Assembly (NCBI RefSeq): GCF_001243045.1
Contig: NZ_LN849007.1
Span: 400,989 to 464,988, forward strand
Source: Clostridium niameyense
GTDB taxonomy: Bacteria > Bacillota > Clostridia > Clostridiales > Clostridiaceae
Direction: 5' to 3'
DNA length: 64,000 bases
This document shows positions 1 to 64,000 of this stretch, piece after piece. Every line of letters begins with the position of its first letter. The stretch's first letter is position 1. The notes beneath the pieces are model-generated. The model had not been told where the DNA came from. It did not search any database and was given only the letters and a program-made list of their open reading frames with translations. The translations under genes and the position numbers were made by a program.

Positions 1-531
1 TAGTGTCCACCCACCACAATTATTAGAATTATCAGTGGCTTCACTTGTTACAGGAAATTCAGCTACTGAATATTTAGCACTCATGCTTTTTTTTATTTCA
101 TTTGTAACTACTGAATAGCAACTATAGAATACTACATCTTTAGTTTTATCTGTAAAATAAGTTTTATCTTGAAAAATATATTCTGTAGGGTAAGGTGGGT
201 CTACGGCTTTTAATCTTACATTATTTGAAACTGGAGGTATTCGATTTTCACCTGGAACTTTGCAACATCCTCCCCAAGATAGTATTGCAAATGCCACATC
301 ACATCCTTTAGGAATGCTTAATGTAGCTGTAGAAGAATCGAATGAATAATTTAATGTTGTATAAGGTGGATAAGTTGCAACTTGGAGATAATCAAGATGA
401 CTCATAAGTGCACCTATAGAATTGGCAGTACCTGCATCTTGAGAATTGTCTTTTTTACTTAATCCAATTGCATTTCCAGTAAAAGTAATGCCACCATTAA
501 TATTTTGAGAAAAAATTAAATCAGTAGCCAT
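1..531 (-). CDS. DUF11-type spore-surface-like protein, paralogue 1 (partial, C-terminus off window)
   Basis: An open frame runs from an ATG at 531 to the left edge without a stop, so the C-terminal part is missing. An AAGGAG-type ribosome site precedes the start. About 177 residues are visible. They align with the N-termini of the two proteins encoded at 722-2443 and 2428-4227: all share FTGN..GLSK near residue 20, a DSIGA/NSIGA block and an NNC(C/G)GWTL motif. No function is proven for this N-terminal module. A sigma-K-like promoter lies just upstream (584-611), which suggests late mother-cell expression. It is separated from the next minus-strand unit by a terminator, so it is its own transcript. 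Confidence 0.75.
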   Translation of the reverse strand, partial: MATDLIFSQNINGGITFTGNAIGLSKKDNSQDAGTANSIGALMSHLDYLQVATYPPYTTLNYSFDSSTATLSIPKGCDVAFAILSWGGCCKVPGENRIPPVSNNVRLKAVDPPYPTEYIFQDKTYFTDKTKDVVFYSCYSVVTNEIKKSMSAKYSVAEFPVTSEATDNSNNCGGWTL

Positions 532-583
532 GCAATACTCCTTTCAAATATTATTTATATGCTTATAAGGCTTTGATTTAATA

Positions 584-611
584 TATTTTATGATATAAGA
601 ATGATAAGGTG
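584..611 (-). promoter_or_regulatory. putative sigma-K promoter for the gene starting at 531
   Basis: Reading the minus strand, AC (610-609) is followed after 16 nt by CATAAAATA (592-584). This matches the sigma-K pattern AC-N16/17-CATAnnnTA, and the -10 lies 53 nt before the ATG. The match is by eye; no scoring was possible. Confidence 0.5.
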
Positions 612-643
612 TTAGATAAAGCGTAATTAAAGATAGATACTAA

Positions 644-683
644 ATTAGCCCTTTTATATTATTTATAATATAAAAGAGCTAAT
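644..683 (-). terminator. terminator after the DUF11 operon
   Basis: A long inverted repeat (TTAGC...TTTTATATTA, loop, TAATATAAAA..GCTAA) lies 40-80 nt beyond the stop codon at 722. It closes the two-gene minus-strand operon and insulates the gene starting at 531. Confidence 0.7.
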
Positions 684-721
684 TACATAATATTTATTAT
701 TAGTAAAATAATATTTTTCTT

Positions 722-2443
722 TTAAAAAAATTGATTTTTGCAACATTTCAAGTCTAAAGTCTTAGGAAAATCCTTTACTGTTATATTTACTACTGAAATA
801 GTTGAACCAGTTCCAGGAGCCTCATCAGCAATTAGCACAGAGAATGAATCTTCTCCTACAAAGTCTACATTTGGGGTATATATCCAACTTCCATCAGAAT
901 TAATATCTACAAAACCATTTTTACAATCACTAGCTAGTGTATAAGTTAATGAGTAATCAGTAGGGGTAACAGCAAGAATCATTCCATTTACAGGATTATT
1001 TTTATAAGTGGTTTCTTTAAAAGTAGAAGAAATAGGATTTAATACTGAAAAAGTAGCTCCTACCTTAGTAGGTTTAGCACTTACAATCCCAGTAAATGAA
1101 CCTCCACTATTTGTAAAATTGTAAGTTGCAGTAGGAGTAAGTGTATATAAAGGTTTATTAGAAGGAAGATGAAGAACATAAGCACTAAAAGTATAAGTTT
1201 CTGTAGCGGATGCTGCTAAAGTAGGATATGAAGGAAAAGTAGTAGTAGTTACCATATTGTTTTTATCATAAGATAAACCATCTGGAAGACTCCAACTTAA
1301 AGAAACATTTGTGGCAGGAGTGGTAGTACTTTTGTTAGTAGTAGTTATTGTGTATTCTATAGTACTACCTACAACAGCTAACTCAGAGTCAGAGCTCACA
1401 GTTAAAGATATATCTGGAGCATTTATATCAAATTGTACTGCAAATGCATTTAACAGATAAGAATCATTAGTAGTCATGAATTTTGTAATTGCAGAAGTTT
1501 GATTATTAGTTAAAAGCTTTGAAACATCAACAGAGGTTATATCTAATCCTTGACGACCACCTACTATATTTTCAGTAGATAAAATATTTTGATTCCTATT
1601 ACCGAAGGTACCACTAATATCAGTGTTACCAGTACTATCATTAATCTGTGAACCAAAGAAGTTATTACTTAAATTTTTAGGACCAGATAAGTTAGTTGTA
1701 GTAGCTGCTGTGGCTCCAAATAAGACTTGATCTCCAGTTACATCAGCACTTCCATGCAGAGCGCTTATAAAAATTTTTCCATTATGATCTCCAGTTGTAG
1801 GAGTTTGAAAACCTAATGAAGATATATCAATTGTGTGTAAAGGACGTATAAAATCTGAAGCTGTAAATAACTTTAAATATCTAGAAGGCAAATTTGGGTT
1901 TTCATATACAACTGCTAAAGTCCAACCACAACAATTATCGGTAGAATTTGTTGGTGACGTTGTACCAATTACATTGCCAACTGTATAAGTTCCACCTAAA
2001 GATTCTTTTACATATTTAGTAACGTTGGCTGAACATATATAGTAACCAATGTCCTCTATAATGGATGAATCCAGAGTGTTAGAAGTTATTTTGTGTATAG
2101 TTGTTGGTGCAGTTGGAGTTGAAAAATTTATTGGTGTATCTAATATATTATAATAATTTTGACTATCTACTTTCCATGTACCACCCCAAATTAAATCTGA
2201 ATACAGTATTTTACTTCCGGAAGGTATATTTAAAACTGCAGATGAAGAATTATTACTAATATCTAAAGTAGTTCCACTAGGGTAAGTTGGAACATTTATA
2301 AGAGAATTAGTAGTTATAAATGCGCCTATTGAATCGGAGGTGCCAATACTTTGGCTATTGGCTTGTTTACTTAAACCTAAAGTATTACCTGTAAATACAA
2401 TTCCACCATTAGTTGTAGTACTAAAAATTAAATGTAATGACAT
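722..2443 (-). CDS. DUF11/Ig-like repeat protein, paralogue 2
   Basis: 573 residues, no signal peptide and no membrane segment. Layout: a conserved N-terminal module (about 1-330, with FTGNTLGLSK, DSIGA and NCCGWTLAVVYEN), a DUF11-type beta-sandwich (about 340-460, DISLTVSSDSELAVVGSTIEYTIT region) and a C-terminal cadherin/Ig-like domain (about 470-560, with GSWIYTPNVDFVGEDSF). Thr/Ser/Asn-rich composition suits an extracellular or surface protein. The absence of a signal peptide fits a mother-cell spore-coat or exosporium protein rather than a secreted one. Its start overlaps the end of the upstream paralogue by 16 nt, so the two are cotranscribed. The function is unproven. Confidence 0.8.
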   Translation of the reverse strand: MSLHLIFSTTTNGGIVFTGNTLGLSKQANSQSIGTSDSIGAFITTNSLINVPTYPSGTTLDISNNSSSAVLNIPSGSKILYSDLIWGGTWKVDSQNYYNILDTPINFSTPTAPTTIHKITSNTLDSSIIEDIGYYICSANVTKYVKESLGGTYTVGNVIGTTSPTNSTDNCCGWTLAVVYENPNLPSRYLKLFTASDFIRPLHTIDISSLGFQTPTTGDHNGKIFISALHGSADVTGDQVLFGATAATTTNLSGPKNLSNNFFGSQINDSTGNTDISGTFGNRNQNILSTENIVGGRQGLDITSVDVSKLLTNNQTSAITKFMTTNDSYLLNAFAVQFDINAPDISLTVSSDSELAVVGSTIEYTITTTNKSTTTPATNVSLSWSLPDGLSYDKNNMVTTTTFPSYPTLAASATETYTFSAYVLHLPSNKPLYTLTPTATYNFTNSGGSFTGIVSAKPTKVGATFSVLNPISSTFKETTYKNNPVNGMILAVTPTDYSLTYTLASDCKNGFVDINSDGSWIYTPNVDFVGEDSFSVLIADEAPGTGSTISVVNITVKDFPKTLDLKCCKNQFF

Positions 2444-4227
2444 GATTCAACACCTACCTTAGGAAAAATAATTTTGTTTACTTTAAGATTTATAGGATTT
2501 TGATATTTAAATACATCTTTTACAATTATAGTTATAGTACAAATGGAAGAATCCCCATTACTATCTGTAACTGATGTAGAGAAGGTATCTGTACCTGTAA
2601 AACCTACCTTAGGAGTATATAACCAACTTCCATCTAAATTAACATTTGAAAATCCATTAGTAGGATTGGAAGCTAATTTATAACTCGATATAGTTGTAGT
2701 AGAACTTATAGCACGTAATTTACCTGTGACCGGAGTGTTTTTATAAGTTATTGCTTGGACATTAGGAAGTAAAGGAGGAAGTAAGAATGCTGAAGTTTCT
2801 GTAGACAACGAATTACTTTGAGTAAGGCCCTGAATAAATCCAATTGTTGATTGAAAATTATAAGTTAACCTAGCTGAATTTGAATATGATGATTTGTCAT
2901 ATGGAAAATCTGTTGCGGTAACATTAAATGTTATTTTTATAGTAGTACCAGGAGCAATAGTACCAAGTTTAACACCATCTTCAATATTTTCAGTAGAGGC
3001 CTTACTATCAACTGTTAAACTATTTGGTACGAAATTCAAACCTTGAGGTAAAGTATCTTTTAATAAACAATTATTTGCAGGAATAGATCCAGTGTTATTT
3101 ATAGTTATTGAATAAGGAAATACAGTATCATTAGGAATAACAAAATCTTCAGTAGATGATTTTGTTATAGTAAATACAGGGGCATTTATATCAATTTGAG
3201 TACCAATGGCATTAGGAAGGTAGGTATCATCAGTAGTAACAAACTTTACTGTAGCAGATGTTTGAGAAGGTGTTAAAGCAGATGTTATATCTATATTAGT
3301 AATGTCTAATCCTTGACGACCACCAATTATATTAGTACCTACATCACTTCCAGTTGTTGCAACAATTTGATTTTGGCTGCCAAAGGTCCCCAGAATATCC
3401 ATTAAACCTTTAGAATTATTAATCTGAGAACCGAAAAAGTTATTAACAGGATTATTAGTTCCAGATAAAGCATTTAAATTATCAGCATCAGGACCAAACA
3501 AAACTTGATCACCAGATATATTTGCATCTCCTTCAAGAGCACTTACAAGTATTCTACCATGGGTAGGTCCTGTCGAAGGCGTTGTAAATCCTGAAATAGA
3601 TATAGAAGACGAAGATGTTGAATCTATAAATTCTCCACCTACAAATAAATTTAAGTTTCTATAAGGTAATGTTGAATTTTTGTATACTACAGCAAGAGTC
3701 CATCCACAACAGTTGTTATTATTTGTAGGAGAAGTAGTTCCAACAACATTACCAACAGTGTAAGTTCCACTCAAGGCTTCAGTAACATAGTTAGTAATAT
3801 TAGCAGAATTAGAATATAAATAAGTGTCGTTATAATTAAATGATGAATCCTGAATTTCAGGGTATATTTTTATAATGTCTGATGAAGAATTAGGTATTGT
3901 CAAATCTATAGGATTCTTTAAATAATTTGTATAGTCTTCTCCAGAAACTTTATAAGTTCCACCCCAAATTAATTGTGCATATAATATGGTACTTTCATCA
4001 GGTATATTAAGCACAGCAGAAGAAGAGTTGCTAAAATAAGCTAGAGTAGTTCCAGGAGGATAAGGGTATGTGGGAATATTAATTTTAGAGTTAGTACTTA
4101 TAAAGGCACCGATTGAATCAGAGGTTCCAGCATTTTGACTATTAGGTGCTTTACTAAGGCCTAATGTGTTTCCTGTAAATACTATAGCACCTGTAGTAGT
4201 AGTACTAAATATATTATTAAATGACAT
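2428..4227 (-). CDS. DUF11/Ig-like repeat protein, paralogue 3
   Basis: 599 residues with the same layout as its downstream neighbour: conserved N-terminal module (FTGNTLGLSK, DSIGAFISTNS, NCCGWTLAVVYKN), DUF11-like domain at about 350-460 (SITINNTGSIPANNC then LPQGLNFVPNS) and a C-terminal Ig/cadherin-like domain with GSWLYTPKVGFTGTDTF. No signal peptide or transmembrane helix is visible. AAAGGAG precedes the ATG. It is the first gene of a two-gene operon read from a sigma-K-like promoter at 4284-4311. The tail after the last domain (ends near VGVESCHYI) overlaps the next gene. Inference: a spore-surface structural protein. Confidence 0.8.
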   Translation of the reverse strand: MSFNNIFSTTTTGAIVFTGNTLGLSKAPNSQNAGTSDSIGAFISTNSKINIPTYPYPPGTTLAYFSNSSSAVLNIPDESTILYAQLIWGGTYKVSGEDYTNYLKNPIDLTIPNSSSDIIKIYPEIQDSSFNYNDTYLYSNSANITNYVTEALSGTYTVGNVVGTTSPTNNNNCCGWTLAVVYKNSTLPYRNLNLFVGGEFIDSTSSSSISISGFTTPSTGPTHGRILVSALEGDANISGDQVLFGPDADNLNALSGTNNPVNNFFGSQINNSKGLMDILGTFGSQNQIVATTGSDVGTNIIGGRQGLDITNIDITSALTPSQTSATVKFVTTDDTYLPNAIGTQIDINAPVFTITKSSTEDFVIPNDTVFPYSITINNTGSIPANNCLLKDTLPQGLNFVPNSLTVDSKASTENIEDGVKLGTIAPGTTIKITFNVTATDFPYDKSSYSNSARLTYNFQSTIGFIQGLTQSNSLSTETSAFLLPPLLPNVQAITYKNTPVTGKLRAISSTTTISSYKLASNPTNGFSNVNLDGSWLYTPKVGFTGTDTFSTSVTDSNGDSSICTITIIVKDVFKYQNPINLKVNKIIFPKVGVESCHYI

Positions 4228-4283
4228 AAGTCAATATCTCCTTTCTTTAGATGTAATATTTATTTGAATATATAAATCTAATA

Positions 4284-4311
4284 TATATTATGAAGTTTTA
4301 AAAATTAAGTT
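4284..4311 (-). promoter_or_regulatory. putative sigma-K promoter for the two-gene DUF11 operon
   Basis: Minus strand: AAC (to 4309), 16 nt, then CATAATATA (4292-4284). The -10 and its following bases (TTCATAATATATATT) are the same as those upstream of the gene starting at 10021. Confidence 0.55.
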
Positions 4312-4420
4312 TCTATATTTTAAAAATAATTATTGAATATAGGGTACGAAAAATGAGTAACATTAATATAATATAGTGATGTATGAATATATTTAAATAT
4401 TTAAAGAGGTGAGTATTAAT

Positions 4421-5242
4421 TTGGATACTAAATTATCTTCAGAAAATTATTTCAATGAATGTATGATAGGTATGAAGGTTTATGATATTTGTAGACAACA
4501 AGATTGTTTAGTACCTACCCTTAATAAAGATTTTCAAGAATCAGGAAAAATACCTATAGATCCAGCAAGAAATGGTACCCAACTTCCTGTAGAAATATTA
4601 AGTCAAGATAAAATGAGTTCAGTTACTATACAACCCAATGATTTATTTCGTCTTAAAGGATTAGTTTCAGATTTGAAAATTGTTCCTGATAGTTTAGAAA
4701 CAACAATAACAGTAAACAGTATAACTAAGAGTAGCTGCTTAGGAGAGGGGTATTGGGATGTATCAATACAGTATAGATTTAATTATGCTATACAACTTTT
4801 TTATGCAAATGATGAATTAGCACATGTATTTATATTAGGTAAGCCTGCCAATGCAATTCAAGCATATAGCGTATATAAAAAACAAGTCACATTATATGGA
4901 GGAAAAGGTGTAAAAGGAGTAGTTAATTGTTTCAGTATATTTCCTAATTTTAATGGAATGAAACCTACACATTTTATACAAGCTAAAGCCGATATATTGT
5001 CAGCTAAAGTTGTTGAATTACCAGAAAATCAATGTAATCCTGATCCCGAAACTTGTACTGCCGTATGTGTAACTATAGGATTATTTACTATAATAGCTTT
5101 AGGAAGAATAGTAAAATATAATAATCTTTCTTTAGGACCTTGCAATATACCTGAATGTGATCAAGAAATACCTGTTATACCTTGCGAATTATTTAATGAA
5201 CTTCCATTTCCATTTGAAGAATTTGATCCTGAGAATGAGTAA
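4421..5242 (+). CDS. cysteine-rich protein, paralogue A (candidate spore-surface protein)
   Basis: 273 residues from a TTG start at 4421, chosen because AAAGAGGTGA lies 8 nt upstream; an in-frame GTG at 4409 overlaps that ribosome site. It has 11 cysteines, concentrated in an N-terminal block (MKVYDICRQQDCL) and a C-terminal block (GPCNIPEC...IPC, then PFPFEEFDP). A similar protein is encoded at 8163-9041, sharing MKVY..CRQQDCL, VTIGLFTII and the GPC.IP.C end. There is no signal peptide; VTIGLFTIIAL is hydrophobic but short. It lies 19 nt before a cysteine desulfurase gene, so the two are probably cotranscribed. Function unknown; cysteine-rich self-assembling exosporium/coat proteins are a plausible analogy, not a demonstrated homology. 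Confidence 0.8.
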   Translation: MDTKLSSENYFNECMIGMKVYDICRQQDCLVPTLNKDFQESGKIPIDPARNGTQLPVEILSQDKMSSVTIQPNDLFRLKGLVSDLKIVPDSLETTITVNSITKSSCLGEGYWDVSIQYRFNYAIQLFYANDELAHVFILGKPANAIQAYSVYKKQVTLYGGKGVKGVVNCFSIFPNFNGMKPTHFIQAKADILSAKVVELPENQCNPDPETCTAVCVTIGLFTIIALGRIVKYNNLSLGPCNIPECDQEIPVIPCELFNELPFPFEEFDPENE

Positions 5243-5261
5243 ATTTAAATAAGGAGAAACT

Positions 5262-6401
5262 ATGATATATTTAGATAATGCAGCCACTAGTTTTCCAAAA
5301 CCCAATGAAGTTTATCATGAGGTTTTAGATTGCATGAAAAATTATTGCGCTAATCCCGGGAGAGGTTCTTATAGTATGGCAATAAAGGCAGAAGAAAAGA
5401 TAATGGAATGCAGAGAAAGAATTTGTGATTTATTTAATATTAAAGATAGTATGAATGTAGTATTTACAAGTAATGCAACTGAAAGTTTAAATATTGCAAT
5501 AAAAGGAATCTTAAGACCGGGAGATCATGTAATAAGTAGTTATATAGAACATAATTCGGTTTTAAGGCCTATAAATACTATGAAAAGTAAGGGAACAGAC
5601 GTTACGTTGGTAAAGGTTAATAAGGAAGGATATATAGATTTAAAAGAATTAGAAGATGCAATAAAATATAACACTAAAGCAATAATAATAAATCACTCAT
5701 CCAATGTATTAGGAACTGTACAGGATATAGAAAAAATAGGTAAGATAGCTAATGAAAATAATATTATCTTTATTGTAGATGCATCTCAAAGTGCAGGAAA
5801 TATACCTATAGATGTAATAAAATCTAATATAGATATACTGGCCTTCCCAGGACATAAATGTCTGTTAGGTCCACAAGGGGTGGGAGGATTATATATTAGT
5901 AATAATATAGAGATTGCTCCTTATACAGAAGGAGGAACTGGAAGTGAGTCTGAACACATGTGTCAGCCTAATTTTTTACCAGATAAATTTGAAAGTGGTA
6001 CCAAAAACACCCCAGGAATTGTGGGGTTATGTGAAGGATTAAAATTTATAAAAAGAGTTGGCATAGAAAATATAAGAAGACATGAAATGTATTTATGTAA
6101 ATATTTAATAGAGTGTTTAAGTGAACTTCCTAATATAACTATATATGGACATACAAATTTTAAAAGTAGAACTTCTGTTGTATCTTTTAATATTAAAAAT
6201 ATAGATAGTTCTTATGTTGGATATATATTAAACAAGAGTAGTATTTGTGTTAGAACAGGATATCATTGTGCACCATTAATTCATAGTATAATAGGTACTA
6301 GAAATAAGGGTACTGTAAGAGTAAGTCCTGGATATTTTAATACAAAAAAAGATATAGGACTATTAGTAGAACAAATTAAAAAAGAACTAGAGGTCACATA
6401 G
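5262..6401 (+). CDS. cysteine desulfurase family protein (NifS/SufS-like, EF2568 type)
   Basis: 379 residues of a fold-type I PLP aminotransferase class V enzyme, which takes sulfur from L-cysteine to form a protein persulfide and alanine. Visible hallmarks: N-terminal YLDNAATSFPKP, NHSSNVLG, the DASQSAG aspartate region, the PLP lysine K199 in FPGHKCLLGPQG, and the persulfide cysteine C336 in RTGYHCAPL. Length is normal. It resembles the short-loop family often named cysteine desulfurase EF2568, known from selenium/molybdenum hydroxylase neighbourhoods. Here it lies 19 nt after a cysteine-rich protein gene, an odd partner. It could supply sulfur, or oxidatively modify its neighbour; both are guesses. 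Confidence 0.88.
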   Translation: MIYLDNAATSFPKPNEVYHEVLDCMKNYCANPGRGSYSMAIKAEEKIMECRERICDLFNIKDSMNVVFTSNATESLNIAIKGILRPGDHVISSYIEHNSVLRPINTMKSKGTDVTLVKVNKEGYIDLKELEDAIKYNTKAIIINHSSNVLGTVQDIEKIGKIANENNIIFIVDASQSAGNIPIDVIKSNIDILAFPGHKCLLGPQGVGGLYISNNIEIAPYTEGGTGSESEHMCQPNFLPDKFESGTKNTPGIVGLCEGLKFIKRVGIENIRRHEMYLCKYLIECLSELPNITIYGHTNFKSRTSVVSFNIKNIDSSYVGYILNKSSICVRTGYHCAPLIHSIIGTRNKGTVRVSPGYFNTKKDIGLLVEQIKKELEVT

Positions 6402-6416
6402 TGTATCTCTAGTTCT
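6383..6416. terminator. hairpin between convergent genes
   Basis: A 10-bp stem (AGAACTAGAG / CTCTAGTTCT) has the stop codon of the desulfurase gene in its loop. It lacks a clear U-run, so it may be a weak or bidirectional terminator. Confidence 0.45.
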
Positions 6417-6420
6417 CATA

Positions 6421-8007
6421 CTAATTAATACCAAAAAATTTTTTTAATAAAGATGAATTTTGTTTATTTATAAATTTATTTTTTGTATTATTAAGTTCAT
6501 CAGTTAAATAGAAAATTTTTTCTTCATAATTTTTCAATTTACTATTTAAGTCATCTATAATAATTTTATACTCTTCTATTTCTTTTTCAAAATTATTTTT
6601 ATTTTCCAGAGTTATGCTTTTGGACAATTCTAAATCAGAAAAATTTTTCTTGAACTCAGAAATAACTTTATTTTTTTCTAATAGTAAAGTAGTTAGTTCA
6701 TTTATTTTATAATTATTTACTTCTAAATTCGATTTTTCATTTAATAAAGTATCATATTTTTGCTTTAGAGAGGAATAATTAGCTTGTATGTTATTTAGTT
6801 TATTAAACAACACTGATGATCTACTTCTTTCGTTTTGTATGAGTGAACTTAGTTGATTAATTATTTCATTTTTATTTAAAATTTCTTCTTTATAGGAAGA
6901 AAAGTTATCTTTTATATTAGTAATACATTTATTTTGTTTTCTGGGAATGTGTTCTTTATATTTAAAGTTATGATTTAATTCATAACTTTTTTTTATTGAA
7001 ATAGATAGCGTAGTTGGGAAAAACGTTAATCCGTTATCAGGAGTAATATATAAATGATTTGTGCAAGCATATTTATTATTAAATTTTTCATTATGATAAA
7101 AATAAGCAGTTTTTAATAAAGATTTAGGCAAAGGCTCTTTTTTCAAAACGCTTACATTTAAACCATTGTCTTTAGAAAAACAACTATAAATAGAATTATT
7201 ATTAATCCACATATCCCAAATAGTATCTTTTAATTTAAAAAAGCAAGGCAAGACTATATCCTTCGAGTTTTTAAATATAGTAATATAATTTAGATCTAAA
7301 AATAATCCAGAACAATGGATTAGTAGGTTTTGTGAATTATCATTTTTTATATATAAGATGTGGATTGTATTATTATTACAGCACAATGAGAAATTTTTAT
7401 ATGGTTTTAAATTTTTATCTATTGTATAGCAATCTGACCATTTACAATTTTGATGATTAAATAGTTTATATACTAATTCATAATCTTTAACTAATTTTTC
7501 ATATAGAACTACAAAGCTTCCATCATCTAATATGTTTATATCAAATGGCTTATGGGCATTAATTATATTATTATCTATAACAATAGGTTCAGAAAGATTA
7601 AATTTTGAATTAATTGTTTGATAAAAAAGGATTTGAGTAGAGTCGGATGTCAAATTGATACTATAAAAAATATGAATAGTATCATGATAATAAAAAGCTT
7701 TTATATTTGCCTTCTTAATTGAAGTTCCTTTCCATTTAAGAATTTTTTTATGAGTCCATGTTTTATTTGAAAAAACACTCATTACAATATTTCCGTTAGT
7801 TTTTTGATATATTAAACATAGTTTATTTTTAGGAAGAGGTAATACAGTAAAAGAATTATTACACTGTTTTTCTAAAATAGAAGCGTTAGACCATTTATTA
7901 TTAATAAGTTGTCTATAGACAATGCCAAATTTCGAATTGTATGTTATATTCCATAAATTTTTGTTAGACATTCTTATTGTATAGAAGTCATTATTTAAAA
8001 ATTCCAT
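6421..8007 (-). CDS. hypothetical protein: beta-rich N-terminus, C-terminal coiled coil
   Basis: 528 residues, unrecognised. Residues 1-290 are beta-rich with repeated W/F-K-turn segments (NKWSNASI, NKTWTHKKI, CKWSDCYTI) roughly 45-50 residues apart, suggestive of a propeller-like or lectin-like fold. Residues about 365-515 are a long heptad-like coiled coil rich in Asn, Lys, Glu and Leu. There is no signal peptide. Such a head-plus-rod build would suit a filament or spore appendage component, but this is inference only. Upstream is a possible sigma-E promoter (GAATTTT, 14 nt, CATATATT). It sits between the two cysteine-rich protein genes, on the opposite strand. Confidence 0.7.
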   Translation of the reverse strand: MEFLNNDFYTIRMSNKNLWNITYNSKFGIVYRQLINNKWSNASILEKQCNNSFTVLPLPKNKLCLIYQKTNGNIVMSVFSNKTWTHKKILKWKGTSIKKANIKAFYYHDTIHIFYSINLTSDSTQILFYQTINSKFNLSEPIVIDNNIINAHKPFDINILDDGSFVVLYEKLVKDYELVYKLFNHQNCKWSDCYTIDKNLKPYKNFSLCCNNNTIHILYIKNDNSQNLLIHCSGLFLDLNYITIFKNSKDIVLPCFFKLKDTIWDMWINNNSIYSCFSKDNGLNVSVLKKEPLPKSLLKTAYFYHNEKFNNKYACTNHLYITPDNGLTFFPTTLSISIKKSYELNHNFKYKEHIPRKQNKCITNIKDNFSSYKEEILNKNEIINQLSSLIQNERSRSSVLFNKLNNIQANYSSLKQKYDTLLNEKSNLEVNNYKINELTTLLLEKNKVISEFKKNFSDLELSKSITLENKNNFEKEIEEYKIIIDDLNSKLKNYEEKIFYLTDELNNTKNKFINKQNSSLLKKFFGIN

Positions 8008-8043
8008 AAAGAACTCCTTTTTAAAATTACTTTTTATAGAATA

Positions 8044-8073
8044 TATGATTATTTGTATTTAAAAATTCATATA
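8044..8073 (-). promoter_or_regulatory. possible sigma-E promoter for the coiled-coil protein gene
   Basis: On the minus strand GAATTTT is followed after 14 nt by CATATATT. This is close to the sigma-E pattern (kmATATT, about 14 nt, CATACAmT), with one mismatch in the -35 and two in the -10. In such AT-rich DNA chance matches are possible. Confidence 0.3.
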
Positions 8074-8162
8074 AATTTTTTCATATATATCACATAAATT
8101 TGGAAAAAACATATTATGTTATTAGGGATTATATATTAATAATTATTTATAGGAGGATATAT

Positions 8163-9041
8163 ATGGAAGAAAATTTAGATGTAAAAAGTTTGCCTAAAGC
8201 TGATGATACCCCAACTCCAACTGATCAATGTGTAATAGCTATGAAGGTTTATGGAAAATGCAGGCAACAAGATTGTTTAAAACCAGATTTTCTTGTACCG
8301 GGAGCTGGCGGAGATTCAATACCTATAAATGCCTCAAGATGTGGAGAAGAAGCAAAAATCCTTAAAATTGGATCAAGTACAATGACAACACCTATACAAC
8401 AAGGTGGTATAGTAACATTTGCACCTAATATTGTAAGTAGTGCCCAGATAGTGGAAGGTAGTTTTGTAGTATCAGATATTAAAATATCAAACATACAGGC
8501 ACAAAACTTATTTGTATCAGATGGGTACTGGAATGTTACTATAAAATATAGATTTAGTTATAGGTTAAATTTATTAGATGCAACAGGCGCAATTTTAAAC
8601 ATAGGATTAGGGCCTGATGCGGATGTAACTAAGACTCAAAATTATATTTGTGCATATAGTGAATATGAAAAACAAGTATTGTTATTTGGTGGAGAGGGAG
8701 GAAAGGACGTAGTTCTAGCTTCTAATTTATTTTCAAATAGTGGTCCATATTCCTACCAAAATGCACCATATGGATTAGTAGAGGCAAAATCAATGCCGCT
8801 TGCGGTAAATGTTGGTACAGTTAACAATCCATGTGCTGCTCAACAATGTGGAAATACTATAATAGGTGTTACTATTGGATTATTTACTATAATTAAGTTA
8901 TTTAGACTTGTAAATACAACAATGTTAACTAATGGACCATGTGATATACCAGTATGTAATCCTATAGTTCCAGGAGATCCATGTTCATTTTTTAATGAAA
9001 TACCATTCCCATTTGAAGATTTTGATCCAGCCTCTAAGTAG
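8163..9041 (+). CDS. cysteine-rich protein, paralogue B (candidate spore-surface protein)
   Basis: 292 residues from the ATG at 8163, placed 7 nt after TAGGAGG; an upstream in-frame ATG at 8100 has no ribosome site. Ten cysteines. It shares with the protein at 4421-5242 the N-terminal MKVYGKCRQQDCLKP block, a central GYWNVTIKYRF segment, VTIGLFTII, and a C-terminal GPCDIPVC...DPC..FNEIPFPFEDFDP. The middle is beta-rich and no signal peptide is present. A terminator follows at 9066. Paralogy with the other cysteine-rich protein is clear by eye. The role is not known; disulfide-cross-linked spore layer protein is the leading guess. Confidence 0.8.
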   Translation: MEENLDVKSLPKADDTPTPTDQCVIAMKVYGKCRQQDCLKPDFLVPGAGGDSIPINASRCGEEAKILKIGSSTMTTPIQQGGIVTFAPNIVSSAQIVEGSFVVSDIKISNIQAQNLFVSDGYWNVTIKYRFSYRLNLLDATGAILNIGLGPDADVTKTQNYICAYSEYEKQVLLFGGEGGKDVVLASNLFSNSGPYSYQNAPYGLVEAKSMPLAVNVGTVNNPCAAQQCGNTIIGVTIGLFTIIKLFRLVNTTMLTNGPCDIPVCNPIVPGDPCSFFNEIPFPFEDFDPASK

Positions 9042-9065
9042 ATATATTAAAATAATTATTTATAT

Positions 9066-9106
9066 AAAACTGTTGATAACTAATAGTATTGTCAACAGTT
9101 TTTTTT
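9066..9106 (+). terminator. intrinsic terminator
   Basis: AAAACTGTTGA / TCAACAGTTTT stem followed by a run of eight T, 25 nt after the stop of the cysteine-rich protein gene. The same stem sequence recurs at 33017-33051. Confidence 0.85.
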
Positions 9107-9168
9107 ATTTAATTATAAAGAACACATTTATAATTTTTAAAATACTATAATTAATGGAGGTGGAGAAT

Positions 9169-9429
9169 ATGAATAATATATGCATAGCTGTTTTTAATTC
9201 ATCATCAAATAGTATTCATATGTTCAAAATATTAAAAGATCAAAGGTTAAAAGTGGAACTCATGTCAACTCCATGTACTATAGCATCTAGCTGCTCTAGA
9301 GCTATAAAATTCTCTTTAAATGATTTAGAGCGAGTAATAAAAGTTATAGAGGAATATAAAATAAATATTAAAGGTATATATGAGAGGGTATATTCTGGGA
9401 ATAGATTTTTTTATAAAAAGGTTTATTAA
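9169..9429 (+). CDS. DUF3343 family protein (putative Se/S carrier-like)
   Basis: 86 residues from the ATG at 9169; the in-frame ATG at 9154 lies inside the GGAGGTGG ribosome site. The pattern fits DUF3343: a short beta strand (CIAVFNSSSNSIHMFK), a strand of ELMSTPC, then SSC followed by an amphipathic helix ending in a ...VIKVIEEYKINIKGIYE segment. Cys36 and Cys42 (STPCTIASSC) correspond to the conserved P(R)..SSGC region of the family. DUF3343 proteins are usually found with selenium or sulfur-transfer genes; an EF2568-type desulfurase lies 2.8 kb upstream. Family call is moderately confident; no biochemical role is established here. Confidence 0.65.
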   Translation: MNNICIAVFNSSSNSIHMFKILKDQRLKVELMSTPCTIASSCSRAIKFSLNDLERVIKVIEEYKINIKGIYERVYSGNRFFYKKVY

Positions 9430-9473
9430 ATAATGAAAGGACTATCTAATATTAGATAGCCCTTTCATTATTT
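9428..9473. terminator. bidirectional terminator between convergent genes
   Basis: A near-perfect palindrome: AAATAATGAAAGG, one A/C mismatch, CTATCTAAT and the complementary arm. It begins at the stop of the DUF3343 gene and ends just before the stop of the minus-strand gene at 9476. The flanking A/T runs serve both directions. Confidence 0.85.
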
Positions 9474-9475
9474 AA

Positions 9476-10021
9476 TTATTGATTATTATTTGGAACTTCT
9501 ATTAAAGTAAAAGAGTATAAATCATTTGCTTGTAAACCAGCCGTTTGTGTAGCATTTACAAGTCCTGGAGTATAAAGGTTAAAAGTATAATTTATTGTAG
9601 CACCTGGACAAGCGATAGCAGAATTAGGTGTACTACAAATATCAGGACACATTGATGGTGCTGGTCTTGCATCTAACCAATCAAATCCAAAGTGATTATT
9701 AAAAGCTAAATTAGCAGTATAAGCTATATTTTTAGCTTGAAATTCTGTTTGATATATAATTGTTTGAACGCCATCTACTGGACGGGTTACTTGTAAATAT
9801 ACTGGACCAATTTGTGTACCTGCAGCAGTGTCTGCTATACTACAAGTTGCATATGCGCATATTAAAACAGAACTATTAACATTATTTAAAGTTATAGGAA
9901 GAGATGCTATTTGTTCAGTTGATGCTGTAGTTCCTGAAACGGTAATTGGTGTAGTAGTTATTTTTTGTGATATATTTTGAATATTATTAGTACCAGTTCC
10001 TATAGTTAAATTTTGTGGCAA
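9476..10021 (-). CDS. hypothetical beta-rich protein with paired cysteines
   Basis: 181 residues starting at a TTG (10021-10019), selected because AGGAGG lies 8 nt upstream. The N-terminus is Thr/Ile/Gln-rich (KITTTPITVSGTT). The remainder alternates beta strands and turns, with an LICAYATCS pair, an MCPDICS pair and a lone Cys in AIACPG. This resembles a jelly-roll-like surface protein, but no family is recognised with confidence. There is no signal peptide. A perfect sigma-K-like -10 (CATAATATA) with AC 17 nt upstream sits at 10053-10080. Inference: late mother-cell protein deposited on the spore. Confidence 0.7.
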   Translation of the reverse strand: MPQNLTIGTGTNNIQNISQKITTTPITVSGTTASTEQIASLPITLNNVNSSVLICAYATCSIADTAAGTQIGPVYLQVTRPVDGVQTIIYQTEFQAKNIAYTANLAFNNHFGFDWLDARPAPSMCPDICSTPNSAIACPGATINYTFNLYTPGLVNATQTAGLQANDLYSFTLIEVPNNNQ

Positions 10022-10052
10022 AATTATTACCTCCTTTGTAGGCTATTCAATA

Positions 10053-10080
10053 TATATTATGAAATTTTATTGTAGTGTGT
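10053..10080 (-). promoter_or_regulatory. putative sigma-K promoter for the gene starting at 10021
   Basis: Minus strand: AC (10080-10079), 17 nt, CATAATATA (10061-10053). A second AC gives 15 nt spacing. The -10 context is the same as upstream of the gene starting at 4227. Confidence 0.55.
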
Positions 10081-10176
10081 TACAAAAGAGAATATCAATA
10101 ATTGAGCATTTAGTAAGTTTTTAAATTAATTACTTGTTTTTAAGATTGAAAATTTAATAATTATTCCATAAAAATT

Positions 10177-10713
10177 TTAATATAGTTGTTCAATTAATCC
10201 GCAAGCAATTCTTTTTCCAGAGTTTCCAGAAGGTTGACTTCTATAATCATCAGGGTTTTCATGTATTATTACTGATAAACCTATTATATCTTTAGGCTTA
10301 AATCTGTCTGTGAAGAAACTCATTTTACATATTCCATGGTTAGAGAATAAAACGGGAAAATCACCAGCATGATTGCCATGAGGTTGATTATCGGGATTCC
10401 AATGGCCACCTGCGCAGGTGAAAGGATTATTAGGAGTACCTATATCACAACAACCTACAGAATGAATGTGAAATCCAAAAGGACCTATAGGTTGGGAAGT
10501 TGGAGTTGCTGGTTTATAATTTGGAAGTCCTTGAATTGATACTGAAACTTCCGTTCCACCTAATACAGGGTAAAAATAGACTATTCCTTTTAAATTGGGA
10601 TTGTTAGGTCCCCCATTTATATAAGATACTGCAATAATGTTATTTGTAGATGGATGATTAAACTTCCTATACCAAGGATTATATTCATAATTAGAATATG
10701 AATCAAAATACAT
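10177..10713 (-). CDS. Cu/Zn superoxide dismutase family protein
   Basis: 178 residues. The start is the ATG at 10713, placed after TGGAGGTATATTAT; the longer in-frame start at 10770 has no ribosome site. The family dismutates superoxide to H2O2 and O2. Visible ligands: GFHIHS (two Cu His), the GGHWNP His, QPHG and NHAGDFP (Zn/bridging His and Asp), and the Cu His in VIIHENPDD. A Cys in VGCC and one in GKRIACGLI would form the family disulfide. No signal peptide is visible, unusual for a bacterial Cu/Zn SOD, most of which are periplasmic or lipoproteins. This and a sigma-K-like promoter (10747-10775) fit a spore-surface enzyme. Confidence 0.9.
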   Translation of the reverse strand: MYFDSYSNYEYNPWYRKFNHPSTNNIIAVSYINGGPNNPNLKGIVYFYPVLGGTEVSVSIQGLPNYKPATPTSQPIGPFGFHIHSVGCCDIGTPNNPFTCAGGHWNPDNQPHGNHAGDFPVLFSNHGICKMSFFTDRFKPKDIIGLSVIIHENPDDYRSQPSGNSGKRIACGLIEQLY

Positions 10714-10746
10714 ATAATATACCTCCATAAAACTTAGATAATAATA

Positions 10747-10775
10747 TATTCTATGCAAAGGTATTTTCACATGTT
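10747..10775 (-). promoter_or_regulatory. putative sigma-K promoter for the Cu/Zn SOD gene
   Basis: Minus strand: AAC (10775-10773), 17 nt, GCATAGAATA with CATA at 10755-10752 and TA at 10748-10747. It includes the G that often precedes the sigma-K -10. Confidence 0.55.
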
Positions 10776-10885
10776 AATTTAAAAGGTTCTTTCAATATAT
10801 TAAAAACACCTAGGTTGTTTAAGGTAGGTTTATTTTGATATAATGTATTATTAGGTGTAACAATAGATCGAGGAGAGATAAACAT

Positions 10886-13231
10886 ATGAATAAAATTGAG
10901 TTACTAGCACCAGCAGGAAATATGGAAAGTCTTTGTGCAGCAGTACAAAATGGAGCAGATGCAGTATATTTGGGAGGAGCTAAGTTTTCAGCAAGAGCAT
11001 ATGCTTCTAATTTTAATGAAGAAAATATGATTAAGGCAGTAGAATATTCTCATTTATATAATGTTAAGATTTATGTAACAGTAAACACAGCAATAAAGGA
11101 AGATGAAATTAAAGAGGCATTAGAATATGTTGAGTTTTTATATAAAATAGGAGTTGATGCATTAATAATTCAAGATACAGGACTTGCACAACTTATAAAT
11201 AGAAATTTTCCTAAATTTGAAATTCACGCATCAACACAAATGAGTATACATAACGCAGAAGGGGCAATTTTTCTTAAAAATTTAGGATTTTCAAGAATTG
11301 TTCTGGCAAGAGAATTATCTTTAAAGGAAATTACTCATATATCAAGGGATTTAAATATAGAAACAGAAATTTTTGTACATGGAGCACTTTGTGTTTCTTA
11401 TTCTGGACAATGTCTTATGAGTAGTTTAATAGGAGGAAGAAGTGGAAATCGTGGACGTTGTGCTCAACCTTGTAGGCTTCCTTATGAAATAATAGATAAA
11501 AAGAGAAAGAAAAAGGAAAAGGGATATATATTAAGTCCTAAAGATGTATGCACTATAGAAAATATAAAAGACATTATTAAAAGTGGAACTACTTCATTAA
11601 AGATTGAGGGAAGAATGAAAAGACCAGAATATGTAGCAGGAGTAGTTTCAGCATATAGAAAAGCTATAGATGATGCTAATTGTGATATTAAAAAAGAAAA
11701 AAAGAAGTTACTTCAACTATTTAATAGAGGGGGGTTTTCTAAAGCTTATTTATATGGAAATATAGGAAGAGATATGATGTCTTATAAATTTCCTAAAAAT
11801 ACGGGAGTGTTTATAGGAAAAGTAAATAAAGATTTAACAATAGAATTAAAAGAAAACATAAGACTCCAAGATGGAATAAGATTTAAAGGAGAAGGATTTA
11901 CTATTTCTAAAATTATAAAAGATTCAAAGAATGTAGATGAAGCTTTTATTGGAGATAGAGTAAGGTTAAATCCTACTAAATACAAATCAGGAGATATGCT
12001 ATTTAAAACTTCAGATAATGTACTTTTAAATTCTCTTGCTAAATCATATGAAAATGTATATGAAAGAAAAAATAAGCTTAATTTAAATGTAGTATTTAAA
12101 GTTGGAGAGCCTATTATAATAGAAACTTATTATAATAGTAAAAGATATAGGGCTTTAGGAGAAGAAGTTCAAGTTGCTAAGAATAAACCAATAGACAAAG
12201 AAAAATTAGTAAAGAATTTAAGCAAAACAGGAGACACCCCATTTGAATTTAAAGATATTAAGTTTGTTGAATTTGAAGATGGATTTATGCCAGTGTCTTC
12301 AATAAATTCAGTTAGAAGACAGCTTATAGATGATATTGTTAAAGATATAAAATTAAAAAATAAAAGAAATTATAATAATGATTTAGATTTAAAATTGAAT
12401 ATTAATAAGCTAAATAAAAAAAAATCTAATAATATATTGGACAATACTATAGTTACGGTTACAACAAAAGAACAACTAAAAGCAACTTTAAAATGTGGAT
12501 TTGAAAGTATTGCAGTAGAAATATCTTTAAGAAATTGTGATATAAATCTAAAAAATATAAATTGTAAAAACTTATATATAAAAACTTCAACAATAATAAA
12601 AGAGGAGTTTGAAAATTTATGTACAGTAATTGAAGATAATTCTAACATAATTAAGGGAATAATTACTTCAAATTCAGGAATAATAAATAGATTTAAAGGT
12701 AAAACAGAAATTATTGGAGATTACAAATTAAACATATTTAATAGTTATAGTTTAGATTTTTATAAGGATATTTTAGATATAGCAACTATTAGTTTGGAAT
12801 TAAATAAGAAAGAAATAAAAAAGATAACACAAAAGGGCAATTTAAGATGTGCATATATGATATATGGTAAACCAGAACTAATGGTTAGTGAATATTGTCC
12901 AATAGGATGCGTGTTTGGAGGAAGAAATAAAAATACAACATGTAATTTAGAGTGTCTAAAGGGAGAATATGTATTAAAAGATAGAATGAATGTAGAAATG
13001 GAAATAAGAACAGATAAATATTGTAGAAGTCATATTTATAATGCATCTCCTATTAATTTGATACCTAATTTAGATGAAATAAAGAGTATGAATATAGATA
13101 TTTTTAGGTTGGAATTTTTAAGTGAAAGTTATGATGAAACACTGAATATACTTGAAAGTTTTAAAAAAGAAAAATTTCAGGAAGATTTTAAAAATTATAC
13201 AAGAGGACACTATAAAAGAGGTGTAGAGTAA
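10886..13231 (+). CDS. U32 family peptidase-like protein with DUF3656 (RlhA-like)
   Basis: 781 residues. The N-terminal U32 domain begins IELLAPAGNMESL and includes the GADAVYLGG turn. The U32 signature is near residue 165-200 (FVHGALCVSYSGQC, then SGNRGRCAQPCR). The Cys quartet typical of Fe-S-binding U32 proteins is present, with further cysteines near the C-terminus (EYCPIGC, CNLEC). The middle (GGFSKAYLYG...MMSYKFPKN) fits DUF3656. Characterised relatives hydroxylate RNA (RlhA on 23S rRNA, TrhP on tRNA wobble U) rather than cleave peptides, so an RNA-modification role is more likely than proteolysis. First gene of a run with mutS2 32 nt downstream. Confidence 0.88.
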   Translation: MNKIELLAPAGNMESLCAAVQNGADAVYLGGAKFSARAYASNFNEENMIKAVEYSHLYNVKIYVTVNTAIKEDEIKEALEYVEFLYKIGVDALIIQDTGLAQLINRNFPKFEIHASTQMSIHNAEGAIFLKNLGFSRIVLARELSLKEITHISRDLNIETEIFVHGALCVSYSGQCLMSSLIGGRSGNRGRCAQPCRLPYEIIDKKRKKKEKGYILSPKDVCTIENIKDIIKSGTTSLKIEGRMKRPEYVAGVVSAYRKAIDDANCDIKKEKKKLLQLFNRGGFSKAYLYGNIGRDMMSYKFPKNTGVFIGKVNKDLTIELKENIRLQDGIRFKGEGFTISKIIKDSKNVDEAFIGDRVRLNPTKYKSGDMLFKTSDNVLLNSLAKSYENVYERKNKLNLNVVFKVGEPIIIETYYNSKRYRALGEEVQVAKNKPIDKEKLVKNLSKTGDTPFEFKDIKFVEFEDGFMPVSSINSVRRQLIDDIVKDIKLKNKRNYNNDLDLKLNINKLNKKKSNNILDNTIVTVTTKEQLKATLKCGFESIAVEISLRNCDINLKNINCKNLYIKTSTIIKEEFENLCTVIEDNSNIIKGIITSNSGIINRFKGKTEIIGDYKLNIFNSYSLDFYKDILDIATISLELNKKEIKKITQKGNLRCAYMIYGKPELMVSEYCPIGCVFGGRNKNTTCNLECLKGEYVLKDRMNVEMEIRTDKYCRSHIYNASPINLIPNLDEIKSMNIDIFRLEFLSESYDETLNILESFKKEKFQEDFKNYTRGHYKRGVE

Positions 13232-13262
13232 GTATAAGCAATACGGAAAGGGTGGTTACACT

Positions 13263-15626
13263 GTGAATGATAAGGCTATTAGAGTACTGGAATTTGATAA
13301 AATAAAGGATATTTTAAAACAATATACTTATACTAAAGCATCAAAAGATATAATAGAAGATTTAAAGCCTTATAATAGTTTATATGAAGTAAGAAGAAAT
13401 TTAGAGGAAACAAGGGAGGCTTTTAGACTTTTAGTTACAAAGGGATCAGCTCCATTTGAAGGGGTTTATGATGTAAGAGATGGGATTACAAGAGCAGAAA
13501 AAGGTTCTGTATTAATTCCAGGACAACTTTTAAAAATAGCTGCAGTTTTAAGAACATCAAGAAAATTTAAAGATTATGTAAGTCATAAGGAAGAAGAGGA
13601 AAGTTTTAAATATTTAGAAGAACTTTGTGAGAATATTTTTCCTCTTATAAAAATAGAAAATGATATATTTAATGCTATAGAAGGAGAAGAAGAAATATCA
13701 GATAGGGCAAGTTCAGCTTTATATAGTATAAGAAGAAGTTTAAAAGATAAAAATTATTCTGTAAGAGACAAGATTAATTCTCTTGTTAGAAATTATTCAT
13801 CCTTTTTACAAGATAGTATTTATACTGTACGTGGAGATAGATATGTTCTTCCAGTTAAATCAGAATACAAATCGTCAGTACCTGGACTTGTACATGATCA
13901 AAGTTCTACAGGTGCAACTTTATTTATAGAACCTATGAGTCTTGTTAATTTGAATAATGAAATAAAGGAATTAATGTTGAAAGAAAAGGCTGAAATTGAA
14001 AGAATACTAGGGGAACTTTCTAAAAAAATATATGACAATATAATTGCGGTTAAAACCAATGCTGATATAGTTTGGGAGTTAGATTTTATTTTTGCAAAGG
14101 CTAAATTTGCTAGTGATTATAATTGTACGTGTCCAGTAGTTAATGAGGATGGAATTATAGATATAATAGAAGGAAGACATCCTCTTATTGATAAAAAACA
14201 AGTAGTTCCTAGTAGTGTTAATTTAGGAACAAAGTTTAATTCCTTGATTATAACAGGTCCTAATACAGGTGGTAAAACAGTTACATTGAAAACAGTAGGG
14301 CTGATACATTTAATGGCTATGAGTGGACTTATGATTCCAGCTAAGGAAAATTCAGTTATAAGTTATTTTGAAGAGGTTTTCGCTGATATAGGTGATGAAC
14401 AAAGTATAGAGCAAAGTTTATCTACTTTTTCTTCTCACATGAAAAACATTGTAAAAATTATGGAAGAGGCTAATGAAAAATCTTTGGTTTTATTTGATGA
14501 ACTTGGTGCTGGAACAGATCCTACAGAAGGTGCAGCTTTAGCTCTTTCTATATTAGAAAATTTAAGAGCTAGAAACTGTAAGATAATAGCTACCACTCAC
14601 TATAGTGAATTAAAAGGTTACGCATTAAAAACTAAAGGAGTAGAAAATGCTTCTGTAGAATTTGATGTAGAAACTTTAAGACCAACTTACAAGCTACTTA
14701 TAGGAGTTCCAGGAAAGTCTAATGCCTTTGAAATTTCCAAAAGATTGGGATTACCTGATTACATAATAGATTACGCTAGAGAAAATATATCTAAGGAAAA
14801 TCTTGAATTTGAAGAATTAATTCAAAATTTACAAGAAAAAAGTATAAAGGCTGAAGAAAATTCAAGATTGACAGAGATGTTAAAGATAGAAGTAGAAAAG
14901 GAAAAAGAAAAATATAAAAATAAGCTTAAAGCTTTAGAAAAATCCAGAGAAAGAGAACTTTTTGATGCTAGACGAGAAGCAAAAAATTTAATAAAGGAAG
15001 CTAAGGAAGAATCAGATAAAATACTTAAAGATATTAGACAACTTGAAATGATGGGATATTCTTCAGAGGCAAGACAAAAGCTAGAGGAAAAGAGAAAGCA
15101 GTTAAAGGATAAATTAGAAAAGGCAGAAGAAAAAGAAAATAAGGTTTTAGATAAAGGTAAGGCTGTAAAAGAAGTTAAAGAAGGAGACGAAGTATTTGTA
15201 CCATCTTTAAATCAAAAGGTTATAGTTATTTCAAAGCCTGATAATAAAGGGGAAGTTTTAGTTCAAGCAGGAATTATGAAAATAACTGTAAAACTAAAGG
15301 ATTTGAGGCAGGTAGAAGGAACAAGTTCTACTAATAAAAAAGAAAATAAAAGGGTTAAAAAACTTAATTTAAGAATGAAATCTGTAAGTTCATCTGTAGA
15401 TCTTAGAGGTATGGATTCTGAAGAAGCAATTTATACCACAGATAAATATTTAGATGAAGCTTACATGGGAGGACTTGGAGAAGTAACTGTAATCCATGGA
15501 AAAGGAACGGGAATATTAAGAAAAGCTATTACAGATATGTTAAAAAGACATCCTCATGTTAAATCTTATAGATTAGGACAATATGGAGAAGGTGGTACAG
15601 GTGTTACTGTAGTTGAATTAAAATAA
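13263..15626 (+). CDS. mutS2: endonuclease MutS2
   Basis: 787 residues from a GTG start preceded by AAAGGGTGG. Order: MutS core/lever region, ABC-type ATPase with Walker A GPNTGGKTVT (near residue 335), the signature/Walker B region ending LVLFDELGAGTDP, a long Lys/Glu-rich coiled coil (about 520-640), and a C-terminal Smr nuclease domain (about 710-787) with VDLRGM and HGKGTGILR. The mismatch-recognition domain I of MutS is missing, as usual for MutS2. Known roles of the family are anti-recombination and, in Bacillus, splitting of collided ribosomes. Length is normal and all motifs are intact. Confidence 0.96.
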   Translation: MNDKAIRVLEFDKIKDILKQYTYTKASKDIIEDLKPYNSLYEVRRNLEETREAFRLLVTKGSAPFEGVYDVRDGITRAEKGSVLIPGQLLKIAAVLRTSRKFKDYVSHKEEEESFKYLEELCENIFPLIKIENDIFNAIEGEEEISDRASSALYSIRRSLKDKNYSVRDKINSLVRNYSSFLQDSIYTVRGDRYVLPVKSEYKSSVPGLVHDQSSTGATLFIEPMSLVNLNNEIKELMLKEKAEIERILGELSKKIYDNIIAVKTNADIVWELDFIFAKAKFASDYNCTCPVVNEDGIIDIIEGRHPLIDKKQVVPSSVNLGTKFNSLIITGPNTGGKTVTLKTVGLIHLMAMSGLMIPAKENSVISYFEEVFADIGDEQSIEQSLSTFSSHMKNIVKIMEEANEKSLVLFDELGAGTDPTEGAALALSILENLRARNCKIIATTHYSELKGYALKTKGVENASVEFDVETLRPTYKLLIGVPGKSNAFEISKRLGLPDYIIDYARENISKENLEFEELIQNLQEKSIKAEENSRLTEMLKIEVEKEKEKYKNKLKALEKSRERELFDARREAKNLIKEAKEESDKILKDIRQLEMMGYSSEARQKLEEKRKQLKDKLEKAEEKENKVLDKGKAVKEVKEGDEVFVPSLNQKVIVISKPDNKGEVLVQAGIMKITVKLKDLRQVEGTSSTNKKENKRVKKLNLRMKSVSSSVDLRGMDSEEAIYTTDKYLDEAYMGGLGEVTVIHGKGTGILRKAITDMLKRHPHVKSYRLGQYGEGGTGVTVVELK

Positions 15627-15654
15627 TTTAACATATTAAAGAGAGGTAAGGATA

Positions 15655-16122
15655 ATGATTTTAATAAGTGCATGTTTATGTGGTGTTAATTGTAAATATA
15701 ATGGTAAGAACAATTTAAATGAAAAGGTATTAAAGTTATTCAAAGAAGGAAGGGCAGTATTGGTATGTCCAGAACAATTAGGTGGGCAAGAAACTCCAAG
15801 GGCTGCGCATGAAATAATTAATTCTACTGGTGCAGAAGTTTTAGACGGGAATGCTAAAATATTAGGTCCAGAAGGTGATGATGCCACAGAACAATTTATA
15901 AGAGGAGCCTATGAAGCTTTAAAAATAGCAAAGGAATGTGATGCTAAGATTGCAGTACTTAAAGCTAGAAGTCCTTCCTGTGGACTTTCTAAGATTTATG
16001 ATGGAAGTTTTACAGGAAAGAAAAAGGATGGTAATGGTGTAACAGCAGAATTGTTATCCCGAAATGGTATAAAAATATATACAGAAGAAAACATAGATGA
16101 ATTACTAGAGAAATTAGATTAA
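15655..16122 (+). CDS. DUF523 domain-containing protein
   Basis: 155 residues. It starts ILISACLCGVNCKYNG and has VCPEQLGGQ.TPR and LKARSPSCG, which together are diagnostic for DUF523. Conserved cysteines (ACLCG..C, CPE, SPSCG) suggest a metal or Fe-S site, but no reaction is established for the family. It lies 28 nt after mutS2 with a GAGAGG ribosome site and is probably part of the same transcript. Confidence 0.9.
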   Translation: MILISACLCGVNCKYNGKNNLNEKVLKLFKEGRAVLVCPEQLGGQETPRAAHEIINSTGAEVLDGNAKILGPEGDDATEQFIRGAYEALKIAKECDAKIAVLKARSPSCGLSKIYDGSFTGKKKDGNGVTAELLSRNGIKIYTEENIDELLEKLD

Positions 16123-16239
16123 AAATATTATTTAGGTAAACTATATAAAAGTTTAATTATTTTATAGATTATTAAGAAAGTATAATAGAATTCATAAGAG
16201 TATTTTAATATTCATTTTAAATAAAAGGGGTAGATTATT

Positions 16240-17262
16240 ATGGATTACAAAGAAGTATTAAAAAATGCTAGGGAAAATTTAAATGGTAGTTGCAGAGTAT
16301 GTAACGTATGTAATGGAAAGGCTTGTTCGGGAGAAGTTCCTGGTATGGGTGGAAAAGGTACAGGAGAAGCCTTTACTAGAAACATAGAAGCATTAAATTC
16401 TTACAAATTAAATATGAGGCTTATACATGATGCCAAAAATCCAGACACTAGTGTAGAGATTTTTAGAAAGAAAATGGACATACCTCTTTTTGCAGCACCA
16501 GTATCTGGGACTACATTAAATATGGGAGGAAAATTTACAGAACAAGAATATATTTCTTGGGTTATTAGAGGGTGTATTGATTCTAATATATATCCAATGG
16601 TAGGAGATACAGCTGTAGATTCATTTTTAATTACAAATTTAGAAGAAGTTAAAAAAGTTAATGGACAAGGTATTGCCATTATTAAACCATGGGAAAATGA
16701 TAATGTTATTAAAAAAATAAAATTAGCGGAAGAAGCAGGTGCCTTTGCAGTTGGAATGGATATAGATGCAGCAGGTCTTATTACTTTATCTCTACATGGA
16801 AAGCCAGTAGGACCTAAAACTGTAGAAGAAATAAGAGAAATAGCACAAAATACTAAATTACCATTTATATTAAAAGGGATAATGACAGTAGAGGATGCAA
16901 AATTAGCTGTAGAGGCAGGTGTTGATGCTATTGTAGTATCTAATCATGGTGGTAGAGTATTAGATCAAACTCCAGGAGTTTGTGAAGTATTACCTGAAAT
17001 AGCTAAGGCTGTTAAGGGAAAGATTAAAATCTTTGCAGATGGAGGAATAAGAACTGGAGTTGATATGCTAAAAATGATAGCTTTAGGTGCGGATGCGGTT
17101 CTTATAGGAAGACCTTTTGTAACAGCCTCATTTGGAGGACAAAGTGAGGGTGTAAAAGTTTATGTAGATAAATTAAAAGGAGAACTAAAATCTGCCATGG
17201 TTCTAACAGGATGTAAAACTATAAAGGATATAAACCAAAAAGTAATCTATAATTTAAAATAA
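16240..17262 (+). CDS. FMN-dependent alpha-hydroxy-acid oxidizing protein
   Basis: 340 residues of the lactate/glycolate oxidase TIM-barrel family. Seen: LPFILKGIMTVEDAKLA, the active-site VSNHGGR (catalytic His, substrate Arg) followed by LDQTPG, and the FMN-phosphate region FADGGIRTG..MLKMIALGADAVLIGRP. Such enzymes oxidise 2-hydroxy acids to 2-oxo acids. The N-terminus is distinctive: Cys18, Cys21, Cys24 and Cys29 form CxxCxxCxxxxC, as if to bind an Fe-S cluster or metal, which classical lactate oxidases lack. Physiological substrate and electron acceptor are unknown. A terminator follows. Confidence 0.88.
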   Translation: MDYKEVLKNARENLNGSCRVCNVCNGKACSGEVPGMGGKGTGEAFTRNIEALNSYKLNMRLIHDAKNPDTSVEIFRKKMDIPLFAAPVSGTTLNMGGKFTEQEYISWVIRGCIDSNIYPMVGDTAVDSFLITNLEEVKKVNGQGIAIIKPWENDNVIKKIKLAEEAGAFAVGMDIDAAGLITLSLHGKPVGPKTVEEIREIAQNTKLPFILKGIMTVEDAKLAVEAGVDAIVVSNHGGRVLDQTPGVCEVLPEIAKAVKGKIKIFADGGIRTGVDMLKMIALGADAVLIGRPFVTASFGGQSEGVKVYVDKLKGELKSAMVLTGCKTIKDINQKVIYNLK

Positions 17263-17304
17263 GTTATATTAAAGAATAATATATGAGTTAAAAATAATGT
17301 TTGA

Positions 17305-17365
17305 TTAGAAGGGAATTTTTATAATGCGTTTTACGCATTGTGAGATACCCTTCTAAAATTTTTTC
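17305..17365 (+). terminator. nested-hairpin terminator
   Basis: Outer stem TTAGAAGGG / CCCTTCTAA encloses an inner stem AATGCG / CGCATT. A T-rich tail follows, ending the transcript of the hydroxy-acid oxidase homologue. Confidence 0.75.
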
Positions 17366-17400
17366 AAATATATTTTACTATATGTATTTAAATTTTTATA

Positions 17401-17429
17401 TTGACAAAAGGATTTAAGTAGCATAATAA
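17401..17429 (+). promoter_or_regulatory. sigma-A promoter for the phosphotransbutyrylase gene
   Basis: TTGACA (17401-17406), 17-nt spacer, TAATAA (17424-17429); the start codon is at 17498. Confidence 0.65.
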
Positions 17430-17497
17430 TTATTGTAATAGATTACAAGGTTTGAGTACAATAAATTTATTCAACATTTATTATAGGAGGTTTTTAT

Positions 17498-18400
17498 ATG
17501 GTAAAGAATCTAGAAGAAATTTTAGAATTAGCAAAAGATAGAGAAAAGAAAACATTGTCCGTGGCAGTAGCAGAAGATAAACAGGTTTTGATATCAGTTG
17601 TAGAAGCTTTTAGATTAGGAATTATAAATGCTATTTTAGTAGGGGATAAAGAAAAAATTGAAAATATAGCTAAAGAAGAAGAGTTAAATATAGATGGAAT
17701 AAAAGTTATAGATGAAAAAGATAAGTTAAAAGCTGCTAAAAGGGCAGTGGAGTGCATAACAAAAGGGGAAGCAAACTTTATTATGAAAGGTATGATAAGT
17801 ACATCAGATATATTAAAGGCTGTGTTAAATAAGGAAGCAAATTTAAGAGGGAAAAATTTATTGTCTCATATAATGATTTATGATGTTCCTACATATCACA
17901 AGTTGATATTTGTAACTGATGGAGGTATTGTACCATATCCACAAATTAGTGAAAAGATGGCTATTGTACAAAATGCGGTTGAAGTAGCACATAGTTTAGG
18001 TATAAAAATGCCAAAAGTAGCTCCAATATGTGCAGTAGAGGTTGTAAATCCTAATTTGCAATCTACTTTGGATGCAGCAACATTAACTCAAATGAATAAA
18101 AGAGGTCAACTTTCAGGATGTATAGTAGATGGACCTTTAGCTTTAGATAATGCTATATCGAAAGAAGCGGCAGAACATAAAAAAATAAAAAGTGAGGTAG
18201 CAGGAGATGCAGATATATTATTGGTACCGAGTATGGAATCTGGAAATTTTTTGGCTAAATCTATAACTTATTTTGCTAGAGGAAGAAATGCAGGCATAGT
18301 TGTAGGTGCCAAATGCCCTATAGTTTTAGTATCTAGAGCAGATACAGCTAGATCAAAATTGTATTCTATAGCTTTAGGTTCTATAGCTTGTAATAAGTAA
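17498..18400 (+). CDS. ptb: phosphate butyryltransferase (phosphotransbutyrylase) family
   Basis: 300 residues, the normal size for Ptb, following AGGAGG. It belongs to the phosphate acetyl/butyryltransferase family, which swaps CoA for phosphate on butyryl-CoA (butyryl-P then feeds butyrate kinase). Recognisable segments: ILVGDKEKIENIAKEE, FIMKGMISTSDILKAV, FVTDGGIVPYPQ, GCIVDGPLALDNAIS and VGAKCPIVLVSRADTA. In many clostridia ptb is followed by buk. Here it is monocistronic, with its own promoter and terminator. An acyl preference other than butyryl (for example branched-chain) is possible. Confidence 0.85.
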   Translation: MVKNLEEILELAKDREKKTLSVAVAEDKQVLISVVEAFRLGIINAILVGDKEKIENIAKEEELNIDGIKVIDEKDKLKAAKRAVECITKGEANFIMKGMISTSDILKAVLNKEANLRGKNLLSHIMIYDVPTYHKLIFVTDGGIVPYPQISEKMAIVQNAVEVAHSLGIKMPKVAPICAVEVVNPNLQSTLDAATLTQMNKRGQLSGCIVDGPLALDNAISKEAAEHKKIKSEVAGDADILLVPSMESGNFLAKSITYFARGRNAGIVVGAKCPIVLVSRADTARSKLYSIALGSIACNK

Positions 18401-18480
18401 AAAATAATTTTATATAATCTTTATAAAGTATTATAAATGAAATTTTAGCCATAAATAAGTATTTATAAAAGAATATTATA

Positions 18481-18515
18481 AAAAATTCCTCTGAAGTTTT
18501 GTGAGGAATTTTTTA
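18481..18515 (+). terminator. terminator after ptb
   Basis: AAAAATTCCTC / GAGGAATTTTTT stem with an 11-nt loop and T-run. Confidence 0.85.
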
Positions 18516-18609
18516 TTTACATGAATTATGAAAAATATTTTAACTTTAGTATAATTGTATTTAATAAAGATTTATCATTACTATATAAAAGTATATTAGG
18601 AGGAATATT

Positions 18610-19449
18610 ATGTTTAAATATAAAATTGCTTCAGAAGAAATTAAAGAAAAGTTATTACCTTATATGAATAAAGGAGAAAAATTATTAGTGTCAGATAGAA
18701 TAGAGTTCAAAGGTAGTTATTATAGAGAAGTATTATTTAATAAAAAATCTTTTATAGGAGTTATGGAGGAAACAAAGGGGATTATATATATAGATGATAA
18801 TTTTAATATAATAAATAAAATTAATGTACAAAATCAATTAATTAAATTGGGTTATTATTATGAAATTTTATTTGAAACTGAAAAGAGAAAGAGCATATTT
18901 AAGGCTATGAAAAATGATGAAGATCTAAAAAAAGATAAGAATGATATAGATATGTGTTTAATAGGTTTAGATATATTAAAAAATGAAAATATAGAAAATA
19001 TAGAAAAAATTAAAAAAATAATTTTGGATTTAATTAAATTTAGGGAAGAAGAAAATGAAATTCTATTAAATCTTTATAATTTAGTAAATAGTATTTGGGA
19101 ACAGGATGGAAAAATATCTGAAGAAAATCTTAAAAAAGTATATGCTTTATATAAAAAATTACTAAGATCGAATTTTAAAAATATAAAAAATATATATATT
19201 GGTGCTGATTATTATGATTATATAAAAGATATGACAAATAAAAAAAGAAAAAGTTTTTCTATAAGACTTAATAAAAAAATGTCAGAACCTCTATTTAAAT
19301 TAGATTATGAAATAAATTATTTTAAGAAACTTTTAAAAACTTATAATAGAATACTTAATATGAATGAAAATGAATATTTTAAATTTATAGAAAAAATGGA
19401 GAAAAATAATATTACCGAAAGAATAAAAATTATAAGAAATAAAAAATAA
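18610..19449 (+). CDS. hypothetical protein, Lys/Glu/Ile-rich
   Basis: 279 residues after AGGAGG; not recognised. The first 80 residues look beta-rich (GEKLLVSDRIEFKG..YYREVLF, then GIIYIDDNFN), the remaining 200 helical and strongly charged. There is no signal peptide, membrane segment or cysteine cluster; the only clear cysteine is in DIDMCLIG. It sits between ptb and the dlt operon with its own upstream and downstream spacing, so it is probably monocistronic. No function is proposed. Confidence 0.7.
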   Translation: MFKYKIASEEIKEKLLPYMNKGEKLLVSDRIEFKGSYYREVLFNKKSFIGVMEETKGIIYIDDNFNIINKINVQNQLIKLGYYYEILFETEKRKSIFKAMKNDEDLKKDKNDIDMCLIGLDILKNENIENIEKIKKIILDLIKFREEENEILLNLYNLVNSIWEQDGKISEENLKKVYALYKKLLRSNFKNIKNIYIGADYYDYIKDMTNKKRKSFSIRLNKKMSEPLFKLDYEINYFKKLLKTYNRILNMNENEYFKFIEKMEKNNITERIKIIRNKK

Positions 19450-19478
19450 ATACCTTTATTTGAAAATATATTTACAGT

Positions 19479-19507
19479 TTGACATTATAAATATAAAAAA
19501 GTAAAAT
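19479..19507 (+). promoter_or_regulatory. sigma-A promoter of the dlt operon
   Basis: TTGACA (19479-19484), 17-nt spacer, TAAAAT (19502-19507), 32 nt before the dltA start codon. Confidence 0.7.
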
Positions 19508-19538
19508 GTTATTAGTATTATAATAAGGAGGTGTATTT

Positions 19539-21056
19539 ATGGATTTTTTAGATAAAATTGATAGTTATTCTAAAAGCAATAGAATAGCTCAGGTTTATAG
19601 AGATGATATATTAACTTATAAGGAATTAAAAGAAAAATCTGATGCTTTAGCTTTGTATTTTACGAAAAAACTAAAAAACAATAAACCAATTATTATATAT
19701 GGACATAAAAGGAAAGAAATGATTATTTCTTTTTTAGCAGCTGTTAAATCAGGGCATGCATATATACCAGTGGATACGACTTTTCCAGTAAAAAGAGTGT
19801 ATGATATTATAGACAACTCTGATTGTGAAGTAGTATTGAACCTTAGTGAAGAATATATTAAATATAATAATACTCAGGTTATGGAATTAGATGATATACT
19901 TAATGTTTTTGAAAAATTTAAAGGTAGACAAGTAGAGAGTAAAAATAGAGTTAAGAAAGAAGATGTATTCTACATATTATATACATCAGGAAGTACAGGA
20001 AAGCCAAAAGGGGTTAAGATAACTAAAGGTTGTGTTGAAAACTTTATAAATTGGTTTCAAAAGCAGTGCGTTGAAGGTGACGATTATACTACAGTTATGA
20101 ATCAGGTATCATACTCTTTTGATGTTTCTGTTATAAGCTTATACATAGGACTATCTAATGGAAAAACTTTATATGTAATAGATAAACATATGATTAATGA
20201 TTTTAAAGATCTTTTTGAAAATCTAAAAAAGTCAAAAATTTCTCTTTGGATCTCTACACCATCATTTTTGGAAATGTGTATAGTAGATAAAAATTTTAAT
20301 AGCGAATTACTACCTAATCTGAATAAAATAGTAGTAGCGGGAGAGGTTTTAAATAAAAATTTAGCTGATAGGATATTTAATAATTTTCCTAATGTAAAAC
20401 TTATAAATGGATATGGTCCAACAGAAACAACTGTTCTAATAACATCTACAGAAATAACTAAGGAAATGATGGAAAGTGAAGATGAATTTCCAATAGGAGT
20501 TCCAGGAGAAAATGTAAAATTAATTATTAAGGATAGTAACGGGGAAAATATAGAAGAAGACTGTAAAAAAGGAGAGCTATGTGTATCGGGGGAAAATGTA
20601 AGTGTAGGATATTACAATAATGATAAAGCCACTAAAAAGGCTTTTGGATATGAAGAGATTGATGGAAAGTTAAGCTGGATATATAAAACTGGTGATTTAG
20701 TATATAGGAAAAAGGGATTGTTTTATTATTCTGGAAGAAAGGACTTTCAAATAAAATTAAATGGATTTAGAATAGAATTAGGTGATATTGAAAAAAATTT
20801 ATTAAAAATTGATTTTATAGAAAATGCAGTGGTTCTGCCAGTAAAGAAAGATAATAAAATAGTATATTTGGTTGCATTTGTAAAGTTAAATAGAGATTTT
20901 GAATTAAAGAATTTTCAAATTGCTATGAAAATAAAAGAGGAGCTTAATAAATTAATACCTAATTATATGATTCCAAGAAAAATAAAAATAAAAGAGGAAT
21001 TCCCACTAAATACGAATGGTAAGGTTGACAGAAAATTATTGTTGGAGGATTTATAA
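19539..21056 (+). CDS. dltA: D-alanine--D-alanyl carrier protein ligase DltA
   Basis: 505 residues, an adenylation-domain enzyme that activates D-alanine with ATP and loads it onto DltC. Motifs in order: core A3 YTSGSTGKPKGVK, the GYGPTE region, the A7-like YKTGDLV, KLNGFRIELGDIE, and the C-terminal catalytic Lys in NTNGKVDRK. Cytoplasmic. An AAGGAGG site precedes the ATG. The stop overlaps the dltB start by one base (taATG), indicating translational coupling. The complete dltABCD set follows. Confidence 0.96.
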   Translation: MDFLDKIDSYSKSNRIAQVYRDDILTYKELKEKSDALALYFTKKLKNNKPIIIYGHKRKEMIISFLAAVKSGHAYIPVDTTFPVKRVYDIIDNSDCEVVLNLSEEYIKYNNTQVMELDDILNVFEKFKGRQVESKNRVKKEDVFYILYTSGSTGKPKGVKITKGCVENFINWFQKQCVEGDDYTTVMNQVSYSFDVSVISLYIGLSNGKTLYVIDKHMINDFKDLFENLKKSKISLWISTPSFLEMCIVDKNFNSELLPNLNKIVVAGEVLNKNLADRIFNNFPNVKLINGYGPTETTVLITSTEITKEMMESEDEFPIGVPGENVKLIIKDSNGENIEEDCKKGELCVSGENVSVGYYNNDKATKKAFGYEEIDGKLSWIYKTGDLVYRKKGLFYYSGRKDFQIKLNGFRIELGDIEKNLLKIDFIENAVVLPVKKDNKIVYLVAFVKLNRDFELKNFQIAMKIKEELNKLIPNYMIPRKIKIKEEFPLNTNGKVDRKLLLEDL

Positions 21057-22207
21057 TGATACCATATAGTAACTTGTTATTTTTCTACTTAGCCTTTTTA
21101 TTGTTAATACCTGCTTTTTTATTAGGTATATTCGAAAAACCCATAAAAAAGTATGGATTAATAGCAACTATAATTATGTTATTTTTATTTGTAGGCTCAA
21201 GTAAATTAGAGATGATATGTCTTATATGTTTTTATTTAGGACAAGTTATACTTTTAAAATTTTATTTATATATTCGAAGATTTAGTAAAAACATTTGGCA
21301 TTTAAGAATAATTTTATTTTTAAGTTTGTTACCTTTAATACTTGTAAAATGTAATAGATTTATAACTGTTAAAACATTAGGATTTATAGGCATATCTTAT
21401 GTAACTTTTAGGACAATAGAAATATTAATAGAGATATATGATGGACTAATTAAAGAAATAAGTTTAATAGATTATACTTATTTTATATTGTTTTTCCCTA
21501 CTATTTTAAGTGGACCAATTGATAGATTTAGAAGGTTTAAATTTAACATAGATGAAAAGATATCAAGAAAAACTTACATAGAGGATTATTTTGCAGTTGG
21601 ATTAAAAAAGGTGTTATTAGGAGCACTTTATAAATTTGTTATTGCTACATTTATATCTAATTTGTGGATGAATAAAATTCCAAGAGTACATACGTGTTCT
21701 AATATTTTGAACTATATGTATTCATATAGTTTATATTTGTTTTTTGATTTTGCAGGATATAGTTTGATGGCAATAGGTATAGGATATATTTTAGGTGTAA
21801 AGGTACCAGAAAACTTTAATAGACCATTTATTAGTAAAGATATAAAAGAATTTTGGAATAGATGGCACATGTCATTATCATTTTGGTTTAGAGATTTTAT
21901 ATATACCAGATTTGTAATGAATTCTATGAGAAAAAATAGATTTAAAAATAGATATACAGCATCTTACATAGGATTTTTTATAACTATGTTAGTTATGGGA
22001 ATATGGCATGGAGTATATATTCATTATTTAATATATGGAGTGTATGAAGGAATTTTATTAGCTGGTACAGATTACTTTCAAAAAAATAGTAAGTTTTATA
22101 AACGAAATAAGAAGAAAAAATGGTATAAATACGTATCTGTATTTGTAACTTTTAATTTAGTATGTTTTGGATTATTAATATTTTCAGGATACTTATATAA
22201 TAAATAA
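21056..22207 (+). CDS. dltB: DltB, MBOAT-family D-alanyl transferase
   Basis: 383 residues, a polytopic membrane protein (about ten hydrophobic segments). MBOAT hallmarks are present: WNRWHMSLSFWFRDFIY, and the catalytic His in MGIWHGVYIHYLIYG. It takes D-Ala from DltC at the inner face and passes it across the membrane towards DltX/DltD. Starts inside the dltA stop codon. Confidence 0.96.
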   Translation: MIPYSNLLFFYLAFLLLIPAFLLGIFEKPIKKYGLIATIIMLFLFVGSSKLEMICLICFYLGQVILLKFYLYIRRFSKNIWHLRIILFLSLLPLILVKCNRFITVKTLGFIGISYVTFRTIEILIEIYDGLIKEISLIDYTYFILFFPTILSGPIDRFRRFKFNIDEKISRKTYIEDYFAVGLKKVLLGALYKFVIATFISNLWMNKIPRVHTCSNILNYMYSYSLYLFFDFAGYSLMAIGIGYILGVKVPENFNRPFISKDIKEFWNRWHMSLSFWFRDFIYTRFVMNSMRKNRFKNRYTASYIGFFITMLVMGIWHGVYIHYLIYGVYEGILLAGTDYFQKNSKFYKRNKKKKWYKYVSVFVTFNLVCFGLLIFSGYLYNK

Positions 22208-22231
22208 TCAAAATTTAAGGGGGATTTTTTT

Positions 22232-22459
22232 ATGGAACAAAAGGTTTTAGAAATTTTAGTAGATATATGTGGAGATGATGAAGTTACAGAAGATAAGGAT
22301 ATTAATTTATTTGAATCAGGACTTTTAGATTCATTAGGTATGATAGAATTATTAATAGAATTAGAAAAGGTTTTGAATATAAAAATACAACCTACAGAAA
22401 TAAACAGAGAAGATATAGAAACTCCTAATAAAATTATTGAGTTAATATCAAAGAGGTAA
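22232..22459 (+). CDS. dltC: D-alanyl carrier protein DltC
   Basis: 75 residues, acidic, acyl-carrier fold. The phosphopantetheine serine is Ser34 in LLDSLGMIELL. Loaded with D-alanine by DltA and docks on DltB. AAGGGGG ribosome site. Confidence 0.96.
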   Translation: MEQKVLEILVDICGDDEVTEDKDINLFESGLLDSLGMIELLIELEKVLNIKIQPTEINREDIETPNKIIELISKR

Positions 22460-22467
22460 TAAATATA

Positions 22468-23658
22468 ATGAAGAAATTAAAATCAATTTTTTTAGCAGTA
22501 ATTTTGTTTTTTTCATCTTTATTTGTTTTAAATAGCTTTTTAGAAAAAAATATTAATAAATTTTATTCAAATGAGATATCTAGTATATATGGAAATACAA
22601 TTAAAGATAAGGGACTTATATTGCAGAAAAAATCCATAGATAATAATAATTTAATGATATATGGGTCTTCAGAATTAGGTGTGAATATAGAACAAAATCC
22701 AGTAAAGTTTTTTCCAAATAAAGATAATAAATTTATTGTTGATTTGATAGGTCGAGGGTACTGTCAAAGTTTAAAACATGGTATTAATTTTGGTGCATTA
22801 GGCAATAAGTTAAATAATAAAGACGGAGTTTTTGTAGTTTCATTACAATGGTTTGTAGGTTCAGGTATTGATTCTCAACAATTTCTAATGAACTTTTCTG
22901 AGATGCAATTTTATAGAATTATGGATAATAAGCAAATAAGTAACAAAACCAAGAAAAAGATTTGTGAAAGAGTATATAAGTTAGTTGGAGAAGATCCTAA
23001 TTTTAAACATATTTCTATGTATTGTAGTTTATATAGTAGCGGTAATTATGCCAAAAAGGTAGTATTTCAGTTTATGAAACCATATTATAGTTTAAAAAAA
23101 TTAATACTTAAAACTGACGATAATTTAGAAGCATATAAGCTTGTTTTAAAGTATAAAGATAAAAGAAAATCTAGATTAAATGGTGAATTAAAGAATATTA
23201 GTTGGAGTCAAGAATTTGATAAAGCTGAACAACAGGGTAAAAATAAAGCTAATAATAATAAATTTTATATAAATAATGAATATTATAATAAGTATTATAA
23301 AGAAAAATTACCCGATTTGAAAAATACTTCTAAAAACACAGAATTATTAGTTTCAGAGGAGTTTCAAGATCTTGATTTAATGATGGATATATGTAAGGAT
23401 ATTAATTTTAAACCTATGTTTGTTTTAATGCCTACTAATGGAAGATGGTATGATTATATAGGAGTAGATAAGAAAAAAAGAGTTGAATTTTATGATAAAG
23501 TTTATAATAAAATAAAAGAGAGAGGATTTACTGTTTATAGATATGATCAGTATGAATATCAACCCTATTTTATGGAGGATGCTATGCATTTGGGTTGGAA
23601 AGGATGGTTAACTGTTGATGAGACAATTAGCAGATACTATAAAGAAAATGAAAAATAG
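22468..23658 (+). CDS. dltD: DltD, D-alanyl transfer to teichoic acid
   Basis: 396 residues with one N-terminal membrane anchor (about 5-25) and an extracellular SGNH-like domain. The serine lies in MIYGSSELG, and the Asp/His pair near the C-terminus is in the MEDAMHLGWKGW block, fitting the DltD triad. It completes D-alanylation of lipoteichoic or wall teichoic acid outside the membrane, lowering envelope negative charge. Its last 11 bases overlap a small ORF coding for a DltX-like peptide. Confidence 0.94.
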   Translation: MKKLKSIFLAVILFFSSLFVLNSFLEKNINKFYSNEISSIYGNTIKDKGLILQKKSIDNNNLMIYGSSELGVNIEQNPVKFFPNKDNKFIVDLIGRGYCQSLKHGINFGALGNKLNNKDGVFVVSLQWFVGSGIDSQQFLMNFSEMQFYRIMDNKQISNKTKKKICERVYKLVGEDPNFKHISMYCSLYSSGNYAKKVVFQFMKPYYSLKKLILKTDDNLEAYKLVLKYKDKRKSRLNGELKNISWSQEFDKAEQQGKNKANNNKFYINNEYYNKYYKEKLPDLKNTSKNTELLVSEEFQDLDLMMDICKDINFKPMFVLMPTNGRWYDYIGVDKKKRVEFYDKVYNKIKERGFTVYRYDQYEYQPYFMEDAMHLGWKGWLTVDETISRYYKENEK

Positions 23659-23761
23659 TGTTTTTATAAATTCTATTATTTATTTTTTAATATTAATATC
23701 TATATTAATGGCAGGTATAATTTTTAAATGCGAGTATAGCTATGTGTATTCACAATTCTAA
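23648..23761 (+). CDS. dltX: DltX-like membrane microprotein
   Basis: A 37-residue ORF starting inside the end of dltD. One hydrophobic segment (about residues 5-25, IIYFLILISILMAG) is followed by a short tail ending Tyr-Val-Tyr-Ser-Gln-Phe. Known DltX proteins are 40-50 residue, single-span proteins ending in FxYxxF (for example FIYNEF). The conserved C-terminal tyrosine carries D-alanine between DltB and DltD. Here Tyr34 and the terminal Phe37 match; the first aromatic of the motif is Tyr instead of Phe. In most Firmicutes dltX precedes dltA; here it is last in the operon. The ribosome site is weak (AAAGAA), so coupling to dltD translation is likely. Assigned by motif and context. Confidence 0.72.
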   Translation: MKNSVFINSIIYFLILISILMAGIIFKCEYSYVYSQF

Positions 23762-23765
23762 AAAT

Positions 23766-23820
23766 AATAAAACAAATGAGGTTTCAAATATTTGAAACCT
23801 CATTTGTTTTATTGTTTTTT
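23766..23820. terminator. strong bidirectional terminator, dlt operon / speA-like gene
   Basis: A 23-bp near-perfect stem (AATAAAACAAATGAGG...) with T-run. It overlaps the stop codon of the convergent decarboxylase gene and ends both transcripts. Confidence 0.9.
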
Positions 23821-25275
23821 TACTACTTTTATAAATTCAACATTAGGATCTTCTGTACCTTGAACATATAATCCTGTTTCTTTTAATTCTTCAACATAAT
23901 CTATAATTTCTTGAGTTATAATTTCTCCTGGACATAATACCGGAATTCCAGGTGGATAAGCTAGTAAGAATTCTCCACTTATCATGCCTACACTATTTTT
24001 TAATTCAATACATTCCTTATTGCTGTTAAAAGCATTTCTAGGAGATGTAGTACTTTTAGGTATTTCGGGAACATCTATGAATTTATTTTGTTTAGAATTT
24101 TTATTATAGTATTCTGTACTTATTTCTTGTAATGCAGATATTAATGTATCTATAGATTTTTTAGTATCTCCGAAAGAACCAACGGCTAGTACATTGTATA
24201 AGTCAGATAATTCTACTTGTATATGATATTTTTCACATAATATCATATCTAATTCATAACCAGTTATGCATAGGTCTCTACAAGTTATAGTGAGTTTAGT
24301 AGGATCTAAAGCATATACTCCAGGTTTTCCAAGTAATTCTTCTCCAAAACAATAAAATCCAGGGATCTTATTTATTTCTTCTCTAGCATAAGTTGTAAGC
24401 TCAATAGCTTTGTCCAAAAGCTCTTTTCCATGTAAAGCGATTTGTCTTCTAGCACAATCTAAAGATGCCATTAATATATAAGATGGAGAAGTTGTATGAA
24501 GTAAATTTAATACTTGTTGAACTCTATTTATATCTATTCTTTTAGAACGAACTTGAAGTAATGAAGATTGTGTCAGTGCACCTATTATTTTATGAGTACT
24601 TTGAGCACACATATCGGCACCAGCGTTCATAGCAGATATAGGTAATTTATTATTAAAACCAAGATGTGGTCCATGAGCTTCGTCTACAATTAAAGGAATA
24701 TTATAACTATGAACGATTTTTGCAATTTTTTCTATGTCTGTTGATACACCGTAATAAGTTGGGTTTATTATTAAAACTGCTTTTGCATCTGGATTTTCTT
24801 GTAATGTTTTTTCAACTGTTTCAGGTGTAACATTATGGGCTATACCAACCCTTTTATCTATTTCTGGTTGCATATATACAGGTACGGCACCACTTAATAT
24901 AATGCCGGCAGTAACAGATTTATGAACATTTCTTGGAATAATAATTTTATCTTTATCACCTACGACAGATAAAATCATAGCTTGTATGGCACCAGAAGTA
25001 CCATGAATTGAGAAAAACGCTGCATCTGATCCGTAGGCATCAGCTGCTAATTGTTGAGCTTTTTTTATAGCTCCAGATGGATGATGTAGACTATCTACTA
25101 ATTTAAAAACAGTTACATCAATTTTAAATGGGTTTTCTCCTATAAAATTTTTAAATTTCTCATCTATACCTTTACCTTGTTTGTGGCCTGGAACGTGAAA
25201 AGGAATAGTATCTCTATTTACATATTCCATTAAAGCATCAAATAATGGGGTTTCATTTTGATTTAATTTATACAC
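23809..25275 (-). CDS. speA: Orn/Lys/Arg decarboxylase family (arginine decarboxylase SpeA-like)
   Basis: 488 residues of the fold-type I PLP decarboxylase family. N-terminal ETPLFDAL and FHVPGHKQGKG; PLP region VDEAHGPHLGF; Schiff-base Lys in STHKIIGALTQ; a C-terminal domain with AYPPGIPVLCPGE. It closely matches the short Bacillus SpeA/YaaO type, which makes agmatine (or cadaverine) from arginine (or lysine); the substrate cannot be told by eye. Start: the GTG at 25275, 11 nt after AGAAGG. An in-frame GTG at 25287 overlaps that ribosome site. A structured leader precedes it. Confidence 0.88.
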   Translation of the reverse strand: MYKLNQNETPLFDALMEYVNRDTIPFHVPGHKQGKGIDEKFKNFIGENPFKIDVTVFKLVDSLHHPSGAIKKAQQLAADAYGSDAAFFSIHGTSGAIQAMILSVVGDKDKIIIPRNVHKSVTAGIILSGAVPVYMQPEIDKRVGIAHNVTPETVEKTLQENPDAKAVLIINPTYYGVSTDIEKIAKIVHSYNIPLIVDEAHGPHLGFNNKLPISAMNAGADMCAQSTHKIIGALTQSSLLQVRSKRIDINRVQQVLNLLHTTSPSYILMASLDCARRQIALHGKELLDKAIELTTYAREEINKIPGFYCFGEELLGKPGVYALDPTKLTITCRDLCITGYELDMILCEKYHIQVELSDLYNVLAVGSFGDTKKSIDTLISALQEISTEYYNKNSKQNKFIDVPEIPKSTTSPRNAFNSNKECIELKNSVGMISGEFLLAYPPGIPVLCPGEIITQEIIDYVEELKETGLYVQGTEDPNVEFIKVVKKQ

Positions 25276-25281
25276 CGCAAT

Positions 25282-25357
25282 ATGCACCTTCTTTCATAAT
25301 AGTACTCCCGTGAAACTATGAAAGCTCAATGGTTCCCGTGGATATTTTCATTAAAAC
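25282..25357 (-). promoter_or_regulatory. structured leader RNA of the decarboxylase gene (candidate riboregulator)
   Basis: On the minus strand ATGAAA (25351-25346), TTTCAT (25323-25318) and ATGAAA (25297-25292) occur in that order. The middle element can pair with either flank. The downstream choice gives about 10 bp (CTTTCATAGT with ATTATGAAAG) ending against the AAGAAGG ribosome site. The upstream choice leaves that site free. Each alternative loop exposes a copy of CACGGGA (25340-25334 and 25312-25306). This matches the logic of a translational switch. No known riboswitch class was recognised. Confidence 0.5.
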
Positions 25358-25363
25358 AATACT

Positions 25364-25392
25364 ATTATAAGTTAAATGATATGTAAATGCAA
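25364..25392 (-). promoter_or_regulatory. sigma-A promoter of the decarboxylase gene
   Basis: Minus strand TTGCAT (25392-25387), 17-nt spacer, TATAAT (25369-25364). Transcription would start near 25357, giving a leader of about 80 nt. Confidence 0.75.
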
Positions 25393-25477
25393 GATAAATG
25401 CAGTATTTTAGTGAATATTTTTTAATTTGAATAATTAAAGCTATTTTGTAAATAATACAAAAAGCGGAGGGATGAAA

Positions 25478-26014
25478 ATGGATAAATTAAAATTAAGTAA
25501 AAGAGAAAATAAAAGTGGAAATAATCTAAGAAAAAACGGAAAAATTCCAGGAGTTATTTATGGTGGAAAGTGCCAAAATACCTTATTTGAAGTAGGAGAT
25601 ATTGAATTGAATCGTTGTATCTTACAGGAAGGTGAACATGGAATAATAGATGTAAATTATGAAGGAAAAACTTATAAAACACTTATAAAAGAAGTACAGA
25701 AAGATCCCATAAATCATAATATAATACATATTGATTTAGAAAATGTAAAATCAGATAAAAATATAGTAAATACAAATATACCTATAACTTTTACGGGACA
25801 AGAATTCATCATGAAAAAAGGTGGGATTGTTCAAAAAGAAAAAAGCGTAGTAAAAGTAAAATGTAACGGAGAAAACATACCTAAATCTATAAATATAGAT
25901 TTATCAAAGGCTAAGATAGGTAAAGCTTTAAGAATTTCAGATATGGAAGTTTCAAAGGATATAACGTTTATGGAAGATTTAGATACAGTTGTAGCATCTA
26001 TATCTATAAGTTAG
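25478..26014 (+). CDS. rplY: 50S ribosomal protein L25 / general stress protein Ctc
   Basis: 178 residues. The start is the ATG at 25478, 7 nt after GGAGGG; the ATG at 25472 is too close. The N-terminal L25 domain (about 1-88) has NLRKNGKIPGVIYGG and the KEVQKDPI..NIIHIDLE block. The C-terminal TL5 beta-domain (about 95-178) has VKCNGENIPKSINIDLS. Binds 5S rRNA in the large subunit. It stands alone between two divergent or separately spaced genes. Confidence 0.92.
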   Translation: MDKLKLSKRENKSGNNLRKNGKIPGVIYGGKCQNTLFEVGDIELNRCILQEGEHGIIDVNYEGKTYKTLIKEVQKDPINHNIIHIDLENVKSDKNIVNTNIPITFTGQEFIMKKGGIVQKEKSVVKVKCNGENIPKSINIDLSKAKIGKALRISDMEVSKDITFMEDLDTVVASISIS

Positions 26015-26132
26015 AGATTCAAATTATATACTGTTTTGTCTTAAAATAGGGGGAATATTAAATAAAATGTGTACTTAGTTGCTTATATATCATAGATATA
26101 TATTAAGCGAATAAAATGGGGGGAATAGCTAT

Positions 26133-27854
26133 ATGGACTATAGATATAAATATAATTTATGGCTTAAGTCTTCTTTAGTGGATGATTTTACTAAAGAATC
26201 TTTAAAATCCATAACAGATGATAAAGAGATAAAAGATAGATTTTATAAAGATTTAGAATTTGGAACTGGTGGTTTAAGAGGGCTTTTAGGGGTTGGAACC
26301 AATAGAATGAATGTATATACCGTAGCTAAAGCAACTCAAGGATTATCAGATTTTTTAATAAATAAATATAAAGATAATATATCTGTTGCAATAGCGTATG
26401 ATTGTAGGAATATGTCTTTAGAATTTGCTACAAAATGTTGTGAAGTTTTAACTGGTAATAATATAAAGACTTATATTTTTAATTATATTGTACCTACACC
26501 TATGTTGTCTTATGCAGTGCGAGAATTAAAATGTAATGCAGGAATAGTTATAACAGCATCACATAACCCTAAAGAATATAATGGTTATAAAGTCTATAAT
26601 TCTAAAGGAGTTCAAATAACAGATTATTATGCTAATGAAGTATATAATAATATAGAAAAAATTAAGGATTTTTCCAAGATAAAATATATAGAATGTAAAG
26701 AAGCTAAAAAGAAAAAATTATATAATATAGTACCTATAAATATAATAAGTAGTTATTTTGAAAAAATAAAAAATAGTTTATTTAGGAATGATATGGTTAA
26801 AGAAAACAAAGAAAAATTAAAAGTAATTTATACACCACTTCATGGTACAGGAAATATACCCATTAGAAGAATTTTATGCGAGTTGGGATACAATAATGTA
26901 TTTGTAGTAAATAAGCAGGAGAAACCTGATGGAAATTTTCCTACAGTAAAATTTCCTAACCCAGAATATAAAGAAGTTTTTAATTTAGCATTAAAAAAAG
27001 CTGAAAAGGTAGATCCAGATTTAATTTTAGGTACAGATGCGGATTGTGATAGGATAGGGGTAATGGTAAAGAATTCAGAAGGTAAATATATTGCTCTAAC
27101 AGGTAATCAAATAGGAGTATTACTTACTTACTATATTATGGATTCAATGAAAGAATTAAGTAGAATGCCAGATAATCCTGTGATTATTAAAACTATAGTT
27201 ACAACAAATATGATAAAGGTTTTAGCAGATAAGTATAACGTAGAAGTAGAAGAAGTTTTAACAGGTTTTAAATATATAGGTGATAAAATAGAGGAATTTA
27301 AGGACAAAAAAGATAAGGATTTTATTTTTGGATTAGAAGAAAGTTATGGATATTTATTTGGAGATTTTGTAAGAGACAAAGATGCTGTAATTACTTCTGC
27401 ATTAATTTGCGAAATGGCCTTATATTATAAATTAAAAGGAAAAGATCTATATGAAGTAATGTTAGATTTATATGATAAATGTGGATATTTTCAAGAAAAA
27501 CTCATATCTATAGACTTTAAAGGAATAGAAGGAAAAGAAAAAATAGAAATATTAATGGATAATTTTAGAAATAAGTATAATAGCTATATTGGAGAAAATA
27601 AAATAATTAAAAAGTCAGACTATAAAGCCAGTGTAGAAAAAAATATTTTAAATGGAAAACAAAAATCTATAAAACTCCCTAAATCAAATGTATTAGCATT
27701 TGTATTAGATAATAATTCATCTTTTATAATTAGACCTTCTGGTACAGAGCCTAAGATAAAAATTTATTTATCTTCAAAGGCTAATAATTTACAAAGTTCT
27801 ATAAATAATATTAAAAACTTAGAAAAATCTATAAAAAAATTAATGAAACTATAA
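26133..27854 (+). CDS. pgcA: phosphoglucomutase / phosphomannomutase (PgcA-type)
   Basis: 573 residues, a four-domain alpha-D-phosphohexomutase. N-terminal FGTGGLRG; catalytic phosphoserine in TASHNPKEYNGYK; Mg site GTDADCDRIG; sugar-binding GLEESYGY; C-terminal phosphate-binding RPSGTEPKIKIY. Interconverts glucose-6-P and glucose-1-P (or mannose phosphates), feeding GalU two genes downstream and so the polysaccharide locus. GGGGGG ribosome site; an AT-rich hairpin (GCTTA..ATATATC) lies just upstream at 26082-26109. Confidence 0.94.
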   Translation: MDYRYKYNLWLKSSLVDDFTKESLKSITDDKEIKDRFYKDLEFGTGGLRGLLGVGTNRMNVYTVAKATQGLSDFLINKYKDNISVAIAYDCRNMSLEFATKCCEVLTGNNIKTYIFNYIVPTPMLSYAVRELKCNAGIVITASHNPKEYNGYKVYNSKGVQITDYYANEVYNNIEKIKDFSKIKYIECKEAKKKKLYNIVPINIISSYFEKIKNSLFRNDMVKENKEKLKVIYTPLHGTGNIPIRRILCELGYNNVFVVNKQEKPDGNFPTVKFPNPEYKEVFNLALKKAEKVDPDLILGTDADCDRIGVMVKNSEGKYIALTGNQIGVLLTYYIMDSMKELSRMPDNPVIIKTIVTTNMIKVLADKYNVEVEEVLTGFKYIGDKIEEFKDKKDKDFIFGLEESYGYLFGDFVRDKDAVITSALICEMALYYKLKGKDLYEVMLDLYDKCGYFQEKLISIDFKGIEGKEKIEILMDNFRNKYNSYIGENKIIKKSDYKASVEKNILNGKQKSIKLPKSNVLAFVLDNNSSFIIRPSGTEPKIKIYLSSKANNLQSSINNIKNLEKSIKKLMKL

Positions 27855-27867
27855 CTTATTATTTAAT

Positions 27868-27903
27868 AAGATATGTACAAACTTATTTTTGTACATATCT
27901 TAA
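27868..27903 (+). terminator. hairpin after pgcA
   Basis: AAGATATGTACAAA / TTTGTACATATCTT, a 14-bp perfect stem right after the stop; no long T-run follows. Confidence 0.65.
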
Positions 27904-27984
27904 ATATTGTAGAAGCATTGTTTATTTATTAAGGTTGTTATACAATTATATTTAATAATAAATTATGGGTGTAGGTGGTGTAGA

Positions 27985-29064
27985 ATGGATTTAAAGTCAA
28001 ATTTTTCAGAAAAATTATCAAAAATATTATTTTTAGAAATAAAAAAACAAAAGGTATATGATATTTTTCATATTAAAGTAGATGAGAGTATTTATTTACC
28101 TATTAAATCGGATATGTTGTTAGGTGAAGTGAAAAGTGGAGATAACTTAGATAAAATACCCATGACTTTTTTTGTGGAGGGTATGTTTTATGTATTAGGT
28201 TGTGATGATAAGTTTAAGTTTAATAACATATATAAAGATATATTATTAAATATACCTAAAAGTTTAGATTACATAAAGGGAAGAATCTTTGACGAAGTTA
28301 AAAAAGAAAGTTATGAGGATGCTTATATATTACTTAATGGATTATCAAATATAGAATCTACAGAAGATGTATACGGTAAAATGATATTAGTACTTGAAAA
28401 TTTAAGAAGAGTGAATCCTTTATATAAAGAAGAAGAAGTGAAAATTTTACAACAGGCTAAATCTATAAAAGGATATAATACACCTTATTTATATGATGCC
28501 ATAATAAAAAGAGAAGATGGCAAATTCCAAGATGCTCTTAATTTACTAAATATATATATATCTATGGGAGGAGAACAAAATACACAAATAATAGAATTAA
28601 AAGATTCTTTAATGGATATAGTAGATTTAGAAACGGGAAGAGAATTTATGGATGAAGATCCCGTGGAAGCTTTAAAAAAATTGATACCTCTTTTAGACAA
28701 ATTTGAGGAAGAACCTTCTATTTATTACTATGTAGCTATAGCTTATAGAAATTTAAAAAACCATGATAAGGCTATATATTATTTAAATAAAGCATTAGAA
28801 ATAGATAATACTTTTATAGATGTAGTAAATGAATTAGCGATAAATTATGCTTCACTTGGAAATTATGATATAGCTATTTCATATTTAAGAAAAGCTTTTG
28901 AAGTAGAGAAATCTATAGAAATATGCACAAATCTTATAATGTGTTATATAAATAAGGGAGATTTAGAATCTGCTATAAAGCATATAAATATAGCTAAAAA
29001 GATAAATCCTAATGATGAAATATTAAAGGAAATAGAAGGAAACTTACGAAAATATAAAAACTAA
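27985..29064 (+). CDS. tetratricopeptide-repeat protein
   Basis: 359 residues, cytoplasmic. The N-terminal 130 residues are of unknown type. The C-terminal half (about 230-355) has at least three TPR units, such as PSIYYYVAIAYRNLKNHDKAIYYLNKA and the following VNELAINYASLGNYDIAISYL, with the helix-turn-helix spacing of 34. TPRs mediate protein-protein contact; the partner is not known. It lies 51 nt before the galU start and may be cotranscribed with it. Confidence 0.85.
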   Translation: MDLKSNFSEKLSKILFLEIKKQKVYDIFHIKVDESIYLPIKSDMLLGEVKSGDNLDKIPMTFFVEGMFYVLGCDDKFKFNNIYKDILLNIPKSLDYIKGRIFDEVKKESYEDAYILLNGLSNIESTEDVYGKMILVLENLRRVNPLYKEEEVKILQQAKSIKGYNTPYLYDAIIKREDGKFQDALNLLNIYISMGGEQNTQIIELKDSLMDIVDLETGREFMDEDPVEALKKLIPLLDKFEEEPSIYYYVAIAYRNLKNHDKAIYYLNKALEIDNTFIDVVNELAINYASLGNYDIAISYLRKAFEVEKSIEICTNLIMCYINKGDLESAIKHINIAKKINPNDEILKEIEGNLRKYKN

Positions 29065-29115
29065 TTATTAGATAATTATATTTAATATTAACAATAGATG
29101 AGAGGAGAATATATT

Positions 29116-30009
29116 ATGAGGGTAAAAAAAGCGGTAATACCTGCAGCCGGATTAGGTACGAGATTTCTACCTGCTACTAAGGCACAACCTAAGGAGATGC
29201 TACCTATTGTAGACAAACCAACAATTCAATATATAATAGAAGAAGCAGTAAAATCAGGTATAGAACAAATATTAATAATAACAGGAAGAAATAAAAGAGC
29301 AATAGAAGATCATTTTGATAAATCTGTAGAGTTGGAAAAAGAATTAGAAGAAAAAGAAAAAAATGAAATGTTATCTATGGTTAAAGATATATCTAATATG
29401 GCAGAAATTTATTATATAAGACAAAAAGAACCTAAGGGACTAGGTCATGCTATAAGTTGTGCTAAAACCTTTGTAGGAAATGAACCTTTTGCTATAATGT
29501 TAGGGGATGATGTAGTTTATAGTGAGGTTCCTTGTCTAAAGCAACTTATAGATTGTTATAATGAATATCAGACTACTATAGTAGGTGTTCAAGAAGTACC
29601 AGAAGAAGATGTACATAAATATGGAATAGTAAAGGGCAATTTTATAGAAAATAATGTTTATAAGATAAAAGATCTTATAGAAAAGCCTAATAAAGAAGAG
29701 GCACCTTCTAATATAGCTATATTAGGAAGATATATAATAAGTCCAACTATATTTGAAATTTTAGAAAACACCTCTCCTGGAAAGGGTGGGGAAATACAAC
29801 TTACAGATGCTTTAAAAACATTAATTGAACGAGAAGCTATGTATGCATATAGTTTTGAGGGAAGAAGATATGATGTGGGAGATAAATTGGGATTTCTTCA
29901 AGCTACAGTGGAATATGCATTAAGAAGGAAAGAATTGAAGTATGATTTTGTTAGATACTTAGAAAATTTAAGGCTTAAGGAAGAATATAAAGAAATAATA
30001 AAGAAATAA
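29116..30009 (+). CDS. galU: UTP--glucose-1-phosphate uridylyltransferase GalU
   Basis: 297 residues from the ATG at 29116, 7 nt after GAGGAG. Nucleotidyltransferase signature GLGTRFLPATKAQPKEMLPI, then DKPTIQYIIEEA, GLGHAI, MLGDDVVY, and IEKPN near the middle. Forms UDP-glucose from glucose-1-P and UTP, linking pgcA to the cell-envelope polysaccharide genes that follow. Length is normal for the bacterial family. Confidence 0.95.
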   Translation: MRVKKAVIPAAGLGTRFLPATKAQPKEMLPIVDKPTIQYIIEEAVKSGIEQILIITGRNKRAIEDHFDKSVELEKELEEKEKNEMLSMVKDISNMAEIYYIRQKEPKGLGHAISCAKTFVGNEPFAIMLGDDVVYSEVPCLKQLIDCYNEYQTTIVGVQEVPEEDVHKYGIVKGNFIENNVYKIKDLIEKPNKEEAPSNIAILGRYIISPTIFEILENTSPGKGGEIQLTDALKTLIEREAMYAYSFEGRRYDVGDKLGFLQATVEYALRRKELKYDFVRYLENLRLKEEYKEIIKK

Positions 30010-30012
30010 TTT

Positions 30013-30062
30013 AAATTTTAAGGCCTACAGTTGTTTTTAGTAGGTCTTAAAATTTTAAAATA
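30013..30062 (+). terminator. terminator after galU
   Basis: AAATTTTAAGGCCTAC / GTAGGTCTTAAAATTT stem (16 bp with one G-T pair) 4 nt beyond the stop. Confidence 0.8.
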
Positions 30063-30143
30063 ATTTAATATTTTTGCTTAAATATTATTTTTATTATACG
30101 ATAAAAGGGAATGTATATATTTTTTTAAGAAAGGATGTAAGTG

Positions 30144-33005
30144 ATGCTTAAAGGAAGAAAAAGGACAATATTTAGTTATATTATAATATGTATGTTTTCT
30201 CTTTTGATATTTTCTTCTAATACAAAAGCCGATGGGACAAGCGGTCTCACTAGTATAATGGGACAAGCTCAGTTAAGTAAAGATCAAGCTTTTGAATATT
30301 TTAGAAGTAGAAATACAAGTAAAGATGACAAATATATTAGGGAGTTTATTTCAATTGTATGGGAAGAAGGACAAGCTGAGGGAGTTCGTCCAGATGTAGC
30401 GTTTATACAAATGATGAAGGAAACGAACTTTTTAAAGTTTACGGGAGATGTAAAAGAGGAACAAAATAATTTTGGTGGAATAGGTGCCACTGGAGGAGGA
30501 GTGCAAGGTTCTTACTTTCCAAATGTTAGGATAGGCATTAGAGTAGTTATCCAACATTTAAAGGCTTATGCTAGCAATAAAAGTTTGGTAAATGCTTGTG
30601 TGGATCCTCGTTTTCAATATGTATCAAGGGGGATATCACCATATGTAGAATGGTTAGGTATAGGAGAGAATCCTAATTATCCAGATAGAGGATGGGCAGC
30701 TGATAATAATTATGGTAAAAATATAATGGAGATGCTGAATTCTGTAAAACCACACAATACAGGACATTATGTGGCTAATATAGAAACCTTTGATATTATG
30801 TTAGGTAAGAACTATATATCAGGAACTAACAAATTAGATAAAGGAAAAACTTACACAATAAAAGGTTATGCAAATAGCCAAAATGGAGTATTATATGAAT
30901 TTTGGGTAAAAGATCTATCTACAGGGAATTCAACAAAAATAAGAAATTATGGAGAAGATAGGTATGCCAATTGGACTCCAAACAAAGATGGAAGATATGA
31001 AATAACAGTAAATGCAAAAGATAAATATAGTAGTCAATCAGTAGATAGTAAATGTAGTAAGACATTTGAAATAAGTCAAAGAGCAGGAAAAGCAAGTATA
31101 GAAACTTTTGATATTATGTTAGGTAAGAACTATATATCAGGAACTAACAAGTTAGATAAAGGAAAAACTTACACAATAAAAGGTTATGCAAGCAGTCCAA
31201 ACGGAGTATTATATGAATTCTGGGTAAAAGATTTATCTACAGGGAATTCAACAAAAATAAGAAATTATGGAGAAGATAGATATGCCAATTGGACTCCAAA
31301 TAAAGATGGAAAATATGAAGTAACAGTAAATGTAAAAGATAAATATAGCAGTCAATCAGTAGATAGTAAATGTAGTAAGACATTTGAAATAAGTCAAAGA
31401 GCAGGAAAAGCAAGTATAGAAACTTTTGATATTATGTTAGGTAAGAATTATGTATCAGGAACTAACAAGTTAGATAAAGGAAAAACTTATACAATAAAAG
31501 GTTATGCAAGCAGTCCAAACGGAGTATTATATGAATTTTGGGTAAAAGATCTATCTACAGGAAAATCAGTAAAAGTAAGAAATTATGAAGAAAATAGATA
31601 TGCCAATTGGACTCCAAATAAAGATGGAAAATATGAAGTAACAGTAAATGTAAAAGATAAATATAGCAGTCAATCAGTAGATAGTAAATGTAGTAAGACA
31701 TTTGAAATAAGTCAAAGAGCAGGAAAAGCAAGTATAGAAACTTTTGATATTATGTTAGGTAAGAATTATGTATCAGGAACTAACAAGTTAGATAAAGGAA
31801 AAACTTATACAATAAAAGGTTATGCAAGCAGTCCAAACGGAGTATTATATGAATTCTGGGTAAAAGATCTATCTACAGGAAAATCAGTAAAAGTAAGAAA
31901 TTATGAAGAAAATAGATATGCCAATTGGACTCCAAATAAAGATGGAAAATATGAAGTAACAGTAAATGTAAAAGATAAATATAGTAGTCAATCAATAGAT
32001 GGTAAATGTACTAAAACATTTGAAATAGGAATAAAGCAAGGAAAAGCAAGTATAGAAACTTTTGATATAATGTTAGGTAAAGACTATATATCAGGGACTA
32101 ACAAGTTAGATAAAGGAAAAACTTACACAATAAAAGGTTATGCAAGTAGTCCAAATGGAGTATTATATGAATTCTGGATAAAAGATTTGTCTACAGGAAA
32201 TATTACAAAAATAAGAGATTATAAAGAAGACAGATATGCAAATTGGACTATAAATAAAGATGGAAGATATGAAGTAATAGTAAATGTAAAAGATAAGTAT
32301 AGTGCAAAAGAATTAGAAGGAAATATATCAAAAACTTTTAATGTGGGAAATGTTTCCTTTGGACTTACCGGAAAAACTATTGTTTTAGATGCAGGTCATG
32401 GTGGCAAGGATTCAGGAGCTGTATCATCTGCTAATACTGGTAATATAAAAGAGGCAGATTTAACTCAAAAGATTACATTAAAGCTAGGAACATTGCTAAA
32501 GAATGCTGGTGCTAATGTTATATATACTAGAGATAGAGTAGATAATTGGCACTATCCTACTGTAGCAAAAAACTTAGATGATAGAGTAAAAGTAGCTAAT
32601 AATTCTAATGCTGATTTATTTATAAGTATACACATAGATGCAGCAGATTCATCATCTGCTCACGGTTGTGGTACTCATTATAGTACTTATAGACCTGGAT
32701 TAGATAACTCTGGTGTGTATGAGTCAGGTGGAATATATTATGATAGAACTCCTTGTGATGTAGCACTTAAAAGTAAGATATTAGCTCAATTAATTGTAGA
32801 CGAAATATCATCATTAGGTTTAAGTAATAGAGGTATAAGTGATCATAATCTTTATGTTACTAAAAATACTAATATGCCTTCTGTACTTGTAGAATGTGGA
32901 TTTATTTCTAATGATGCAGAAGCTAGAAGATTATCTAGCGATAGTATGCAAAGTCAAGTTGCTAATAAAATATATAAAGGTGTTGTAAAGCTATTTGGCA
33001 TATAG
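30144..33005 (+). CDS. secreted autolysin: glucosaminidase + five repeats + amidase_3
   Basis: 953 residues from the ATG at 30144 (AAGGA 8 nt upstream). Signal peptide: KGRKR, then a hydrophobic stretch, cleavage near TKA. Residues about 35-190 fit a glucosaminidase-type domain (RPDVAFIQMMKETNF, NNFGGIGATGG). Five repeats of 106 residues follow, with KGKTYTIKGY, GVLYEFWVKDLSTG and DRYANWT.NKDG.YE.TV, resembling triple-tyrosine (Y_Y_Y) modules. The C-terminal N-acetylmuramoyl-L-alanine amidase has zinc ligands in LDAGHGG, KEADL and SIHID and the catalytic Glu in LVECGF. It would hydrolyse peptidoglycan. Repeats may bind wall polymer. Confidence 0.92.
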   Translation: MLKGRKRTIFSYIIICMFSLLIFSSNTKADGTSGLTSIMGQAQLSKDQAFEYFRSRNTSKDDKYIREFISIVWEEGQAEGVRPDVAFIQMMKETNFLKFTGDVKEEQNNFGGIGATGGGVQGSYFPNVRIGIRVVIQHLKAYASNKSLVNACVDPRFQYVSRGISPYVEWLGIGENPNYPDRGWAADNNYGKNIMEMLNSVKPHNTGHYVANIETFDIMLGKNYISGTNKLDKGKTYTIKGYANSQNGVLYEFWVKDLSTGNSTKIRNYGEDRYANWTPNKDGRYEITVNAKDKYSSQSVDSKCSKTFEISQRAGKASIETFDIMLGKNYISGTNKLDKGKTYTIKGYASSPNGVLYEFWVKDLSTGNSTKIRNYGEDRYANWTPNKDGKYEVTVNVKDKYSSQSVDSKCSKTFEISQRAGKASIETFDIMLGKNYVSGTNKLDKGKTYTIKGYASSPNGVLYEFWVKDLSTGKSVKVRNYEENRYANWTPNKDGKYEVTVNVKDKYSSQSVDSKCSKTFEISQRAGKASIETFDIMLGKNYVSGTNKLDKGKTYTIKGYASSPNGVLYEFWVKDLSTGKSVKVRNYEENRYANWTPNKDGKYEVTVNVKDKYSSQSIDGKCTKTFEIGIKQGKASIETFDIMLGKDYISGTNKLDKGKTYTIKGYASSPNGVLYEFWIKDLSTGNITKIRDYKEDRYANWTINKDGRYEVIVNVKDKYSAKELEGNISKTFNVGNVSFGLTGKTIVLDAGHGGKDSGAVSSANTGNIKEADLTQKITLKLGTLLKNAGANVIYTRDRVDNWHYPTVAKNLDDRVKVANNSNADLFISIHIDAADSSSAHGCGTHYSTYRPGLDNSGVYESGGIYYDRTPCDVALKSKILAQLIVDEISSLGLSNRGISDHNLYVTKNTNMPSVLVECGFISNDAEARRLSSDSMQSQVANKIYKGVVKLFGI
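30780..32369 (+). repeat. five tandem 318-bp coding repeats
   Basis: Units begin at 30780, 31098, 31416, 31734 and 32052, each exactly 318 bp (106 codons) apart, starting with ATAGAAAC. Copies 2-4 are nearly identical at the base level, including long unbroken stretches; copy 5 is the most diverged. Confidence 0.95.
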
Positions 33006-33016
33006 CTTTGTAATAT

Positions 33017-33054
33017 AAAAAACTGTTGACACTATTTTGTCAACAGTTTTTGTT
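33017..33054 (+). terminator. terminator after the autolysin gene
   Basis: AAAAAACTGTTGACA / TGTCAACAGTTTTT stem with T-run. Same core stem as the terminator at 9066. Confidence 0.9.
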
Positions 33055-33175
33055 CTTATATTAAAGATATTTAATATAAAAGCTTATTTAAACAAACATA
33101 ATACAAAAAATTGTTGAATAATTTTATTAATGATGTAAAATAAATAAGTAGAGTTTGATTAAAGGAAGTGAGCTC

Positions 33176-35047
33176 ATGAGAAAAGATAGGAAGTTAATTA
33201 TTTGTGATATATTTTTAATAATTCTATCATTATATTTAGCTATTTTATTGAGATTTGATTTTGGAATGGCATCCATATTAGAATTAAAAAAATATATGGT
33301 ATTTTTTAGGTCATCAATAATACCGGTAATTATAATTACTTTAATATTTAACAAAATATTTAACTTGTATAATAGTATATGGAAATATGCATCTATAGAA
33401 GAACTAATATCTATAATTTATTCAGTATCTATATCTAATATTATTTTTATAATATATAGTTATTTTATAAACTATAAAATATTTGAAAGTAGTTATTATA
33501 GATTTCCATTTACTGTACATATTATATTCTGGATTTTATCTATTGTATCATTAGGTGGATTAAGATTTATATGTAGAGTAATTGAAGATAAAAAAGATGC
33601 TAAAAATCATAAATGTACTTGTGAAGGAAAAAGAAAAAAGCTTTTAATAATAGGGGCAGGGGATGCAGCTGCTTTGATTATAAAAGAAATAAAGAGAAAT
33701 GATGTGTTAAATTATAATATAGTCGGATTAATAGATGATAATATTAATAAAAAGGGTAAACATATAAATGGTATACCAGTTTTAGGTGGACGTGAAGATA
33801 TTAATAAAATAACTCAAAATAAGAATGTAGATGAAATAATTTTAGCTATACCATCTGTACCTATAGAAGAAAAAAGAAATATACTTTCTATATGTAAGAA
33901 TACTAAATGTAAACTAAAAACACTTCCAGGAATGGATGAAATAATAGATGGAAAAGTTAATATGAGTAAATTAAGAGAAGTAAATATTGAAGATTTGCTT
34001 GGACGTGAAGAAGTTAAATTAGATAATAGCAATATAAATAAATACATAAAAGATAAAGTTATACTAGTAACTGGAGGAGGAGGATCCATAGGATCAGAGC
34101 TTTGTAGACAAATAGCTAAGTTCTCTCCTAAAGAGTTATTGATACTAGATATATATGAAAATAATGCTTATGACGTTCAAATGGAATTAAATTATAAATA
34201 TCCGGATTTAAATAAGGAAGTAATAATAGCTTCTATAAGAGATAAAAAAAGATTAGAGGAAGTATTTGAAGAGTATAAACCTAATGTAGTATTCCATGCC
34301 GCGGCTCATAAACATGTACCATTAATGGAAGGAAATCCAGCAGAGTCTATTAAAAATAACATAGTAGGTACTTATAATGTAATACAGTGTTCAGATAAAT
34401 ATAAAGTGGAAAAATTTGTTCAGATAAGTACAGATAAGGCTGTTAATCCTACTAATATTATGGGTGCTACCAAAAGATTCTGTGAAATAATGATTCAAGC
34501 TTATGATAAAGTGAGTAAAACAGAATTTGTAGCTGTAAGATTTGGAAATGTTTTAGGAAGTAATGGATCAGTTATTCCTTTATTTAAAAAACAAATATCT
34601 CATGGAGGCCCTATTACTGTAACTCATCCAGAAATAAATAGATACTTTATGACTATACCAGAGGCAGCTCAATTAGTTATACAGGCAGGAGCTATGGCTA
34701 AAGGCGGAGAAATATTTGTATTAGATATGGGAACACCAGTTAAAATTGCAGATTTAGCTAAAGATTTAATAACTTTATCTGGATATAAACCAAATGAAGA
34801 TATAAAGATAGAATATACTGGACTAAGGCCAGGAGAAAAATTATATGAAGAACCATTGATGGATAAGAGTGCTTTAAATTCTACAGAGCATAAGAAAATA
34901 TTTATTGAAAAACCTAAAGATACTAATGTAGAGTTTGTAGAACAATCTATAGAGGAATTTAAGAAAGTAGTATATAAGGATAAAGAAACTATATTTAAAT
35001 TAGTAGCTGATAAAATTCCAACTTATTCAAGGAAAAAGAATAATTAA
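33176..35047 (+). CDS. membrane-anchored nucleotide-sugar dehydratase/epimerase (CapD/PglF-like)
   Basis: 623 residues from the ATG at 33176 (AAAGGAAGTGAG upstream). Four N-terminal membrane helices (about 10-130), a first Rossmann-like CoA-binding domain (LLIIGAGDAAALII), then a catalytic extended SDR domain with VTGGGGSIGSELCRQI, AAAHKHVPLME and STDKAVNPTNIMGATKR. The Tyr of the usual YxxxK is Met here, as in UDP-GlcNAc 4,6-dehydratases. It would convert UDP-GlcNAc to a 4-keto-6-deoxy sugar for the surface glycan. First gene of the polysaccharide cluster. Confidence 0.92.
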   Translation: MRKDRKLIICDIFLIILSLYLAILLRFDFGMASILELKKYMVFFRSSIIPVIIITLIFNKIFNLYNSIWKYASIEELISIIYSVSISNIIFIIYSYFINYKIFESSYYRFPFTVHIIFWILSIVSLGGLRFICRVIEDKKDAKNHKCTCEGKRKKLLIIGAGDAAALIIKEIKRNDVLNYNIVGLIDDNINKKGKHINGIPVLGGREDINKITQNKNVDEIILAIPSVPIEEKRNILSICKNTKCKLKTLPGMDEIIDGKVNMSKLREVNIEDLLGREEVKLDNSNINKYIKDKVILVTGGGGSIGSELCRQIAKFSPKELLILDIYENNAYDVQMELNYKYPDLNKEVIIASIRDKKRLEEVFEEYKPNVVFHAAAHKHVPLMEGNPAESIKNNIVGTYNVIQCSDKYKVEKFVQISTDKAVNPTNIMGATKRFCEIMIQAYDKVSKTEFVAVRFGNVLGSNGSVIPLFKKQISHGGPITVTHPEINRYFMTIPEAAQLVIQAGAMAKGGEIFVLDMGTPVKIADLAKDLITLSGYKPNEDIKIEYTGLRPGEKLYEEPLMDKSALNSTEHKKIFIEKPKDTNVEFVEQSIEEFKKVVYKDKETIFKLVADKIPTYSRKKNN

Positions 35048-35169
35048 TAAATGGTAGTAAAAGAATAGTTTTTAATAATATTATAATATTATTAATATTT
35101 AAGTGACAAAACAAAAATCATATATTATAATTTTAAACATATGGACGTTTTTACTAGGAGGGATAGAAA

Positions 35170-36486
35170 ATGTCACAATATAAAGAAGTTTTATTAGAAA
35201 GATTGAAAAACAAAACAGCTAAACTTGGAGTAGTAGGATTAGGTTATGTTGGACTTCCTTTAGCTGTAGAAAAAGCGAACGCAGGTTATGAAGTAATTGG
35301 ATTTGATGTTCAAGATAAAAAAGTAGAAATGGTTAATGAAGGAAAGAATTATATAGGAGATATAGTTGATGATGAATTAGCAGCTTTAGTTAAGGATGGA
35401 AAACTAAGAGCTACTACAGATTTTTCTTTTGTAAAAGACGTAGATGCATTAGCGATATGTGTTCCTACGCCACTTGATTTATATAAACAACCAGATATAT
35501 CTTATGTAGTGAGTTCAACTGAAAGTATAGCTAAATATTTACATAAAGGTATGCTTGTAGTTCTTGAAAGTACTACATATCCTGGAACTACAGAAGAGAT
35601 CTTAAAACCTATTTTAGAAAAATCAGGATTAAAATGTGGAGAAGATTTTTATTTAGCTTTTTCACCAGAAAGGGTTGATCCAGGTAATAAACAATTTAAA
35701 ACTAAAAATACACCTAAAGTTGTAGGTGGTTGTACAAAAGATTGTATAGAAGTTGCAGCTATGCTTTATAGAAGTGTATTACAAGGAGAAGTATATACTG
35801 TATCTTCACCAGCAGTAGCAGAAATGGAAAAAATATTAGAAAATACTTTTAGAAATATAAATATAGGATTAGCAAATGAAATGGCTATTCTATGTAAAAA
35901 AATGAATATAGATGTTTGGGAAGTTATAGATGCAGCCAAAACAAAACCTTATGGATTTATGGCCTTTTATCCAGGTCCAGGTTTAGGAGGACATTGTATA
36001 CCACTAGATCCTTTCTATTTAGAGTGGAAAGCTAAAGAATATGATTTCCATACAAGATTAATAGAAGTATCTGGAGAAATTAATGATAGAATGCCGGAAT
36101 TCGTAGTAGAAAATGCTATGAAACTATTAAACGGAGCTAGAAAGCCAATGAATGGCTCTAAAGTATTATTGCTTGGAGCAGCTTATAAAAATGATATAGA
36201 TGATATGAGAGAATCACCAACTCTTAAAGTTATAGAACATTTAGAAAAAAATGGTGCTGATATAATAGTAAATGATCCATATATATCTGAATTTGAACAT
36301 AAGGGAAAACTATATAAATCAATAGATTTAGATAAGGGATTAGAAGAAGCAGATATAGTAATTATAACAACTAATCATAGTTGCTATGATTATGAAAAGA
36401 TAGTAGAAAAAGCTAAGATACTTTATGATACAAGAAATGCTACTAAAGATGTTAAAAATAACAGAGAAAAAATACACAAACTATAA
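35170..36486 (+). CDS. wbpA: UDP-N-acetylglucosamine 6-dehydrogenase (WbpA-like)
   Basis: 438 residues of the UDP-glucose/GDP-mannose dehydrogenase family. NAD site GVVGLGYVGLPLA; LESTTYPGTTEE; SPERVDPGN; catalytic Cys in PGPGLGGHCIPLDPFY; C-terminal GAAYKNDIDDMRESPTLK. The IDAAKTKPYGFMAFYPGPG segment favours UDP-HexNAc enzymes of WbpA type over UDP-glucose enzymes. Makes UDP-GlcNAcA, first step towards UDP-2,3-diacetamido uronic acids. Followed by a hairpin and a WbpB-like gene. A decayed copy of its last 21 codons occurs at 38898-38963. Confidence 0.9.
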   Translation: MSQYKEVLLERLKNKTAKLGVVGLGYVGLPLAVEKANAGYEVIGFDVQDKKVEMVNEGKNYIGDIVDDELAALVKDGKLRATTDFSFVKDVDALAICVPTPLDLYKQPDISYVVSSTESIAKYLHKGMLVVLESTTYPGTTEEILKPILEKSGLKCGEDFYLAFSPERVDPGNKQFKTKNTPKVVGGCTKDCIEVAAMLYRSVLQGEVYTVSSPAVAEMEKILENTFRNINIGLANEMAILCKKMNIDVWEVIDAAKTKPYGFMAFYPGPGLGGHCIPLDPFYLEWKAKEYDFHTRLIEVSGEINDRMPEFVVENAMKLLNGARKPMNGSKVLLLGAAYKNDIDDMRESPTLKVIEHLEKNGADIIVNDPYISEFEHKGKLYKSIDLDKGLEEADIVIITTNHSCYDYEKIVEKAKILYDTRNATKDVKNNREKIHKL

Positions 36487-36507
36487 TATTAGATAATTAA
36501 AATATAT

Positions 36508-36532
36508 AGGATAAGTCTGCAAGACTTATCCT
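36508..36532 (+). terminator. hairpin between wbpA and the wbpB-like gene
   Basis: AGGATAAGTCT / AGACTTATCCT, 11-bp stem, 3-nt loop, no T-run, 9 nt before the next ribosome site region. A near copy is found at 38979-39011 beside a wbpA remnant. Confidence 0.5.
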
Positions 36533-36557
36533 AATTGTGAAATGGGAGGGTATTAAA

Positions 36558-37664
36558 ATGAAAAAATTGAAATTTGCAATAATTGGTTGTGGAAGAATTT
36601 CATACAAACATGTAGAAGCTATAGTTAATAACAAAGAAGAAGCAGAATTAGTAGCAGTTTGTGATGTTATTGAAGAAAAGGCAATAGAAAAGAAAAATGA
36701 TTACTTATCTAAAATAGGGGAAGAAGTATCTGTATCAGTTTATACAGACTATAAAGAAATGTTAAATAAAGAAGATATAGATGTTGTTACTATAGCTACA
36801 GAAAGTGGATATCATCCAGAAATAGCTATTAATTGCTTAGATGATAAAAAACATGTAATCTGTGAGAAACCAATGGCATTATCTATAGATGATGCAAATG
36901 AAATGATAGAATGTGCAAAGAAAAATAATGTTAAGCTTTGTGTAAGCCATCAAAACAGATTTAATAAACCAATACAACAATTAAGAAAAGCTGTAGAAGC
37001 TGATAGATTTGGTAGATTAGTAAATGGAACAGCAAGAATACTATGGAATAGAAATATGGGATACTATAATCAAGCGCCATGGAGAGGAACTTGGAAACTA
37101 GATGGTGGAACATTAATGAATCAATGTATACATAATATAGATTTACTTCAATGGATGATGGGTGGAGAAATAGACACAGTATATGCTCAATGTGATACTT
37201 TCTTAAGAGATATAGAAGCAGAAGATTTTGGTGCTATAGTAATTAGATTTAAAAATGGGGCTATTGGTATAGTAGAAGGTAGTGCATGTGTTTATCCAAA
37301 GAATTTAGAAGAAACTTTAAGTATTTTTGGAGAAAAAGGTGCAGTGGCTATAGGTGGCCTTGCAGTTAACAAAATAGAGACTTGGAGATTTGAAGATGGA
37401 GCTGAAAATGAGGAAGAAAACATATTAAAAGCTCAAGAAGGCGATCCAGATACAGTTTATGGTTTCGGACATAATCCACTATTTAAAGATATGATAGATG
37501 CTATAAATGATGATAGAGAACCATTAGTTAGTGGAGAAGAAGGTAAAAAGGGAATGTCAATAATACTTGCAGCGTATAAGTCAAGACTTACAGGTATGCC
37601 AGTAAAATTCCCATTAACAAATTTCTCTACAATGGATATGATAGATGTGCAAAAAATAAAATAG
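36558..37664 (+). CDS. wbpB: Gfo/Idh/MocA oxidoreductase (WbpB/WlbA-like UDP-GlcNAcA 3-dehydrogenase)
   Basis: 368 residues from the ATG at 36558 (GGGAGGG upstream). NAD fold FAIIGCGRISYKHVEAI, then CEKPMALS and the substrate Lys; SHQNRFNKP; GGTLMNQCIHNIDLLQWM with the catalytic His. These traits match WlbA-type enzymes that oxidise C3 of UDP-GlcNAcA. Its place right after the WbpA-like gene supports the assignment. The aminotransferase (WbpE) that should use its product is not found in the window. Confidence 0.82.
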   Translation: MKKLKFAIIGCGRISYKHVEAIVNNKEEAELVAVCDVIEEKAIEKKNDYLSKIGEEVSVSVYTDYKEMLNKEDIDVVTIATESGYHPEIAINCLDDKKHVICEKPMALSIDDANEMIECAKKNNVKLCVSHQNRFNKPIQQLRKAVEADRFGRLVNGTARILWNRNMGYYNQAPWRGTWKLDGGTLMNQCIHNIDLLQWMMGGEIDTVYAQCDTFLRDIEAEDFGAIVIRFKNGAIGIVEGSACVYPKNLEETLSIFGEKGAVAIGGLAVNKIETWRFEDGAENEEENILKAQEGDPDTVYGFGHNPLFKDMIDAINDDREPLVSGEEGKKGMSIILAAYKSRLTGMPVKFPLTNFSTMDMIDVQKIK

Positions 37665-37673
37665 TAAAAGCAG

Positions 37674-37739
37674 AAAAGTCACTATTGGAATAGAAACTAA
37701 TATTAAAAATATTAGTTTCTATTTTAATAGTGATTTTTT
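37674..37739 (+). terminator. strong nested terminator after wbpB-like gene
   Basis: Two stacked stems: AGTCACTATT / AATAGTGATT outside, and ATAGAAACTAATATT / AATATTAGTTTCTAT inside, then TTTTTTA. This ends the wbpA-wbpB transcript. Confidence 0.9.
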
Positions 37740-37977
37740 ATTTGACTATTAAATAAAATTGTAAACTATTTGTAACTGAAAAAATTCACAGTTTTAGTGT
37801 ACAATTAACCATAGGTAATACAATTCCAATTATTAAAAATACTTATTGAAAATTATATGGATTTAATAGAAAGTTATAAATTTGGATATAATTACGAAAG
37901 GTTATAGTTATATTAATAAAAAATCAATAAAATCATAAAATTATATAAACAATTAAGTTTCGTAAAATAAATGGGGA
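37740..37977 (+). other. AT-rich gap without a recognised gene
   Basis: About 240 bp between the nested terminator and the deacetylase-like gene. A TATAAT-like hexamer lies within GATATAATTAC near 37886, but no well-spaced -35 is evident. No ORF with a ribosome site was seen. Confidence 0.5.
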
Positions 37978-38835
37978 GTGAATATTAAGAATATGAAAAC
38001 AGGCAAATCATTTAACAGATGCGATGAGGGCATTAAATTTATATTGAAGAGTATTATTTTAAATAATAGATTTAAGTATTATGATTATTATATAAAGCTA
38101 GCTAAGGAAAAAGGTTATGTAGTAACATCTTTTAAGGATTTCTTGGAAAATTATAAGGATAAAGATAGAAAAGTTATGATATTAAGACATGATGTAGATA
38201 ACATAGGGGAAAATGTAAAAGAGATGTTTAAAATAGAAAAGGAGAATAATGTTAGATCTACATATTATTTTAGATGGTGTACTTTTAACTCTGATTTAAT
38301 TAGGGATATGGATAAATCAGGATTTGAAGTAGGACTTCATTATGAGACTTTAGCAACATATTGCTTAGAAAATAATATAGATAAAGTAGATGTAGATATA
38401 ATAAATATATGTAAAGAAAAATTAAAAGAGGAAATAAAACTCTTTAAGGATAGAACAGGTGTAGATATAAAAACAATAGCTAATCATGGACATGGAAAAA
38501 ATATAGAGATAGGTGTATCAAATAATATTTTATTAGAAAATGAACAGTATAGCAGCTTTGGGATTATAAGTGAGGCTTATGATAAAGATTTTTATAAACA
38601 CGTAGATAAACATATAATGGATACTAATATATTAACCAATTTTGGTTTTGCATATAAAAGCAATCCTATAGAAAGTTTAAATAGAGGAGATAAGGTAATA
38701 GTATTTTTGGCACATCCAGAACATTGGAAGTTTGATTTTATAACTAAATTAAAATTAATAGTTAAGTTAATATTAGGAAGGTTTACATTAAGCACTAATA
38801 GAGAGTTCAAAAGAATAGAGAATAAAGGTATCTAA
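37978..38835 (+). CDS. polysaccharide deacetylase-like protein
   Basis: 285 residues. The LRHDVDN motif is the metal/catalytic motif of NodB-type deacetylases; GLHYETL and HGHGKN and HPEHW supply further His. The fold seems to be a shortened, divergent polysaccharide deacetylase. The start is uncertain: GTG at 37978 directly abuts GGGGA, and an ATG follows in frame at 37993 with long spacing. No signal peptide, so a cytoplasmic or lipid-linked sugar substrate is likely. It stands alone after a strong terminator, between the wbpB-like and wbpD-like genes, with a wbpA fragment downstream. Confidence 0.72.
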   Translation: MNIKNMKTGKSFNRCDEGIKFILKSIILNNRFKYYDYYIKLAKEKGYVVTSFKDFLENYKDKDRKVMILRHDVDNIGENVKEMFKIEKENNVRSTYYFRWCTFNSDLIRDMDKSGFEVGLHYETLATYCLENNIDKVDVDIINICKEKLKEEIKLFKDRTGVDIKTIANHGHGKNIEIGVSNNILLENEQYSSFGIISEAYDKDFYKHVDKHIMDTNILTNFGFAYKSNPIESLNRGDKVIVFLAHPEHWKFDFITKLKLIVKLILGRFTLSTNREFKRIENKGI

Positions 38836-38888
38836 TTATAAGTAGTACAAATAATATCATGGTGAGTATTATAATATAACCCAAAATG

Positions 38889-38963
38889 GTTAGAATACTT
38901 TATAATATAAGATATAATAGTAACAAATTTAAAAATAATAAAGAAAAAATGCACAAATTCTAG
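38889..38963 (+). pseudogene. decayed 3' end of a nucleotide-sugar dehydrogenase (wbpA) copy
   Basis: From CTT at 38898 to TAG at 38963, 22 codons align without gaps to the end of wbpA (36421-36486): LYNIRYNSNKFKNNKEKMHKF against LYDTRNATKDVKNNREKIHKL, with about three quarters of bases equal by hand count. The similarity continues weakly upstream (VRI / AKI) until a stop in frame. The hairpin after it also matches the one after wbpA. There is no start or NAD domain, so this is a remnant. Confidence 0.75.
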
Positions 38964-38978
38964 TGCTAAATAATGAAT

Positions 38979-39011
38979 AATTAGGATAAGTCTTTTAGGC
39001 TTATCCTAATT
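38979..39011 (+). terminator. hairpin after the wbpA remnant
   Basis: AATTAGGATAAG / CTTATCCTAATT, 12 bp, with T-C / G-G inner pairing. It is a near copy of the hairpin at 36508-36532 and lies a similar distance after the stop codon. Confidence 0.6.
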
Positions 39012-39074
39012 ATTATATTGAGAAAAATTGACACAAAAAATAAAAAAATAAATTATTTAATAACTTTTACATTA

Positions 39075-39132
39075 AAATTTTTAAATTACCATCAAAATAT
39101 GATAATATATTAGGGTGGTAATTTAAAAATTT
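39075..39132 (+). repeat. perfect 17-bp inverted repeat upstream of the acetyltransferase gene
   Basis: Left arm 39075-39091 (ending TTAAATTACCA) and right arm 39116-39132 (starting TGGTAATTTAA) are exact complements around a 24-nt centre that contains ATGATAATAT, a -10-like sequence. There is no T-run, so it may be an operator or leader hairpin rather than a terminator. Confidence 0.7.
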
Positions 39133-39157
39133 ATTTATAAATATAGGAGTTGAAAAT

Positions 39158-39904
39158 ATGGAATTAAATTATATATCTGAAAAAGCTAAGGTAGGTTCCA
39201 ATACATCTATAGGAAAATTTGTTGTTATAGAAGATGAAGTAGTAATAGGTGAAAATTGTATTATAGGAAATAATGTTGTTATACATAAAGGATCTATAGT
39301 AGGATCTAATGTAAGAATAGATGATAACACTATAATAGGTAAAGAACCTATGAGATCTGTAAATAGCATATTTAAAGATGATAAGAAGTTTGATGCTTGT
39401 AGAATTGCAGACGAGTGCTTAATAGGCGCAAGTACAATAATATATGTAGGATGTACTATAGGTAAAAAAACATTAGTTGCAGATTTAGCGGTTATAAGAG
39501 AAGATGTAACTATTGGAGAAAAGACTATAATAGGTAAAGGAGCAACCATTGAGAATTATTGTAATGTAGGTTCTTTCTGTAAAATACAAACAAATGTATA
39601 CTTAACTGCATATTCGGAAGTAGAAGATTACGTATTTATAGCACCTTGTGTAGTTACATCTAATGATAATTACGCTGCTAGATCTAAAGAAAGATTCGGA
39701 AAATTTAAAGGGGTTACAGTAAAAAAAGGTGGAAGAATAGGAGCAGGGGCAGTAGTATTGCCAGGGAAAACAATAGATGAGGATGGATTTGCAGCAGCAG
39801 GTAGTTTAGTTACAAAAGATGTAGAAAAGGGTAAGATAGTTTTAGGCAGTCCAGCAAAAGCATTTAGAGATGTACCAGAGGATCAATTGCTTAAAAATCA
39901 ATAG
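39158..39904 (+). CDS. wbpD: hexapeptide-repeat acetyltransferase (WbpD-like)
   Basis: 248 residues, a left-handed beta-helix made of many isoleucine-patch hexapeptides (IGENCI IGNNVV, VGSNVR). The CVVTSNDNYAARS segment resembles the active-site TND..PR region of WbpD/WlbB, which N-acetylates the 3-amino group of UDP-GlcNAc3NA. The C-terminal GAGAVVLPGKTI...GSPAKAFRDVP is typical. Longer than the 190-residue WbpD by extra N-terminal coils. Assignment leans on the neighbouring WbpA-, WbpB- and WbpI-like genes. Confidence 0.78.
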   Translation: MELNYISEKAKVGSNTSIGKFVVIEDEVVIGENCIIGNNVVIHKGSIVGSNVRIDDNTIIGKEPMRSVNSIFKDDKKFDACRIADECLIGASTIIYVGCTIGKKTLVADLAVIREDVTIGEKTIIGKGATIENYCNVGSFCKIQTNVYLTAYSEVEDYVFIAPCVVTSNDNYAARSKERFGKFKGVTVKKGGRIGAGAVVLPGKTIDEDGFAAAGSLVTKDVEKGKIVLGSPAKAFRDVPEDQLLKNQ

Positions 39905-39946
39905 ATTAACAATAAAATGTGTTGTAAAAAATGGAGTGTGTAAATT

Positions 39947-41047
39947 ATGAAATTATGTATGATAACTTCAGGACATAGTCCTTATGATGATAGGATTTAT
40001 TATAAGGAAGTATTAAGTCTGAAAAAATATTTTTCAGATATATTTATAGTGGCTTCATATGATAAAGATTGTATTACGGATGAAACAATAAAAATTAAGT
40101 ATTTTAAAAAGAAAAAAGGTATGATTGGAAGAATAAAAAACCTAAAAGATATGTATAAAAGAGCAATGGAGATAAAAGCTGATATCTATCATGCACATGA
40201 ACCAGATTCATTATTAATTGCATATCTGTTAAAAAGAAAGTTAGGATGTAAGGTTATATATGATTCTCATGAATATCATCCAGAAGCTTTCTCAGAACAT
40301 TTTAAATTTGGAAAAGGAATTATAAAAAAAATTATATACAATTATGAAAAATTTGTGTGTGCAAGGATAGATGCAGTTATATCAGTAAATGATTTATTAG
40401 TAGATAAATTTAAGAGATTTAACCATAGAGTATTATTACTTCCTAATTATCCTGTATACAATAAAGAATTTTTTAAAGAATATAATGAAAAACCTACGTT
40501 TATATATGTAGGAGGATTAAGAGAAGATAGGGGAATATTTAAAATTCTAGAGGCTATATATAAGGTGGATTGTGATTTTAAATATTATTTTGTTGGTGGA
40601 TTTGAAACTAAAGAGTTTGAAGAAAAAGTTAAAAATTTAATAAGTAATAAATCTGAAAAGAAAGATATTGAATTTACTGGACAAGTTTCTCATATGGAAG
40701 TATTTAATTATTTAAAGAAAGCTCATGCTGGATTTGTTTTATTACAACCAACAAATTGGAGGTATATAAATTCAGAACCTATAAAGTTGTTTGAATATAT
40801 GATAAGTAATACAGCTATTATAGCTAGTGATTTTCCTATGATGGAGAATATAATTGAAAAATCACAGAGTGGTGTATTAGTAGATCCTAATTCGGTAGAT
40901 AAAATAGGAAAAGCTATAAAAGCATTAGGTGAGGATTTAGACAAAACTAAAATTATGGGAGATAACGGTAAAAAAGCTGTTGAAGAATTTTACAATTGGA
41001 GTATCTGCGAGGATAAACTATTAAAATTATATAATGAATTATATTAA
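39947..41047 (+). CDS. glycosyltransferase family 4
   Basis: 366 residues, GT-B fold, no membrane anchor. N-terminal CMITSGHSPYDDRIYYKEV and DIYHAHEPDSLLIAYL; the C-terminal nucleotide-sugar site has PIKLFEYMISNTAIIASDFPMM (E-x7-E type). Builds the surface-glycan repeat unit from a nucleotide-sugar donor; donor and linkage unknown. First glycosyltransferase of the cluster, 42 nt after the acetyltransferase. Confidence 0.9.
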   Translation: MKLCMITSGHSPYDDRIYYKEVLSLKKYFSDIFIVASYDKDCITDETIKIKYFKKKKGMIGRIKNLKDMYKRAMEIKADIYHAHEPDSLLIAYLLKRKLGCKVIYDSHEYHPEAFSEHFKFGKGIIKKIIYNYEKFVCARIDAVISVNDLLVDKFKRFNHRVLLLPNYPVYNKEFFKEYNEKPTFIYVGGLREDRGIFKILEAIYKVDCDFKYYFVGGFETKEFEEKVKNLISNKSEKKDIEFTGQVSHMEVFNYLKKAHAGFVLLQPTNWRYINSEPIKLFEYMISNTAIIASDFPMMENIIEKSQSGVLVDPNSVDKIGKAIKALGEDLDKTKIMGDNGKKAVEEFYNWSICEDKLLKLYNELY

Positions 41048-41112
41048 ATTTTAATAAAAATATTTAATGATGCGTACAACATATAGAAGAAAAGTGAGAG
41101 GTTAGTGAGGAA

Positions 41113-42585
41113 ATGGAGAGTATTGATGTAATTTCAAAGAATTTTAAATTTCTAATATTATTATTAAATGTGTTTTTACTTTTAATAGCTAGTATTTTTA
41201 ATAGTACATTAATAGTAGTTAATTTGTTTAGTTTTATATATATTTTTATAATATATAAAAATTTTTCATGCAATAATAGAAAATACTTATATTATATTTT
41301 ACTATTATATTCTTTGATAACTGGTGGAAATAGTAAATATGTATTTATATTCTATTTTATTTATTTTATATGTTTATTTTTAGAATGTAAGAATAATAAA
41401 ATAGATATAATAAGAAATAAAAAATATTATATATTTTTTTCAATATTCATATTGTATATGATTCTTAGTATATTTATTGCTAATAATAAGATTGTAGCAT
41501 TTGATTATATGTTAAGATATATGTTAATGTTAGCTATATTTATTATGATGATAATAGAAAATAGGAATAGAAAAGAGTTAAACGAAACATTCAAATTTTT
41601 ACTTTTATTTTATATAGGCATGTTATTTTTAGGTGGATTAGAAGTATGTGGTATTAAGTATGGTCTTAGTAATATTTTTATGGATAAACATATGACAAGT
41701 AGTTATTTAACCAGAATACCGGAAGTGTTTTTTTATAATCCTAATAACTATTCCATAGTATTAGATGTAGGAATAGCTGCTTTATTTATTAGAAGTTTAT
41801 TTGTTGAATCTAGAAGAGAAAGATTATTTTATTATTTTTTAATTTTCGTATCAGAAATAGAATTAATATTTGCAAGTTCAAGAATTGCATGGATTGTATT
41901 GTATGGAACATTTATACTTATATTTTTATTAGGATTTGTTACTATTAAAAATGATAAAAAGTTAGGGAAAAAATCTATAATTAATAGCATGGTAGCATTT
42001 ATGCTAAGTTTTGTTTTATTTTTTTGTTTGGCTCTACTACCTAGTATGGCACCTTACTATAAAAAATTTGCAGATTCTATAATAATCAATAATGTTAGGG
42101 AAGCTGTATTACCAGATGGGTATGTAAATAAAATAAAAATAGAAGAGGATCATAATATTGATGCTAAAATAAAAATTGGTGGTAAGGGTTCCGAAAATGA
42201 AAGAGTAACATTAATAAAAAATGTTATTGATGGTGTTATAGTTGAAAAGAATTATTTAGGTTTTGGTGTTGGAAATATTGGTGTATACATAAAAAATAAA
42301 GCAAATACTTATGGAATAATTAATGTACATAGTTTCTGGTTTGAATTCTTAGGTGATTTTGGAATTCCTATGTTTATTTATTTAATAATTATTTATTGTA
42401 TTATGTTATTGGATACATTTAAATTATATTGGAACAAGCAGGGAAGGTTAAAGCAATATTACATGATTTTACTTTTATTAGGTATTATAATGGTTCCATT
42501 GGCTTTTTCACCAAGTAGCGTTATGACAGTTTCACCATTTTGGATTATTTTAGGAATGAATTTTGGAATTGTTTCTGTTAAGTAA
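41113..42585 (+). CDS. O-antigen polymerase/ligase-like membrane protein
   Basis: 490 residues with about ten to twelve hydrophobic helices. A long extracellular loop (about 310-400) carries the conserved late region around GVGNIGVYI..KANTYG and VHSFWFEFLGDFGIP, typical of the O-antigen ligase/Wzy family. A candidate polymerase for the polysaccharide. The start ATG has an imperfectly spaced GAGG, so the true start could differ by a few codons. A second protein of this family is encoded at 48778. Confidence 0.82.
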   Translation: MESIDVISKNFKFLILLLNVFLLLIASIFNSTLIVVNLFSFIYIFIIYKNFSCNNRKYLYYILLLYSLITGGNSKYVFIFYFIYFICLFLECKNNKIDIIRNKKYYIFFSIFILYMILSIFIANNKIVAFDYMLRYMLMLAIFIMMIIENRNRKELNETFKFLLLFYIGMLFLGGLEVCGIKYGLSNIFMDKHMTSSYLTRIPEVFFYNPNNYSIVLDVGIAALFIRSLFVESRRERLFYYFLIFVSEIELIFASSRIAWIVLYGTFILIFLLGFVTIKNDKKLGKKSIINSMVAFMLSFVLFFCLALLPSMAPYYKKFADSIIINNVREAVLPDGYVNKIKIEEDHNIDAKIKIGGKGSENERVTLIKNVIDGVIVEKNYLGFGVGNIGVYIKNKANTYGIINVHSFWFEFLGDFGIPMFIYLIIIYCIMLLDTFKLYWNKQGRLKQYYMILLLLGIIMVPLAFSPSSVMTVSPFWIILGMNFGIVSVK

Positions 42586-42614
42586 AATTATTTATGGGGA
42601 AAGGTGGATCCGCT

Positions 42615-43781
42615 ATGAAAAAGGTTTTAATGATTGTGCAAAATGATTTTGTTAATGATTCTAGAATTATTAAAGAAGCTAGTACTTTAAGTAAAAATGG
42701 ATATAATGTTAAGGTATTAGCACTATATAATGATGGATTAAAAGAAAATGAAGAAATGAATGGTTTTAAAGTTAAAAGGATAGAATTATATACAAGGAAG
42801 AGATTGGGAAAAAATAAATTTATTCAGTCAATAAAATATTTAGAGTTCAGGAATAAATGTAGGAAAGAAGCTATAAAATTTTGTCCAGATATTGTACACT
42901 GTCATGATGTTTATACATTACCTATAGGAATTTCCGTAATAAGGAGACTTAAAAGAAAAAAAGATGTGAAATTTGTATATGATTCTCATGAACTTTGGCC
43001 AGAAGCATCTAATAATTTAGTTATGCCTAAAATATTATTAAAAATACAAAATATTGTAGAAGGTAAGATTATTAAAAGATGCGATAAGGTTATAACGGTA
43101 AGTGATTCGATTGTTAGATATTTAAAAGAAAAATATTCTTTAAAGGAAAATCCTACACTTTTAAGAAATATACCATACCAACATAATAATGTAAAAAATA
43201 ATAAGATACTTCATAAAGACTTAGGTATAGATTTAAATAAAAAGATAGTATTATATCAAGGGGTTGTAGGAACTGGTAGAGGAATAGAGAATTTAATAAA
43301 GTCTATGAAGATGGTAAATGAGAATACAGTACTAGTTCTTTTAGGGAATGGTAATAAGGTTAACGATTATAAGGAATTAGCTAAAAAATATGAATTGAAT
43401 AATAGAGTGTACTTTCATTCGGCGGTAGATCCTAGTACTTTAATAAACTATACAGCATCTGCAGACTTAGGTATGAGTATGATAATGAATGTATGTTTAA
43501 GTTATTATTATAGTTTACCTAATAAAATGTTTGAGTATATTCAGTCGGAAATTCCTGTTATTTGCAGTGATTATCCTGATATGGGTAATATAATAAGTGA
43601 ATATAATGTGGGTCAAGTAGCAAATCCTAATGATATAGAAAAAATAGCGTTAGCTATTAATAAAGTTTTGTCAGATGAAGAATCTATAAATTTATACAAA
43701 AATAACTGTAATCATGCTAAAAAAGAGTTAAACTGGGAGAAGGAAAGTATTAAGTTATTAGAATTATATAGTAAATTATAA
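42615..43781 (+). CDS. glycosyltransferase family 4
   Basis: 388 residues from the ATG at 42615 (GGAAAGGTGG upstream); an earlier ATG at 42594 has no ribosome site. GT-B architecture: MIVQNDFVNDSRIIKEA, PDIVHCHDVYTLPIG, YDSHELWPEAS, then donor site LPNKMFEYIQSEIPVICSDYPDM. Related to the glycosyltransferase at 39947 by the same DSHE and YDSHE..PEA motifs. Ends at a terminator, so this closes a sub-operon. Confidence 0.9.
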   Translation: MKKVLMIVQNDFVNDSRIIKEASTLSKNGYNVKVLALYNDGLKENEEMNGFKVKRIELYTRKRLGKNKFIQSIKYLEFRNKCRKEAIKFCPDIVHCHDVYTLPIGISVIRRLKRKKDVKFVYDSHELWPEASNNLVMPKILLKIQNIVEGKIIKRCDKVITVSDSIVRYLKEKYSLKENPTLLRNIPYQHNNVKNNKILHKDLGIDLNKKIVLYQGVVGTGRGIENLIKSMKMVNENTVLVLLGNGNKVNDYKELAKKYELNNRVYFHSAVDPSTLINYTASADLGMSMIMNVCLSYYYSLPNKMFEYIQSEIPVICSDYPDMGNIISEYNVGQVANPNDIEKIALAINKVLSDEESINLYKNNCNHAKKELNWEKESIKLLELYSKL

Positions 43782-43803
43782 TTTTAATAAATATATATAA
43801 ATT

Positions 43804-43857
43804 AATCTGTAAAAGATCATTAATATTTTATGAGAGTTTTACAGATTATATTTTTTA
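43804..43857 (+). terminator. terminator within the polysaccharide cluster
   Basis: AATCTGTAAAA / TTTTACAGATT stem with a 22-nt loop and TTTTTT tail. Confidence 0.85.
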
Positions 43858-43891
43858 TAAAAATATTAGACATAATAAAATAACACATTCT

Positions 43892-43919
43892 TTGATTTTA
43901 CAATAACTTTTGATATAAT
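43892..43919 (+). promoter_or_regulatory. possible sigma-A promoter for the FemAB/deacetylase pair
   Basis: TTGATT, 16-nt spacer, TATAAT, about 80 nt before the start at 43999; lies just after the preceding terminator. Confidence 0.5.
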
Positions 43920-43998
43920 AGATATGTTTTAGATCTTAATATAAAACAAATGCTTACATAAGTAGTTTTGCTAATGATTAATAATTAGGAGCGATTTT

Positions 43999-44997
43999 AT
44001 GAAGAATATTACGGTTAGATATTTAAATAATGATGAATATGATAAATGGGATGCTTTTGTTGATGAGTCACCGTATGGTACTATTTTTAGTAAATCATAT
44101 TGGCTTGAAAAAGTTTCTAAGGAATTCAAAATTTTAGTGGCTGAGGAAAATAATAATATAGTAGGTGGTATAGCACTACCATCTATGTATGGAAAACTTT
44201 ACAGAAATCCTAAGTTAACCCCTCAACTCGGAATTGTTTTGGCAAGTCCTGATAAAAATCAAAAATACTGTACAACACTATCAAGAGAAATGGAAATAGT
44301 AGAAGAGTTAATTAATAAATTTCCTCAATTCAAACAATTAGATTATAATTTCAATTACAACTATACAAATTTTTTACCTTTTATATGGAATGGATTTGAT
44401 GTTAATATAAATTATACATATGTTATAGAAGATTTGACTGATTTAGACAAAGTATATAATGATTTTGATTATAAGGTAAAAAGTATGATTAAAAGAGGAA
44501 ATAAAAATAATCTAAAAGTAACTGATAAATTTGGAATTAAGGAATTTTATGAGGTTAATAAGAAAACTTTTGATAGGCAGAAAGTACAAATGCCATATAC
44601 TCTAGATTTTTTAATGGAGCTAGATAAGGTATTGGAGGAGAATGGAAATAGAAAAATAATATTCGTAGTGGATGATGAGGAGAGAATTGTTGCAGGGGCA
44701 TATATACTTTACGATGAAAGATGTGCTTATTATCTAATGGGGGGAGCAGATCCTGAATTTAGAAATAATGGAGCTCAAACATTTTTAATTTGGGAAAGTA
44801 TTAAATTTGCAGCTACTGTATCAAAAAAATTTGATTTTGAAGGATCAATGATAAGAGATATAGAAAAACCCTTTAGAAGATTTGGTGGTAATCAAAAAAT
44901 AATATATAATATATATAAAAGTGATAAACTTACTGAAATGGCCTATAATTTTGCTAGAAAGAATAAAAATATTATAAGAAAAATATTTAAGGTATGA
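43999..44997 (+). CDS. FemAB/GNAT-like acyltransferase
   Basis: 332 residues of the FemAB-like GNAT family (Acetyltransf_6 type). Seen: N-terminal DKWDAFVDESPYGTIFSKSYW, a central KVKSMIKRGNKNNLKV and a C-terminal acyl-CoA/aa-tRNA-like fold with AGAYILYDERCAYYLMGGADPEF then FDFEGSMI. Probably attaches an acyl or aminoacyl group to a sugar or envelope precursor; the exact donor is unknown. Its stop overlaps the start of the next (deacetylase-like) gene by 4 nt, so the two proteins probably act on the same product. Confidence 0.8.
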   Translation: MKNITVRYLNNDEYDKWDAFVDESPYGTIFSKSYWLEKVSKEFKILVAEENNNIVGGIALPSMYGKLYRNPKLTPQLGIVLASPDKNQKYCTTLSREMEIVEELINKFPQFKQLDYNFNYNYTNFLPFIWNGFDVNINYTYVIEDLTDLDKVYNDFDYKVKSMIKRGNKNNLKVTDKFGIKEFYEVNKKTFDRQKVQMPYTLDFLMELDKVLEENGNRKIIFVVDDEERIVAGAYILYDERCAYYLMGGADPEFRNNGAQTFLIWESIKFAATVSKKFDFEGSMIRDIEKPFRRFGGNQKIIYNIYKSDKLTEMAYNFARKNKNIIRKIFKV

Positions 44998-46370
44998 TGA
45001 TTATGATAAATTTTGTTATTAATTCTAATATTAAAAATAAAAAAGCTATAATATATACAATTTACTATTTAACAAAGAATTTTAATTGTGATATTAAGGT
45101 TTCATACGAGAAAATTGAAGATGCTTTAAACATATATTATGGTATTAATTCTAATGATGGTATATATATACCTATAGATGATAAATGGGGAGAAATGTCA
45201 TTTGTTAAATATAGAGATGATTTATTTGCGACATTTAACAAAGATATAAAGGAACCATTTTCTAATGTAGCAAATAAAATTCAGTTTAATTATGATATAT
45301 TATTTATTTCAAAGTTTTTATTAACCTGTGAGGAAGAATATAAAATAAAAGATAGAGATGATAAGAATAGATTTATAGCAGCTTTAAGTCTAAGAAATGA
45401 AAAAGTAAATATTCCATTTTTTAATATAAATTCTTTTATTTTATTGGAAGCTATAAATGAATTTAATAAATCAATTAAATTTAAGGATAGTAATTTTGAG
45501 GTTTTTTTAACTCATGATGTAGATAGTGTTAATAGTAGAAATAGATATGTATTTTTACATAACTTAAAGTCCTTATTATTAAATAAGGAGAATTGTTTTA
45601 AAGAAAAAAGTAAAGAATTAATTTTAGATATATTATATAATAGACATCTTCAAATTAATAAATACATGGAAATTGAAAATAAGAGACATGCAAAATCAGA
45701 ATTTTATTTTATTGCTGGAGAAAAGCATAGACTAGGTAAGCGATATGATTTAATGGATATAAAAAATGAAATAACAAATCTAAAAAATAGTCCTAATCAT
45801 ATAATAGGGATTCATACAAACTTTTTTTCATACAATAATAAGGAAAAGATACAAAATGAAATTAATGAAATTGAAGATAAAGCTGGTGTAATAGTTAAAA
45901 GCTGTAGAAATCATTATTTAAGATGCAATAATCCTGAAACTTTAAATATTCTAAGTGAATGTAGAATTATTTCTGATTCCACTATAGGATATTCAGATAT
46001 AAATGGTTTCAGAGCAGGAATTTGCAATGGTTATGTTCCATATGATTTAAATAAAAATGAATGCATAGATATTTGGGAAACACCTCTTATTGTTATGGAT
46101 GGAATTGTTATGGAGAAAAGTATACCCTTTAACCAAAAATGGCAAGAAATAAAAAACAATATTGATTATGCAATAAAGTATAATGGAACAGTTTCAGTTC
46201 TTTTTCATCAAAGGGTTATATTATCTGAAGAATACAAAAAAATGTATGAAAAGATACTGGATTATGTTGTTGAGAAAAAAGGAAAATTTGTTACATCTTT
46301 AGATTTTGAAGAAAGAAAAAATAATGATTTAAGAAAAATTAATGAATTAGTATCTAGTATAAATATATAA
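44994..46370 (+). CDS. polysaccharide deacetylase-like protein (large)
   Basis: 458 residues. An N-terminal 170-residue domain of unknown type is followed by a deacetylase-like barrel with LTHDVDSV (metal/catalytic Asp-His), GIHTNFFS, and VSVLFHQRVIL supplying a late His. No signal peptide, so it likely acts on a cytosolic or lipid-linked saccharide. Translationally coupled to the FemAB-like gene (ATGA-type overlap): deacetylation may expose an amine that the partner acylates. That order of action is inference. Confidence 0.78.
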   Translation: MMIMINFVINSNIKNKKAIIYTIYYLTKNFNCDIKVSYEKIEDALNIYYGINSNDGIYIPIDDKWGEMSFVKYRDDLFATFNKDIKEPFSNVANKIQFNYDILFISKFLLTCEEEYKIKDRDDKNRFIAALSLRNEKVNIPFFNINSFILLEAINEFNKSIKFKDSNFEVFLTHDVDSVNSRNRYVFLHNLKSLLLNKENCFKEKSKELILDILYNRHLQINKYMEIENKRHAKSEFYFIAGEKHRLGKRYDLMDIKNEITNLKNSPNHIIGIHTNFFSYNNKEKIQNEINEIEDKAGVIVKSCRNHYLRCNNPETLNILSECRIISDSTIGYSDINGFRAGICNGYVPYDLNKNECIDIWETPLIVMDGIVMEKSIPFNQKWQEIKNNIDYAIKYNGTVSVLFHQRVILSEEYKKMYEKILDYVVEKKGKFVTSLDFEERKNNDLRKINELVSSINI

Positions 46371-46397
46371 AATATTAATAATAAGGAGTAGTTAATT

Positions 46398-47459
46398 ATG
46401 AGTAAAATATTAACTATTGTAGGAGCAAGACCACAATTTATAAAAGCAGCTGCAGTTTCTAATATAATAAGAAAAGAACATGAAGAAATATTGGTACATA
46501 CAGGTCAACATTATGATGAAAATATGTCCAAGATATTCTTTGAGGAATTAAAAATTCCTAAGCCAGATTATAATTTAGGAATAGGTTCGGGAAATCATGG
46601 TGAACAAACAGGTAAAATGCTTATAGAATTAGAAAGAATATATTTAAAAGAAAAGCCAGATTTAGTATTAGTTTATGGTGATACAAATTCTACTTTAGCA
46701 GGGGCTTTATGTGCAAGTAAATTATTAATTCCTGTAGCTCATGTGGAAGCAGGTCTTAGAAGTTTTAATATGGATATGCCTGAGGAACAAAATAGAATAC
46801 TTACGGATCATGTATCAAGGTTATTATTTGTTCCTACAGCTACAGCAGAAAAAAATCTTCAAACAGAGGGTGTAAAAAAAGGTGTATATAATGTAGGAGA
46901 TGTAATGTTTGATGCAGTATTACACTTTAAAGAGTTAGCAAAGAAAAAGGAAAGTATATTAGATAGAATTTCTGTAAAATCTGAGGAGTATATTTTAACC
47001 ACTATACATAGAGCAGAAAATACTAATGATATAAGTAGATTAAAAAATATAATAGAAGCATTAAATGAAAGTGGAAAGAAAATAGTTTTGCCACTTCACC
47101 CAAGAACAAGAAAATATATGGAAGATTATAATTTGAAATTTAATAATAATATAAAATTAATAGAACCAGTAGGTTATTTAGACATGATTACTTTAGAAAT
47201 GAATTCTCAAAAAATAGTTACAGATAGTGGTGGAGTACAAAAAGAAGCTTTCTTTATGAAAAAGCCTTGTGTAACTATGAGAGATGAAACTGAATGGGTG
47301 GAAACAGTAGAAAATGGATGGAATGTTATAGTTGGAACTAATAAAGAAAAGATATTAAATGCTATAGTAAATTTTAATCCCAAAACACATCAGCAGGAAA
47401 TATTTGGTAGTGGTCATGCAGCTGAAAAAATATTAAGTATAATAAATCAAATGAAGTAA
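46398..47459 (+). CDS. wbpI: UDP-GlcNAc(3NAc)A / UDP-GlcNAc 2-epimerase (WbpI/WecB family)
   Basis: 353 residues, non-hydrolysing 2-epimerase fold. TIVGARPQFIKAAAVS, HTGQHYDENMS, VYGDTNSTLAGAL, HVEAGLRSFN, PEEQNRILTDH, TIHRAENT, LPLHPRT, and DSGGVQKEAFFMKKPCVTMR. The VGYLDM and MRDETEWVETV wording is closer to WbpI than to the shorter-substrate WecB by memory of those families. With WbpA-, WbpB- and WbpD-like genes this suggests UDP-ManNAc3NAcA; a plain UDP-ManNAc product is the alternative. Confidence 0.88.
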   Translation: MSKILTIVGARPQFIKAAAVSNIIRKEHEEILVHTGQHYDENMSKIFFEELKIPKPDYNLGIGSGNHGEQTGKMLIELERIYLKEKPDLVLVYGDTNSTLAGALCASKLLIPVAHVEAGLRSFNMDMPEEQNRILTDHVSRLLFVPTATAEKNLQTEGVKKGVYNVGDVMFDAVLHFKELAKKKESILDRISVKSEEYILTTIHRAENTNDISRLKNIIEALNESGKKIVLPLHPRTRKYMEDYNLKFNNNIKLIEPVGYLDMITLEMNSQKIVTDSGGVQKEAFFMKKPCVTMRDETEWVETVENGWNVIVGTNKEKILNAIVNFNPKTHQQEIFGSGHAAEKILSIINQMK

Positions 47460-47478
47460 ATTATATTGAGGTGATTCA

Positions 47479-48708
47479 ATGAAGATTTTATTTTTAACTC
47501 AATATTGTCCACCAGAAGTTGGAGCTCCACAAAACAGAATTTTTGAATTTGCTAAACAACTAAAAAGCTTTGGACATGAGGTTACTATATTAACAGCTAT
47601 GCCTAATTATCCAAAGGGCGAAATATTTGATGGATATAAGGGTAAAAGGGTTGTAAAAGAAGAATTAGATGGAATAAAAATTGTTCGTACTAGTATATAT
47701 GCTACAAAAGAAAAGTCTTTTATAAAAAGACTTAGAAACTATCTTTCTTTTACTTTTTCCTCTGTATTAACAGGGTCAAAGCATATAGAAAATCAAGATG
47801 TTATAATAACAGAATCTCCACCTTTATTTTTAGGATGGTCAGGATATGTTTTATCTAAGAAAAAAAAGGCTAAGTTTATTTTCAACATATCAGACTTATG
47901 GCCAGAATCTGCAGTTAAATTGGGAGTATTACATAATAAAGTACTTATAAAAGCATCTACTTGGCTTGAAGAATTTTGTTACAAAAAAGCAGCAGCAGTT
48001 ACCGGTCAAACTAAAGGTATAGTTGATAATATTGTAAATAGGGGATTTGACAAAAATAAAGTTCACTTAATAACTAATGGTGTAGATACGGAATTCTTTA
48101 AGAAGGAAAATAGAGATGAAACTTTAAGGAAAGAGTGGAAGCTTCAAAATAAATTTGCAGTATGCTATGCAGGTATACATGGATTAGCTCAAGGTTTAGA
48201 GGTTGTAATAAAGGCAGCTGAATTATTAAAGAATGAAGAAAATATAGAAATTGTATTTATAGGAGATGGTCCAGAAAAATCTAAACTTATAAATATGGTA
48301 AAAGATAAAGGATTAAATAATGTTTCCTTTCATCCAGTACAACCAAAGCCTAACATGCCGAGAATAATAGCATCTATGGATGCTACAGTAGTTCCTTTGA
48401 AAAAATTAGATTTATTTAAAGGGGCACTACCATCAAAGATGTTTGAAGCATTAGCATCAGAACTTCCTATAGTGTTAGCTGTAGAGGGTGAAGCAGAGAA
48501 ACTTATAAATGATGCTAAGGCAGGGATAACTGTGGAACCTGAAAATGAAAAAGAAATTGCAGATGCTATTTTAAAATTATATAAAGATAATGAATTAAAA
48601 GAACAATTAGGAAAGAATGGAAGAAAGTATGTCATAGGGAATTATTCAAGAAGAGTTATAACTAAGAAATTGGAAAGTATATTAATAGAATTACAAAAAA
48701 ACAGTTAA
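47479..48708 (+). CDS. glycosyltransferase family 4 (WbuB-like)
   Basis: 409 residues. N-terminal LTQYCPPEVGAPQNRIFEFAKQL is typical of WbuB/WcaI-type glycosyltransferases that work with aminosugars; acceptor-side ITESPPLFLGWSGY; donor site GALPSKMFEALASELPIVLAVEGEA. Cytoplasmic with membrane-associated surfaces. Lies 19 nt after the epimerase gene, consistent with use of its product, an inference. Confidence 0.9.
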   Translation: MKILFLTQYCPPEVGAPQNRIFEFAKQLKSFGHEVTILTAMPNYPKGEIFDGYKGKRVVKEELDGIKIVRTSIYATKEKSFIKRLRNYLSFTFSSVLTGSKHIENQDVIITESPPLFLGWSGYVLSKKKKAKFIFNISDLWPESAVKLGVLHNKVLIKASTWLEEFCYKKAAAVTGQTKGIVDNIVNRGFDKNKVHLITNGVDTEFFKKENRDETLRKEWKLQNKFAVCYAGIHGLAQGLEVVIKAAELLKNEENIEIVFIGDGPEKSKLINMVKDKGLNNVSFHPVQPKPNMPRIIASMDATVVPLKKLDLFKGALPSKMFEALASELPIVLAVEGEAEKLINDAKAGITVEPENEKEIADAILKLYKDNELKEQLGKNGRKYVIGNYSRRVITKKLESILIELQKNS

Positions 48709-48715
48709 TTATAAA

Positions 48716-48750
48716 AGTAGAATTTATATGTTAATATATAAATTCTACTA
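48716..48750 (+). terminator. hairpin between glycosyltransferase and polymerase genes
   Basis: AGTAGAATTTATAT / ATATAAATTCTACT, 14-bp perfect stem followed by AAATTTT; possibly an attenuator inside the operon. Confidence 0.6.
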
Positions 48751-48777
48751 AATTTTAATATTTAGGGAGAAAGTAAT

Positions 48778-50025
48778 ATGAGTAGATTTACTGATTTTAT
48801 ATGTCATATGATATGTATATATATATTTATACTTCCTATTGTACATAGTAAATTTAACTTTAAAGGGATACCTTTAAATGGGGACGTTATTTTAGCTCTT
48901 ATCATTATTTTATATTTAATAAGTATATTGATAAGTAGTAAAAATAGAAAAAGATTTAAAAATGGTATAAAGGATTTTTTTACGAATTATAATACTATTT
49001 TTATGTTTTTATGGATAGCAATGATGTTTATATCAATTCTATATTCTACAGATATAAAGTTAGCACTAAAGGAATCAATAAGAATTAGTACTTATATGAT
49101 GTTGTTTTTTATAATTAAGTATGATATGTATAAAAAATGTATGTTAGATAAAATAATATATTCTTCAATATTTGTATCTATTATAATTGGAGTAATTGGT
49201 ATATATGAATATGCTAAGGGAGTAGGTTTTCAACATACAGGTTCAATGGAGACAGTTAACAGAGTGGCGTCTACCTTAGAGAATTCAAATAATTTAGGTG
49301 CCTTCTTTGTATTGTTAGCATTTCCTTACATAGTATTGTTTTTAAAAGAAAAAAATAAAAAGAGAAAAATTTTATTTGGTATAGCCACTATAATATCTAT
49401 ATTAAATGTAATATTCTCCTTTTCAAGAAATGCATGGCTTGGTCTTATAATAGGATATGTAGCTTTAATTTTTGTATTTAATTTTAAGTTGATATATGGT
49501 GCTATACTGGGTGGAGGAATTGCTTTATCTGTACCTAAAATAATTAATAGATTAAAAGAAGTAGGAGATACAAATCAAAATTTATCTAGAATTAGTTTAT
49601 GGAAAGTAGCTATAGAAATGATAAGAGATCATCCAATATTGGGTGTAGGTAATGGAAATTATAGGACTTTATATTCTAAATATTATAAAGATGTGGAAAA
49701 GCTAGGATATAAAGCTCATGAAAATTTTCATCCTCATAATGCTTATTTAAAGGCACAATGTGAATTAGGAGTGGTTGGTAGTATATCTTTAATAGGATTT
49801 TTAGTAAGTACTCTTATAAAGAATAACAAGTTTTCTAATAAAATTAAAAATGAATTTTATAAAAACTTTTATAAAGGATATACAGCGTCTATAGTAGCAT
49901 TTATATTTATGAGTCTTATAGATAATTTCTTTTCAGCTCCTAAAGTTATAGCATTTTTTTGGATATTTATAGCGGTTTCTAATTCTTACGAATATAACGT
50001 AAATAATGAACGAAATATAAATTAA
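48778..50025 (+). CDS. O-antigen ligase/polymerase family protein
   Basis: 415 residues, about ten hydrophobic helices. The Wzy_C/ligase signature is clear: GVGNGNYRTLYSKYY, then AHENFHPHNAYLKAQCELGVVGSI with the conserved HNAYL. Polymerises or transfers lipid-linked glycan outside the membrane. This is the second such protein in the locus and the better match of the two to the classic ligase motif. Own terminator at 50024. Confidence 0.88.
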   Translation: MSRFTDFICHMICIYIFILPIVHSKFNFKGIPLNGDVILALIIILYLISILISSKNRKRFKNGIKDFFTNYNTIFMFLWIAMMFISILYSTDIKLALKESIRISTYMMLFFIIKYDMYKKCMLDKIIYSSIFVSIIIGVIGIYEYAKGVGFQHTGSMETVNRVASTLENSNNLGAFFVLLAFPYIVLFLKEKNKKRKILFGIATIISILNVIFSFSRNAWLGLIIGYVALIFVFNFKLIYGAILGGGIALSVPKIINRLKEVGDTNQNLSRISLWKVAIEMIRDHPILGVGNGNYRTLYSKYYKDVEKLGYKAHENFHPHNAYLKAQCELGVVGSISLIGFLVSTLIKNNKFSNKIKNEFYKNFYKGYTASIVAFIFMSLIDNFFSAPKVIAFFWIFIAVSNSYEYNVNNERNIN

Positions 50026-50048
50026 AGGAGTTTAATAACTCCTTTTTT
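50024..50048 (+). terminator. terminator after the second polymerase gene
   Basis: AAAGGAGTT / AACTCCTTT stem, 4-nt loop, T-run, starting at the stop codon. Confidence 0.9.
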
Positions 50049-50101
50049 CAATATATATATTATAATATATATATCAATAATATTTAAGGCAGGGGATTTA
50101 G

Positions 50102-51196
50102 ATGAAAATATTGCAAGTTATAACGGGAAATGATAATGGTGGTGGAGGAAAACACGTTTTAAATATTTGTACAGGTTCTAATAAATATTTTGAAACTGTT
50201 TTAGGATGTATTGGGAAAGGAGATCTTTATGAAAGGGCTAAATCTATGGGAGTAAAAACTAAATTATTTACTTTAAAGTCTATTATAAATGGTGAGCTGC
50301 AACGATATGTAAAAGATAATAATATAAATATTGTTAACTTTCATGGAGCAAAAGCTTTTTTTGCTCATAGTTTTATACATAATAAAATAAATATCCCTAC
50401 AGTAGCAACAATACATAGTGATTATAAAAGAGATTTTATGAACAATAAATTTAAGTATTATTTTTTTACACCATTAAGTATAAAAGGTATAAAAACCTTT
50501 AAAAATTACATATGCGTATCTAATTATATAAAAAATATGTTGATAAAAGATAATATTTCCGGGGAAAAGTTTATAGTTAATAATGGTATAGATATAGATT
50601 CTATTAGACCCTGTAAAGATAAAAATAAACTAATAAAAGAGCTAGATTTAAATGAAAAAGATTTTATATATATAATGGTAGCAAGAATGCATCCTATAAA
50701 AAATCATAAATCTTTAATAGAGGCATTTTCTAAATTATGTAGGGAATATGATGATGTAAAATTATTGCTTGTAGGAGATGGGGTAGAAGAAGAAAATTTA
50801 AAATCTCAAGTGCAAAATTTAAAAATAAGTAATAAAGTTAAATTTATAGGATTTAAAGATAACGTATTGGAATATATAAATTTAAGTGATATAAGTTTAT
50901 TAACTTCTTTTAATGAAGGAGGTGCTCCACCACTTGTAATATTAGAAAGTGGTGCTTTAAATGTACCAGTTATTGCATCTAATGTATCGGATATTCCCAA
51001 AACCATAAATGGTAACAATGGTTTTCTAATTGATCCTAATTCAGTTGATAGTATTTATAATAAAATGAGAGAAGCATACATTAGTAAAGATAAGTTAAAA
51101 GAATTGGGATTTAATTTATATAAAGATGTAGTTAATAATTATTCTATAGATAATTTTTGTAAGAGTTATTATAATTTTTACAAAAGTTTAATTTAA
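50102..51196 (+). CDS. glycosyltransferase family 4
   Basis: 364 residues. ITGNDNGGGGKHVLNI at the N-terminus, VARMHPIKNHKSLIEAFSKL linking, LLLVGDGVEEENL, and donor site FNEGGAPPLVILESGALNVPVIAS (E-x7-E with the second Glu in LES). Retaining GT-B enzyme of the glycan assembly; substrate unknown. Followed 18 nt later by murJ. Confidence 0.9.
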   Translation: MKILQVITGNDNGGGGKHVLNICTGSNKYFETVLGCIGKGDLYERAKSMGVKTKLFTLKSIINGELQRYVKDNNINIVNFHGAKAFFAHSFIHNKINIPTVATIHSDYKRDFMNNKFKYYFFTPLSIKGIKTFKNYICVSNYIKNMLIKDNISGEKFIVNNGIDIDSIRPCKDKNKLIKELDLNEKDFIYIMVARMHPIKNHKSLIEAFSKLCREYDDVKLLLVGDGVEEENLKSQVQNLKISNKVKFIGFKDNVLEYINLSDISLLTSFNEGGAPPLVILESGALNVPVIASNVSDIPKTINGNNGFLIDPNSVDSIYNKMREAYISKDKLKELGFNLYKDVVNNYSIDNFCKSYYNFYKSLI

Positions 51197-51214
51197 TTTT
51201 GGAGTGAATTTTAT

Positions 51215-52771
51215 ATGAGTGAAAAAAAGGTTTTAAAAAGCTCTATTATTGTTATGATTTTAATAATACTAGGAAAAGTGTTTGCATTATTAAGAGACTC
51301 GTTAATTGCAGCAAAGTTTGGTGCAACCTATATTACAGACATATATAATTTTGGTTTGGGTATAGTATACCTTCTAACTACTATAAGTTATGGATTAACC
51401 ACTACTTTTATACCTATACATACGGAAAATATTCAAAATACTAGTAAAAAAAGTAGAAATAAATTTGTAAATAATGTTTTAAATGTATCTACTATAGTCA
51501 CTATTATTATTACATTATTAATGATTATATTTTCTAAATATATAATTTATATATTTGGATCTGGGTTTCAAAAGGATGTTCTAGTTTTTAACACAGCTAT
51601 AAAAGTTACTAGGATTATGTTATTATCATTAATATTTGTTACTTTACAAAGTGTAATTACTGGTGTTTTACAATCTCATAAAGAATTTTATGAGCCTGCT
51701 GCTATGGCAATGGTATCTAATATAGTATATATTATATATTTACTATTTTTAACAAGCAAATATGGTACTACAGGATTTGCAGTAGCTACAGTTTTGGGAT
51801 TCTTTACTCAATTTTTAATAAATATTCCTAAATATAAAAGATTGGGATATAATTATGATACCTATATAGATTTAAAAGACAGTAAAATGATAGAAATGTT
51901 TAAACTTATGATACCAGTTATAATAAGCACCTCGGTTATACAATTAAATAATGTTATTAATAGAGCTTTTGCTACTAATATATTTTTTGGTGCCCCTACT
52001 ATACTAGATTATGCAAATAAAATTAATACTTTGGCATATGAGGTATTTGCTATAGGAATAGCTATGATAGTTTATCCAAGTTTATCTCAACTAGCGGCTA
52101 AGGGAAATATAAAAGAATATAAAAATGAGTTAAGCAAGGCTATTAACATAATATTTATTATAATGGTGCCAGCAGCTGTGGGAATAGCATTGCTTAGAAA
52201 TCCTCTAATAACTGTAATTTTTAAAAGAGGTGCCTTTACTGAAAATGCGGCTAAATTAACAGCAGAAACTTTACTTTTATATACACCAGCTATGGTGGCA
52301 TATGGAGTAAGGGACATATTAAATAAGGCCTTTTATGCTATTAAAGATACTAAAACTCCTATGATTAATAGTTTTATAGGAATACTTATTAATATAGTAA
52401 TAAATATTTTTATACTTAAATTTATGGGGGTTAGTGGATTATCATTAGCAACTACACTTTCAGCTATTGTAATTACTATAATGATGTGTATAGATTTGAG
52501 TAAAAAATTGAATGGAATGGATTTTAGAAGTATATTAATTTCGCTAATAAAGATAATAATAGCTTCTATATTAATGGGAATTATAGTTATTTTTATAAAT
52601 AAATTTACTATGATGAATTTTGGAAATGAATTTAAAGGTAGTATCATATCTATTTTAACTTCTGCCATATTAGGTGGGGGAATTTATATAGTAGCTATAT
52701 ATGTTTTAAAAGTAGAAGAAATACAATATATAATAAATATTTTATTAAGGAAATTAAAACTTGTAAAATAA
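51215..52771 (+). CDS. murJ: lipid II flippase MurJ / MviN-family protein
   Basis: 518 residues with 14 predicted membrane helices of the MOP superfamily. N-terminal LGKVFALLRDSLIAAKFGAT and the IPVIISTSVIQLNNVINRAFA region match MurJ, including the central-cavity Arg. Inside a polysaccharide locus it could be the housekeeping lipid II flippase or a dedicated exporter; a separate Wzx-like protein at 54064 suggests the former or division of labour. Confidence 0.87.
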   Translation: MSEKKVLKSSIIVMILIILGKVFALLRDSLIAAKFGATYITDIYNFGLGIVYLLTTISYGLTTTFIPIHTENIQNTSKKSRNKFVNNVLNVSTIVTIIITLLMIIFSKYIIYIFGSGFQKDVLVFNTAIKVTRIMLLSLIFVTLQSVITGVLQSHKEFYEPAAMAMVSNIVYIIYLLFLTSKYGTTGFAVATVLGFFTQFLINIPKYKRLGYNYDTYIDLKDSKMIEMFKLMIPVIISTSVIQLNNVINRAFATNIFFGAPTILDYANKINTLAYEVFAIGIAMIVYPSLSQLAAKGNIKEYKNELSKAINIIFIIMVPAAVGIALLRNPLITVIFKRGAFTENAAKLTAETLLLYTPAMVAYGVRDILNKAFYAIKDTKTPMINSFIGILINIVINIFILKFMGVSGLSLATTLSAIVITIMMCIDLSKKLNGMDFRSILISLIKIIIASILMGIIVIFINKFTMMNFGNEFKGSIISILTSAILGGGIYIVAIYVLKVEEIQYIINILLRKLKLVK

Positions 52772-52858
52772 TAGTTAATTCTATTGTAAAAGAATTTTAC
52801 TTTTGCTATAGTATAAACAGTGTTTTACAACTTAAATATATGAAGAGGGTAGAGATTT

Positions 52859-54025
52859 ATGAAGAATGAAGATATGCATATTTTGGTGATACCATCATGG
52901 TATCCTACAACTGATGAACCAAATAGAGGAATATTTTTCAAAGAACAAAGTCATAATTTATATGATATTAACGTTAAGGTATCAGTAGTATATCCAGAGG
53001 TAAGATGGATACCAACATTTAGTTTAAGTAAATTCAAGGAAAATCATTTCCAAATTAGAGAATACAATGAAGATGGAATTATTACTATAAGAAAGCATGG
53101 ATGGAATACTAGTCCTGGAAATTCTCAAAAGCAAGCTAAAAATTGGGTTAAACAAGCTTTAAAACTTGCAGAAATTTATATAAGTAAATATGGAAAACCC
53201 GATTTAATTCATGCTCATAGTACATTATGGGGTGGTTATACTGCAATGTTGGTGTCCCAAAAGTATAATATACCTTATATCATAACAGAGCATTCTACAT
53301 CTTATGCAAGAAATGCTATTAAAGATTGGGAGATACCTTATATTAAAGAAGCTTTTAATAATGCAAGTAAGATTTTGGCTGTAAGTAGTCCTTTTGCAAA
53401 GTTATTACAGAAATATTCTAAAAATCCTATAGAAGTAATACATAATCCTGTTAATATTAGTTTTTTTGAAATACCTAAGAGTAGACAGAAAAAACCATTT
53501 ACATTTTTAAGTGTGGCATTTTTAGAACATAAAAAGGGTATGGATGTACTAATAAATGCTTTTAATAAAGCTTTTAAAAATCAAAAAGACGTTATATTAA
53601 ATATTGGCGGAGATGGAGAAGAGAGAAAAAAATTAGAAGAATTAGTAACAAAATTAGAATTAACTGATCAAGTTAATTTTATTGGAGGATTATCGAGAAA
53701 TGAAGTTAAAGAACAGATGATGAAAAATAATGCCTTTGTTTTACCAAGTAGATTTGAAACTTTTGGGGTAGTATTTATAGAGGCACTATCTACTGGTATG
53801 CCTATTATAGCTACAAGATGTGGAGGACCAGAAGATATAGTTTCTGAAAAGGTAGGTAAATTAGTTGAAGTAGAAGATGTTGATGGATTAGCAAATGCTA
53901 TGGTATATATTTATGAAAATTATGATTTATATGATAGTAATGAATTAAGACAATATTGTAATGATAATTTCAGTAAAGAAGTCATAACGAATAAATTAAT
54001 AGATATCTATAAGAATATTCTATAA
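52859..54025 (+). CDS. glycosyltransferase family 4
   Basis: 388 residues. HILVIPSWYPTTDEPNRGIFFKEQ is typical of WcaC/teichuronic acid-type transferases; LIHAHSTLWGG; ITEHSTSYAR; the donor site PSRFETFGVVFIEALSTGMPIIATRCGGPEDIV is strong. Separate short upstream gap with no terminator, so likely part of the long transcript. Confidence 0.92.
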   Translation: MKNEDMHILVIPSWYPTTDEPNRGIFFKEQSHNLYDINVKVSVVYPEVRWIPTFSLSKFKENHFQIREYNEDGIITIRKHGWNTSPGNSQKQAKNWVKQALKLAEIYISKYGKPDLIHAHSTLWGGYTAMLVSQKYNIPYIITEHSTSYARNAIKDWEIPYIKEAFNNASKILAVSSPFAKLLQKYSKNPIEVIHNPVNISFFEIPKSRQKKPFTFLSVAFLEHKKGMDVLINAFNKAFKNQKDVILNIGGDGEERKKLEELVTKLELTDQVNFIGGLSRNEVKEQMMKNNAFVLPSRFETFGVVFIEALSTGMPIIATRCGGPEDIVSEKVGKLVEVEDVDGLANAMVYIYENYDLYDSNELRQYCNDNFSKEVITNKLIDIYKNIL

Positions 54026-54063
54026 TTATTATATAGAATGAATAGTTTAGGAGGAAACACAAT

Positions 54064-55500
54064 ATGAGTGAGAGTCCCAAGGATTTTATAAAAAGATTTA
54101 TTGGATTTTCTTTAGGACCTATAATATCTGCTTTTATTAGTCTTGCTATAGTTCCTATAACCACACATTTTATAATTCCAGAAGAGTTTGGAAAGGCATC
54201 TATGTATACTATGGCTCTAAGTATTAGTTCTTTATTTATATATTTAGGTATGGATCAATCTTTTACTAGGGAATTTAATGCGGAAGATGATAAAAAGTGT
54301 TTATTTTGGAATTCCTTAATTATACCTTTAATATTTTCTTTTATATTAGGTGCAGTTTATACTATATTTTATAAGACTATATCTATAATAATGTTTGATA
54401 GTATTGAAAGATATATAATGATAGTTTTGGCTCTTTCATTACCTTTTGCAGTAATAGATAGGTTTAATTTACTTTTAATAAGAATGCAAGAAAAAGCTAG
54501 ATTGTATTCTGTTTTAAATGTAATAAGCAAAACTATAAACCTGGTAGTTCTAATACCTTATCTTTTATATGTAGATAAAAGCTTTAAAGGAGTAATAAAT
54601 GCAGGATTTATAAGTTTAGTCTTAATGTGCATTACAGAATGTTTTTTTGTTAGAGATTATTGGATTACTAAGTTTAAAATAAATAAGAAATTAATAAATA
54701 AAATGTTTAGATATGGAATGCCATTAATACCAGCATCTATAATTGTTTGGTTGTTAAATTCTATGGATAAAATGGCTATGAGATATTTTTTAAATGGTAA
54801 AGAAGGATTTGAGCAAATAGGTTTATATGGGGCAGCTTTCAAAATTGTTGCTGTAATTAACATAGTTCAAAGTGCATTTTGTACATTTTGGACACCTACA
54901 GCTTTTAGATGGTATGAAGAAAAAGTTGAGAAAGAAAAGTTTATAAGAGTAAGCAATATGCTAATGTGTATTATGAACATTATGTTTATGGGAATAGTTG
55001 TATTTAGAAACTTAATCATAAAAATATTAGCATCAAGCTATACAAATGCTTCAATTATAGTACCATTTTTATTATTTTTACCAATAATGTATACAGTATC
55101 AGAGGCTACTTGTTTAGGTATTTCTTTTTCAAGAAAGACTTATTACAATATAGTAGTTTCAGCAGTAGCTGCAATAGCTAATTATATATTAAATTATATG
55201 TTAGTACCTAAATATGGAGCATTAGGGGCATCTATAGCTACAGGAGTATCTTATATTATATTTTTCTGGATGAGGACTTTAATATCAAGAAAATTGTGGT
55301 TTAAATTTAAAGTTGGATTTTATTTTTGGAATACAAGCCTTATGTTATTATTGGCTACTTTAGATGTAGTATACAATAATATATTTATAAATTTAATTAT
55401 CTGTGCATTAATATTATTTGTAAATAGAAAAGAGATAAGTGATATATTAGATTATGTAAAGACATTTCTAGGAAAAAAAAATAATAAGGTAGTAGCTTAA
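54064..55500 (+). CDS. oligosaccharide flippase (Wzx-like)
   Basis: 478 residues, about 12-14 membrane helices, MOP superfamily polysaccharide-export branch: FSLGPIISAFISLAIVPITTHFIIPEEFG at the start, GMPLIPASIIVWLLNSMDKMA in the middle. Would flip the undecaprenyl-linked repeat unit to the outer leaflet for polymerisation by one of the two Wzy-like proteins. AGGAGG ribosome site. Confidence 0.88.
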   Translation: MSESPKDFIKRFIGFSLGPIISAFISLAIVPITTHFIIPEEFGKASMYTMALSISSLFIYLGMDQSFTREFNAEDDKKCLFWNSLIIPLIFSFILGAVYTIFYKTISIIMFDSIERYIMIVLALSLPFAVIDRFNLLLIRMQEKARLYSVLNVISKTINLVVLIPYLLYVDKSFKGVINAGFISLVLMCITECFFVRDYWITKFKINKKLINKMFRYGMPLIPASIIVWLLNSMDKMAMRYFLNGKEGFEQIGLYGAAFKIVAVINIVQSAFCTFWTPTAFRWYEEKVEKEKFIRVSNMLMCIMNIMFMGIVVFRNLIIKILASSYTNASIIVPFLLFLPIMYTVSEATCLGISFSRKTYYNIVVSAVAAIANYILNYMLVPKYGALGASIATGVSYIIFFWMRTLISRKLWFKFKVGFYFWNTSLMLLLATLDVVYNNIFINLIICALILFVNRKEISDILDYVKTFLGKKNNKVVA

Positions 55501-55586
55501 ATTTATAATATTAAAAATAGGTTAATTGTAAATAATAAATTATAAAGGATGATTTATTAAAAAATTGTATTTGTAGGAGGGAATGT

Positions 55587-56240
55587 ATGGAGTTTAATAT
55601 GCCATTAATAGATATTGAAAAAGACATAGAAAGAAAAAAAATACAATTTATTATAAAAAGATTTTGCGATATAGCATTGTCTTTGGTGGGAATTGTAATT
55701 TTATCTCCTATTTATTTAATACTATCTATACTTATAAAAATAGATTCAAAGGGTCCAGTTCTTTTTAAGCAAGTTAGAGTTGGAAAAGACAATAAAAATT
55801 TTGTAATATATAAATTTAGAACTATGATAGTAAATGCAGATAAAAAAAGAGATGTGGCTTTAGAAATTGATGATATATCTAATTTTGTATTTCAAAGTAA
55901 AAGTGATAATAGAGTAACTAACATGGGTAAATTTTTAAGAAAAACTAGTTTAGATGAAATACCTCAGTTATTTAATGTTTTAAAGGGTGAAATGAGTTTA
56001 GTAGGACCTAGACCGGAAATACCAGATGTAGTAAAGCATTATTTACCGGAATATAATCAAAGATTATTAGTTTTGCCAGGGATAACAGGACTTGCGCAAA
56101 TAAGTGGTCGAGGAGAAATAGAGCTTGGTAGGACTATATATTATGATTTACAATATATAAAGAAGTTTTCAGTAGGATTTGATGTGAAAATTTTATTTAA
56201 AACAGTTTTTAAGGTATTTAAAAGCGAAGGGGCTTTCTAA
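55587..56240 (+). CDS. initiating sugar-phosphate transferase (bacterial sugar transferase family)
   Basis: 217 residues. One N-terminal membrane (re-entrant) helix (FCDIALSLVGIVILSPIYLILSILIKID region), then catalytic PglC-like domain: KFRTMIVNADK, RKTSLDEIPQLFNVLKGEMSLVGPRPE, and LPGITGLAQISGRG. Transfers a sugar-1-phosphate to undecaprenyl phosphate, starting the repeat unit. The short form lacks the extra N-terminal helices of WbaP. Placed at the end of the flippase/transferase operon. Confidence 0.93.
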   Translation: MEFNMPLIDIEKDIERKKIQFIIKRFCDIALSLVGIVILSPIYLILSILIKIDSKGPVLFKQVRVGKDNKNFVIYKFRTMIVNADKKRDVALEIDDISNFVFQSKSDNRVTNMGKFLRKTSLDEIPQLFNVLKGEMSLVGPRPEIPDVVKHYLPEYNQRLLVLPGITGLAQISGRGEIELGRTIYYDLQYIKKFSVGFDVKILFKTVFKVFKSEGAF

Positions 56241-56322
56241 AAAAATGTACGATATTAAATTAATTATAATTTTACAAATTTGTATATAGTAAATATAATT
56301 AATTTATATTGTACATTTTTTA
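56239..56322 (+). terminator. long hairpin after the initiating transferase gene
   Basis: AAAAATGTAC and GTACATTTTT arms, continued by ATATtAAATTAATTATA and its complement; over 20 bp in all, ending in a T-run. Confidence 0.75.
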
Positions 56323-56351
56323 TTAGTAACAAAAGTTAATGGGGTGTAAAT

Positions 56352-57068
56352 ATGAATAAGAAGATTTTAGAATATAATATTTTTGGTGGAACTAAAAAAG
56401 AACTTTTAAATATAATAAATGATTATAATAAGGTTAATATAATTTCAGGTAATCCAGAAGTGCTTTATAATGGATTAAATGACAAGGACTTATTTGATAA
56501 TTTTACAGGAGAAAATTCCATAATAATACCAGACGGAGTAGGAGTAGTTTTAGCCTCAAAAATAGTGAAGAATCCTGTAAAGGAGAAGATTGCAGGCGTT
56601 GAACTTATGGATAGCATAGTTGAAATTTGTAATAATGAAGAAAAGGGCATATATTTATTAGGAGCTACACAAGAAGTTTTAGATAAATGCGAAGAAAATT
56701 TATTAAAAAAGTATTCAAAGTTAAAAATAGTAGGGAAACATAATGGATTTTTTCATATGAATAAATGTGATAATATAGTAGAGGATATCAAAAATTCTAA
56801 AGCATATGCTTTATTTGTAGCTATGGGATGTCCAAGACAAGAAAAATTTATAAGCAAGTATATGGACATACTTCCATGTAAGATTTATATGGGAGTAGGT
56901 GGTAGTTTTGATATTTTTGCAGGAAAGTCAAAAAGAGCTCCTAAACTAATGATAAACTTAAAATTAGAATGGCTGTATAGAGTTATAAAAGAGCCTACTA
57001 GAATAACAAGGTTAGGGGTAATACCTAAGTTTTTATTAAAAGTAGCTTTAGAGAAAAATAAAAGATAA
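56352..57068 (+). CDS. WecG/TagA/CpsF-family glycosyltransferase
   Basis: 238 residues, GT26 family. IISGNPEVLYNG, IIPDGVGVVLASKI with the catalytic Asp, VMxx-like AGVELMDSI, and VAMGCPRQEKFI with MGVGGSFDIFAGKSKRAP, ending in LEWLYRVIKEPTRITR. These transferases add ManNAc(A) or a related sugar to a lipid-linked aminosugar. That agrees with a ManNAc-type uronic acid made by the Wbp-like enzymes. TagA itself starts wall teichoic acid linkage; which role applies here is not decidable by eye. Confidence 0.92.
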   Translation: MNKKILEYNIFGGTKKELLNIINDYNKVNIISGNPEVLYNGLNDKDLFDNFTGENSIIIPDGVGVVLASKIVKNPVKEKIAGVELMDSIVEICNNEEKGIYLLGATQEVLDKCEENLLKKYSKLKIVGKHNGFFHMNKCDNIVEDIKNSKAYALFVAMGCPRQEKFISKYMDILPCKIYMGVGGSFDIFAGKSKRAPKLMINLKLEWLYRVIKEPTRITRLGVIPKFLLKVALEKNKR

Positions 57069-57132
57069 TAGAATGTATTTAAATACTTAAAATAAATTTT
57101 ATGTGGAAAGTATAGTAAAATATTAGATCAAT

Positions 57133-57165
57133 AAAAAAAGCCCTATTTTAGGGCTTTTATTTTTT
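57133..57165. terminator. bidirectional terminator
   Basis: AAAAGCCCTA / TAGGGCTTTT stem with T-runs both sides, between the GT26 gene and the convergent deacetylase gene. Confidence 0.92.
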
Positions 57166-58074
57166 AGGCAATTCATTTAAGGTTTTAAACTCATAACCTT
57201 GTTGTTTCAATTCTTTAAGCACAGAATCTAATATTTCAGTGTTAGTTTTTGATACAGCATGTAACAACATTATACTACCATTATGAGCATGATTTAAAAT
57301 CTTTTGTTTTGCATTAGATGGGTCAGGTTGTTTGTTTCTATTCCAGTCATTATAAGCAAAACTCCAAAAGATGCTTTTATAACCGAGTTTTTCAGTATAA
57401 TATAATGATAGTTCACTATATTTTCCCATAGGTGGTCTGAAAAATTTAGGCATATCTTTTCCAACTAGATTTTTATATAAATCTTCAACTACAGTAAATT
57501 CTTTTTTGAAGTTTTCTTCACCTTTTAAGGCTGTAGCAGCCATAGAAGGATGATGGTCAGAATGATTACAAACTAGATGTCCTTCCTTTTCCATTCTTTT
57601 AATTAAATCTTCATTTTGTTTTATATATGGTGCAGTAACAAAAAAAGCTGCTTTTACATTATTTGCTTTTAATATATCTAATATTTTACTAGTATAACCA
57701 TTTTCATATCCCTCATCAAAAGTTAAATATATATGTTTTTTACTTGTATCTCCTAAAAAATAAGTAGAATATTTGTTTATTAAATTGTCTATGTTTTCAG
57801 GCACTGTAGCAGGTTTATTATCTTTATTAGGTTTAAAAAACCAATCTTGTTCTTTAGTGGATAAACTTGATGGATTTATATTTTTATTTTTTGTGCTGTC
57901 TATATTTTTTTCTTTTCCTTTATCCTTATCCTGTTTTTTATCTTCAATATTAGTTTTTATTGTAGTAGAGGTTTTTTTGTTATTTTTATTTTGATTATTA
58001 ATATAGGCTAAACTGCCACAAGAACATAATAAAAATGAAGAAACTATAAATATAGAAATAATTTTTTTATGCAT
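57157..58074 (-). CDS. PdaA-like polysaccharide deacetylase, probable lipoprotein
   Basis: 305 residues. N-terminal Lys-Lys, hydrophobic stretch and a lipobox-like LCSC (Cys19), then a low-complexity Lys/Asn/Asp linker to about 90. The catalytic NodB-type domain has LTFDEGYENG (TFDE instead of the usual TFDDG, as in the PdaA group), HSDHHPS (metal His pair), RPPMGKYSE and LLHAVSKTN. The PdaA group makes muramic delta-lactam in spore cortex, so a sporulation role is likely, in keeping with the neighbouring spoIIA and spoVA genes. Predicted to act outside the membrane. Confidence 0.88.
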   Translation of the reverse strand: MHKKIISIFIVSSFLLCSCGSLAYINNQNKNNKKTSTTIKTNIEDKKQDKDKGKEKNIDSTKNKNINPSSLSTKEQDWFFKPNKDNKPATVPENIDNLINKYSTYFLGDTSKKHIYLTFDEGYENGYTSKILDILKANNVKAAFFVTAPYIKQNEDLIKRMEKEGHLVCNHSDHHPSMAATALKGEENFKKEFTVVEDLYKNLVGKDMPKFFRPPMGKYSELSLYYTEKLGYKSIFWSFAYNDWNRNKQPDPSNAKQKILNHAHNGSIMLLHAVSKTNTEILDSVLKELKQQGYEFKTLNELPKK

Positions 58075-58467
58075 ATATTAATCACCAATCCTTTCTATGT
58101 TATACTTTTTATAGAATAATTTTTAATTATAAAATGAGTTATAAGTATTATGAAGTTTTTAATATAAATAATATTATTTATACATTAATGTCTTTTAATA
58201 ATAGTGTGTACAAATATGAAATTATTAATAACTTAAAAGAAAAATTATGTATTGGTAAATATGAAAATTTGTGTAATTATAAAGAAATGAATAAAATTTA
58301 TGGCTTTATTTAATAAATTATGAAAATAGTATCTTAATTTTATTAATCATATATATAAATATAAAGAGAGTTTATATAAAGGAAGAAAATATAAAAAGGT
58401 TATATTTATACTTCAAATTAAGAAGGAAATAAGCTTAATAGAAAATTAGTATATAGGGGTGATAATT
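58075..58467. other. AT-rich gap between divergent genes
   Basis: About 390 bp between the deacetylase start and the solute-binding protein start. An open frame of 59 codons (58134-58313, plus strand) is present but has no ribosome site. No promoter of convincing spacing was found. Confidence 0.5.
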
Positions 58468-59718
58468 TTGAAAAGCAGATTGTACAAAGCCTTATTGAGT
58501 CTTATTATACTTATGTTTTTGATTGGAGGGTGTAACTATTCTATTAATAAAAAATTTACATATAACAATAAAGAGAAAAAAACAGAATTAATTTTGTTAG
58601 AGGATAAGGAAGGTTTCTATGATAATGCATTAGATTCTTTAATAAATCAATTTGAGAGTAAAAATAAAGATATAAAAATAATAAGAAAACATTGTGAAGA
58701 TGTTAATTACGAAATTAAAAATGGAAAGGATAGTTGGGATACAGCCATTACTTTAAATACCCATATAGCAGAGCTTAATAAAGGTAAAAAAATAAAGGAT
58801 TTAAAGGGTAAAATTCCAGAGGAGTTGATTTTGAGATTAGATCCTAAATCTGTAGATGCAGGAAAGTATAATTCTAAGCAATATTTGATTCCAGATAATA
58901 TTATTAATTCAGTTACTCTTTTGTATAATAAAAATATAATTAGTAATCCTCCCCAAAGTTTTAAAGAGCTAGAACAAATAGGTGGAGATTTGAAAACTAA
59001 AGGAAAAATAGAATATATTATGGCATTTGATACCAATAATCCTTTAGAATATGTTCCATTTTTAGGAGCATTTCAGGGGAAGATATTTGAGGATCCAATG
59101 AGTTCAAATACCAAAATTATGCTAAATACTGAAGAAGTGCAAAATTGGATAGAATTTATAAAAACATTAGTGGACAAAAAATATATACCTTGGAATATTA
59201 GCGAAGAGGAAGTAGACAAGTTATTTTTAGAAAATAAAATACCTTTTATTATAACCTCAACAGATAAAATTAAAGAATATAAAAAACAAGGAATGAACTT
59301 TGAAGTATACACTATACCAAGCATAGAAGATAAGTATCCTAGTCCCTTTATTATAACAGAAGGGTATGTCATAAATGAGAAATTGAAAGACAAGAAAAAA
59401 ATAAAAGCTTTAGATAAATATTTAAATTTTATTTTAAGTAAAGAAAGCCAAACAAAAATTATGAAAGTTCAAAATAGATTTCCAACAAATATGCAGTTAA
59501 TAAAAAGTGATATTATATTGAAAGATCCTATTAAATTATTACAAAAAGAGCAATTAGATAAATCTGTGCCTAAACCGATAATACCTGAAACAGAATATGT
59601 ATTAAGTTCTATGGCAGAAACTATAAATGAATTTATTTATGGAAAGATAAATTCAAAGGAAGCTATAGAGATTATGCAAAGAAAAGCAGAAGATGAAATT
59701 AAAAATATGAAAAGATAA
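58468..59718 (+). CDS. extracellular solute-binding lipoprotein
   Basis: 416 residues from the TTG at 58468, which follows GGGGTGAT; the GTG at 58459 sits within that ribosome site. Signal peptide with lipobox LIGGC, so a lipid-anchored outer protein. The body fits the family 1 extracellular solute-binding fold used by sugar ABC transporters: VTLLYNKNII, PQSFKELEQIGGDL, FQGKIFEDP, SKESQTKIMKVQNRFP. No permease or ATPase gene accompanies it, so it may be an orphan receptor. It occupies the site just upstream of spoIIA. Confidence 0.8.
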   Translation: MKSRLYKALLSLIILMFLIGGCNYSINKKFTYNNKEKKTELILLEDKEGFYDNALDSLINQFESKNKDIKIIRKHCEDVNYEIKNGKDSWDTAITLNTHIAELNKGKKIKDLKGKIPEELILRLDPKSVDAGKYNSKQYLIPDNIINSVTLLYNKNIISNPPQSFKELEQIGGDLKTKGKIEYIMAFDTNNPLEYVPFLGAFQGKIFEDPMSSNTKIMLNTEEVQNWIEFIKTLVDKKYIPWNISEEEVDKLFLENKIPFIITSTDKIKEYKKQGMNFEVYTIPSIEDKYPSPFIITEGYVINEKLKDKKKIKALDKYLNFILSKESQTKIMKVQNRFPTNMQLIKSDIILKDPIKLLQKEQLDKSVPKPIIPETEYVLSSMAETINEFIYGKINSKEAIEIMQRKAEDEIKNMKR

Positions 59719-59727
59719 TTTAAATTA

Positions 59728-59772
59728 AAAAAATGTATGTATTTGAATTTTATTAGTACATACATTTTTTTA
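59728..59772 (+). terminator. terminator after the solute-binding protein gene
   Basis: AAAAAATGTATGTA / TACATACATTTTTT, a perfect 14-bp stem with T-run. Confidence 0.9.
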
Positions 59773-59871
59773 GATTTTATAAATTTATAATATAAAATTA
59801 ATTTTTAAGTAAATAATGAATATAAAATAAATTAATGGTAATACTAAAAAATAGTAATAATGACAAAAAAA

Positions 59872-59900
59872 GAAGGAAAATAATTCCATGTATAGAATAA
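59872..59900 (+). promoter_or_regulatory. sigma-H promoter of the spoIIA operon
   Basis: GAAGGAAAA (59872-59880), 11 nt, ATAGAATAA (59892-59900). This matches the sigma-H consensus RnAGGAwWW-N11/12-RnnGAATWW at every defined base, as expected for spoIIA early in sporulation. Confidence 0.85.
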
Positions 59901-59941
59901 TAAATATTGGAAGTAAAAATAAAAATAATGGGGGGAATAGG

Positions 59942-60277
59942 ATGTATTTAGATTTTCAACAACAGGAAAATACACTTATAGTTTCTTTAGTAGGAGAATT
60001 AGATCATCATAGTGCAGAAGAAGTGAGAAATATTATTGATGATAGATTAGACAGGGAAAATATTAATAAATTTATTATGGATTTTTCTAAAGTAACATTT
60101 ATGGATAGTTCAGGTATAGGAGTAGTTATAGGTAGATATAAAAAATTATCTGTAAAAAATGGACAAATTGCTATAACTAATGTACAAGAACCTGTTAAAA
60201 GGGTATTTGAGCTTTCTGGCATGTTTAAAATAATAAAACTTTATGATAGTGTGGAACAAGCATTGGAAAATCTATAG
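59942..60277 (+). CDS. spoIIAA: anti-anti-sigma factor SpoIIAA
   Basis: 111 residues from the ATG at 59942 after GGGGGG; a longer in-frame ATG at 59888 would place the start inside the promoter. STAS fold with the phosphorylated serine Ser57 in FMDSSGIGV. Unphosphorylated SpoIIAA releases sigma-F from SpoIIAB in the forespore. First gene of spoIIAA-spoIIAB-sigF. Confidence 0.97.
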
Positions 60278-60294
60278 TGGGGGGATTTATTAAT

Positions 60295-60717
60295 ATGTAT
60301 GAAAATAAGATGAAAATAGAATTTCTAAGCAAATCAGAAAATGAAAGTTTTGCTAGGGTAGCCGTAGCCGCTTTTATATCTCAATTAGATCCTACAATAG
60401 AAGAAATAACTGATGTTAAAACTGCTGTGTCAGAGGCAGTTACTAATTCTATAATACATGGGTATGAAGATAATCAAGGTATAGTTACCATTAGAACAGA
60501 AATAAAGGATAGAGAGGTGACAGTAATAATTTCAGATAATGGAAAAGGTATAGAAAATATTGAATTAGCTAAGCAACCATTATATACTTCTAGGCCGGAT
60601 TTGGAAAGATCAGGTATGGGATTTACTGTTATGGAGACTTTTATGGATAATCTTAAAGTGGAATCTGAGAAGGGAAAAGGTACAAAAATAATAATGAAAA
60701 AAGTTTTTAATAATTAA
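60295..60717 (+). CDS. spoIIAB: anti-sigma-F factor / serine kinase SpoIIAB
   Basis: 140 residues from the ATG at 60295, 8-10 nt after GGGGGG. GHKL kinase motifs: N-box [13 protein letters not shown]1 DNGKGI, G2 RSGMGFTVM. Binds and inhibits sigma-F and phosphorylates SpoIIAA. Confidence 0.97.
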
Positions 60718-60731
60718 GTTAGGTGAATATT

Positions 60732-61487
60732 ATGAATAGTGAAAATGTAATTAAAGATAATAAGACCTTTGAAGATAACATAGAACTTATAGAAAAGGCG
60801 AGAAATGGAAATAAAGATGCCCTAGATAAACTTGTAGAAGTTAATTTACCTTTAGTTTCTGCCATAAGTAAAAAATTTTTAAATAGAGGATATGAATATG
60901 ATGATATATTTCAAATAGGATGTATGGGACTTGTAAAAGCCATCAATAATTTTGAGTTAAAATATAATGTGAAATTTTCTACTTATGCTGTACCTATGAT
61001 TATGGGAGAAATAAAAAGGTTTATAAGAGATGATGGTATAATAAAAGTTAGTAGAAGTATAAAAACAGCAGCTAAGAGACTTCATTATTCAAAAGAAAAA
61101 TTAGCCAAACAGTTAAATAGAGAACCTACAATAGAGGAATTATCTAGCTTTTCTGGATATTCAGTTGATGAAATATTAATGGCTATGGATTGTTTAAATT
61201 CACCTCAATATTTATATGATATTATCCATCAAGAAGATGGAGCGCCGGTTCTACTTATAGATAAGATAAGTGAAAATAAAGAAGAAGATGTAAAAGTAGT
61301 AGATAATATTGCATTGAAAGAAGCATTAAAAACTTTAGATATTAAGTCACGTCAAATAATAGTATTAAGATATTTTAAAGACAAGACACAAGTAGAGGTT
61401 GCAAAACAACTTGGAATAAGTCAAGTACAGGTGTCTAGAATTGAAAAAAAAGTATTAAAAATTATGAGAAAAGAATTAAGTGGATAA
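60732..61487 (+). CDS. sigF: RNA polymerase sporulation sigma factor SigF
   Basis: 251 residues from the ATG at 60732 (TTAGGTG upstream). Region 2 contains GYEYDDIFQIGCMGLVKAI and FSTYAVPMIMGEIKRFIRDDG; region 4 has TQVEVAKQLGISQVQVSRIEKK. It directs the first forespore regulon. Third gene of the operon, 14 nt after spoIIAB; the terminator at 61511 follows. Confidence 0.97.
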   Translation: MNSENVIKDNKTFEDNIELIEKARNGNKDALDKLVEVNLPLVSAISKKFLNRGYEYDDIFQIGCMGLVKAINNFELKYNVKFSTYAVPMIMGEIKRFIRDDGIIKVSRSIKTAAKRLHYSKEKLAKQLNREPTIEELSSFSGYSVDEILMAMDCLNSPQYLYDIIHQEDGAPVLLIDKISENKEEDVKVVDNIALKEALKTLDIKSRQIIVLRYFKDKTQVEVAKQLGISQVQVSRIEKKVLKIMRKELSG

Positions 61488-61510
61488 AATTAAATTATTT
61501 TGAATAAATT

Positions 61511-61545
61511 AAGGTACTAAATTTTTATTAGTATCTTTTTTTGTT
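61511..61545 (+). terminator. terminator after sigF
   Basis: AAGGTACTAA / TTAGTATCTT stem (one G-T) with a seven-base T-run, separating spoIIA from spoVA. Confidence 0.85.
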
Positions 61546-61561
61546 TAAAAATTTTTTTATT

Positions 61562-61590
61562 GTATAAACTAAATTTAATAAAAATTCTTA
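61562..61590 (+). promoter_or_regulatory. possible sigma-G promoter of the spoVA genes
   Basis: GTATA (61562-61566), 17 nt, ATTCTTA (61584-61590). The -35 is perfect for GHATR; the -10 matches CATnHTA at the last positions only. Expected biology (forespore spoVA expression) favours it. Confidence 0.4.
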
Positions 61591-61606
61591 TAAGGGAAGG
61601 GATTTT

Positions 61607-62062
61607 ATGGCTATAGATGAAAAAAACTTAAGAAAGCAGTTTGATGATTTATCAACAAAGGTAGAACCTAAACCACAACTGTTAAAACACTGTATAAGTG
61701 CATTTATAGTAGGAGGACTTATTTGTGATGTAGGCCAATTCTTTATGAATTATTTTTTAAGTTTAGGTGTTCCAAAAGATGATGTAGGTACTTATGTATC
61801 AATTGTTATGGTGTTTTTGGGAGCGCTTTTAACTGGAGTTGGTATATATGATAAGATAGCTACTTTTGCAGGTGCAGGCACAGTTGTACCTATAACTGGA
61901 TTTGCCAATTCTATAGTTTCTCCAGCTATGGAGTTTAAAAAGGAAGGTTATGTTTTTGGTGTTGGTGCCAAAATGTTTATTATAGCAGGCCCTGTATTAG
62001 TCTATGGTATAAGTTCATCTATAATAGTAGGTATAATTTATTTTATAATGACTAAATTGTAA
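61607..62062 (+). CDS. spoVAC: stage V sporulation protein AC
   Basis: 151 residues, four hydrophobic segments. LKHCISAFIVGGLICDVGQF, GAGTVVPITGFANSIVSPAMEFKKEGYVFGVG and a final IAGPVLVYGISSSI helix are SpoVAC hallmarks. Part of the inner-membrane channel that imports Ca-dipicolinate into the forespore and releases it at germination. Confidence 0.97.
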   Translation: MAIDEKNLRKQFDDLSTKVEPKPQLLKHCISAFIVGGLICDVGQFFMNYFLSLGVPKDDVGTYVSIVMVFLGALLTGVGIYDKIATFAGAGTVVPITGFANSIVSPAMEFKKEGYVFGVGAKMFIIAGPVLVYGISSSIIVGIIYFIMTKL

Positions 62063-62085
62063 TTTAAAATAGAGGAGAGGGTATT

Positions 62086-63099
62086 TTGAATAAAAGAGTA
62101 GGAGAACAAACAGTAAAATTGGTTACTAATCCTAAAATAATATCTACTATGAGTTTAGTAGGACCTAAAGAAGGAGAAGGCCCTTTAAAAGATTATTTTG
62201 ATCTTATATTAGAAGATGATATGTTTAATCAAGATAGCTTTGAAAAAGCAGAAAGTAATATGTTATATTCTGCTATAGAAGAAAGTATAAAAAAAGCTAA
62301 CTTAAAGGATAGCGATATAAATTATTTGTGTTCTGGAGATTTATTAAATCAAACTATTTCTTCAAGCTTTGCGGCAAGAAATGTAGGTATACCTTTTATA
62401 GGATTATATGGTGCTTGTTCTACTATGACAGAATCTTTAAGTATAGCATCTATGCTTATAGACGGAGATTTTGCAAATTATGTAGTAGCAGCTACATCTT
62501 CTCATTTTGCCTCTGCAGAGAGACAATTTAGATTTCCACTTGAATATGGTTCACAAAGAGCACCTACATCCCAATGGACAGTTACAGGAGCGGGGGCTAT
62601 GGTTCTAGGAAAAGAAGGTAACTTTCCTGGGGTAACGTATATTACAACCGGAAAAGTAAAAGATTTTGGTATTACTGATGTTAATAATATGGGAGCTTCC
62701 ATGGCACCAGCCGCTATAGCTACTATATATCAGCATTTTGTAGATACTGGAAGAACACCACAAGATTATGATGTTATAGCTACAGGAGATTTAGGAAAAG
62801 TAGGAAGAGAGCTTACAGAAAAGCTTCTCTTAAATCATGGATATGATGTGAAAAATATATATATGGATTGTGGTGAAATAATATTTGATAACGAAAAGCA
62901 AGATACTTGTTCTGGAGGAAGTGGTTGTGGATGTTCAGCTGTAGTAGACTGTGGATATATATATAAAAATTTATTAAGTGGGAAATTTAAAAGAGCACTT
63001 TTGGTTTCTACAGGAGCTTTAATGAGCACTACATCTTGTCAGCAAGGAGAAAGTATTCCTGGAATTGCTCATGCAGTTTCTATAGAAATGGATGTATAG
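62086..63099 (+). CDS. spoVAD: stage V sporulation protein AD
   Basis: 337 residues from a TTG start (62086) after GAGGAGAGG. Thiolase-like fold with GLYGACSTMTESLSIASMLI, FRFPLEYGSQRAPTSQWTVTGAGA and SGGSGCGCSAVVDCGYI. It binds dipicolinic acid in the SpoVA complex. Full length and motifs intact. Confidence 0.97.
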   Translation: MNKRVGEQTVKLVTNPKIISTMSLVGPKEGEGPLKDYFDLILEDDMFNQDSFEKAESNMLYSAIEESIKKANLKDSDINYLCSGDLLNQTISSSFAARNVGIPFIGLYGACSTMTESLSIASMLIDGDFANYVVAATSSHFASAERQFRFPLEYGSQRAPTSQWTVTGAGAMVLGKEGNFPGVTYITTGKVKDFGITDVNNMGASMAPAAIATIYQHFVDTGRTPQDYDVIATGDLGKVGRELTEKLLLNHGYDVKNIYMDCGEIIFDNEKQDTCSGGSGCGCSAVVDCGYIYKNLLSGKFKRALLVSTGALMSTTSCQQGESIPGIAHAVSIEMDV

Positions 63100-63113
63100 A
63101 AAGGAGTAAGGAG

Positions 63114-63470
63114 ATGGATTATTTAAGAGCTTTTTTAGTTGGAGGATGTATTTGTGTTATAGCTCAAATATTAATGGATAAAACAAAATTAACACCAGCC
63201 AGAATACTTGTAAGTTTTGTTACTTTAGGTGTAATATTAGGAGCTTTAAATATATATCAATATGTTATAGATGTAGGCGGTGCAGGTGCAACTATACCAC
63301 TTACGGGTTTTGGTCATACATTAGCTAAAGCTGCTATAAAAGAAGTAGATGAAAAAGGATTAATAGGTGCATTTACAGGAGGAGCAAAAGGTGCAGCAGG
63401 AGGAATAAGTGCAGCTATTTTATTTGGATATATAATGGCTTTAATATTTAATCCTAAAACTAAAGAATAG
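63114..63470 (+). CDS. spoVAE: stage V sporulation protein AE
   Basis: 118 residues from the ATG at 63114, 7 nt after AAGGAG; the longer frame back to 63036 overlaps spoVAD. DYLRAFLVGGCICVIAQILMD and the GAGATIPLTGFGHTL motif are typical. Completes the SpoVAC-AD-AE core that suffices for dipicolinate transport in clostridia. Confidence 0.96.
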   Translation: MDYLRAFLVGGCICVIAQILMDKTKLTPARILVSFVTLGVILGALNIYQYVIDVGGAGATIPLTGFGHTLAKAAIKEVDEKGLIGAFTGGAKGAAGGISAAILFGYIMALIFNPKTKE

Positions 63471-63633
63471 ATAACTTAAAGCTAAGTTATCCTAGAGTGT
63501 AAATAAAATCAATACTCTATCATATTAATTTAAGATATAGTAATAAAATTTAAACAATATTATAAAAATACAATTTTTATAATATTGTTTTGAATAAAAG
63601 GCATATCCTATAATTTAGGATATGCCTTTTATT
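63470..63633. terminator. cluster of hairpins between spoVAE and the convergent gene
   Basis: Three perfect or near-perfect stems follow each other: GATAACTTA / TAAGTTATC (63470-63491), an 18-bp stem AAACAATATTATA... (63552-63590, loop of 3), and AATAAAAGGCATATCCTA / TAGGATATGCCTTTTATT (63593-63633) with T-run. A weaker TAGAGT / ACTCTA pair lies at 63494-63519. The last is the best terminator and works both ways. Confidence 0.8.
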
Positions 63634-63668
63634 TGGTTATAAAGTAACTTAAGTTTTTTACTTCATTT

Positions 63669-64000
63669 TTAATGTTTATCTTTTGGTTTATTATTATCTG
63701 GATTAGGCTCCATGTTAGGACCTACATTATCCGTATTAGTATTATTATTCTCATTTGGTGTGTTTATATTAGTATCTAAGGAAGGTTTATTATTAGTATT
63801 GTCTTTATTTTTTTCCTTCTCTTTCTCTTTTTTCTTATTCTTATCTATACTTGGTTTAGGACTATTAATTTTATTTTGTATTTCAGTATCATATTCTTTA
63901 GGTAAAACCCATTTTTCATCTAATAAAGAAACGGTAGGTACATAATTTCGTTTTAAGAAAATCCTAGTTTCTGTAAGAAAATTTGGAGTAAAGTTTGAAG
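63669..64000 (-). CDS. C-terminal part of an unidentified protein (partial)
   Basis: About 109 residues are visible before the stop at 63669; the start lies beyond the right edge. The first part (NFLTETRIFLKRNYVP..SLLDEKWVLPKEYD) could be a domain end. The rest is low-complexity: a KKEKEKEKN stretch then an Asn/Pro/Thr/Asp-rich tail ending KPKDKH. A tail of this type is common on clostridial penicillin-binding proteins and other surface proteins, but identity cannot be decided here. Confidence 0.6.
   Translation of the reverse strand, partial: SNFTPNFLTETRIFLKRNYVPTVSLLDEKWVLPKEYDTEIQNKINSPKPSIDKNKKKEKEKEKNKDNTNNKPSLDTNINTPNENNNTNTDNVGPNMEPNPDNNKPKDKH

Follow-up and report, generated by a model that had tools for sequence, protein, structure and literature searches.

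The first 10.8 kb of the window very probably represent the U32-proximal part of a csxA-type exosporium locus, which would be read by sigma-K late in sporulation and whose products would assemble on the spore. The window, the whole stretch of DNA analysed here, comprises 64,000 nt of Clostridium niameyense (contig NZ_LN849007.1; 73% A+T). Its 51 genes were scored for an upstream motif, 10 of them in the island formed by these 10.8 kb and 41 outside it; gene A531 is incomplete, being cut by the window end. Orthologues and relatives were counted in a comparison set of 206 genomes, and motif conservation was counted in other Clostridiaceae.

Table. Genes and sigma-K-like sites of the island and its boundary gene (positions in the window).
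Feature	Position	Strand	Evidence
A531: N-terminal part of third DUF11/Big_9 surface-protein paralogue	1..531	-	39% identity to C4227 over part seen
Sigma-K-like promoter of A531, AC-N16-CATAAAATA	584..610	-	motif scan and matrix
B2443: 573 aa, conserved N-terminal domain, DUF11, Big_9	722..2443	-	Pfam PF01345 2.1e-8, PF17963 6.4e-9
C4227: 599 aa, architecture as B2443	2428..4227	-	Pfam PF01345 3e-9, PF17963 2.4e-9
Sigma-K-like promoter of C4227-B2443, AC-N16-CATAATATA	4284..4310	-	motif scan, matrix, shared 15-mer
D4421: Cys-rich CsxA-like paralogue 2, 273 aa, 11 Cys	4421..5242	+	37% identity to G8163
E5262: cysteine desulfurase family protein, immediately following D4421	5262..6401	+	TIGR01977 3.6e-155, above cutoff
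F8007: 528 aa, 11 Cys, C-terminal coiled-coil-like part, divergent from G8163	6421..8007	-	positional counterpart of csxA 'divergent partner'
Sigma-K-like promoter of G8163, AC-N16-CATATTATG, mismatch at last base	8092..8118	+	matrix p=0.014
G8163: Cys-rich CsxA-like paralogue 1, 292 aa, 10 Cys	8163..9041	+	relatives in zapA-U32 interval
Possible sigma-K-like site of H9169, AC-N17-AATACTATA, one base off	9122..9149	+	matrix p=0.0022
H9169: Se/S carrier-like protein	9169..9429	+	PF11823 1.5e-18
I10021: 181 aa beta-rich protein, TTG start	9476..10021	-	remote member of small family whose genes lie close to CsxA-like ones
Sigma-K-like promoter of I10021, AC-N17-CATAATATA	10053..10080	-	motif scan, matrix, shared 15-mer
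J10713: Cu/Zn superoxide dismutase (SOD), 178 aa, Tyr-rich N-terminal tail, no signal-like segment	10177..10713	-	PF00080 2.7e-28
Sigma-K-like promoter of SOD gene J10713, AC-N17-CATAGAATA	10747..10774	-	motif scan; strict motif in orthologues
K10886: U32-family peptidase, boundary gene of csxA cluster	10886..13231	+	PF01136 1.1e-99

The strict motif AC-N16/17-CATAnnnTA occurs within 120 nt upstream of exactly four window genes (531, 4227, 10021 and 10713), all of them in the island, and upstream of none of the 41 non-island genes. These are the four sites announced by the sequence-only reading, each with a perfect -10: ACCTTATCATTCTTATATCATAAAATA at 531 (-10 at -61), ACTTAATTTTTAAAACTTCATAATATA at 4227 (-65), ACACACTACAATAAAATTTCATAATATA at 10021 (-40) and ACATGTGAAAATACCTTTGCATAGAATA at 10713 (-42). 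They had been placed within about 60 nt of the starts, which holds for two units, but the whole sites of 531 and 4227 extend to -79 and -83. A 15-base context had been described as common to two units; indeed the window contains just two copies of the 15-mer TTCATAATATATATT, one at the 4227 promoter and one at the 10021 promoter, against 0.02 occurrences expected and with two copies in 0 of 100 shuffles.

Such sites could be due to chance, as AT-rich intergenic DNA yields CATAnnnTA boxes and the units may have been chosen for having them. The A+T content of the window favours this explanation, as does the omission from the original grouping of 'all four' minus-strand units, correct for the four named, of the minus-strand unit F8007, which has no motif upstream. 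However, the chance of a strict motif per 100-nt region was 0.0038 under a Markov model of all upstream regions and 0.0087 under a model derived from the four regions themselves. A matrix built from relatives' sites only ranked I10021, A531, H9169, C4227, gene 50102, J10713 and G8163 as the top seven of the 51 window genes, six of which belong to the island. In relatives, seven scrambled motifs gave 0-4 of 50 matches, and the motif itself is kept at similar distances across diverged orthologues, with a sharp spacing peak. The comparison with AT-matched upstream regions that had been proposed as a check thus yielded matches in excess of random expectation, and did not refute the sigma-K reading. 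Given also the lack of the strict motif before the non-island genes of the window, we consider chance extremely improbable.

The sigma-K reading extends, with support from the matrix, to the plus-strand Cys-rich gene 8163, whose site has a single mismatch, at the last base, and had been overlooked; its closest relatives L025 and L026 share this deviation. No recognisable sigma-K site precedes D4421 (matrix p=0.14). B2443 has no motif of its own; as its frame begins before that of C4227 ends, the two genes are probably one operon.

Of 30 Cu/Zn SOD orthologues, 19 have the strict motif upstream and 11 do not. It also stands before 26 of 32 relatives of the Cys-rich pair (6 without) and at 7 of 17 loci of DUF11 N-domain relatives (10 without); these two counts retain a few incomplete or uncertain gene calls, such as L044 and the 99-aa frame of L053. 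Six of the 10 relatives of I10021 carry it and three more show AC-N17-CATAnnnTG, while it stands before only 3 of 19 relatives of H9169. In gene-called long loci, it was found before 2 of 4 SOD and 0 of 3 DUF11 relatives. As background, 14 genes among 348 others carry it, and half of these 14 (7) lie beside the Cys-rich gene; in relatives' loci the motif precedes the U32 gene in 0 of 8 cases and mutS2 in 0 of 7. The presence of conserved sigma-K sites ahead of the CsxA-like family appears to be a new observation.

Mother-cell genes might instead be read mainly by sigma-E, whose -10 nearly equals that of sigma-K. Promoter mapping in C. difficile distinguishes the two at -35, with AC for sigma-K and ATA for sigma-E (PMC3789822). 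Of the 40 CATAnnnTA boxes that precede relatives of the SOD and Cys-rich genes, 32 have AC at 16/17 nt, the spacing peaking at 16 (22 boxes) and 17 (10 boxes), whereas none has ATA at 15-18 nt. The sigma-E pattern is also absent upstream of the four motif-bearing window genes. According to a passage of PMC5749712, sigma-K is active early too in several clostridia, which makes the sigma-E and sigma-K programmes less separate; nevertheless, predominant reading by sigma-E is quite unlikely. The motif kept with AC and not ATA, together with the csxA-type position beside the U32 gene, supports the exosporium island under sigma-K that the sequence-only reading had suggested. From this we infer late-sporulation expression and an exosporium location of the products.

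The island adjoins the U32-peptidase gene K10886, and the zapA side would fall to the left of the window. In C. sporogenes, the csxA cluster lies between zapA and a U32-peptidase gene and includes a divergent partner; apart from those of the csxA-bcl cluster, no gene for an identified exosporium protein lies at this position (PMC7333573). CsxA-mCherry expressed under the native promoter gives a signal only in sporulating cells. Both boundaries, zapA and U32, were recognized by Pfam in relatives G190 and G006. In G190, ZapA, PheT and PheS are encoded beside the Cys-rich gene, in the order pheS-pheT-zapA-F-Cys-...-glycosyltransferase-U32-mutS2, and ZapA is likewise found there in G146. The zapA-U32 interval of G006 (C. 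homopropionicum) contains a CsxA-like Cys-rich gene, glycosyltransferases, a cysteine desulfurase, an I10021-like gene, SOD and a collagen-like protein whose BclA_C domain matches PF18573 (1.7e-21).

The island has in common with the csxA cluster of C. sporogenes and C. botulinum group I (PMC4942563, PMC7333573) the U32-peptidase neighbour and a conserved ORF transcribed divergently from a Cys-rich gene (about 290 aa); in relatives, the interval also includes genes for a collagen-like (BclA_C) protein and glycosyltransferases alongside zapA. No collagen-like or glycosyltransferase gene is present in the island part within the window. Unlike the csxA cluster, the island has two Cys-rich paralogues and adds the DUF11/Big_9 proteins, SOD, the small beta-rich protein, the cysteine desulfurase and the Se/S carrier. 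Neither a Cu/Zn SOD nor a DUF11 protein is among the selected C. sporogenes exosporium proteins of Table 1 in PMC4942563.

The two Cys-rich genes had been described as paralogues, which they are, but their Cys content is only 3.4% for G8163 and 4.0% for D4421; their relatives span 6 to 27 Cys. C. sporogenes CsxA, UniProt G9F2G0, has about 299 aa and 25 Cys, and the likeness drawn here is one of locus; because of their lower Cys number we call the window proteins CsxA-like and not CsxA. No 25-Cys CsxA-type gene adjoins U32 in the best 30 U32 loci. Inspection by eye showed the F8007 homologue divergent beside the Cys-rich gene in G144, G141, G143, G146, G145, G190 and G007; it is near but not divergent in G164, G165 and G166, and in G005 another ORF lies between the two. 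A plasmid search with G8163 gave no match, and PDB sequences yielded nothing below E 0.2 when searched with profiles of the Cys-rich proteins and of the small beta-rich family. The AlphaFold model of G8163, computed with 9 other sequences, reached a mean pLDDT of 47.7 and had no Foldseek match in the PDB at E <= 0.001. That of I10021 alone reached 54.1, with two matches at this threshold (phage lambda tail tip, TM-score 0.27). Foldseek results are meaningless with models of such low confidence, and we therefore claim no fold for either protein. The embedding of sulfur-trafficking genes (cysteine desulfurase, Se/S carrier) in such an island seems to be new.

I10021 would be a remote member of a new small beta-rich family, to judge from profile searches. 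Its single sequence matched nothing in the 206 genomes, and neither BLASTP against the L002 protein nor hhalign against the four L001-L004 proteins gave a match. With family HMMs, its E-value fell from 2.7 (five rows) to 0.00075 (seven rows) and 4.7e-6 (nine rows); it scored 21.4 bits against a best of 12.0 among 1960 scored shuffles.

Relatives of the C4227 N-domain were found in 16 of the 206 genomes. The DUF11/Big_9 and small beta-rich proteins could be vegetative surface proteins exported by an unusual route, only SOD and the Cys-rich genes being spore-related. DUF11 is indeed found in cell-envelope proteins of many prokaryotes (PMC5749712), and its relatives carry the motif at less than half of their loci. 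Sigma-70-like matches are also present in the region, but not in excess of shuffles (87 versus a mean of 75.1, sd 9.8), in a scan without discrimination. In contrast, A531, C4227 and I10021 are each preceded by the strict motif, and a signal-like segment is absent: the highest 12-residue Kyte-Doolittle mean at the N-terminus is 0.16-1.38 in the eight proteins analysed (A, B, C, D, F, G, I and SOD), in agreement with the lack of signal peptides noted from the sequence. Moreover, all 10 genomes with a clear I10021-like match hold a CsxA-like gene, 9 of these 10 having supplied profile rows, and in G039 a DUF11 N-domain gene lies near motif-bearing Cys-rich genes. A vegetative surface island is thus highly improbable; like chance and sigma-E, it was rejected.

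The spore appendage cluster of C. taeniosporum (CRD1, 564 aa; CRD2, 413 aa; P29a/b; GP85) shares with the island DUF11 proteins and sigma-K-like promoters, five of which are predicted there, perfect or one base off (PMC5749712). It differs in that three of these five lie inside reading frames (PMC5749712); no apparent counterparts of P29 and the collagen-like GP85 were noticed in the island. In F-Anchor-3 / F-ENA of Clostridia, as outlined in PMC11952670, DUF11 is linked to a CsxA-like domain and a role as exosporium fibre anchor is proposed, whereas the corresponding parts are separate proteins in the island. A scan of 10 island proteins at E 0.1 detected no DUF4183, the domain of F-ENA.

In the exosporium-locus reading, mother-cell sigma-K would transcribe, late in sporulation, the units for DUF11/Big_9 proteins (operon 4227-2443 and the paralogous gene 531), for one Cys-rich CsxA-like protein (8163), for the small beta-rich protein (10021) and for SOD (10713). 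The products would be made in the mother-cell cytoplasm, which encloses the forespore; we propose that this is why they have no signal peptide. They may assemble there via self-association and disulfides into a basal lattice of CsxA-like proteins that bears decoration or fibres made of DUF11 and small beta-rich proteins, with SOD acting as a surface enzyme. Clostridial spores meet host and environment with their exosporium, whose components are known for few species. The conserved promoter signature and the recurring genes (CsxA-like, DUF11, small beta-rich, Tyr-tailed SOD, sulfur pair) could help to predict spore-surface proteins across Clostridiaceae.

That the interval encodes a Cu/Zn SOD, as first read from the sequence, is confirmed by the SODC domain of J10713 and by its GFHxH, HxGD and late His motifs, which we take to be the metal-ligand motifs of this enzyme. 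Orthologues are present in 44 of the 206 genomes; for the analysis of the tails, starts were recomputed for all 30 orthologues, that of L081 being poorly supported. A signal-less SOD with a Tyr-rich tail seems unusual and new. With this locus, it becomes a testable question why strict anaerobes place a Cu/Zn SOD under a late-sporulation promoter. The island might be a self-contained exosporium cross-linking kit, in which the Tyr-tailed SOD, embedded in the spore surface, would convert superoxide on first contact with oxygen to peroxide that drives tyrosine cross-links, and the cysteine desulfurase and the Se/S carrier, encoded next to the Cys-rich lattice genes, would give persulfide sulfur for disulfide or polysulfide links of the CsxA-like lattice; we hold this speculative scheme to be rather unlikely. 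SodA of Bacillus is an Mn enzyme, whereas the window enzyme is of the Cu/Zn type and has its own Tyr-rich N-terminal tail. Both may act at the spore surface: a passage of PMC3533761, citing Henriques 1998, describes Bacillus SodA as a spore-coat superoxide dismutase with a reported role in the cross-linking of coat proteins.

We scanned the 120 nt upstream of each of the 51 genes of the window for a strict sigma-K-like motif (AC, 16 or 17 nt, CATAnnnTA). It precedes exactly four genes, starting at 531, 4227, 10021 and 10713, the very minus-strand units to which the sequence-only reading had attributed such a site. Its choice of units stood in part: the four that it named carry the motif, and a further minus-strand unit, 8007, which it had omitted, does not. 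The 15-mer shared by the 4227 and 10021 promoters occurs nowhere else in the window. The strict motif is found 11 times on both strands of the whole window, the remaining seven matches falling outside the 120-nt upstream stretches. The chance of a match in a 100-nt Markov sequence is 0.0038 when all upstream regions serve as the model and 0.0087 when the four regions themselves do. With random placement on the 51 genes, all four matches would fall within the 10 genes of the island (the first 10.8 kb) with a probability of 210/249,900, about 0.0008.

Scoring with a sigma-K matrix, a check proposed together with the promoter claim, placed all four sites within the top seven of the 51 genes. The matrix was trained on 40 distinct strict sites of relatives, upstream of superoxide dismutase (SOD) genes (17) and Cys-rich genes (23), and on none of the window. 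The top seven (p = 0.0007 to 0.014 against 20,000 Markov sequences) are I10021 (a beta-rich protein), A531 and C4227 (DUF11-type paralogues), H9169 (Se/S carrier-like), 50102, J10713 (SOD) and G8163 (Cys-rich, CsxA-like); the training families include those of J10713 and G8163 and exclude those of A531, C4227, I10021 and H9169. The strict pattern predetermined the core letters used for training, and conservation extends to free positions too: the fourth base after AC is T in 92% of the 40 sites, and base seven of the -10 is A in 95%. The second Cys-rich paralogue, D4421, scored p = 0.14, and neither scan nor matrix found a sigma-K site in the window for D4421 or F8007, the gene divergent from G8163.

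Among relatives, the strict motif is present at 19 of 30 SOD loci examined, with the -10 at -37 to -42, and at 26 of 32 Cys-rich gene calls (30 loci examined). L025 and L026, which are closest to G8163 among its relatives, carry the sites CATATTATG and CATAATATG, respectively; the G8163 site is itself CATATTATG, and all three deviate in the same way at the last base. Once similar upstream regions were removed, 32 of 50 retained the strict motif, compared with 0-4 of 50 for seven scrambled control motifs. Over 40 CATAnnnTA boxes the AC spacing peaks at 16 nt (22 boxes) and 17 nt (10), with 0-6 at each other spacing. Start-site mapping in C. difficile assigned AC to sigma-K and ATA to sigma-E (PMC3789822). 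An ATA at 15-18 nt, as expected for a sigma-E -35, was found at none of the 40 boxes; elsewhere, stretches of four positions held ATA in 35 of 148 cases. Across 28 long loci, the motif precedes 14 of 348 genes without likeness to the island, half of them (7) small genes near a Cys-rich gene. In these same loci it is absent before U32-peptidase genes (0/8), mutS2 (0/7), the genes most like the desulfurase (0/22) and the F8007 family (0/14); it precedes 2 of 4 SOD genes, 0 of 3 DUF11 relatives and 3 of 19 Se/S carrier genes. Overall, the strict motif is missing in a sizeable minority of relatives and in the majority of DUF11 relatives, which counts against the island reading.

The C. sporogenes gene for the exosporium lattice, csxA, sits in the interval from zapA to a U32-peptidase gene, together with a divergent partner, collagen-like genes and glycosyltransferase genes (PMC7333573). 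The window resembles this locus in that its island is bounded by a U32-peptidase gene, followed by mutS2, and in that F8007 is divergent from G8163. By eye, an F8007 homologue divergently adjoins a Cys-rich gene in G144, G141, G143, G146, G145, G190 and G007 (a weak match in G007); it is nearby in non-divergent orientation in G164, G165 and G166, and separated by another ORF in G005. The order in G190 is pheS, pheT, zapA, the homologue, the divergent Cys-rich gene, others including a glycosyltransferase, U32 and mutS2. A single stretch of C. homopropionicum (G006, the genome of locus L006) comprises zapA, a Cys-rich gene (motif), a 97-aa protein (motif), further genes, a collagen-like protein with a BclA_C domain, glycosyltransferases, a cysteine desulfurase, a Se/S carrier, an I10021-like gene (motif), a glycosyltransferase, another gene, SOD (motif), U32 and mutS2. 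In Bacillus, the nap of the exosporium is made of BclA-type proteins (PMC4942563), so this interval unites a recognised exosporium protein with the gene families of the window. The 97-aa protein is another small family at the CsxA-like locus.

Coordinates of genes in the window and in loci of relatives (L-numbers)
Feature	Location	Strand	Remarks
Cysteine desulfurase (E5262)	5262-6401	+	follows Cys-rich D4421
F8007	6421-8007	-	C-terminus coiled-coil-like; no Pfam family above cutoff
Se/S carrier (H9169)	9169-9429	+	follows Cys-rich G8163
Cu/Zn SOD (J10713)	10177-10713	-	ligand motifs in place
Non-island gene	50102-51196	+	matrix rank fifth, p 0.0065; -10 not perfect
Collagen-like protein with BclA_C	L133:13632-14450	-	PF18573 1.7e-21, PF01391 3.8e-16; zapA-U32 interval, C. 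homopropionicum
97-aa Cys-free protein (MATTxNFDxP...)	L133:6199-6492; L135:12384-12677		strict motif; directly behind CsxA-like gene
Four tandem small proteins per genome, 103-107 aa, 8 Cys	L137:5044-6760 (G191); L138:4572-6254 (G192)		near DUF11 N-domain gene

The sequence-only reading had proposed an exosporium island with sigma-K-like promoters. Motif conservation and the csxA-type setting make such an island, driven by sigma-K and placed at the csxA locus, the best reading; the roles of single proteins are inferred. Mother-cell-made proteins without a signal peptide have a direct route to the spore surface. Against the exosporium reading count the lack of a site at D4421 and F8007, the low Cys content, and Table 1 of PMC4942563, whose selection of exosporium proteins from C. 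sporogenes includes no Cu/Zn SOD or DUF11 protein.

The Cys-rich family is matched in 37 of 206 Clostridiaceae genomes. The Cys content of the window proteins is far below that of C. sporogenes CsxA, and they are termed CsxA-like rather than CsxA. CsxA forms an array by self-assembly, with disulfide cross-links (PMC7333573), and CsxA-mCherry under its native promoter gave a signal only in sporulating C. sporogenes (PMC13293322); among the matches listed in the open-access literature, no paper on sigma-K control of csxA was found. Each Cys-rich gene of the window is followed by one sulfur gene, and these two adjoin each other in relatives such as L001-L004. In 25 genomes the Cys-rich match has an E-value below 1e-20; by eye, 23 of these have a listed carrier match no more than about 15 kb away from that gene, the exceptions being G051 (carrier on another contig) and G069 (no carrier match). 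Some carrier relative occurs in 152 of 206 genomes, so that presence alone is not specific, and the linkage could reflect shared descent of the zapA-U32 region, with no functional tie.

A single-sequence search with I10021 gave no match. A profile built on nine beta-rich proteins encoded at Cys-gene loci ranked it as the best outsider among 539 proteins (E 4.7e-6, weakening with fewer profile rows); it scored 21.4 bits, whereas none of 1960 scored shuffles exceeded 12.0. Extended by I10021, the profile matched 11 of 206 genomes, one marginally. All 10 genomes with a clear match contain a Cys-rich gene; nine had supplied profile rows, and only C. homopropionicum is thus an independent find. The strict motif precedes 6 of these 10 genes, and AC-N17-CATAnnnTG three more.

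SOD orthologues are matched in 44 of 206 genomes. Where a signal peptide would stand, J10713 has a Tyr-rich tail, MYFDSYSNYEYNPWYRKFNHPST; in 24 of 30 SOD relatives the N-terminal tail is 10 residues or longer. Pooled over all 30, the tails comprise 564 residues, of which 20.9% are Tyr; the corresponding share is 4.5% for residues 1-25 of 567 other genes, and 2.9% for the core of the SOD in the window and 29 relatives. The open-access matches listed included no paper on a clostridial spore SOD rich in Tyr.

The paralogues A531, B2443 and C4227 share a conserved N-terminal domain, followed in B2443 and C4227 by DUF11 and Big_9 domains. This N-terminal domain is matched in 16 of 206 genomes, often within reading frames that encode about 2,700 aa, and 7 of 17 such loci carry the strict motif. 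In G039 the gene lies near two Cys-rich genes (347 aa, 23 Cys; 332 aa, 20 Cys), both with the motif. Sigma-K promoters were predicted for the DUF11 appendage cluster of C. taeniosporum (PMC5749712), and a proposed clostridial fibre anchor joins DUF11 to a CsxA-like domain (PMC11952670). The tandem 8-Cys proteins of G191 and G192 are possibly further spore-surface proteins.
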